From the IMG/VR virus record IMGVR_UViG_3300044632_002453, positions 1-23,340 of that record: 23,340 nt of DNA. The stretch is one strand, 5' to 3'. The position numbers and the translations under genes are program-made. Below are positions 1 through 23,340 of this stretch, piece after piece; the first letter of the stretch is position 1; each line of letters opens with the position of its first letter. The notes beneath the pieces are model-generated. The model saw nothing but the letters and a program-made list of their open reading frames with translations, was not told the origin of the DNA and made no database searches. This DNA comes from a virus.

Positions 1-124
1 CCAATGTGTGTTGTATAATGAGTCTAATTTTACTATTTGCTATTTTTTCTTCATCTCTATTATAAAATGTTTCTGAGAAATAATAATAGTTTTTTACTTT
101 AAGTCCTAATTCTTCTAGAAACTT
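1..124 (-). pseudogene. In-frame continuation of the interrupted gene at 125-541 (runs off window)
   Basis: Read on the minus strand directly after the TAA at 127-125, the same frame stays open to the window edge for about 41 codons. It begins KFLEELGLKVKNYYYFSETF and continues with an acidic/basic helix-like stretch ending near IRLIIQHTL. Composition and codon use look like normal coding sequence for this phage, and no start codon or leader separates it from the preceding ORF. The simplest reading is that it is the C-terminal part of the same protein, cut off by one nonsense codon. A sequencing error, a natural mutation and stop readthrough cannot be told apart from this window. Confidence 0.6.
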
Positions 125-541
125 TTATAATTTGTTAATTAATTTTTCATAATTTCTTTTAGTGTTTTTAGAACAAATCATGTAAATATCATCATTTGAA
201 TTTTTCAAATTAATAAAATGTTCTTTCCAGATTTTATAATTAAGAGTGTCAATTATTTCAGGATTCATAAATTCTTGCATTGAAAAACCTAAGTCTGTAA
301 TTTCGACATTATATTTTTTACAGTTTATTTTTAATTTATCTAATAGTTGTTCTGGTAGAAAATACTCTTTACCACTAAAAACTAAGGGATGACCTGTTCT
401 TCTAAATACTCCTTTCTGTATAATATTAAAGTCTGATTGATTAATTTTCAATATTGGTTGATTGGGTTTGGTTTTAGAAACAATCCAAACTTCACTATCA
501 ACTGATATTGCTGTATTTAAGTCAAAAAAATGTGCTCTCAT
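125..541 (-). CDS. HAD-like conserved phage protein, N-terminal part before an in-frame stop
   Basis: The 138-residue product starts MRAHFFDLN and ends NKL before TAA. The start AHFFDLNTAI resembles the first HAD-phosphatase motif (hydrophobic strand then DxD), but the second Asp is Asn here. Residues 115-122 (DDIYMICSK) look like HAD motif II, a hydrophobic strand ending in Ser/Thr. The Lys and acidic motifs III/IV would lie beyond the stop, so this product alone would probably not be an active phosphatase. The start overlaps the stop of the upstream gene (538-777) as ATGA, so the two are probably translationally coupled. The HAD assignment is inference from weak motifs. That this is a conserved phage protein is from memory of similar proteins in Bacteroidota phages. 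Confidence 0.65.
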   Translation of the reverse strand: MRAHFFDLNTAISVDSEVWIVSKTKPNQPILKINQSDFNIIQKGVFRRTGHPLVFSGKEYFLPEQLLDKLKINCKKYNVEITDLGFSMQEFMNPEIIDTLNYKIWKEHFINLKNSNDDIYMICSKNTKRNYEKLINKL

Positions 542-777
542 CTTTTATAATTTGTAACTTTATATTTAACCTCATGTGGTCTATTATCCCATCTCGGTCC
601 TTCATACTGTTTATCGATCCATTCAACTCCTCCCGAAAGTTCTTTATCAAAACTTTGACATTTTTTACAATATTTTGGTGGTATTATTTCACCTTCTACC
701 TCAATCATATCTAATTCTGTGTAATAGAAGTGAGCTTTACACCAGGGGCTTTTACATATCAATAAATGTTTTTCCAT
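538..777 (-). CDS. Small zinc-ribbon-like phage protein
   Basis: This 79-aa protein has Cys8 and Cys13 (CKSPWC) and Cys37 and Cys40 (YCKKC), a spacing that suggests a four-Cys zinc site. The C-terminal half contains ELSGGVEW and NRPHEVKYKV and has no membrane segment. It is the first gene of a two-gene minus-strand unit. A TATATATA stretch lies only 6 nt before its ATG and follows the terminator of the upstream minus unit. Its 3' end overlaps the next gene's ATG by 4 nt. Zinc binding is inferred from the cysteines. The function is unknown; nucleic-acid binding or a structural metal site are both possible. Confidence 0.75.
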   Translation of the reverse strand: MEKHLLICKSPWCKAHFYYTELDMIEVEGEIIPPKYCKKCQSFDKELSGGVEWIDKQYEGPRWDNRPHEVKYKVTNYKR

Positions 778-782
778 AACAC

Positions 783-790
783 TATATATA
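783..790 (-). promoter_or_regulatory. TATATATA box, candidate promoter for 777-125 minus unit
   Basis: TATATATA lies 6 nt upstream of the ATG at 777 on the minus strand, closer than the 20-27 nt spacing seen elsewhere in the window. It also overlaps the T-tract of the terminator ending the preceding minus unit. The short spacing makes it a weaker candidate than the others. Confidence 0.3.
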
Positions 791-818
791 AAAAAAGAAA
801 ACCCATCAAATTGATGGG
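791..818 (-). terminator. Rho-independent terminator after 828-1274
   Basis: CCCATC (802-807) and GATGGG (813-818) form a 6-bp stem with loop AAATT. Read on the minus strand, it is followed by TTTTCTTTTTTT. It begins 10 nt past the stop of the gene at 828-1274, which is the classical placement. Confidence 0.8.
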
Positions 819-827
819 CTTTAATTA

Positions 828-1274
828 TTAAAGTATTGATTTACTTATAGCAAAATCATATAATATTGGTAGATTTAAATATTTATTAAATCCTTTTTTT
901 ATATCCATAAGTGTTTTTGACTTTTTAATTATATTAATTATAATTATTCCAAATTCTTCTTGAAAGTCTAAATAACATTCGGACCAATTTTTTTTATAAT
1001 TTTCTAAAGAGTTCCATTCTGATTTTCCGCCACTTAACCAATAAAGTGATCTTTCTGGTGAAATATCTTCAATATTTGAATTTATTACAGATTTCCAAAT
1101 TCTATGATTATTGTCTAATTTTGACATCATTAAGCAAACAGCTTCTGCTATATCTGTAGTTGTTTCATTTCCAATTTCAAAAATCGTTGTTTTTTCTATT
1201 TTCATTATTTTTAATTTTTCGTCAGAGTATAAGATCTCTGATAATTCAGTATCAAGTAATTTTTTTCTTTTCAT
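828..1274 (-). CDS. Hypothetical phage protein
   Basis: The 148-aa protein starts MKRKKLLDTELSE and I do not recognise it. The first third is predicted strand/helix (EKTTIFEIGNETTTD), followed by a helical stretch with AEAVCLMMSKL. Residues 73-82 read SPERSLYWLS; the similar phrase EKLYWLIDSE occurs in the neighbouring 1285-1569 protein, but this is too short to claim homology. There is no signal peptide or clear membrane helix. The gene sits 10 nt after the stop of 1285-1569 and has no promoter-like box of its own, so it is probably co-transcribed. A strong terminator follows it. Confidence 0.7.
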   Translation of the reverse strand: MKRKKLLDTELSEILYSDEKLKIMKIEKTTIFEIGNETTTDIAEAVCLMMSKLDNNHRIWKSVINSNIEDISPERSLYWLSGGKSEWNSLENYKKNWSECYLDFQEEFGIIIINIIKKSKTLMDIKKGFNKYLNLPILYDFAISKSIL

Positions 1275-1284
1275 AGTGATAAAA

Positions 1285-1569
1285 TTATTTTTTTATACCG
1301 CTTTTCAAATTGCCGTTAAAGTAACCATCTTCCCATATTCCATTTTCCCAGTTTCCGTAAAATCCTCCATTTTTAAAAATTCCATACTTCCAATCTCCAG
1401 TCATGAAAATTCCCTCGTGCCAAATAACAGTGTTTTTAACCACTTCAATTTTGGCGCCGTCTACTTCCGAGTCTATTAACCAATAAAGTTTTTCAGATTC
1501 TAAAATTTTCAAGATTTCTCTGGGATGAGTGTATGTCTTATCTCCAGTTTTTAATTCTAAAATTCCCAT
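1285..1569 (-). CDS. Small W-x-x-G-x-F/W repeat protein
   Basis: The C-terminal half of this 94-aa protein (about residues 49-90) is a run of short repeats of the form W/F-x-x-G-x-F/W: WHEGIF, GDWKYGIF, NGGFYGNW, ENGIWEDGYF. Such Trp/Gly repeats occur in structural or surface-associated proteins of large phages and resemble MORN-type or beta-solenoid ladders. The N-terminus has TYTHPREILKILESEKLYW. It is the first gene of the minus unit 1569-828 and has a TATATA box 23 nt upstream of its ATG. The function is unknown; a small beta-structured binding protein is my inference. Confidence 0.72.
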   Translation of the reverse strand: MGILELKTGDKTYTHPREILKILESEKLYWLIDSEVDGAKIEVVKNTVIWHEGIFMTGDWKYGIFKNGGFYGNWENGIWEDGYFNGNLKSGIKK

Positions 1570-1591
1570 AGTTTCAAATGAGTTTGTAAAT

Positions 1592-1597
1592 TATATA
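1592..1597 (-). promoter_or_regulatory. TATATA box upstream of minus unit 1569-828
   Basis: TATATA ends 23 nt before the ATG at 1569, the spacing seen at the first genes of most units in this window. It lies in the roughly 200-bp divergent region that also holds the plus-strand box at 1746-1753. The rest of that region (1600-1740) is very A/T-rich and shows nothing else I can support. Confidence 0.45.
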
Positions 1598-1745
1598 TTT
1601 GATATTTTTTACGATTTTTTTAATAAGAGTGGATTTTTTAAGATTTTGAAATCTTTTTTATAAAAAAAAAATTAATCTTTATTTTTTTGTGGTTTTTTAC
1701 AATCGATTTAAAATTAAAAAACAAAAATTAGGTCTTTCCTTTTTA

Positions 1746-1753
1746 ATATATAC
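1746..1753 (+). promoter_or_regulatory. TATATA box upstream of the 1776-4556 gene
   Basis: ATATATAC ends its TATATA core 24 nt before the ATG at 1776, exactly the spacing found before the tail sheath gene. The box lies downstream of the in-frame ATG at 1689, which argues against that earlier start. Confidence 0.5.
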
Positions 1754-1775
1754 AAAAAAATTAAATCATTTTACA

Positions 1776-4556
1776 ATGAAGTTTCTTAAAAAAAGAGATA
1801 ATTATCTTCAAACATTAAACGAAAGAAGAGAAATTCAAATCAATGAAAGATTTGAAAGAATACTTGAGAATCAAGCAGGCTCTGGTGTTATGGGTAATGA
1901 AATTAAATGGGGTGACTGTCTTTTGGGTAGATTACTTAGTAATATTGTTAGAAAATCACAAATTGGTGCAAACTTAGTAAGAATTAAACCTGTTGTTTCT
2001 CGATTGAAAAGTGCTATGGATGAGTTACTAATTGGTAGTGGATTCAATGATTTGGAAGGTAGAGATAAAGCTCTTTTTAATTTAGCTTTAGTTTCTGAGT
2101 ATTTAGACGTTTTGAAGGTTTCAGTTCAAAATTACGGAACTCCTGATGCAGTTGATGAATTTGATACACTTGAAGAGATAAAAGGGTTAGTTAAAGATAC
2201 TGTAAGTAAGTTAGAAGGAACAACCGCTACTCCTTATTTAGGAACTGGATTTGAGAACAAAAATGAGATTATAAGACAACTTAAGAAATTGGAAAAACAT
2301 CTTAATACATTAAAAGAACCAGTTGAAAAAAATAATGACCAGGACCAGGATCAAGACCAGGACCAAGACCAAAATTTGGATTCTGATGATACAAGAAAAA
2401 AATCTGATTTAGTTAACCAAGTTACTAAAAAAGCTGGTCTTTTATATTCAAAAAACTTTATTCATGTTATAAATCTTTATTTTATGGCATTGTCTTCAAA
2501 TACTGCTAATCCTAAAGCTCAAGAGATGATTAAAAAACAAATTGAACAACTTGAAGCTCAAATTAAAACAACAACTGATCCGGCTAAGAAAAAACAATTA
2601 GAGGATAAATTAGTGAGTTTAAAAGTTAAGACTAGTAGAAGTATTGGAGAGAGTATTATTTTCGAGAATGTATCTCAGGTAAATGCTGGAACATCTCTTA
2701 AAAACCTAATTCAAGTTTTTTCTAAACAAATGGGTAAAGAGGAAGCTAAGAAAGAGTTGAGGGAATTAAAAGGATCTTTAGAAAAAGGAGTAGGAAATTC
2801 TCAAATTATTAAAATTTATGAACAAATTAGAAATGAATTAGGCCTTAAAACTAAAATCGATGAAAATGTCGACCAAATACTTAATGATACAAAAGGAATT
2901 TCTTCTGTTATAAAAGGCCTTTGGAGTGTTGTTAAGTCAAAGGGTGGTGTGGTTGATGATCCAAATATTAGTCCTGAGATAAAAAAAGAGTTTAAGTTAT
3001 TTCATGATACAATGAAACCTTGTTTAGCTCTTGATTTATATATGATTGAAGAACAACCTAAAGAAGAATCAGAAGAGACTAAAGAAAATTTGGTTTTAAG
3101 ATATAATGGTTTTGTTAAAATGGTTAGAGAAGAAGTCACTATGAATAGTGGTCAAACATACTTCAATCAAAATCAAGGTGGTGGAAATCAAGGTGGAAAT
3201 CAAGGTGGAAATCAAGGTGGAAATCAAGGTAGTGCTGGTGTTGTATCTGGTGCTGCTGGTAATGTTGATGATAAAGACCAAACGTTAAAAGAATTTGCTG
3301 ACGATTTAAGAGATTGGTGGGATAAAAATTTAGATATCGACCAATATATTTTTAGTAAGCAAGATGCTGAAAAGGCAAAAGAACAGTTGGATAAAAAATT
3401 AGCCGCTGCTAAAGACTCAATAGTAATTGATGGAATGGATCCAGTATTGGAGATTGTTAAATGTTTCAACAGAGCTTATAAAATACACACTACACAAGTA
3501 ATTCCTTCTGGTAGATCAGGTGGTGCTGTTACAAACAAAATATTTATGGAATATACTTGTTTTGGTTCTGGAACTCCTCAAAACGCAGGTGAAAGTGGTG
3601 GTCCTTATAGAAATAACAAACTTTTTGACTTGTGGGAAAGTAATGTTTTAGATGTTCTTAAAGAAAAGAAGTATCAGAAAATATTTAGTCCTGATACAAG
3701 ATTGAAAGTTGGAAACGATTTTATTGAAAAAGCTGGTTCTAACTTAAGAAAATTTATGACTGATATGTTAAATGGTGATGAGTTCTATGGTAAAGGTGGT
3801 GATTCTAAAGGTGGTCTACAAGCAAAATTCTTAGATAAGTATTTTGGATATAAAGATGGTGATGATGCTAAAAATACTCACTTTGAAGGTATAACCGAAA
3901 GAGAAAATAATCAAAATAACACTCCGGATTCTATTACTGCTGATAAAATAGATGGTGGTAAGGAATTAGATGATGTTAAAGATCCGAATGATTTAGTGGG
4001 TACTTTCTTTTCAATTACTTACAAAACCGGTGGATATACTTACGAAAGGTATTTTTATATACAGGAGTTTAAAGATGGAAATTATTACGTTTCTTTTTGT
4101 CAATCAATTTATCATATGAAAAAAATGTTAGAGAAAGGTTCTTCTGGTAGAAGTTATAAGTTTTCAACTGAAAAATTTAAAATACAAACACTGAAAGAAG
4201 ACGGTAGTGGTCCTTATTTAATATCTTGTACACGAATGAAGCAAGATTCTATTAAAGGTGGTGCTTTTAATTTAGGAGCTGTGGCTGAATGTGCTTACAT
4301 ACAGCATGATTTTGAAAAAGAAGCTGGTGAGCGACCAAATAATTGTAACAAAGGAGAGAAATTTAAAGTTCTTTCTAAAGAGAATTGGCAAGTTGCTAGT
4401 GTGGATTGGATTGTTGACTCGTCTAATAATCAAAGATTAAAAGTAAATAGATTGGAAAAGGCAATCGAACATATTAAGTCCGAAGGTGGATTTGAAAAAA
4501 TTAGCTCTATTAGAGGAGATGTCTCAATTGATGCTGTTAGTCTGAGAAAAGGATAA
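1776..4556 (+). CDS. Large repeat-containing phage protein of unknown function, probably virion-associated
   Basis: The product has 926 residues from the ATG at 1776. An in-frame ATG at 1689 would add 29 residues, but it lies upstream of the TATATA box and adds no recognisable sequence. The N-terminus MKFLKKRDNYLQTLNE resembles the Lys/aromatic tag ending in Glu on several small proteins of this window. The protein is mostly helical and charged. It carries six DQ dipeptides (about residues 188-199) and four GGNQ units (about 469-484), both likely flexible linkers. A predicted coiled-coil segment lies near residues 245-280. A possible folded C-terminal domain (about residues 720-926) contains GTFFSITYKTGGYTYERYF. 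The gene lies directly upstream of a coiled-coil gene and the tail sheath, so a structural or head/tail role is plausible. I do not recognise a family. Confidence 0.85.
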   Translation: MKFLKKRDNYLQTLNERREIQINERFERILENQAGSGVMGNEIKWGDCLLGRLLSNIVRKSQIGANLVRIKPVVSRLKSAMDELLIGSGFNDLEGRDKALFNLALVSEYLDVLKVSVQNYGTPDAVDEFDTLEEIKGLVKDTVSKLEGTTATPYLGTGFENKNEIIRQLKKLEKHLNTLKEPVEKNNDQDQDQDQDQDQNLDSDDTRKKSDLVNQVTKKAGLLYSKNFIHVINLYFMALSSNTANPKAQEMIKKQIEQLEAQIKTTTDPAKKKQLEDKLVSLKVKTSRSIGESIIFENVSQVNAGTSLKNLIQVFSKQMGKEEAKKELRELKGSLEKGVGNSQIIKIYEQIRNELGLKTKIDENVDQILNDTKGISSVIKGLWSVVKSKGGVVDDPNISPEIKKEFKLFHDTMKPCLALDLYMIEEQPKEESEETKENLVLRYNGFVKMVREEVTMNSGQTYFNQNQGGGNQGGNQGGNQGGNQGSAGVVSGAAGNVDDKDQTLKEFADDLRDWWDKNLDIDQYIFSKQDAEKAKEQLDKKLAAAKDSIVIDGMDPVLEIVKCFNRAYKIHTTQVIPSGRSGGAVTNKIFMEYTCFGSGTPQNAGESGGPYRNNKLFDLWESNVLDVLKEKKYQKIFSPDTRLKVGNDFIEKAGSNLRKFMTDMLNGDEFYGKGGDSKGGLQAKFLDKYFGYKDGDDAKNTHFEGITERENNQNNTPDSITADKIDGGKELDDVKDPNDLVGTFFSITYKTGGYTYERYFYIQEFKDGNYYVSFCQSIYHMKKMLEKGSSGRSYKFSTEKFKIQTLKEDGSGPYLISCTRMKQDSIKGGAFNLGAVAECAYIQHDFEKEAGERPNNCNKGEKFKVLSKENWQVASVDWIVDSSNNQRLKVNRLEKAIEHIKSEGGFEKISSIRGDVSIDAVSLRKG
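2337..2372 (+). repeat. Six tandem 6-bp units encoding (Asp-Gln)6
   Basis: The unit is GACCAG with minor variants (GATCAA, GACCAA). It is in frame and encodes six DQ dipeptides inside the 1776-4556 protein. The third-position variation shows that it is not purely a recent slippage product. Confidence 0.9.
3180..3227 (+). repeat. Four identical 12-bp units encoding (Gly-Gly-Asn-Gln)4
   Basis: GGTGGAAATCAA is repeated four times without a single difference, in frame, within the 1776-4556 gene. Partial copies (AATCAAGGT) flank it. Exact identity suggests recent expansion by slippage and a length-variable linker. Confidence 0.93.
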
Positions 4557-5099
4557 ATGAGAATGAATCGTTTAAGAAGTTACATTCAGTTTAAAGAATC
4601 AATGGTTATTAGTTCAACTGATCAACCAGATGAGAAATTGGCTAAAGAGAAGGTTAATACTACTGAAGAACAGTTAAAAGAGTATAAAGAAAAGAAACCA
4701 AAGATTGAACAACTTTATTCTGTTACAAAGAACCCTGTTGAAATTGAAACTGAATTAAAAAAGTTAATGCCTGATGGTGAAGAACAAAATCCATTTTTAA
4801 CAGATTATTTGAGAATTTGTAGAATTCAAAAAGAAATTGAAGATGGTAGAAAATCAGATGTTGAGGATAAACAGAAAGTTGATGATTTTCAACAACAGCA
4901 AAAATTGGCATCTGATAAAGGAGAAATTTCCTCAATTGGTTCAAAAATAAGTGAAATCACAGACAGAGTAAAGAGTTTTGCAACAATTTTAAATCAAAAA
5001 TCACAAGAATTGAAAAAATTAATGACAGAACATAAAGAAAAAATGGCTCGAATTGAGCAAGATATCAAGCAAGATGTCAAAAAAATACAAACTAAATAG
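4557..5099 (+). CDS. Coiled-coil protein with head-targeting-like N-terminus
   Basis: This 180-aa protein starts MRMNRLRSYIQFKES; the second Met (4563) is an equally possible start. The N-terminus matches the tag seen on several other proteins here: basic start, aromatic residues, then F-K-E followed by Ser, like a T4 prohead-protease site. The rest is Lys/Glu-rich with long predicted coiled coils, about residues 27-60 and 130-178 (for example NQKSQELKKLMTEHKEKM). The ATG follows the upstream TAA with no gap, so the pair is surely one transcript and probably translationally coupled. Possible roles are an internal head, scaffold-like or tail-assembly component. No family is recognised. Confidence 0.82.
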   Translation: MRMNRLRSYIQFKESMVISSTDQPDEKLAKEKVNTTEEQLKEYKEKKPKIEQLYSVTKNPVEIETELKKLMPDGEEQNPFLTDYLRICRIQKEIEDGRKSDVEDKQKVDDFQQQQKLASDKGEISSIGSKISEITDRVKSFATILNQKSQELKKLMTEHKEKMARIEQDIKQDVKKIQTK

Positions 5100-5106
5100 A
5101 AAAAAT

Positions 5107-5132
5107 AGAAAAAATGTCGTTTTTCTTTTTTA
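5107..5132 (+). terminator. Possible weak terminator after 4557-5099
   Basis: AGAAAAA (5107-5113) pairs with TTTTTCT (5120-5126) around the loop ATGTCG and is followed by more T residues. The stem is almost all A-T, so it is much weaker than the other hairpins in the window and may not terminate efficiently. Confidence 0.3.
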
Positions 5133-5138
5133 TATATA
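5131..5138 (+). promoter_or_regulatory. TATATATA box upstream of the tail sheath gene
   Basis: TATATATA ends 24 nt before the sheath ATG. T4 late promoters use a single TATAAATA box at -10; this looks like the equivalent for this phage, which is my inference from its repeated placement. Confidence 0.5.
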
Positions 5139-5161
5139 GATTAAAATAAAAATATAAAAAT

Positions 5162-8100
5162 ATGGCAATTCAAATTGGAAAATACAAAAGACCAGGAATC
5201 TTCATAGAAGAATTTGACAAGTCGCAAATCAGCAGTCCGGTTGTTGAGGGTATCACAAACCTTGTAATTGGAGTGTCTAAAAAAGGACCAGTTAACACGC
5301 CAATTAGAGTAACTACTACTGGTGAGTTGGAATCTATATTTGGTCAGTTAGACAGAGCTTTGGAAAGAAAAGGTTCTTTCTTCCATAGAACTGTGGCTAA
5401 GATGTTAGAAACATCTCCTGTGTTTGCTATGAACTTACTTTATACTGATGACGCACTTGATATAATCGAGTATCAATCTTTATCCGCAGCTTCTGCTAAA
5501 GATAATGACATCGAAAGAGAAGGTCCTTATAGAAGATTCTTTGACACAACAGGTTTCTGGAAGAGAGATACTGAGTCTTTCATTAATCTTACAAAAAATA
5601 ACACTGGATACGCAGATAGAGCATTTAGTATTACTAATATGTCTGATAGATATGTTTCTGTGTTTATTTTCAAATCAACAATGGTTGGTTTTGATAGAAC
5701 TTTACTTGAATGGTATGGTTCTATTGAGAAAATGCCAACTTATGTTAATCCACAAGATTACGCATCTGACTATATGGTTGATGTTGTTATTGTAGCTGGT
5801 GATTGGTCAAATTATCAAGAACTTGCTGTAGATCCAAGATGGAGTGCATACTTCAATAGTTCGGGTCTTAGAAAAGAACAAGTTAGAAATTTTGCTAATG
5901 ATAGAAACACAACAGCTTTAGCTTATTATGAAGGTCTTTCTTTGATTCCATATTTTAGAGATACAAATGGTAGAAATATTTTTATTGAAACAACAATTAA
6001 CAGAGATACGGCAAATACAGGTGTGTTCTGTGCATTTAACACAGATTTGATTGAGGTTGATTACTACAATGGTCTTTTAGACTTATTGGGTAATACTTTA
6101 GTTGATGCTGAAGAAACATCAATTAACTTCTTGTCTTATAGAGAGACAATCACTGAGGCGGTGAAAATTACAAACACTCCACTTGACTTACCAGGTAACG
6201 TAACATCTATGTTAGGTCAATTAGGAGCTTATGGTGTTTCTTATTCTTATACAGGACAATCACCACACGCTTTTGGTGATCCAAATAACTCAAATGTTGG
6301 TTCTCTAACTGAAGGTATTGTTACAAACGCTAATTATAGAACATCTTGGTATTCTGAGTTTTCAGTTTATGGTGTTGAGTTGGCATCAAATACTCCAGTT
6401 ACTTCTGGTTCTAATAGAACAGTTACTTATAATGTTAATAACGGAGCATACTGTATCATTGGAGATAAATTTGTTCCGATTTCAGCTACCGCTACCTTAT
6501 CAATTGATCCAACTGATTATCCTGTAAGTACTCAGGTAGCAACTTTTTCAACGGCTTTCTTAGTTGATTCAACTGGTGAGATTCAGTCTGCTACATCTTT
6601 GGTTGAAGGTGTTAAACCAGCTGTTTCTGCTAATGATATCATTTTAGGATATGTAGACTTTAGTGTTCAAAATGCGGCTTTTGTTACTGTTAACTCAGTT
6701 ACGCCTGTGAATTTAAATACTTCAGGATTTTATGATTACCAATGTGGAACCGCTGCTGGAGATGATTATTATATCTCTTTAGTTGATGCTTCAACTGGAA
6801 CTATTAAAGTTGAGTTTACTGGAACTGATACTAAACAATCTTTAACTAATTATGCACAATATAGAAGATTTAAACTATTTAACAGATTGGTTAATTTGAT
6901 AGACAGTCCAAACAAAAATAAAATGTCATTGTTGTTAAATCCAACAACATATGAAAAATATAGTTTTGAAAATATTGAGATTTCTGATATCGTGTTTAGC
7001 ACAACTCAGAATAAGTCATTTAATTTGAAAACCGGATTGACTTCTACTCAATTGGCTACTATATTAGATGGTTATTTTGTAATATATACAGAAGATAATG
7101 AGTTTCTTTTAGGTAAAGAAGGGGTTAAGACTAAAAACACGGTAGCTGATGCTAATATTGGTGTTGTTGGTAAAGAGTCTGTATTTTATGAAAGATATTT
7201 TGATGGTCAAATCAACACAAAAGACTTCTTCTATAGTAATAGATTATACGTAGATGATTCCGGTGGAACAGTAAATAACTTAATTGGGACATCAGTTGAT
7301 ATTATATTTGTTGATGGTGAAAGTGCACCAGCAACATCTGCTACATCTTCATACGCTGGGTATGACTACGTTGTATTCTACTCTGAGGGTGGAACTGGAT
7401 TTGATACTGAGATAAATTTAGCAACTTTCGAACAAATTCAATTCCCTACATCTGATAAGAATAAGGGTTCATTTACAATTGTTCAAAATGCTGTTGAACC
7501 AGGAGATACACCAACTATGTTGGCAAATGCTCTGGGTTATGTTGGTTCTGACTACTACGCTTACCAAGTTAATGAAGAAGTTGAGTATGAAGAATTGTTT
7601 GATGTGGTTCAAGTAAATGACTACTTAGTTAGACATTATTTAAAAATGTATTTAGATAATAATAACAATCTTGATGTTGAATTCTTGGATGTATTATTAG
7701 AGTCTGATGTTGATGCTGATGTTGAGGCAAATAACACATTCTATATTCAATCTGAAAAGTCAAACTTTAAACAAACATTAGAGTTAGAGCTTCCTACTGG
7801 ATATGTTCAAACACCTAATAAAGTTTTAATCAATGGTGAGAGATATACTGAGGTTAAAGTTGGTGACTTCTTAGAAGCTTATTATGATACTACTGCTTTA
7901 GCTATTGGTCAATTCCCAAGAAAATTAACAAGGGTATTATCTAAAAGACAATACGCTGGTGATCCTACACTTTCTGAAATCACTTGTGATGCTAGAATCG
8001 CTACAAGATTTAGTGGTGGAGCTTTACAGACTACAAGATATTCAACTGTAGACCAATATGCTACAACATATAAGGCTCTTTCATTGAAAGGATTTAGAAT

Positions 8101-9115
8101 TAGACAAGCATCTCTTCCAGATGGAACAGAAGCAAGACAAGATCAAATTTTGGATCTTGTTGGTAAGGGAACACCTCTTTTCAAAGCATTAACCAACAAA
8201 GAAGCAATTGACTTTAGATATTTAATTGACTCATTTGGTTTAGGTTTAACTGAAAAATCAAAACAACAGTTAGTTGATATCTGTGGTGATAGATTAGATG
8301 CATTTGGTTTCTTAAATATGCCATCTGCTAGAATGTTTAAAAACTCTTCTTCACCAACATTTGTTAATAGAGAAGGTGTCCTTCAAATGGAATTTGTTGC
8401 TAAAGGTGGTGATCCTGAAAGTAACCCAGCATTCCTTTACTCATTTGGAGATGGAGCTGGTTCGACTTGTGTTGGATACTTCTTCCCGTATGTTACAATT
8501 GGTGATAATGGTAGACCATTGGATCATCCACCGGCACCGTTTGTTGCTACAACGTATATGAGAAAACACGTATCAAATGCTGGTAACGTAACTGCTTGGA
8601 CGATAGCTGCTGGTGTTACTAACGGTAGAATCATCGGAATTAATTCATTGGAGCAAGATTTGACATCTTCTGATATTGAGTATCTAAATCAAGCACAAAT
8701 GAATCCACTTGTATTTAAAAGAAATAGAGGATACATTATCGAAACTGAGAATACAGCTCAAACTCTTTACAAATCAGCTCTTTCTTACATCCACGTAAGA
8801 GAGGTCTTAATAGAACTTGAAAGAGAGTTATCAAGAATGTTATTAGACTTCCAATGGAAATTTAATACACCAGATATCAGAGCTGAAATTAAGTTAAGAG
8901 CAGACACTATCTGTGACACTTATGTAAGTAAGAATGGTTTATATAACTACTTCAATAAAATGGATGATGAGAATAACACACCAGAAATTATTGATAACCA
9001 AATCGGTGTTCTTGATACATATGTTGAACCAATCAAAGGTATGGGTATTATTGTTAACAACATTACGATACTTAGAACTGGAGCAATCGATGCTGGTGGT
9101 TTCGAAAACGCATAA
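5162..9115 (+). CDS. Tail sheath protein (T4 gp18-like), about twice usual length
   Basis: This is the contractile sheath subunit that surrounds the tail tube and shortens to drive the tube through the host envelope. The N-terminus (KYKRPGIFIEEFD, then TNLVIGVSKKGPVNTPI and GELESIFG) and the C-terminal third carry gp18-family features. The latter include REVLIELERELSRMLLDFQW, the helical arm, the ITILRTGA strand and a long central sheath core. T4 gp18 has 659 residues; this one has 1317. The extra length lies mainly at about residues 390-900, rich in Thr/Ser/Gly/Tyr beta-type sequence, and is probably inserted outer domains exposed on the sheath surface. A TATATATA box precedes it and a strong terminator follows. 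The start ATGGCAATT has an A-rich leader and no Shine-Dalgarno. Confidence 0.95.
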   Translation: MAIQIGKYKRPGIFIEEFDKSQISSPVVEGITNLVIGVSKKGPVNTPIRVTTTGELESIFGQLDRALERKGSFFHRTVAKMLETSPVFAMNLLYTDDALDIIEYQSLSAASAKDNDIEREGPYRRFFDTTGFWKRDTESFINLTKNNTGYADRAFSITNMSDRYVSVFIFKSTMVGFDRTLLEWYGSIEKMPTYVNPQDYASDYMVDVVIVAGDWSNYQELAVDPRWSAYFNSSGLRKEQVRNFANDRNTTALAYYEGLSLIPYFRDTNGRNIFIETTINRDTANTGVFCAFNTDLIEVDYYNGLLDLLGNTLVDAEETSINFLSYRETITEAVKITNTPLDLPGNVTSMLGQLGAYGVSYSYTGQSPHAFGDPNNSNVGSLTEGIVTNANYRTSWYSEFSVYGVELASNTPVTSGSNRTVTYNVNNGAYCIIGDKFVPISATATLSIDPTDYPVSTQVATFSTAFLVDSTGEIQSATSLVEGVKPAVSANDIILGYVDFSVQNAAFVTVNSVTPVNLNTSGFYDYQCGTAAGDDYYISLVDASTGTIKVEFTGTDTKQSLTNYAQYRRFKLFNRLVNLIDSPNKNKMSLLLNPTTYEKYSFENIEISDIVFSTTQNKSFNLKTGLTSTQLATILDGYFVIYTEDNEFLLGKEGVKTKNTVADANIGVVGKESVFYERYFDGQINTKDFFYSNRLYVDDSGGTVNNLIGTSVDIIFVDGESAPATSATSSYAGYDYVVFYSEGGTGFDTEINLATFEQIQFPTSDKNKGSFTIVQNAVEPGDTPTMLANALGYVGSDYYAYQVNEEVEYEELFDVVQVNDYLVRHYLKMYLDNNNNLDVEFLDVLLESDVDADVEANNTFYIQSEKSNFKQTLELELPTGYVQTPNKVLINGERYTEVKVGDFLEAYYDTTALAIGQFPRKLTRVLSKRQYAGDPTLSEITCDARIATRFSGGALQTTRYSTVDQYATTYKALSLKGFRIRQASLPDGTEARQDQILDLVGKGTPLFKALTNKEAIDFRYLIDSFGLGLTEKSKQQLVDICGDRLDAFGFLNMPSARMFKNSSSPTFVNREGVLQMEFVAKGGDPESNPAFLYSFGDGAGSTCVGYFFPYVTIGDNGRPLDHPPAPFVATTYMRKHVSNAGNVTAWTIAAGVTNGRIIGINSLEQDLTSSDIEYLNQAQMNPLVFKRNRGYIIETENTAQTLYKSALSYIHVREVLIELERELSRMLLDFQWKFNTPDIRAEIKLRADTICDTYVSKNGLYNYFNKMDDENNTPEIIDNQIGVLDTYVEPIKGMGIIVNNITILRTGAIDAGGFENA

Positions 9116-9133
9116 CAAACTAAAACAAAAAAA

Positions 9134-9162
9134 ACCCTCAAAGAAATTTGAGGGTTTTTTTA
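9134..9162 (+). terminator. Strong terminator after the tail sheath gene
   Basis: ACCCTCAAA (9134-9142) and TTTGAGGGT (9147-9155) form a perfect 9-bp stem with a GAAA tetraloop, followed by a run of T. An A-run on the 5' side could let it act on the opposite strand too. It lies 19 nt after the sheath stop. Confidence 0.9.
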
Positions 9163-9218
9163 TTTTATTAAAACTTATTTGACAAAATTTATTATAATAG
9201 AGGAAGAAATATATCTAA

Positions 9219-9224
9219 TATATA
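9219..9224 (+). promoter_or_regulatory. TATATA box upstream of the gp26-like gene
   Basis: TATATA ends 21 nt before the ATG at 9245 and lies between the sheath terminator and this gene, so the hub gene probably has its own transcript. Confidence 0.45.
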
Positions 9225-9244
9225 AAAAAAATTAAACAATACTT

Positions 9245-10183
9245 ATGTCAGACAACAATAAACCAGAAATGTCAGAAGAAGATTACCTAAAAAGACATCT
9301 AAATGATTTAGAACAGGGTAAAAAAATGGCAGATGGTGATATACCTTTTGTTGAAAAAACAGAATCCTCAAGAACAACCGATTTACAATATTTCAACATG
9401 GATATTAGAGAGCTACCTTGTGGTCAGTTTTATCCAACAGGAACACTATTCTTAGTGAGACCCGCTCAAGTGAAAGAAATTCAAGCATACTCTATGGTAG
9501 ATGATAATAACTTTTATGATATCGTAGAAAAAATGAATGATATGCTTCAAGCTTGTGTTCGAATTAAATATCCGGATGGTAAAATTGGTTCATTTTTAGA
9601 GATTAAAGACCAGGATAGACTTTTCTTAGTTTTCTTAATACGAGAATTAACTTTTCAACAAGGAAACTCATTAGCGGCAACTGCAAGATGTTCTTGTGGT
9701 AGCGAAGTTAAAGTTGAATTGGGTAGAAAAACATTTGTCTTTTATGAGTCAGATGAAAAACTAAGTAAGTATTTCAATCAATCAAGTAGAAATTTTTATT
9801 TTAAAACTATTAATGGTAAGTCTTTTGAATTGACTCCGCCAAATATTGGTTTACAAAAAGCTTTTACTGATTATATTATTAGAGAAAATAATGAGAAAAG
9901 AGCTCCAAATCTTTCATTCTTGAAAATTATCCCATTCTTATTACCAGGAAGAGCTTCTATTACTTATGATGGTATTAAAGCTAAATTAAAAGAATTTGAA
10001 GAAATGGATGATATTTCTTTCCAGTTCTTAAATGCAGCTGTTAGTAAAATGACTTTTGGAATTAAAGAGTTAAAAACTAATTGTGAGTGCGGTGAGGAGG
10101 TCCGCACTGAGATGCAGTTTCCCGACGGAGCCTCAGCTATTTTCGTTATTCCAGATGCCTTTGACGCATATCTTAAAGAATAA
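9245..10183 (+). CDS. Baseplate hub protein, T4 gp26-type family
   Basis: The 312-aa protein resembles the T4 gp26 baseplate-hub family, which takes part in building the central hub of the baseplate. Family-like sequence starts near residue 50 (DIRELPCGQFYP, then RPAQVKEIQ) and continues with LFLVFLIRELTF. Two Cys-x-Cys pairs, Cys149/Cys151 (RCSCGSEV) and Cys280/Cys282 (NCECGEEV), could form one four-Cys zinc site. The C-terminus FPDGASAIFVIPDAF appears to be a natural end. Members I recall are often shorter (T4 gp26 is about 208 aa). The last 35 codons switch to GC-rich codons unusual for this phage and contain a hairpin. A +1-frame ORF overlaps the end. The exact T4 counterpart (gp26 versus gp51) is uncertain. 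Confidence 0.85.
   Translation: MSDNNKPEMSEEDYLKRHLNDLEQGKKMADGDIPFVEKTESSRTTDLQYFNMDIRELPCGQFYPTGTLFLVRPAQVKEIQAYSMVDDNNFYDIVEKMNDMLQACVRIKYPDGKIGSFLEIKDQDRLFLVFLIRELTFQQGNSLAATARCSCGSEVKVELGRKTFVFYESDEKLSKYFNQSSRNFYFKTINGKSFELTPPNIGLQKAFTDYIIRENNEKRAPNLSFLKIIPFLLPGRASITYDGIKAKLKEFEEMDDISFQFLNAAVSKMTFGIKELKTNCECGEEVRTEMQFPDGASAIFVIPDAFDAYLKE
10086..10108 (+). promoter_or_regulatory. GC-rich hairpin with perfect SD-like loop inside the hub gene
   Basis: AGTGCGG (10086-10092) pairs perfectly with CCGCACT (10102-10108) around the 9-nt loop TGAGGAGGT. The loop contains AGGAGGT, the best Shine-Dalgarno match seen in the window. The hairpin sits in a block (10082-10137) of about 62% G+C by my count, far above its surroundings. 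A TTTCCC (10118-10123) follows 9 nt later, and CTGAG (10107-10111) can pair with CTCAG (10132-10136). A role in frameshifting or in reinitiation at 10155 is inferred. The complementarity is directly seen. Confidence 0.55.
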
Positions 10184-10415
10184 GTTGCAATTGCAAAAAC
10201 ATTATCATCTACAAGAGTGGGCTATCGATGTTTGGCCATTCTGGTTGTTAGAGGAAAATGTTAGACTTGTTAATGAGTTGATTGAAGAAGAAGAATCAAA
10301 TCATAAAAAACAAGAACAAGAACAAGGGAAAGGAATGCCGAACTATGATGGAATGATGAAGAATGCTTCTAGTTTCGGAAAAGATATAGGAAACTTCCAA
10401 ATGCCAAAATTCTAA
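10155..10415 (+). CDS. Small ORF overlapping the hub gene in the +1 frame
   Basis: From the ATG at 10155 the ORF gives 86 aa, starting MPLTHILKNKLQ. The frame is open back to 10074, so a +1 ribosomal frameshift from the hub gene could instead fuse it to gp26. Key sequence includes LQEWAIDVWPFWLLEENVRL followed by an acidic, Gln/Lys-rich tail and an MPNYDGMM segment. Tail-assembly chaperone genes of many phages are made as a short protein plus a frameshifted extension (lambda gpG/gpGT). A similar arrangement would fit here, but no homology was shown. ATG 10155 has no SD nearby. The stop at 10413-10415 is followed by a terminator. Confidence 0.7.
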   Translation: MPLTHILKNKLQLQKHYHLQEWAIDVWPFWLLEENVRLVNELIEEEESNHKKQEQEQGKGMPNYDGMMKNASSFGKDIGNFQMPKF

Positions 10416-10430
10416 AACATACTAAAAACA

Positions 10431-10460
10431 AAAAACCCACCAAATTTGGTGGGTTTTTTT
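10431..10460. terminator. Bidirectional terminator between hub ORF and tail tube gene
   Basis: AAAAACCCACC and GGTGGGTTTTT flank AAATTT, a near-perfect palindrome with an A-run on one side and a T-run on the other. It lies between two convergent genes (stops at 10415 and 10477), so it can end transcripts from both. Confidence 0.9.
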
Positions 10461-10476
10461 ATTGTTAAAATTTTTA

Positions 10477-11097
10477 TTAGTATCCAGAAACAATTGGTGG
10501 GTTAATACCAAAGTTTTGGTCAATATATTCATCGATGAAGTAGTCATAAACAAAATCAGCTTGAACGTTTTCAATGATGTTGTTAGAAGACCAGTCAAGT
10601 GAATAACCAGCTAATTTAGTCATTTGGACGTTTTGGAAAGTTACTCTTCTCAATACAACACCTTTTTTATCGTGTTGGTTAACGATAATTGTTCCGATGA
10701 TGTCTGATTTATAGTGAAGAGCACCATTTTGAGAGTTAAATACTAAGTCAAACCATGCTTTCATAGTAGCCCAAGTTTCCATAGAACCTGTGTTGTTTAC
10801 GTTAACCTGAATTGGAATAGAAAGAGTTCCGTCTGTCTTAGTCGGTGGTGCCATAAACATTCTAGTTGAATACTTGAATCTTTGTGTTTTAGCAGCAACG
10901 TCTTGTTCTGTCAAGTTAAGGTCAATTTTAGTTGCATTTTGCAATAAAAGGATAGGGTCTCTTCCTTGTGCTTGTAGCATAACTGGTAAGATGAATGTAA
11001 CCTCAAATAAGTTTAGGTATACTACTTCATCAGGTAACGTTCCAGGTCCCCCTGGAGACCCAGCGTTAATCACTTGTGTAAAATGCGGTAGTGGCAT
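10477..11097 (-). CDS. Tail tube protein (T4 gp19-like)
   Basis: This is the inner tube subunit through which DNA leaves the virion. The 206-residue protein (T4 gp19 is 163) has tube-family features: an N-terminal loop with Gly/Pro (NAGSPGGPG), VYLNLFEVTFILP, a central beta stretch TLSIPIQVNVNNTGS, the motif MKAWFDLVFN, and a C-terminal VTFQNVQMTKLAGYSLDWSS followed by ADFVYDYF. The gene is on the minus strand and converges with the hub gene, whereas in T4 genes 18 and 19 are adjacent and co-oriented. A TATATA box lies 27 nt upstream of the ATG, and the palindromic terminator lies just after its stop. Confidence 0.93.
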   Translation of the reverse strand: MPLPHFTQVINAGSPGGPGTLPDEVVYLNLFEVTFILPVMLQAQGRDPILLLQNATKIDLNLTEQDVAAKTQRFKYSTRMFMAPPTKTDGTLSIPIQVNVNNTGSMETWATMKAWFDLVFNSQNGALHYKSDIIGTIIVNQHDKKGVVLRRVTFQNVQMTKLAGYSLDWSSNNIIENVQADFVYDYFIDEYIDQNFGINPPIVSGY

Positions 11098-11123
11098 ATT
11101 TTCTTTAATTTTTTTTTGTACAG

Positions 11124-11130
11124 TATATAT
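11124..11130 (-). promoter_or_regulatory. TATATA box upstream of the tail tube gene
   Basis: On the minus strand TATATA ends 27 nt before the tube ATG at 11097. It lies in the 121-bp divergent gap between the tube gene and the zinc-ribbon gene, with no other motif I can support there. Confidence 0.42.
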
Positions 11131-11218
11131 TTTTCATGTTTTTATCTCTATCTCGATTATGGTTAATTATGTTGTAAAATTTGCCTTTTCCGCTTTTTAG
11201 ATTTAATAGATATAAATT

Positions 11219-11554
11219 ATGAACTGTAATTATAGATATTGTAGTAAAGAAATAAAATATGGTCGACCTGATAGAAAGTTCTGTAATATCAATTGTAAGT
11301 CAAAGGAAAAGGCCATTGTTAGAGAGTTAAAAGCTCTTATGAGAAGAGCTAAATTGGGTAGAGACTTTATTTTAAAATCTCTTCTAAAGCACAATAGTAA
11401 ATATAATTATGATTTAGTTCTTTATGATAATTGTAGAACTAAAGTAAAGATAATATGTCCTGTCCACGGTGAGTTTGAACAAACACCGGATGCTCATTTA
11501 TACTCAGGTAGAGGTTGTGATAAATGTGCTAGAGAAGCTCGTAAAAAAGACTAA
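11219..11554 (+). CDS. Zinc-ribbon protein with DUF723-like C-terminus
   Basis: The 111-aa protein has two halves. Residues 3-26 hold Cys3, Cys8, Cys22 and Cys26 (CNYRYC ... FCNINC), a zinc-finger-like pair. Residues 58-104 (HNSKYNYDLVLYDNCRTKVK, then ICPVHGEFEQTPDAHL and GCDKC, with Cys80, His83, Cys100, Cys103) match the DUF723-type repeat. That repeat is usually found beside nuclease domains, including homing and Vsr-like endonucleases. No HNH, GIY-YIG or PD-(D/E)XK catalytic motif is seen, so this may be a stand-alone DNA-binding module or the remnant of a mobile nuclease gene. TATAAATT directly abuts the ATG. It lies 49 nt upstream of the gp47-like gene on the same strand. Confidence 0.8.
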   Translation: MNCNYRYCSKEIKYGRPDRKFCNINCKSKEKAIVRELKALMRRAKLGRDFILKSLLKHNSKYNYDLVLYDNCRTKVKIICPVHGEFEQTPDAHLYSGRGCDKCAREARKKD

Positions 11555-11574
11555 ACAATTATCTATTTTTCAAC

Positions 11575-11584
11575 TATACATATA
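11575..11584 (+). promoter_or_regulatory. TATACATATA box upstream of the gp47-like gene
   Basis: The box ends 20 nt before the ATG at 11604, in the short gap after the zinc-ribbon gene, so the nuclease gene may be transcribed independently. Confidence 0.4.
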
Positions 11585-11603
11585 AGTAAAATAATAAATT
11601 TAT

Positions 11604-12728
11604 ATGGGAAAGATATTCCTTATTGGTGATTCACATATTGGATTAGGTTATCCTAATTCAGTTGATAAGTGGTATAAAGTGCATAAAGAGTATTTTAGTG
11701 AGTTTTTAATTCCAACTCTTAAAAAAAGAGTTCAACCTGGTGATATTATTGTTCATTTAGGTGACCTTTTTGATAATAGAAATGTTATTCCAATCAATCT
11801 TCTTAATTACGGAATGGATGTTGTTGAAGAGATATCTAAAATTGCCCCTCTTCATATAATTATTGGAAACCACGACCTTTGGTCTAAGTCAGCATCTGAG
11901 ATTAACTCTATTAGACCTTTTAGATATATTCCAAATGTTACAATTTATGATAAAGTTTCTACATTTGAGTATAGTGGTAAAAAGATACTTATGATGCCTT
12001 ATGTTGAAAAAAGATTAGAGCAAATAAAGTATATTAGTGAAAACAAAGACTGTGATTATTTGTTTTGTCATTCTGATTTAAATGGATGTAAAATGCATCT
12101 TACGTCAGTTGCTCATAAAAATTCTGATAAGATTGATATTGATAACTTTACAGGGTTTGAATCTGTTTATTCGGGACATATTCATTTAGTTCAAAGAAAT
12201 AAAAACTTTACATTTGTTGGTTCTATTTTTCAAATGGATAGAAATGATTATGGTGACCAAAAAGGAATATTTGTTATTGATACATCGGATGGTTCAGAAG
12301 AGTTCATCAAAAATGATGTATCACCTGTTTTTAAAAAGGTAAGAGTTGTTGGAGAAGAAGATGTTGAGTTATTAGAAACACTCAAAAATTCCAAAGACTA
12401 TATAGATATTGCGATTTCAAATAACCTTCTTATTTCAAATAGAAAGTTAAGAAGAAAGTTGGAAATTATATTAGAAAAAAGTAATTTTGCTTCAGTTGAA
12501 TATATTGATGATATCACTAAAGAATTGATTGATGATGAATCAAATGAGTCTATTGAAATCAATGAAGAAACTTTAGATATTTCAATTGCATTGGAATATG
12601 AAGATTATGTGAAAGAATATATTCTAAAACAAAAATATGATAATGATAAATTTAAAAGTGGTATCATATCAGAATATAATGAAGTAATTAAGATTTATAA
12701 AGAGAATTATAACAACCAAAATGATTAA
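11604..12728 (+). CDS. Recombination nuclease subunit gp47 / SbcD-Mre11 family
   Basis: The 374-aa metallophosphoesterase-type nuclease has all main motifs in order: GDSHIG (Asp9, His11), GDLFDNR (Asp54, Arg59), GNHD (Asn89-His90-Asp91), a lone His (CHSDLNG, His156) and GHIH (His192, His194). In T4, gp47 with its ATPase partner gp46 resects DNA ends for recombination-dependent replication. The usual partner gene is not present here and may lie elsewhere. The C-terminal 130 residues are acidic and helical and may contact the partner. The length fits T4 gp47 (about 339 aa). A placement among tail genes is unusual for a DNA-metabolism gene. A TATACATATA box precedes it, and a 57-aa ORF follows after a 2-nt gap. 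Confidence 0.93.
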   Translation: MGKIFLIGDSHIGLGYPNSVDKWYKVHKEYFSEFLIPTLKKRVQPGDIIVHLGDLFDNRNVIPINLLNYGMDVVEEISKIAPLHIIIGNHDLWSKSASEINSIRPFRYIPNVTIYDKVSTFEYSGKKILMMPYVEKRLEQIKYISENKDCDYLFCHSDLNGCKMHLTSVAHKNSDKIDIDNFTGFESVYSGHIHLVQRNKNFTFVGSIFQMDRNDYGDQKGIFVIDTSDGSEEFIKNDVSPVFKKVRVVGEEDVELLETLKNSKDYIDIAISNNLLISNRKLRRKLEIILEKSNFASVEYIDDITKELIDDESNESIEINEETLDISIALEYEDYVKEYILKQKYDNDKFKSGIISEYNEVIKIYKENYNNQND

Positions 12729-12730
12729 AA

Positions 12731-12904
12731 ATGGATCCTATTGAGGTATATGAAAGGTGTTTATCTGATAAACCATATTCAAAAGAATTGAAAATCTACA
12801 CTGAGAATTATTTAAAAAAAGTGATCAGAGAGCTTGAGATATTGGAAGAATATGAAAAATGTTCCGAATTAGTTAAGTTTATTGATAGGAGATTTAAGTA
12901 TTAA
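12731..12904 (+). CDS. 57-aa ORF with UVR-like helical motif, downstream of gp47
   Basis: This short ORF starts ATGGATCCTATTGAGG 2 nt after the gp47-like stop, so it is certainly in the same transcript and probably coupled. The product starts MDPIEVYERC and contains YLKKVIRELEILEEYEKCSE, a helical hairpin pattern like the UVR motif of UvrB/UvrC-type proteins (L-x2-L-x6-E-Y-E-K-A/C). A matching stretch, YLKELEQIEDYEKCAQV, ends the unrelated protein encoded at 15173-15544. Function is unknown; protein-protein contact is my inference. A terminator follows 27 nt after the stop. Confidence 0.7.
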   Translation: MDPIEVYERCLSDKPYSKELKIYTENYLKKVIRELEILEEYEKCSELVKFIDRRFKY

Positions 12905-12931
12905 ATCTAAATATTTAAATATAATAAAAAA

Positions 12932-12957
12932 CCCATCCTAAAGATGGGATTTTTTAT
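12932..12957. terminator. Terminator after the gp47 operon, possibly bidirectional
   Basis: CCCATC (12932-12937) and GATGGG (12943-12948) pair around CTAAA, followed by ATTTTTT on the plus strand and preceded by an A-run, so it can also end the minus-strand unit. It uses the same stem sequence as the hairpin at 802-818. Confidence 0.85.
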
Positions 12958-12958
12958 A

Positions 12959-13000
12959 TTTTATCAAACTGTAATTATATTTCAGTGAAATTATATTTTT
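12959..13000. repeat. 42-bp direct repeat, copy 1
   Basis: This stretch is identical base for base to 13360-13401 (offset 401 bp). It lies 17 nt beyond the stop of the DUF551 gene on the minus strand. It contains TTTCAGTGAAA, a short inverted repeat. No coding role is seen for this copy. Confidence 0.95.
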
Positions 13001-13017
13001 AAAAAATAATCTACTGA

Positions 13018-13314
13018 TTATCTATTAATCCATCCACCATCTGGTAATGCTGGAAGAGGCATCCAGTGAGTTATTTCTTGTCCAAAGAATTGTTTTGGTC
13101 CAGACGTTTTCCATTCATAGTCTTTACTATTGTTAGTTGATGGGTGTTCTGTTTTTATTAACCTCACTATCTCATATCCTGGACCACCATTAGATCTAAT
13201 TTCTCGTCCTAAGACAAATTCATTTTCATTTGGTAATTGTTCATCACATGAAATCCAGGTTCCATAATTCAAACTTTCAAAAATTCTAAAATTGTTAATT
13301 TGTTTTTTTCTCAT
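13018..13314 (-). CDS. DUF551 domain protein with head-targeting-like N-terminus
   Basis: The 98-aa product begins MRKKQINNFRIFESLN and then shows the DUF551 pattern: GTWISCDEQLPNENEFVL near residues 18-35 and ITHWMPLPALPDGGW near the end. DUF551 is common in phages and prophages; its function is unknown. The N-terminal segment ending IFE before Ser looks like a T4-type prohead-protease site ([L/I]-x-E before a small residue). The gene has its own TATATA box 21 nt upstream. The gene plus that box lies between two identical 42-bp repeats, as if it were a movable cassette. A weak AT hairpin (13006-13021) overlaps its stop. Confidence 0.85.
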   Translation of the reverse strand: MRKKQINNFRIFESLNYGTWISCDEQLPNENEFVLGREIRSNGGPGYEIVRLIKTEHPSTNNSKDYEWKTSGPKQFFGQEITHWMPLPALPDGGWINR

Positions 13315-13334
13315 AATCTTTTTTTTTAATAATC

Positions 13335-13340
13335 TATATA
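13335..13340 (-). promoter_or_regulatory. TATATA box upstream of the DUF551 gene
   Basis: On the minus strand TATATA ends 21 nt before the ATG at 13314. It lies between the gene and copy 2 of the direct repeat, inside the cassette. Confidence 0.45.
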
Positions 13341-13359
13341 TTTAATTTAAAAACTAATT

Positions 13360-13401
13360 TTTTATCAAACTGTAATTATATTTCAGTGAAATTATATTTT
13401 T
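13360..13401. repeat. 42-bp direct repeat, copy 2
   Basis: The stretch is identical to 12959-13000. It overlaps the last codons and TAA stop (13392-13394) of the cupin-like gene, so this copy is probably the ancestral position and copy 1 the derived one. Confidence 0.95.
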
Positions 13402-13652
13402 TTCAATTTTATTTTCAAGTCACTACTTCCTTTTATTAATCGGTGATAAACACCCATTGGTATAAACACTTTACCTTCAATCTTTTTTGGAAGTTCATCA
13501 TCTAATTGTATCAACCAATCTGTCTGACTAATTGATTCAATTATTCTATCTTCTCTATCACGATGCCAGACAAACTCTCCAGAATCCGTATATTGACCGA
13601 ATACTCTGATAAATTCATTATCACTCAATTTAGTTTCTTGAAATGGTAACAT
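13392..13652 (-). CDS. Small cupin-like phage protein
   Basis: The 86-aa protein carries patterns of a minimal cupin barrel. GEFVWHRDREDRIIE (His30, Asp32, Glu39) resembles the first metal-binding motif, and GKVFIPMGVYHR (Gly60, Pro65, Gly67, His70) matches the second motif (G-x4-P-x-G-x2-H). Similar short proteins occur in large myoviruses from memory, without known function. It has no head-targeting-like tag, unlike its neighbours. Its ATG overlaps the upstream stop by one base (TAATG), indicating translational coupling. The stop lies within direct repeat copy 2. Confidence 0.8.
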   Translation of the reverse strand: MLPFQETKLSDNEFIRVFGQYTDSGEFVWHRDREDRIIESISQTDWLIQLDDELPKKIEGKVFIPMGVYHRLIKGSSDLKIKLKKI

Positions 13653-14044
13653 TAACTTACTATTTGTTTATATCTTTCTTTGAATTTATCAATTTTAACT
13701 AACCAATTATCTTTCACATCACAGTCTTCCACATATTCTTTGACTCTTGGTTCAACATATAATAAAAGTTCTCTTATTTGTCCTATAAATGCTGATAACA
13801 ACTTAGGATTATTGTATAATAAACTAGTATCATCAATTATTTGAGTATAGGTTTTCCCATTTATAAGAGGTTCTCTAAGTCTTTTCATCATATCGGTTAA
13901 TTCATTAGTTGCTTTTTGATCAACTCCTCTTTTAGTTATTTGTGAGAAGCCCATCGTTATTAACATGCCAAAATCAAGCAGAAAGTCAGTGATGAATTTT
14001 CTGTTAGCAGATTCAAATATTTGATATGTTTTTAAGTGTTTCAT
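13652..14044 (-). CDS. Tagged small protein, candidate internal head protein
   Basis: The 130-aa protein starts MKHLKTYQIFESANRKF. This is close to the T4 internal-protein propeptide MKTYQEFIAEA in spacing and residues, and IFE before Ser-Ala fits a prohead-protease cut. The remainder is helical (TNELTDMMKRLREPL, IGQIRELLLYVEPRVKEY) and unrecognised. It sits 2 nt after the stop of 14047-14958 and overlaps the cupin-like gene by one base, within one minus-strand operon. Packaging in the head is inference from the tag; the mature protein's role is unknown. Confidence 0.8.
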   Translation of the reverse strand: MKHLKTYQIFESANRKFITDFLLDFGMLITMGFSQITKRGVDQKATNELTDMMKRLREPLINGKTYTQIIDDTSLLYNNPKLLSAFIGQIRELLLYVEPRVKEYVEDCDVKDNWLVKIDKFKERYKQIVS

Positions 14045-14046
14045 AA

Positions 14047-14958
14047 TTACCAGTAACCAGGATAAGTTTTACCACCCCATAGGTGTCCATATTTGTTAAT
14101 TCTACAGGCCCAATATCCAGCTTTAGTTTTATCTTTCTTAGTTGAACATTTATGTCTAGCAGCAAAAGACTTTCTAGCTTCTGGATTACTTACTTTAGCT
14201 GTTAAACCACCGTGTACATCACCAAAAGCAATCTTTTTAACATTTCCCGTTTTAGGATTTTTTACATATACGTAGTATTTTTTAGTTCCACCACGCATTG
14301 GATAGTTTAACTTAACTTCTTTTCCTTTATATTCAGCTTCATTCAACTCTTCAATGGTTTCCATTGGTAAATCCAAAGGAACTAACTCACCATTAAAGTA
14401 TGCGAATTTTCCTATTTCTGTAGATTCATAAAGTTCTTTATCTATGTCACAAAGTTCAATTTCATTTTTATCAAAAAGTCTACGGGCTTCTTTAATCATT
14501 GAGAAAAACTTTTCAGAACCAGGTCTAAAAATACTTTCTGAAACAGGTATTCCTTTTATAATATGAAACATTAAATCATCAGATGCTAATTCCGAAGACT
14601 CTTCATCTTCGTCACATTTACAATCTTCGCATCCACATTCACAATCTTTACAACCAGTGCAATTATTACAACATCCACATCCTTCACCTTCTTCGTATTC
14701 TGAATCAAATTCATCATCTGACTCTTCATCTCCGAATTCGTTTTCACACTCCATTTTTTCAACATTATCAATATTAATTTCAATAAAAGCTTCAAATTTT
14801 TGAACTTTTTCTAAGTCTTTTTTGAACTTTTTTTCTATTTTTTCTTGGTCTTCTACCGAAGTTTTGATTGTAGGATTAAAATCTTTATCTTTTTCTAAAG
14901 ACTTTGAATTGAAAGTTATTTCTTGATCTACTTCATTAAACTTTTTAATTCGTTTCAT
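14047..14958 (-). CDS. Tagged phage protein with ten-Cys cluster and conserved C-terminal domain
   Basis: The 303-aa protein begins MKRIKKFNEVDQE (tag). Residues 70-120 are very acidic, and residues 94-115 hold ten Cys (CGCCNNC, GCKDCECGC, CKC), metallothionein-like in density. The C-terminal 95 residues form a domain widespread in large phages but of unknown function: YYVYVKNPKTGNVKKIAFGD, then NPEARKSFAARHKC, DKTKAGYWACR and KYGHLWGG. ELNEAEY (residues 204-210) before that domain matches the T4 prohead-protease consensus, with the cut predicted after Glu207. The precursor could therefore release the conserved domain during head maturation. The start lies 8 nt after the upstream stop. The propeptide model is inference. 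Confidence 0.85.
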   Translation of the reverse strand: MKRIKKFNEVDQEITFNSKSLEKDKDFNPTIKTSVEDQEKIEKKFKKDLEKVQKFEAFIEINIDNVEKMECENEFGDEESDDEFDSEYEEGEGCGCCNNCTGCKDCECGCEDCKCDEDEESSELASDDLMFHIIKGIPVSESIFRPGSEKFFSMIKEARRLFDKNEIELCDIDKELYESTEIGKFAYFNGELVPLDLPMETIEELNEAEYKGKEVKLNYPMRGGTKKYYVYVKNPKTGNVKKIAFGDVHGGLTAKVSNPEARKSFAARHKCSTKKDKTKAGYWACRINKYGHLWGGKTYPGYW

Positions 14959-14966
14959 ATTGTTAC

Positions 14967-15176
14967 TTATTTTTTCTGGAACATTCCATCTAATACTTGA
15001 TACATCGCATCTACAACACCATAAGAGTCAACTCCGAATTGACCTTCGTATTTGTCTACAATTTGCATCATATCTTTTTCAAGTTCAGACCATTTATCTT
15101 TTTGTTCTGGTTTTCTTCCGCTTTTTAGAACTTCATCCCAGTCGAATTCCTCATTAAATCTTTTTATATGTTTCAT
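14967..15176 (-). CDS. Small tagged protein
   Basis: The product has 69 residues from the ATG at 15176, starting MKHIKRFNEEFDWDEVL. A longer reading from 15209 was rejected because it would overlap the upstream gene heavily and hide the tag. The ATG overlaps the upstream TGA as ATGA, which decides the start and implies coupling. The body is helical and acidic (WSELEKDMMQIVDKYEGQFG, then VVDAMYQVLDGMF). Its tag K-R-F-N-E is almost the same as K-K-F-N-E of the next gene. No family is recognised. Confidence 0.82.
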   Translation of the reverse strand: MKHIKRFNEEFDWDEVLKSGRKPEQKDKWSELEKDMMQIVDKYEGQFGVDSYGVVDAMYQVLDGMFQKK

Positions 15177-15544
15177 TTTATACTCATCATTTTTAAAACT
15201 TGAGCACATTTCTCATAATCTTCGATTTGCTCTAGTTCTTTAAGATATTCCTTTAATTGATTTCTATTCGATAGTTCTAGTTTTATTCTAAATCTTATTT
15301 CTTCCAATTCTTTCATGTTATTAGCGTGTCCGTCAATAATTTTATTTATTGTGTATTTGTCGGTTTTTTTAGAATAGACAAAATCATCCCAGGTATATAT
15401 TTTATTATCATTTAAAAAATTAATAATTTCTTCAATGCAAATATCAATGTTTGACTTTGGTTGAGGTTTTGATTTTTTTCTACCAAATATTTTCTTAAAA
15501 AATTCCTCATTTAAGAAATCACCATAATTATGAATTTTAGACAT
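15173..15544 (-). CDS. Small tagged helical protein with UVR-like C-terminus
   Basis: The 123-aa protein starts MSKIHNYGDFLNEEFFKK, a looser form of the N-terminal tag (aromatic residues then L-N-E). A basic stretch GRKKSKPQPKS follows, then a helical body. Its last 30 residues (LKEYLKELEQIEDYEKCAQV) resemble the UVR-type helical motif and the 57-aa ORF at 12731. It is the first gene of the minus operon running to 13392. A TATATATA stretch lies only 5 nt before the ATG. Divergent from it is the giant baseplate gene. No function is known. Confidence 0.8.
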   Translation of the reverse strand: MSKIHNYGDFLNEEFFKKIFGRKKSKPQPKSNIDICIEEIINFLNDNKIYTWDDFVYSKKTDKYTINKIIDGHANNMKELEEIRFRIKLELSNRNQLKEYLKELEQIEDYEKCAQVLKMMSIK

Positions 15545-15548
15545 ACTC

Positions 15549-15557
15549 TATATATAT
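15549..15557 (-). promoter_or_regulatory. TATATATAT stretch at the start of the tagged-protein operon
   Basis: It lies 5 nt before the ATG at 15544, like the box at 783-790. Such spacing would give an almost leaderless transcript if used as a -10 element, so the assignment is tentative. Confidence 0.3.
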
Positions 15558-15588
15558 TATTTTTGTCGATTGAGAAATAGAAAATTAA

Positions 15589-15594
15589 TATATA
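15589..15594 (+). promoter_or_regulatory. TATATA box upstream of the giant tail gene
   Basis: TATATA ends 21 nt before the ATG at 15615 in the 70-bp divergent gap with the tagged-protein operon. Confidence 0.45.
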
Positions 15595-15614
15595 ATCAAA
15601 ACCAATTATAGTAG

Positions 15615-18600
15615 ATGTCCAATCATAAAAAATTAGTCTTCTTTAACAAAGAGGGTGATTATTTAAATTTTCAATATAACCAATTAGATGATAGATTCGA
15701 AGGAGATATTCTTTTTCATGAGAATTCAACTGATACATTTAAGACATATGCAATTTATATGCTTGAAGATGTGCCTTCATTTGAGTTTGAGTCACCTGGT
15801 GAATTAACAACAAATAAATTTCAGTTATTTAATGAATATGGATTTCATTTTTATGGTGCAAAATTCTATAATCAAAAAATTACTAAAGTAGAGCCGGTAA
15901 ATAATGATCCCGAATTTTATACAAAATGGATTTATGGTCAAGGTTTTGATGCTAAATTTCCAGTTGGTTCTATTATTCAATTTGATAATATTGGACTTGA
16001 GTTCACCGATTTAACACAGACTTATGTAGTAGTTGGTTCAAAACAAGGAGCTATTATGATTTTAACTCAAATGGACAATGCGACTTTTGAGTCTACATAT
16101 TTTACTACTTACATAGAGCCTGAAATTTATCAAAACTTTTCTTTATCCGGTATAAATGCTTTTGGTGTTTATGATTATGTTGATGGTAACTATAATGATA
16201 GACTTTCTAAGTGGAATGAACCAGAATTTTATAGTAAATATTATATTAAAAAGAAACTAAATGTAGTAGGTAGTGGTAAAAATGATGGAATTTATACAGT
16301 TAAAGATGTAAATTTAGCTGATACGGTTCACTATGAATACTCAGTTAGTAAAAATAGTCTTCCTCAAAATTCTGATTTGATAATAGAGGTTATAACAAGA
16401 ACAGATGTTCCTCTTGTTTATACTGGTCAGATTGATTTTATTTCTGGTGGAAAGATGACTGTTTTAGAAGATTATCCTCAAATTTTAAAACCAGGTGTTG
16501 AATTTAAAATAGTTGGTTCGGTTACTCATAGTAATTTCTTTACTGTGGAGGAGATGCCTCAATTCTCTGAAATCAATTCAACTTATTATTTCGCAACTGC
16601 TTCTCAAGTTCTTTTTAATAATAGAGTTTATGAATGTACTCAAGCATATACTATAAGATTTGATTCGGTTGGTGATTTGACTGGTGTTTCAACGATAAAT
16701 CCTGAAAATCCTGGTTATTGGACAAGTAATCCTACCTATATCAGGGTAAAAGAACCTACATTTGATGAGGTTTTAAATAATGGTCAAATTTATCTTACTA
16801 CTGATAGGTATTATTATACTTTTGGATGGACTTCTTCAGCTGAGGCAACTTTAGCTTCTGTTGCTGAAAAATTTGCTATTGATTTAAAACTATTTAACAT
16901 AGATTTATTCTATATTGATAGACTTAGAGCTGATTTGGTTTATCCATCAAATTATGCAAAAGTTAATTTTTATCACACACAAGTTGGTGCAACATATTCA
17001 ATTGGTTCTGTCAAACAAGCTAGAGAAAGACTTGTTGAGGTTGTAGAACCTTTTAAATATGAGTTGAACTACAATTATTCTGTTAATAAAAAATATAACA
17101 TCGTTTTTACTGATATTGATCAACAAGGAATTCAATTAAGTATCAATAAAATGATTTATGATGAGGCAGTTGCTTTTTTATATAGTGGTGGATTGATTGA
17201 TATGGAGAGAACAATTGATAGAACTGTTAGAAATTGGTTAAAAAGATGGTATTTGAGATTGTTTCAATTAGGAATAACTGCTGAGTTAAAATATACCGGA
17301 ACTTTCAATTCTGTATTCTATAATACAATTGTTTTAAAATCAACATACCCTAATGTTCCAATGAATTTAGAATATGTAAAAGTAGGAGTTACTGCTGATT
17401 ATTATATTGAACATACAAAAATTCAATTTACTGATTTAGGTCCTTACTTAAATATTAAAATAAATGATAAAGACTATGGTCAGGAAACAATATTTTCAGG
17501 AACTACTCCAAATATTGGGGCTACTTTAGATGCTTGGCAAGAAGCACATCAAGATTTTCTACTTGAGTTTGGAATTGTTGCCAGAGCTTATAATACCATT
17601 TTGAAATTAAATATAAAATCTTTAATAAGACTTGATGTTTCAATCGCAACTGGTAAAATCAATAAACCAGGTTTATTTGATTATAAAGTGACGAAATATA
17701 TGATTGGAAATCCTGGTGTATTAGTTGCTTCAAATGAAGTGAAGTTACCTTCTTCTTCAGATTTTAACTTTGAACAAACAGGATTCTCAACTGGAATGGC
17801 CTTCTCTATAAACAACACTCAATATCCATGGGTTAATCAAGATTATACTATTCAGTTTTTAGACCCACAGGTGTTAAATTTAAGCTATCAAGGACCATTT
17901 TGGGGATTAACTCAAAATCCTTGTGACGCCTCTGGATTTATGACATTGGCATTTGATGCTGGTTTTGGTCAAACCGATTGTACTATACCGGTTTCTCCAA
18001 CTGCTGCAACTGGGGCTTCTGGTCCCGGTGGTCCATTTGACCCTCAGATGTTTGATCCTACAATGTTTACCGTTATATTCAATCCTAATGGATATACATT
18101 AAATACTTATGATTTGAGTTTTTATCCAGGAACTACTAACTTGGTTGATATTGAATATATTCAGTTAACAAATGCTGTTTATGGTTTTGGTGACCATTTA
18201 GTTGTTATCGATGCTCTTTATGGATATTATATCACTACCATCGATCTTATTGGAAATACTCAATCTATTGAAATGGAATTCAATCCATTGAATAGTTATC
18301 TTTACTGTCTTTCTAAAGAGTATATGTGGATTATTGATCCTACTTCTAATATATTAGTTTCTTCTGTTACGTTTAGTGGTGGAGCTTTAGCTTATGATAT
18401 GGAAATTAATCCATTTAATGGTGATGTTTATGTTACTTATGAGAACAAAACATATATAAATATTTGGAGTGTTGATAATATTAACCAAACACCGACAACT
18501 TCAATATCTACAACAGCTTATGGATATCCTGGATCAATGGTCTTCAATGATTTTGAGGGTGATATGTATGTAACTTGTGGAACAAGTTCGGTTTTAAGAA

Positions 18601-21533
18601 TTAGTGGTGGTGTTCCTGGTGATGATTTTACAGGGGCTTTTGCTTTTCCTGGAAATCCAAATAGAGTTTTACAAACATCTTATGGAATTCCGGCTGTTGT
18701 GAAAGATTATATTTTTTATGAACCAGTAAATGAGGCAATTTACGTTTATGGAAGTAGTAGTCTTTGGAAAATTGATAATGGGATCACTCAATCATCGTCT
18801 CTTACATATAGTGGATTCAGTGATATCATATTTAATAATATAACAAGTGAGATGAACATCTCTGATGCTTCATTGTTATTTACAAGATTAAATTTATCAG
18901 AAGACAGTGGAACACAATTAGCTATTGCAAATTACGGATATCTTACTGTTAATCAATATGATGGTGATATTTACTTATCATCTCAGTCAATGAATAACAT
19001 TGTTGTGCTTCAGGGTTCAACTGGTCTTATAATACACACCGAGCCTTTGAATGCACCGACTGGTAGAATTATTTTTAATCCAGAGAGGAATTCAGCTTGG
19101 GCAATACAGCCATCAACTCAACAAATAGTTGAAATACAAGTTGACTTAAATCTTTCAATTCTACAAGCGGCTCCAACATTTTCTGAAGTTGGTGAAAATA
19201 ATTATGGAACTTTAGCTCCAACATATCAGCCAAAAGAAAGTGTTTGGTTGAAAACTCGTCAGTATTTTAGAAGACCAAGAGAGAATTTTGAAGGAGATGT
19301 TTCGGTTAAATATTATTGGAGATGGATGACCGACCAAGTTAAAGACTTTTTCTTATATGATTTTTCAGGTAATCAGTTAGAAACAACAAGTTCATATGCT
19401 TATACCGGACCTAAGCCACTTCTGGATATAGTATTGAATAATAATCCTAACAGAGATTTGACCAAGACTAATATTCCTGGAAACCAACAAACAGTTTTTG
19501 AGCAAATTGAATATACACTAAGTTATATAGATGATGAAGATGATGTTTCTGTTGAAACTGAATCTATGGAATTATTTATTGGTTATAAATCTGAAAAAGA
19601 AGGGGCTATTAGAAATGTTTTACAATTGTATAAAAAAGAAGAAATAGACTTTGATATTATGTCTGATTCTGTTAATTATATAACATTTAAGACATTAAAT
19701 ACAAATGGTGATAAGAGAGGTATAATTTCACTTAGTGATACATCTACTGAAATATTTACCGGTAGAGGTTTAAAACAAGGTCATCAGATTGTTATTTATA
19801 TAACAGATCCAACTAATCTAAAAAAACAATATATTTCAAATAATAATGCAATAGTTGTTAAAATTAGAGACGTTTTTACTAGAACTATTGTTGTTGACTT
19901 TTTTAATGTTGACTATGACTTTTTAGAAGAAGAAAAAACAATAGTTACTGATTACCCAAGTATTGGAAAAACAACTTATCTAAAAGTTAGAATTAAAGTA
20001 AAAGATAAAGAGATTGGTAGATTTGTAACATATGGTGAAACAACAGAGGAAGATATAAGATTCAAAATTGAGTTAGGAAATATCGGAAAATTAATTGCCC
20101 CTGATGAGGTATTTATTTTCAAAGAATATGATATTTTAGAAGGAGGTATTGATTGGAAGATTCTAAACCGTAAAAGAAAAGAGATGTTAATGAATAGAAA
20201 CTTAATCTATCCTTACATTGGTTCTTATAAATCTTTAGTAAACGCTATAAACTATTTTGGATACAATGACTTACAACTTAATGAGTATTATAGAAATACT
20301 GATGGTTTTTCTAAAGACTTTGGAAAGCTTTTCAAAGTCGAAATTCCTGATGTTTTTGATAATACTATAAAGGGTTGGAATGAAAGAGACTTTTTACAAA
20401 AATATTTACCAAATGATAAGTATGAAGAAACAAATATGTTTAATTTGACTTATTTTATAACTGATAAAGAAGGAAATTATATTTTAGAGTATAGTCTTGA
20501 TGAGATAATTATTAAACTACAAGGTTTAAAGTATTGGTTAAAAAGAAATATCATACCACTCACACATAAGATTATGGATATAACAGGTGTGTCTTATTTT
20601 ACAGGTGGAACTTACATTGATCATGTTGTATATGATGTTAGAAATATTAAAATAAAAGAGGATATGACACCGATAACATTCAAATTGAATGAAGCTTATC
20701 TTTATCCTGTAAACTCTGGATCAACAGTTTATAATTGTGTATTAGATTTTTATACTATAATTGAGGGATATGGTGAAAAACCTGAATACGCTAATTTGAT
20801 GTCAAGTTATTTTGTTAAAGCTGGTAAATTAATAGATGCTAAGCCATTTAGACCTTATAATGATTATAAAGATATTATTCAGTTACCTGATGTATTTGAT
20901 ATTAAAATAAGAACTTACAAGATTTATAAAGAGTGGGCTCCTTATACAATTTACTCAAAGGATGATAAGATATTCTATTTTGATAAATTGTATATTTCTA
21001 CAAAAGATAATAATAAATTAAATAATCCGAGAAAATATGAAAATGTTGAAGAGTGGGTTCCTTTAGTGAGTGCGAGTCCATTGGAAATCCTTACAAACGG
21101 AAATCCGGTTTATGATGATTCACCAAAGTATCAAGTTGGAACTATAGTAAAGTATAAAGGTGAGATTTATAACTTCAGTGGATTGGGTGCTACTGGTTCA
21201 ACTGTTTCTCCGGAGTTTGATCCTAACAACTGGTTAAATGTAACTGATTGGAAAGAGATTCCTAATGAGCCTGTTCAGTATATAACTGAATTTAGAAGAG
21301 GAGATGATTTAAATCCATTTAATTTTACAATAGATTCGAATATAGATCCTTTCTTAGTTATTGAAGTTGTATCTCATAATGGATATGGTCAGATATATAA
21401 AGATCAAAAAAATTATCAAATAAAGGGATTAAAAGATTTAACTGAGCCTTATAAATATTTAGACCCAATTGGTCCATTTATTCCTATTAAACCAATAGAA
21501 GAACAAGTTATTGCTGGTGGTGGTGGAATTTAA
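15615..21533 (+). CDS. Giant tail/baseplate structural protein with embedded beta-propeller
   Basis: The protein has 1972 residues. The C-terminal third includes GGIDWKILNRKRKEMLMNRN and IGSYKSLVNAINYFGY (about residues 1506-1552), which resembles the P2 gpI / T4 gp7-type wedge region. That suggests a baseplate wedge subunit; T4 gp7 has 1032 aa. A Gly/Pro linker (TGASGPGGPFDP) near residue 800 leads into a beta-propeller (about 835-1180) made of YVTN/NHL-like blades, for example EINPFNGDVYVTY and FNDFEGDMYVTC. Three W/Y-rich motifs (about 330-375, 1769-1817, 1838-1880; YKGEIYNFSGLG ... NNWLNV) look like chitin-binding type CBM5/12 modules. Together these suggest a wedge protein with added host-surface binding parts. 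It is co-transcribed with 21548-22318. The wedge assignment is moderate, the propeller better supported. Confidence 0.8.
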   Translation: MSNHKKLVFFNKEGDYLNFQYNQLDDRFEGDILFHENSTDTFKTYAIYMLEDVPSFEFESPGELTTNKFQLFNEYGFHFYGAKFYNQKITKVEPVNNDPEFYTKWIYGQGFDAKFPVGSIIQFDNIGLEFTDLTQTYVVVGSKQGAIMILTQMDNATFESTYFTTYIEPEIYQNFSLSGINAFGVYDYVDGNYNDRLSKWNEPEFYSKYYIKKKLNVVGSGKNDGIYTVKDVNLADTVHYEYSVSKNSLPQNSDLIIEVITRTDVPLVYTGQIDFISGGKMTVLEDYPQILKPGVEFKIVGSVTHSNFFTVEEMPQFSEINSTYYFATASQVLFNNRVYECTQAYTIRFDSVGDLTGVSTINPENPGYWTSNPTYIRVKEPTFDEVLNNGQIYLTTDRYYYTFGWTSSAEATLASVAEKFAIDLKLFNIDLFYIDRLRADLVYPSNYAKVNFYHTQVGATYSIGSVKQARERLVEVVEPFKYELNYNYSVNKKYNIVFTDIDQQGIQLSINKMIYDEAVAFLYSGGLIDMERTIDRTVRNWLKRWYLRLFQLGITAELKYTGTFNSVFYNTIVLKSTYPNVPMNLEYVKVGVTADYYIEHTKIQFTDLGPYLNIKINDKDYGQETIFSGTTPNIGATLDAWQEAHQDFLLEFGIVARAYNTILKLNIKSLIRLDVSIATGKINKPGLFDYKVTKYMIGNPGVLVASNEVKLPSSSDFNFEQTGFSTGMAFSINNTQYPWVNQDYTIQFLDPQVLNLSYQGPFWGLTQNPCDASGFMTLAFDAGFGQTDCTIPVSPTAATGASGPGGPFDPQMFDPTMFTVIFNPNGYTLNTYDLSFYPGTTNLVDIEYIQLTNAVYGFGDHLVVIDALYGYYITTIDLIGNTQSIEMEFNPLNSYLYCLSKEYMWIIDPTSNILVSSVTFSGGALAYDMEINPFNGDVYVTYENKTYINIWSVDNINQTPTTSISTTAYGYPGSMVFNDFEGDMYVTCGTSSVLRISGGVPGDDFTGAFAFPGNPNRVLQTSYGIPAVVKDYIFYEPVNEAIYVYGSSSLWKIDNGITQSSSLTYSGFSDIIFNNITSEMNISDASLLFTRLNLSEDSGTQLAIANYGYLTVNQYDGDIYLSSQSMNNIVVLQGSTGLIIHTEPLNAPTGRIIFNPERNSAWAIQPSTQQIVEIQVDLNLSILQAAPTFSEVGENNYGTLAPTYQPKESVWLKTRQYFRRPRENFEGDVSVKYYWRWMTDQVKDFFLYDFSGNQLETTSSYAYTGPKPLLDIVLNNNPNRDLTKTNIPGNQQTVFEQIEYTLSYIDDEDDVSVETESMELFIGYKSEKEGAIRNVLQLYKKEEIDFDIMSDSVNYITFKTLNTNGDKRGIISLSDTSTEIFTGRGLKQGHQIVIYITDPTNLKKQYISNNNAIVVKIRDVFTRTIVVDFFNVDYDFLEEEKTIVTDYPSIGKTTYLKVRIKVKDKEIGRFVTYGETTEEDIRFKIELGNIGKLIAPDEVFIFKEYDILEGGIDWKILNRKRKEMLMNRNLIYPYIGSYKSLVNAINYFGYNDLQLNEYYRNTDGFSKDFGKLFKVEIPDVFDNTIKGWNERDFLQKYLPNDKYEETNMFNLTYFITDKEGNYILEYSLDEIIIKLQGLKYWLKRNIIPLTHKIMDITGVSYFTGGTYIDHVVYDVRNIKIKEDMTPITFKLNEAYLYPVNSGSTVYNCVLDFYTIIEGYGEKPEYANLMSSYFVKAGKLIDAKPFRPYNDYKDIIQLPDVFDIKIRTYKIYKEWAPYTIYSKDDKIFYFDKLYISTKDNNKLNNPRKYENVEEWVPLVSASPLEILTNGNPVYDDSPKYQVGTIVKYKGEIYNFSGLGATGSTVSPEFDPNNWLNVTDWKEIPNEPVQYITEFRRGDDLNPFNFTIDSNIDPFLVIEVVSHNGYGQIYKDQKNYQIKGLKDLTEPYKYLDPIGPFIPIKPIEEQVIAGGGGI

Positions 21534-21547
21534 AAATAAAATAAATT

Positions 21548-22318
21548 ATGGTTAGTTTTTATTATAAAGTAGGTTATGTTGAGACAAAAACTCCTTGGTA
21601 TTTACCGAGATTCGATACTGTTAAAGATTTTTTGACTATTTTAAGTAAAGATGAAGAGTTAAGTGTGTTTAGAATATTAATTGGTGGTCAGGTTTTATAT
21701 GATTGGAATTCTTGGAATGTTGAACTTTATTTAGAGTTTGATAACTGGCAGGCTAATTTAGATTTTGTTTTTCTGGAAAGAATGATGGCTAAAATTTATA
21801 AAATAGGTTTTGAAAATAGACTTTTAGCTGATGTTACTTTTTGTGGTATACATCAATATTCTGACCAGTATGTTAGTGCTAAGAATAGAAGTTTTTTCTT
21901 TCCTAATTTTAATAACTCACCGTTTATTAAGTTTAACCATATTGTTAAAACTGTGGATGGTGAGTCATCTGAGACTTTTATTAGTTCGACAAAAAATACT
22001 ATTCCATTAACTGATTACTTGGTAAGATTTTCAAATGTCAATAGTAAATATAGTGATGTTGTTATTAGTAAAAACTCTTTACAAAAATATATCTTTAAAG
22101 AGGCATTATCAATTGATTTTTTCATTTCTTTATCACAAACTCAATTTGAACAAACAAAAAAGAATTCTGATTGGGGTTTAAATTTAAATTCAAACACTTT
22201 ATTAAATGCCCCTGCTAGTGGTAATCCTCCAACTCTGGGTCCAATACCAAGTGGAAACTTTTTTCAAGCTCCTCAACCTTCAATTTCAGGTGGTTCGGGT
22301 TTTCTACTCGATGAGTAG
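21548..22318 (+). CDS. Nucleotidyltransferase-like phage protein, probably tail-associated
   Basis: The 256-aa product starts 14 nt after the giant gene and has no promoter box, so it shares that transcript. Residues 43-110 (FRILIGGQVLYDWNSWNVEL, then LERMMAKIYKIGFENRLLAD) resemble nucleotidyltransferase-fold proteins sometimes found in large phages. Where active enzymes have the D-x-D metal pair, this one has WNVELYLEF, so catalysis is doubtful. The C-terminal 50 residues are Pro/Gly/Asn/Ser-rich (APASGNPPTLGPIPSGNFF), like a flexible tail. It could be a virion-associated protein of the baseplate or fibre region. The fold call is tentative. It ends with TAG and a bidirectional terminator. 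Confidence 0.75.
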   Translation: MVSFYYKVGYVETKTPWYLPRFDTVKDFLTILSKDEELSVFRILIGGQVLYDWNSWNVELYLEFDNWQANLDFVFLERMMAKIYKIGFENRLLADVTFCGIHQYSDQYVSAKNRSFFFPNFNNSPFIKFNHIVKTVDGESSETFISSTKNTIPLTDYLVRFSNVNSKYSDVVISKNSLQKYIFKEALSIDFFISLSQTQFEQTKKNSDWGLNLNSNTLLNAPASGNPPTLGPIPSGNFFQAPQPSISGGSGFLLDE

Positions 22319-22330
22319 ATTTTTGATAAA

Positions 22331-22360
22331 AAAAAAGAGGAAAATAAATTCCTCTTTTTT
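22331..22360. terminator. Bidirectional terminator between convergent genes
   Basis: AAAAAAGAGGAA (22331-22342) pairs exactly with TTCCTCTTTTTT (22349-22360) around AATAAA. It lies between stops at 22318 and 22362, and each strand has a T-run after the stem. Confidence 0.9.
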
Positions 22361-22361
22361 A

Positions 22362-23000
22362 TTAAGCTTCTAAAGTTTCTATTTTTTCAAAATCAACTCC
22401 TTCTTCAAAAGTAGCTACCCAGTCTTGAATATCTGCTGATAAATTTTTACCTGTCGCATCGTAATAATTGAATATCTTACTAATTGCTCCGATAAGTAAA
22501 AGAACTTCTGAGAAAAGATAAGAATCTTTTGTCAAACCTTTTACAGTATGCTTAGAGATGAGGTGGTAGATATAGGTTACTTCAGTCGCGTTTACAGAGT
22601 AAGGAATGTATTCATTTGATGAATATTTTGTTGATTTCATTGAATTAAAAAGTTCTTTTAATTCAATTGCGAAAAAAACTGAATTTACATCATAATCTAA
22701 CTTATGAAGAACTAGATCAGTTAAGAATTTCCACTGTTCTTTATTTAAGTAAAAGTTATATTTTGCTGATTCTAAATCTGTAATATAAATTTTCCAAAGT
22801 CTTTGAGATTCTAAATAAAGACTATCTTTTTCTTCATTCGTTTTTCCTTTACCTGTATTATTTTTAATGAAGTTGTAAATTCCTTCAATGTCTGAGTCTA
22901 ATTTTTGCTCATTTTCATTGTTAATTAGAAGATACTCGTGTTCTTCTTTTTTAAAACCTACTTCAGGTTTAACTACGTTAGTTTCAATTTTTCTACTCAT
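22362..23000 (-). CDS. Hypothetical helical phage protein
   Basis: The 212-aa protein starts MSRKIETNVVKPEVGF. It has a charged N-terminus, then long helices (YLESQRLWKIYITDLESAKY, FLTDLVLHKLDYDVNSVFF) and a C-terminal QDWVATFEEGVDFEKIETLEA. There is no clear membrane segment or signal peptide. It starts 18 nt after the stop of the 83/81-aa gene and lacks its own box, so it is the last gene of a minus operon that enters from beyond the window. No family is recognised; a structural role is possible given the neighbourhood but unproved. Confidence 0.78.
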   Translation of the reverse strand: MSRKIETNVVKPEVGFKKEEHEYLLINNENEQKLDSDIEGIYNFIKNNTGKGKTNEEKDSLYLESQRLWKIYITDLESAKYNFYLNKEQWKFLTDLVLHKLDYDVNSVFFAIELKELFNSMKSTKYSSNEYIPYSVNATEVTYIYHLISKHTVKGLTKDSYLFSEVLLLIGAISKIFNYYDATGKNLSADIQDWVATFEEGVDFEKIETLEA

Positions 23001-23018
23001 TTTTATTTTAATTTTTTT

Positions 23019-23264
23019 TTATCCTTTAATAACATTTGTTGATGTTATATCAAATAATTCATCTAAAGATGAAAGTTTATCTTTAGCATCTGTGTATTTT
23101 TCTACCCAAATATTGAACTCTGTCATTAAGTCAGAATGTTCACCTATTCCAGTGATGTTGTTTGAGTAAAGAGCTAAATTTGCTTTAGCTTCTTGTATTT
23201 CTGCTGAATATTTAGCTCTAAGTGCTGAAATATAGTTTTTTCCTAATTCTGTTGTTTTAATCAT
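23019..23264 (-). CDS. Small helical hypothetical protein
   Basis: From the ATG at 23264 the product has 81 residues, starting MIKTTELGKNYISALRAKYS. A TTG two codons earlier (23270) is a less likely start. The protein is almost entirely helical (AEIQEAKANLALY, WVEKYTDAKDKLSSLDELF). The ATG begins 3 nt after the stop of the partial gene upstream, and the stop is 18 nt before the next ATG, so it is an operon gene. Function is unknown. Confidence 0.78.
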   Translation of the reverse strand: MIKTTELGKNYISALRAKYSAEIQEAKANLALYSNNITGIGEHSDLMTEFNIWVEKYTDAKDKLSSLDELFDITSTNVIKG

Positions 23265-23266
23265 AA

Positions 23267-23340
23267 TCAAATAATAAATTCTTCGTCTTGAGCGTCTTTT
23301 TGTTGCTCCTGATATAACTCTTCTACTTTGTTCGCTCTTG
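23267..23340 (-). CDS. C-terminal end of an upstream minus-strand gene (partial)
   Basis: The minus strand is open from the window edge to TGA at 23269-23267, reading RANKVEELYQEQQKDAQDEE and ending FII. The acidic, Gln-rich, helical tail and the tight junction to the next ATG (3 nt) support a real gene end. Only about 24 codons are visible and the protein cannot be identified. Its base composition is slightly more GC-rich than its neighbours. Confidence 0.55.
   Translation of the reverse strand, partial: RANKVEELYQEQQKDAQDEEFII

What the first reader, a model, noticed from the sequence alone, without database searches (positions are those of the whole stretch)
10082..10415. GC-rich hairpin with a perfect SD in its loop at a +1 overlap of the hub gene
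Seen: in an AT-rich phage, 10082-10137 is about 62% G+C by my count. It uses codons rare elsewhere here and folds into a 7-bp stem (10086-10092 / 10102-10108) presenting AGGAGGT in the loop. It is followed by TTTCCC, and then the hub protein's last codons overlap an ORF open in the +1 frame from 10074. Known: tail-chaperone genes of many phages make a frameshifted extension, and UUU-C is a +1-prone sequence in some systems. Inference: this may be a programmed +1 frameshift that extends the gp26-type protein. Alternatively it may be an SD-driven or hairpin-controlled restart at ATG 10155.
Basis: partly seen in the sequence, partly recalled or inferred. Interest (0 to 1): 0.8.

Follow-up and report, generated by a model that had tools for sequence, protein, structure and literature searches.

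The report
+1 frameshift in huge-phage tail chaperone
Near the end of a tail-assembly gene, an RNA hairpin followed by UUU-C very probably makes some ribosomes skip one base, so this huge phage makes a short and a long form of one chaperone; the same signal is kept across distantly related Bacteroidetes phages.

Summary
Comparative evidence strongly supports a programmed +1 ribosomal frameshift. In 86 of 88 distinct relatives (down to ~20% protein identity), TTT-C lies 15-24 codons before the upstream gene's stop. In a 65-sequence clade, wobble changes fall from ~11 to ~1 per site exactly at TTT. The second frame is coding after the stop. Ten relatives carry a +1-frame stop 3 nt before the site, five with no start codon in the overlap. 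The upstream hairpin covaries at four base pairs, and GGAGG is kept upstream in 84 of 86, although none of the window's genes shows a GGAGG-type SD at its start. A DNA-pattern scan hit this gene family in 76 of 79 loci. Best reading: a G/GT-type tail-assembly chaperone (T4 gp26/gp51 family, PF12322), made as a 312-aa short and a 389-aa frameshifted form. G/GT frameshifting is known. The +1 UUU-C site with an SD-loop hairpin 10 nt upstream is a new variant. Not shown: protein products, efficiency, and whether the SD contacts the ribosome.

The parts
9245..10183 (+). Zero-frame gene: 312-aa short form, gp26-type (PF12322 family) tail-assembly chaperone, TAC-N / 'G'; two CxCG zinc-knuckle-like motifs
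   Evidence: PF12322 matched by relatives (L095 29.2 bits against cut-off 24.5); predicted structure (mean pLDDT 83) matches T4-like baseplate hub / hub-assembly proteins in BFVD
10087..10107 (+). Conserved RNA hairpin: stem 10087-10092 / 10102-10107 (7 bp, 10086-10108, in this window), 9-nt loop 10093-10101
   Evidence: 98% of stem cells paired over 49 distinct close relatives, compensatory changes at four pairs in the wider set; upstream 32 nt fold with mean z -2.0
10095..10101 (+). SD-like AGGAGGT in the hairpin loop (conserved core GGAGG 10096-10100)
   Evidence: GGAGG within 40 nt upstream of the slip site in 84 of 86 distinct relatives; wobble changes in codons 284-287 total 1, and none of 263 other 4-codon windows tested has 1 or fewer
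10118..10121 (+). Slip site TTT-C: P-site tRNA-Phe moves from UUU to UUC; the waiting A-site codon is the rare CCC (10121-10123)
   Evidence: TTT CCC 78, TTT CAA 4, TTT CCT 2, one each CGA and CTC at this place among 88 distinct relatives (L085 in that tally has TTT CTA seven codons further on, L092 none); wobble constraint starts here
10118..10183 (+). Dual-coding overlap, hub frame and +1 frame
   Evidence: 20 wobble changes in 21 codons against a mean of 228 (minimum 133) in 247 other 21-codon windows
10122..10415 (+). +1-frame extension (97 residues plus stop; TAC-C / 'T' domain); the fusion is 389 aa; the frame itself is open from 10074
   Evidence: After the hub stop the +1 frame changes at 3.5/1.8/11.4 per site (positions 1/2/3), as in the hub gene; members match phrog_634 'baseplate hub assembly catalyst' (gp51), best E 3e-4
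10430..10459 (.). Perfect 30-bp inverted repeat with A/T runs between the convergent chaperone and tube genes, a likely bidirectional terminator; an associated end signal, not part of the frameshift
   Evidence: Self-match on the minus strand, 100%; sequence

Best explanation
A programmed +1 ribosomal frameshift signal in a G/GT-type tail-assembly chaperone gene. Most ribosomes read 9245-10183 and make the 312-aa short chaperone. Some pause with UUU (10118-10120) in the P site and the rare CCC in the A site; [quoted passage not shown] The hairpin just upstream, with GGAGG in its loop, is inferred to stimulate the shift, either by refolding behind the ribosome and pushing it forward, or by pairing of the loop with 16S rRNA, or both. 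By analogy with lambda gpG/gpGT and T4 gp26/gp51, the short form would coat the tape measure and the T domain would recruit the tube protein. Shown by comparison: overlap, reading frames, slip site, hairpin conservation. Inferred: that both proteins are made, in what ratio, how the hairpin acts, and the chaperone role.
For: (1) TTT-C at the same place in 86 of 88 distinct relatives, including Lak phages and PAU; because the codon after TTT varies (CCC, CAA, CCT, CGA, CTC) while its first C does not, the shift is UUU to UUC rather than on CCC. (2) Wobble changes in the hub frame drop from 10.95 to 0.95 per site from TTT onward; just upstream (ACN GAY ATG CAR) they are normal. The same holds against distant relatives, e.g. 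window vs PAU 2 of 12 wobble differences in the overlap against 135 of 240 in the body. (3) The +1 frame after the hub stop is coding (3.5/1.8/11.4 changes per site). (4) +1-frame stops 3 nt before the slip codon in 10 of 86, five without any start codon in the overlap. (5) Hairpin covariation at pairs 87-107 (GC/CG), 89-105 (GC/AT), 90-104 (TA/CG; Fisher p 1e-4, not corrected for relatedness) and 91-103 (GC/AT); paired fraction 0.940 against a maximum of 0.900 in 2000 column shuffles. (6) Pattern GGAGGTC-N15-TTTCCC-N3-GG-N2-C in IMG/VR: 76 of 79 loci examined lie in this gene family, 76 have a +1 ORF of 60 codons or more. (7) Other members of the same Pfam family carry a canonical -1 site (T TTT TTC) at the same gene end in front of a T-like ORF, so a frameshifted G/GT pair is expected here.
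Against: No proteomics or reporter data. The SD core lies 17 nt upstream of the P-site codon, far more than the 3 nt of prfB, so a prfB-like SD push does not fit simply; how the hairpin acts is open. Two of the 88 depart: Chryseobacterium phage MA9V-2 (TTT-C seven codons further on, no GGAGG) and LR756504 (TAC CCC instead of TTT-C). Tenacibaculum phage PTm1, outside the 88, has its TTT-C earlier and no GGAGG. In the 735-kb phage group the middle of the overlap is less constrained. The fusion could not be folded (tool rule) and the T domain alone gave a low-confidence model (pLDDT 63).
Confidence: 0.92

Rival explanations
1. Independent gene: the second ORF is expressed by re-initiation at ATG 10155 (or TTG 10185 just after the hub stop), helped by translational coupling.
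For: ATG 10155 is kept in the close clade; the hub stop and the T core are close together; PAU has GGAGCGTATGATG right after its hub stop.
Against: The +1 frame is constrained from 10118, upstream of any possible start; ten relatives close the +1 frame 3 nt before TTT and five have no start codon in the overlap; the ATG is not kept in distant relatives. Re-initiation could still add a little separate T protein.
Confidence: 0.05
2. +1 slip on the CCC proline codon (as in Listeria phage PSA) rather than on UUU; the encoded protein is the same.
For: CCC follows TTT in 78 of 88 distinct relatives and is rare; CCC-N slips are documented (PMC5009743).
Against: Relatives with TTT CAA, TTT CCT, TTT CGA and TTT CTC keep only TTT-C. 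LR756504 (TAC CCC A) may be a case where CCC is used.
Confidence: 0.1
3. The GGAGG and hairpin serve an internal zero-frame initiation at ATG 10112 or regulate the downstream gene, and are unrelated to the frame change.
For: AGGAGGT lies 10 nt before ATG 10112, which is invariant in the close clade.
Against: ATG 10112 is not kept in PAU (ATT), L095 (ATA) or L097 (GTT), whereas the GGAGG is; no start of the window's own genes uses a GGAGG-type SD.
Confidence: 0.05
4. Transcriptional slippage or a sequencing error makes the frame change.
For: None beyond the need to change frame.
Against: TTTCCC is too short a run for polymerase slippage (general knowledge); the arrangement recurs in 86 of 88 distinct relatives and 76 of 79 pattern hits.
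Confidence: 0.01

Closest known systems
Lambda gpG/gpGT and other phage tail-assembly chaperone frameshifts (Xu et al. 2004; PMC5009743)
   Different: Those are mostly -1; here +1 on UUU-C with an upstream SD-loop hairpin.
T4-like gp26/gp51 tail-assembly chaperones (Vladimirov et al. 2022, known here only through PMC12846349)
   Same: Same Pfam family PF12322; T domain matches the gp51 PHROG phrog_634 weakly.
   Different: T4 has gene 26 and gene 51 as separate paralogues, both PF12322; cyanophage, Rhizobium, Vibrio and Aeromonas relatives show a -1 T TTT TTC site. Here +1.
prfB (RF2) +1 frameshift, including Bacteroidia (PMC8710568, PMC12421855)
   Same: +1 shift, pyrimidine slip codon, internal SD-like sequence kept even in hosts that rarely use SD for initiation.
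   Different: No stop codon at the site; SD core 17 nt, not 3 nt, from the slip codon and inside a hairpin loop; not an autoregulatory release-factor gene.
Listeria phage PSA +1 frameshifts on CCC-U (PMC5009743)
   Same: +1 shift in phage structural genes, rare CCC in a low-GC phage.
   Different: Different genes; here UUU-C is the conserved part and CCC is replaceable.
Refolding upstream hairpins as +1 stimulators on 70S ribosomes (PMC6321510)
   Same: A hairpin just upstream of the site favours +1.
   Different: Designed reporter constructs; here a natural, conserved hairpin that also carries an SD in its loop.

Membership tests
[quoted passage not shown]
G/GT-type tail-assembly chaperone with programmed frameshift | Lies in the tail gene cluster | tested here: met
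   Directly between tail sheath (5162-9115) and tail tube (10477-11097) genes; the tape measure gene was not located
G/GT-type tail-assembly chaperone with programmed frameshift | Both forms made at a fixed ratio; G part binds tape measure, T part binds tube protein | not testable with these tools
   No expression or binding data
PF12322 (T4 gp26/gp51) | Profile match above the curated cut-off | tested here: inconclusive
   Met by the relative L095 (29.2 against 24.5 bits), below cut-off in L090 and L108, not reported for the window's own protein; predicted structure matches gp26-type proteins
prfB-type +1 frameshift | SD-like sequence 3 nt before CUU and an in-frame UGA at the site | tested here: not met
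   UUU CCC, no stop codon, GGAGG core 17 nt upstream in a hairpin loop
Canonical -1 X XXY YYZ frameshift | Second ORF in the -1 frame with a heptamer | tested here: not met
   Second ORF is in the +1 frame in this window and its relatives
PSA-type CCC +1 frameshift | Slip codon CCC | tested here: not met
   CCC replaced by CAA, CCT, CGA or CTC in relatives while TTT-C stays

The most novel reading that the evidence does not exclude
An SD presented in the loop of a refolding hairpin is a new class of +1 stimulator that acts through the anti-SD of Bacteroidetes ribosomes during elongation, although that anti-SD is occluded and hardly used for initiation in such hosts; phages whose hosts have another anti-SD would then carry another loop.
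Probability: 0.35. Interest if true: 0.82.

Novelty: new variant of a known kind. Interest (0 to 1): 0.7.

Why it matters
It shows that the largest known phages (Mahaphages, Lak) and other Bacteroidetes phages such as Tenacibaculum phage pT24 and Flavobacterium phage MaF61 probably set the ratio of their tail chaperones by a +1 rather than a -1 frameshift, and it gives annotators a DNA signature that finds this gene pair almost without error. It also offers a test of an open question: what the conserved anti-SD of Bacteroidetes ribosomes does when it is not used to start translation. In this phage none of the window's genes starts behind a GGAGG-type SD, yet GGAGG in the frameshift hairpin hardly ever changes. 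Finally, the natural upstream hairpin is a ready substrate for measuring how structure behind the ribosome drives forward slippage.

Tried and rejected
Restart at ATG 10155, internal zero-frame start at ATG 10112, CCC slip and transcriptional slippage were weighed and set aside (see rivals). A -2 shift gives the same frame but no tRNA re-pairing at TTT CCC. Downstream RNA structure: mean z -0.5 over 80 nt, no support. Rfam: only sub-threshold matches, all over the terminator-like repeat. Profile comparison with single T4 gp26, gp51 or gp51 C-terminal sequences was too weak to use; the Pfam, PHROG and fold evidence was used instead. Fold search of the zero-frame model in the PDB: nothing significant. 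Sequence search of the PDB: nothing usable. I first thought the T4 'two paralogues instead of a frameshift' relation might be new; PMC12846349 cites Vladimirov et al. 2022, whose title reports T4-like tail-assembly chaperones made by a mechanism other than frameshifting, so it is treated as known; that paper itself is not held.

Full report
What is there. The window is a 23,340-base virus record. Its closest named relatives here are the 634-kb and 642-kb huge phages LR745206 and LR756502, 74% identical in this protein; the huge-phage paper places its genomes above 634 kb and the Lak phages in the Mahaphage clade and predicts Bacteroidetes hosts (PMC7162821). The gene at 9245-10183 sits between the tail sheath and tail tube genes.

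Is it more than chance. The DNA pattern GGAGGTC-N15-TTTCCC occurs once in the window and never in 100 shuffles. The scan asked only for DNA, so the return of one gene family is informative, though the set is biased towards GGAGG by construction.

Frameshift. I gathered 179 loci, 88 distinct. In 86, TTT followed by C lies 15-24 codons before the hub stop; the next codon is CCC in 78 and CAA, CCT, CGA or CTC in the others. On a 65-sequence tree, hub wobble sites change 10.95 times per site over the gene and 0.95 times from TTT to the stop; the lowest of 247 other 21-codon windows has 133 changes against 20 here. Just before TTT the wobble sites are free (ACN 18, GAY 16, CAR 10 changes), so the second coding layer starts at TTT. 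Beyond the hub stop the +1 frame shows the position pattern of a coding gene (3.5/1.8/11.4). Ten of 86 distinct relatives have a TGA or TAA in the +1 frame 3 nt before the slip codon; five of these have no ATG, GTG or TTG in the overlap. The overlap is thus most simply translated in the +1 frame by ribosomes that came from the zero frame.

Which codon slips. A tRNA-Phe reads UUU and UUC alike, so +1 movement on UUU-C costs no pairing (established knowledge). Keeping the C while the rest of the following codon changes is what that model predicts. CCC, the rarest proline codon here (8 of 249), probably helps by making the A site slow; UUU and CCC are reported as the next most slippery codons after CUU in the prfB setting (PMC10885494).

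The hairpin. Over 49 distinct close relatives the six pairs 87-107 to 92-102 form in 98% of cases, against at most 66% when one strand is slid. In a wider set of 113 segments there are compensatory swaps at four pairs: 87-107 GC to CG, 89-105 GC to AT, 90-104 TA to CG, and 91-103 GC to AT, the last in PAU. In several relatives the cysteine motif encoded by this stretch is lost, and the stem persists with new letters (ACGG/CCGT), so the protein motif cannot explain the stem. That set was selected by GGAGGT and TTTCC and holds a few chance matches; the count not selected in this way is GGAGG upstream in 84 of 86, Lak-B being the exception. More distant phages seem to have their own stems around the same loop (MaF61 GACTTC/GAAGTC, pT24 GGTCAC/GTG-T-ACC, read by eye); these are not always the predicted minimum-energy fold.

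What it does. The protein family is PF12322, which holds both T4 gp26 and gp51, and the predicted structure matches T4-like hub-assembly proteins. T4 gp26 and gp51 are listed as hub assembly chaperones (PMC3004832), and T4-like tail-assembly chaperones have been identified (Vladimirov et al. 2022, cited in PMC12846349). In two cyanophages and in Rhizobium, Sinorhizobium, Acidovorax, Vibrio and Aeromonas phages the gp26-type gene ends in a -1 slippery run in front of a T-like ORF. The window's pair is therefore best read as a short and a long chaperone made by +1 shift.

How the hairpin may act. Two facts pull apart. Upstream hairpins and close SD duplexes favour +1 on 70S ribosomes (PMC6321510), which fits a hairpin ending 10 nt before the slip codon. 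But the GGAGG core is 17 nt away, too far for the prfB geometry. I favour refolding of the hairpin behind the ribosome as the push, with loop pairing to 16S rRNA as a pause or anchor; this step is inference (I give about 0.75 that the hairpin stimulates the shift by one route or the other). The host setting makes it sharper: Bacteroidia ribosomes occlude the anti-SD and rarely use SD for initiation (PMC8710568), and none of the window's gene starts checked shows more than a single AGGA, while GGAGG in this hairpin is almost fixed.

Limits. No expression data were available. The Chryseobacterium phages MA9V-1 and MA9V-2 lack GGAGG and have TTT-C seven codons on; the paper on anti-SD function states that Weeksellaceae, which include Chryseobacteria, have another anti-SD. 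This fits an rRNA-pairing role, but PTm1 also lacks GGAGG, so I draw no conclusion from it.

Noticed in passing
L187, L188, L189, L190, L191, L192, L194 (ends of gp26-type genes): gp26-type genes of cyanophages, Rhizobium, Sinorhizobium, Acidovorax, Vibrio and Aeromonas phages end in T TTT TTC (or T TTT TTT) before a T-like ORF in the -1 frame, annotated there (where at all) as a separate gp51 or hypothetical gene.
   Followed up: partly
L085 and L185 (Chryseobacterium phages MA9V-2, MA9V-1): No GGAGG in the expected place; GCGAGACAG lies at the loop position and TTT-C is seven codons further on. The host clade has an alternative anti-SD (UCUCA) according to PMC8710568.
   Followed up: partly
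window 10430-10459 and 9114-9176: Perfect 30-bp inverted repeat between convergent genes, a likely bidirectional terminator; a 78% similar stretch follows the sheath gene.
   Followed up: no
L088/L101 (Lak-B) +1 ORF: The Lak-B T ORF contains an in-frame TAG that reads as Q in the code 15 translation; Lak-C1 has a Glu codon at that position.
   Followed up: no
L216, L217, L225, L254, L259, L268: The second CxCG motif of the chaperone is lost in a sub-lineage while the RNA stem is rebuilt with compensatory letters.
   Followed up: yes
window 14047-14958 (minus strand): Protein with a dense cysteine/acidic stretch (GCGCCNNCTGCKDCECGCEDCKCDEDEE) and a basic C-terminal region; function not examined.
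   Followed up: no
L092 (LR756504): TAC CCC ATC in place of TTT-C and loss of the cysteine motif; CCC-A or AAA-A may serve as slip site.
   Followed up: partly

Follow-up and report, generated by a model that had tools for sequence, protein, structure and literature searches.

The window, a 23,340-nucleotide stretch of viral DNA (IMG/VR record IMGVR_UViG_3300044632_002453, positions 1 to 23,340), encodes seven predicted proteins that a first-pass annotation had grouped by a T4-like N-terminal pattern, and we located each of these N-termini at its coordinates. Five are on the minus strand, starting at 15544 (MSKIHNYGDFLNEE), 15176 (MKHIKRFNEE), 14958 (MKRIKKFNEV), 14044 (MKHLKTYQIFES) and 13314 (MRKKQINNFRIFES), and two are on the plus strand, starting at 4557 (MRMNRLRSYIQFKES) and 1776 (MKFLKKRDNYLQTLNER). 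Gene starts are the output of a simple gene caller. The features are listed in Table 1.

Table 1. Features of the window that bear on the shared N-terminus (p values from the LR745206-trained model)
Feature	Coordinates	Strand	Remarks
Promoter-like motif AATATATA	15551..15558	-	Upstream of tagged operon
N-terminal tag MSKIHNYGDFLNE, T4 spacing YxxFLxE	15506..15544	-	Leads 123-aa protein
CDS, 123 aa, first gene of tagged operon	15173..15544	-	25 homologs found
N-terminal tag MKHIKRFNE	15150..15176	-	Leads 69-aa protein; p=0.0002
CDS, 69 aa	14967..15176	-	LR745206 homolog starts MKHIKRFNEGEEFNWDDV
N-terminal tag MKRIKKFNE	14932..14958	-	Leads acidic 303-aa protein; p=0.0005
CDS, 303 aa	14047..14958	-	Residues 205-286 match PHROG 7595 (unknown function)
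N-terminal tag MKHLKTYQIFE	14012..14044	-	Leads 130-aa protein; p=0.0005
CDS, 130 aa	13652..14044	-	
CDS, 86 aa, untagged	13392..13652	-	Within tagged gene run
Promoter-like motif AATATATA	13335..13342	-	Upstream of DUF551 gene
N-terminal tag MRKKQINNFRIFE	13276..13314	-	Precedes DUF551 domain (residues 20-91); p=0.0095
CDS, 98 aa, DUF551 protein with N-terminal extension	13018..13314	-	
Doubtful variant tag MKFLKKRDNYLQTLNE	1776..1823	+	Leads 926-aa protein (1776-4556); p=0.11
N-terminal tag MRMNRLRSYIQFKE	4557..4598	+	Leads 180-aa protein; p=0.0008
CDS, 180 aa, adjoins tail sheath gene	4557..5099	+	64 homologs found
Tail sheath, untagged	5162..9115	+	Basis for grouping the phage with huge phages

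To score the window N-termini, we trained a model on LR745206, a different phage, and took internal-Met windows as background. Four of them (15176, 14958, 14044 and 4557) reached p<0.001 and the one at 13314 reached p=0.0095; those at 15544 (p=0.10) and 1776 (p=0.11) were not significant under this model. Exact T4 spacing (YxxFLxE) occurs in the window at 15544 only, and homologs of that protein keep a T4-spaced tag down to 44% body identity among the matches listed; 12 of the 13 listed retain [FY]xxF[IL]NE, and the remaining one lacks a Met. For each window protein, up to 22 distinct homolog N-termini were listed. A recognisable tag is present in most of the 22 listed for the 180-aa protein, at body identities down to 28%. 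N-termini vary among the listed matches to the 303-aa protein, some having no clear tag, and the tag is absent from all 22 distinct N-termini listed for the 86-aa protein (68 homologs found). The protein at 1776 is the weakest member: several of its homologs start with MKYLxxRxxYL or similar, a looser variant, and a tag on it is doubtful. Apart from the DUF551 protein, the tagged window proteins gave no Pfam match. The predicted structure of the 130-aa protein has a low-confidence start, comprising the tag, followed by a confident helical body, for which a PDB fold search returned no match at E<=0.001. Alignment A4 comprises 22 of 31 loci together with the window.

A regular expression derived from the window matched 5 of its 23 genes versus 0 of 108 internal Met positions, a result that is circular for the window itself. 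The same expression matched 94/882 genes versus 32/2,909 internal Met in LR745206, 73/932 versus 18/3,645 in LR756501, and 12/273 versus 17/1,314 in pT24. It was not enriched in LR756500 (15/619 genes versus 25/1,684 internal Met) or in Lak-A1, PAU or T4, where any tags differ in form. The window phage's tail sheath is 68% identical to that of LR745206 and 63% identical to that of LR756502, and on this identity the fragment is grouped with huge phages (634-735 kb curated) of the clade named Mahaphage in PMC7162821.

To count tags across genomes, we used the LR745206-trained model at a threshold of 10, with 1,257 N-termini of Lak-A1, pT24, PAU and T4 as control. Eleven control N-termini exceeded the threshold, a conservative figure because the control set itself includes some tagged proteins. 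In LR745206 (635 kb), 120 of 882 predicted proteins carry the tag versus approximately 8 expected from the control; the pattern extends far beyond the window. The two hold-outs gave 45/220 (LR756502, 140 kb; 140,000 bases covered plus 20,000 around the protease) and 38/825 (LR756504), and LR756501 gave 65/932. LR756500, scored by its own model, had 40/619 tagged versus 8/1,257 in the control. A model trained on LR756501 was loose, passing 57/1,257 control N-termini at threshold 10, and the counts from the LR745206 model are therefore preferred; the loose model supplied the LR756501 tag calls in the reciprocal-best-hit, adjacency, IMG/VR-locus and upstream-motif analyses.

The tag is nearly absent from core genes. 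At its end, Glu followed by Ser or Ala is favoured, giving a cleavage-like [ILF]xE[SA]. An alignment of 130 of 133 tagged LR745206 proteins (A1; two crossed piece borders and one of 1,284 aa was omitted) yielded 34 Pfam families, and one of 145 of 152 tagged LR756501 proteins (A2; six crossed borders and one large protein was omitted) yielded 84, with 25 listed in each case. The presence of a TonB receptor and a response regulator among the A2 families suggests that the LR756501 set includes false tags. Parts of two jumbo phages, 13 kb of 121Q and the first 50 kb of RaK2, were inspected by eye, and none of the N-termini displayed there looked tagged.

T4 internal proteins carry a capsid-targeting sequence (CTS; Mullaney and Black 1996, cited by PMC9026906 and PMC9958956); in the IPIII propeptide, PMC9026906 assigns targeting to positions 4 and 7 and processing to positions 8 and 10. 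Like the CTS, the huge-phage tag is a short N-terminal leader common to unrelated proteins, and in a subset the key residues agree as well, with aromatics at positions 4 and 7, I or L at 8, and Glu at 10. This T4 spacing was found in 18/120 tags of LR745206, 2/45 of LR756502, 12/38 of LR756504, 19/65 of LR756501 and 22/40 of LR756500, the remaining tags being shorter or shifted variants. A strict T4-derived expression, [FY]xx[FY][ILVF]xE[AS], matched 21/932 N-termini in LR756501 (internal Met 2/3,596), 9/882 in LR745206 (0/2,865), 9/619 in LR756500 (0/1,668) and 8/825 in LR756504 (1/2,439). It matched 2/1,257 control N-termini, T4 ipII and ipIII, and missed T4 ipI and alt; the LR756502 part showed no enrichment (1/220, p=0.4). 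Unlike T4 with its handful, huge phages have ~40 to >100 tagged proteins per genome, and unlike the CTS many of their tags are short (KFNES, KTYQIFES). In phiKZ and SPN3US, PMC5694885 describes inner head proteins whose N-terminal propeptides are likewise cut off by the prohead protease; several of those propeptides exceed 100 residues, whereas the huge-phage tag has ~9-19 and is on many more proteins.

As the first-pass annotation had observed for the window, the rest of each tagged protein differs, the 142 tagged proteins of LR745206 falling into 133 body families. Enzymes recognisable by domain include an RNA ligase, a poly(A)/CCA-type nucleotidyltransferase, and a 2H phosphoesterase and exonuclease; of 20 tagged LR745206 proteins that were scanned individually, 11 matched no family at E<=0.01. 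RNA ligase is tagged in LR745206, LR756502 and records G001 and G003 and untagged in pT24, and its LR756504 and LR756501 homologs begin at the ligase itself. Four of five Acb1-like proteins are tagged. For both enzymes the tag is thus an extension in some phages that is missing in others, and such cargo may have an anti-defence role. Across reciprocal best hits between LR745206 and LR756501, tag status was uncorrelated (2 pairs tagged on both sides, 10 + 16 on one, 133 on neither; p=0.63), as it was between LR745206 and LR756500. Several of the one-sided LR745206/LR756501 pairs look tagged on both sides by eye. N-terminal extensions of ribosomal protein S21 in huge phages are reported in PMC7162821; we dropped these as instances of the tag, since bS21 occurred in 7/14 records and 0/7 of its ORFs were tagged.

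The motif [AT]ATATATA was found upstream of 152/329 tagged and 17/30 structural genes, compared with 7/45 replication or metabolic genes and 367/2,237 others. In LR756501 and LR756504, tagged genes adjoined one another no more often than the maximum reached in shuffles. LR756501 also has a second proteome-wide motif, DPYGEExW; the titles and abstract openings among the matches listed included no report of it in phages, and the one DPYGEE match concerned yeast peptides.

Other phages have tags of their own form. In PAU, MK[TS][LI]xx[LM][FY]E[SA] starts 15/285 proteins versus 0/1,190 internal Met, a form with 0 occurrences in eight other phages, and 13 of the 15 tagged genes lie within 100-121 kb, around the protease gene at 111 kb. 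pT24 has its own form on 10/273 proteins versus 4/1,300 internal Met. Lak-A1, covered for 460,000 of 541,643 bases, had no convincing tag set (looser union pattern 5/461 versus internal 7/2,234, p=0.04).

The first-pass annotation had tied its reading to a gp21-type protease. The window, itself a short fragment, yielded none, and the relatives supplied one: the S77 protease profile (PF03420) matched 13/14 related records at E<=10, so that these huge phages resemble T4 in encoding a gp21-type protease. Four of the 14 passed the curated cut-off, nine fell below it (E 3e-6 to 1.5e-4), and one had no match. GExxHP, SSRxxG and an Asp context are common to T4 gp21 and the aligned huge-phage proteases, PAU having STR instead of SSR; these are the contexts of the presumed catalytic His, Ser and Asp. 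The protease gene adjoins a gp23-type capsid gene in LR745206 and LR756501. All 9 aligned huge-phage capsid proteins have [ILM]xEN near residue 45, where T4 gp23 has FGSFLTE|AE; T4 gp23 is reported to shed 65 residues.

In four tag-rich genomes, the protease protein is a single chain of ~700-800 aa with 10-12 tandem 14-residue units, NIAYSEYIAENLDK, that carry the tag pattern [FY]xx[FY][IL]xE. LR745206, LR756502 and LR756504 each have 11 motif matches, 10 of them in a 14-residue run, and LR756501 has 15, with 12 in the run; shuffles of the LR745206 protein gave a mean of 0.19 and a maximum of 3. All 31 ORFs drawn from 80 IMG/VR loci had 10-13 matches (alignment A3 covers 25 of the 31 ORFs). 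The four genomes thereby differ from T4, in which the gp22 scaffold is a protein separate from gp21 whose [IL]xE sites resemble the units only loosely. The AlphaFold model of protease plus array was poor (pLDDT 52.6) and unfit for a fold search. The link between array and tag is not strict: despite its tags, LR756500 has 3 matches in the protease and none in a run, and PAU (no match), pT24 (one match) and T4 all have tags without the array. In Lak-A1, the array is not clearly present.

Taken together, these results make it highly probable that what these N-termini have in common is a capsid-targeting sequence of the T4 type with a gp21-type cleavage site, spread across a large accessory gene set. 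This reading is strongly supported because the tag recurs genome-wide, a subset matches IPIII and relatives encode a gp21-type protease, and because four protease proteins contain the array, tagged and structural genes have the upstream motif in common and core genes nearly lack the tag. The T4-like head-protein interpretation of the first-pass annotation therefore gains support from sequence, with the reservations that its member at 1776 is doubtful and that the majority of tags fall short of the full T4 length. We infer core binding, cleavage, packaging and ejection: the tag would pull each protein into the prohead core during head assembly, cleavage by the S77 maturation protease would take place behind the tag Glu ([ILF]-x-E|S/A/N), and the cargo would stay inside the head until it leaves with the DNA when the phage next infects a cell. 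This suggests that these huge phages deliver many proteins to the cell together with their genome.

The tag could instead be a side effect of Lys-rich, AT-rich N-termini or of constraints on translation start. Lys-rich starts are common, and a de novo scan found basic N-terminal bias in Lak-A1, pT24 and PAU as well; but the union of three strict patterns occurs in only 5/1,257 control N-termini (three in T4) against 60/882 in LR745206 and 69/932 in LR756501, G+C overlaps, tags preferentially end in Glu and Ser/Ala, and the tag persists in homologs of low body identity, which together leave this account highly improbable. A sorting signal to another destination, such as the membrane, a phage compartment or the tail or baseplate, with the T4 likeness partly coincidental, would accommodate the brevity of most tags relative to the T4 form, as well as the usefulness of cargo such as RNA ligase in the infected cell without packaging, and the DPYGEExW motif of LR756501 indicates that short sorting motifs may serve other purposes in such phages. 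We nevertheless judge it distinctly unlikely, given that a subset fits the four functional IPIII positions, that the tag ends in a cleavage-like [ILF]xE[SA], that a tag-like unit is repeated within the protease protein, and that the PAU set lies largely around the protease gene.

Tagged proteins might also be mostly parts of the head core or scaffold that serve in assembly only and are never delivered to the host. The upstream motif common to tagged and structural genes would fit this, as would the tag motif in the array and the tagged window proteins, which, the DUF551 one excepted, lack a Pfam match, the one that was folded giving no confident PDB match. However, 133 body families among 142 tagged proteins exceed the needs of a core, and some tagged proteins are enzymes by domain; we consider this alternative unlikely.

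Returning to capsid targeting, the protease-fused array has the same [FY]xx[FY][IL]xE pattern as the tag, and we therefore tentatively propose that the tag imitates one scaffold unit of the array, a step rated lower because tag sets occur in phages without the array. It is quite possible, if short of probable, that the head scaffold is a polymer of its own targeting signal, which single-unit cargo would join by homotypic packing and from which the scaffold-fused protease would free it, loading ~100 different proteins, RNA-repair and anti-CBASS-type enzymes included, to be delivered together with the genome. A protease-scaffold of tandem tag-like units would offer a concrete, testable answer to what the T4 targeting sequence binds.

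Our literature search, which covered a minority of subscription papers and no bioRxiv preprints, found no virion proteome or biochemistry for these huge phages, and the titles and abstract openings among the matches listed included none on this tag set or on a PAU or pT24 proteome. According to a 2026 review (PMC13282480), no anti-defence protein other than Tad1 has so far been described from jumbo phages. The tag provides a candidate list of injected proteins that amounts to ~5-20% of predicted genes in five huge phages and includes anti-defence-type enzymes. PAU and pT24 are isolates, and their smaller tag sets open the idea to tests on phages in culture. If the scaffold-polymer reading is true, one copy each of the tagged LR745206 proteins would come to ~3 MDa.

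The tag, a short N-terminal leader with a basic start, aromatic residues and then [ILF]-x-E, was present at all seven places where the first-pass annotation had described a T4-like capsid-targeting signal, although the model score leaves the one at 1776 doubtful. In the minus-strand run, one gene of six is untagged, as are the displayed N-termini of its homologs; the other five carry the tag. The window, a virus record of 23,340 bases, has a tail sheath that is 68% identical to that of the huge phage LR745206 (634,780 bases) and 63% identical to that of LR756502 (642,428 bases), and is more distantly related to the sheaths of LR756504, LR756501, LR756500, Lak phages, Tenacibaculum phage pT24 and Sphingomonas phage PAU. 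The largest of these phages belong to the clade that Al-Shayeb and colleagues named Mahaphage (PMC7162821). The window's DUF551 protein has an extension that is absent from its LR756501 homolog.

Coordinates of features in the window and in T4
Feature	Position	Strand	Remark
First gene of minus-strand run (15544 to 13018)	15544	minus	tagged
Gene in run	15176	minus	tagged
Gene in run	14958	minus	tagged
Gene in run	13652-14044	minus	tagged
Gene in run	13392-13652	minus	untagged
Gene in run	13314	minus	tagged
Gene	4557	plus	tagged
Gene	1776	plus	tag doubtful
Genes with upstream [AT]ATATATA promoter-like motif	538, 1285, 1776, 5162, 9245, 10477, 13018, 15173, 15615		include tail genes and the tagged run
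SbcD-like gene	11604		no [AT]ATATATA motif upstream
1,972-aa protein	15615-21533		no PHROG match; homologs in LR745206, LR756504, LR756501
T4 gene 61.1 (NC_000866)	18966-19130		hypothetical 54-aa protein

Genes were predicted with a simple in-house caller in LR745206, LR756504, LR756501, LR756500, pT24, PAU and T4, and in parts of Lak-A1 (460 kb) and LR756502 (140 kb). LR745206 served to train a two-block tag model, in which a basic/aromatic block is followed by [ILF]-x-E-[SA]; the hardest control comprised 1,257 real N-termini of Lak-A1, pT24, PAU and T4, some themselves tagged. Genome-wide sets of tagged proteins were found in the window's relatives: at threshold 10 the model flagged 120 of 882 N-termini in LR745206, compared with 11 of the 1,257 controls, and the same model flagged 45/220 in LR756502, 38/825 in LR756504 and 65/932 in LR756501. 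The tag of LR756500 has a slightly different form (MKYIKEYEEFINEA), and its own model marked 40 of 619 proteins versus 8 of 1,257 controls. In LR745206 and LR756500 the enrichment was also recovered without supervision, by scanning for gapped residue triplets. Across 191 IMG/VR loci, the tag stood on 169 of 1,612 distinct genes, compared with 18 of 7,771 internal Met positions. Window genes and the protease had been used to retrieve these loci, so a small number of families contributes many of the 169 as orthologs. Adjacency of tagged genes exceeded every shuffle in LR745206 (38; shuffle mean, 14.0), LR756500 (14; mean, 2.6) and the LR756502 part (19; mean, 5.6), and did not in LR756501 (30; mean, 19.1) or LR756504 (5; mean, 1.5).

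As the first-pass annotation had noted, the bodies behind the common tag are unrelated: 142 tagged proteins fall into 133 families in LR745206, and 44 into 38 in LR756500. A leucine-rich-repeat-like protein (IMG/VR locus L039) has MKHLKTYQIFEKAN at its start, which comes close to the tag of window 14044, in front of an unrelated body. Core functions are almost devoid of tags. When T4 and window core proteins were used as queries, RNA ligase alone among 30 with an LR745206 homolog (some matching one gene) hit a tagged gene; none of 27 did so in LR756504, and the two flagged among 25 in LR756501 have N-termini that look like false calls. Domains recognised among tagged LR745206 proteins include those of a T4-type RNA ligase, of a poly(A)/CCA-type nucleotidyltransferase, where the domain starts at residue 39, and of an exonuclease fusion whose 2H phosphoesterase part matches Acb1 below threshold. 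RNA ligase bears the tag in four records, whereas in LR756504 and LR756501 the homolog has nothing ahead of the ligase sequence, and the pT24 ligase has no tag. Of five Acb1-like proteins, four have the tag. The [AT]ATATATA motif lies upstream of 152/329 tagged, 17/30 structural and 7/45 replication or metabolic genes. A DI[LF]x[DE]LxDxG-like segment, possibly a small shared domain, occurs in 10/133 tagged proteins versus 5/749 in LR745206 and in 7/47 versus 2/173 in LR756502.

Most tags are shorter than the T4 form. A subset resembling [FY]xx[FY][IL]xE (18/120 in LR745206, 22/40 in LR756500) has the same spacing as the T4 internal-protein leader, and its conserved columns are exactly IPIII positions 4, 7, 8 and 10; in the T4 genetics summarized in section 2.6 of PMC9026906, residues 4 and 7 serve mainly targeting and residues 8 and 10 processing. 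A strict regular expression picks up T4 ipII and ipIII and misses ipI and alt. Among the displayed homologs of the window 14044 protein, one starts MKSYKEFLFES, almost the T4 leader, with no Met upstream, and the others start MKHLKTYQIFES or similar; the two tag forms therefore interchange within one family. In the predicted structure of the 14044 protein, residues 1-10 have a mean pLDDT of 47 and precede a confident helical body. T4 gp61.1 starts MKTFKEFIKED, the internal-protein leader pattern, and may be an unlisted packaged protein.

Of 14 related records, 13 yielded a match to a gp21-type S77 head maturation protease at E<=10, four of them above the family cut-off, and the His, Ser and Asp contexts of the T4 protease are common to the huge phages aligned. 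In LR745206, the 707-aa protease protein runs on into an array of tag-like 14-residue units (NIAYSEYIAENLDK), with 11 motif matches, 10 in a run (shuffled maximum, 3). LR756502 and LR756504 have the same counts, LR756501 has 15 matches with 12 in a run, and all 31 ORFs taken from 80 IMG/VR loci have 10-13. One array contig, IMGVR_UViG_3300042894_007079, carries a gene identical to the window 14044 gene over 130 residues. T4 gp23 loses 65 residues according to PMC9958956, and would therefore be cut at FGSFLTE|AE, a site that fits the tag motif; [ILM]xEN lies near residue 45 in 9/9 huge-phage capsid proteins aligned.

Judged from sequence, the tag is most simply explained as a T4-type signal for capsid targeting and cleavage that has spread across a large set of accessory genes. 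A possible mode of action is suggested by the array: each tag would imitate one scaffold unit and enter the core as such, and the fused protease would then cleave scaffold and cargo both. However, LR756500 has many tags yet only three array-motif matches and no run. Two array-free phages are also tagged: 10/273 pT24 proteins start with [IV]xx[YF][IL]xE and 15/285 PAU proteins with MK[TS][LI]xx[LM][FY]E[SA], a pattern found in none of the eight other phages and at no internal Met position. Thirteen of the 15 PAU proteins lie at 100-121 kb, on either side of the 111-kb position of the protease gene. Tag dialects thus seem to differ from lineage to lineage. The array-tag link is not strict: the array seems to accompany several of the largest tag sets rather than the tag as such, which weakens scaffold mimicry and supports a link between tag and protease. 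Tag status is uncorrelated between distant orthologs, a second model trained on LR756501 is loose, and structure prediction for the array is poor. Together with the short and array-free tags, these points weigh more on the proposed mechanism than on the existence of the tag. The 15 PAU proteins (NC_019521) share an MKTLxKLYEA-like, phage-specific leader, and their genes lie between 9 and 160 kb, mostly at 100-121 kb.

Single copies of the 133 LR745206 proteins tagged at threshold 9 amount to ~3.1 MDa, so ~10 copies of each would near the >40 MDa given for SPN3US ejection proteins in PMC7411985.

The LR756501 genome (735 kb; loci L207-L243) encodes a second short motif, DPYGEExW, with 109 copies spread over 94 of its 932 predicted proteins; 103 copies end in W, and 41 copies lie inside the last 14 residues of their protein. 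It was found in one LR745206 protein and in none from LR756504, LR756500 or the LR756502 part. Every one of the 109 matches to the degenerate DNA pattern in LR756501 is in frame, and none lies elsewhere. Counting the variable codon, 87 different 24-base sequences encode it, and the motif therefore looks selected as protein.
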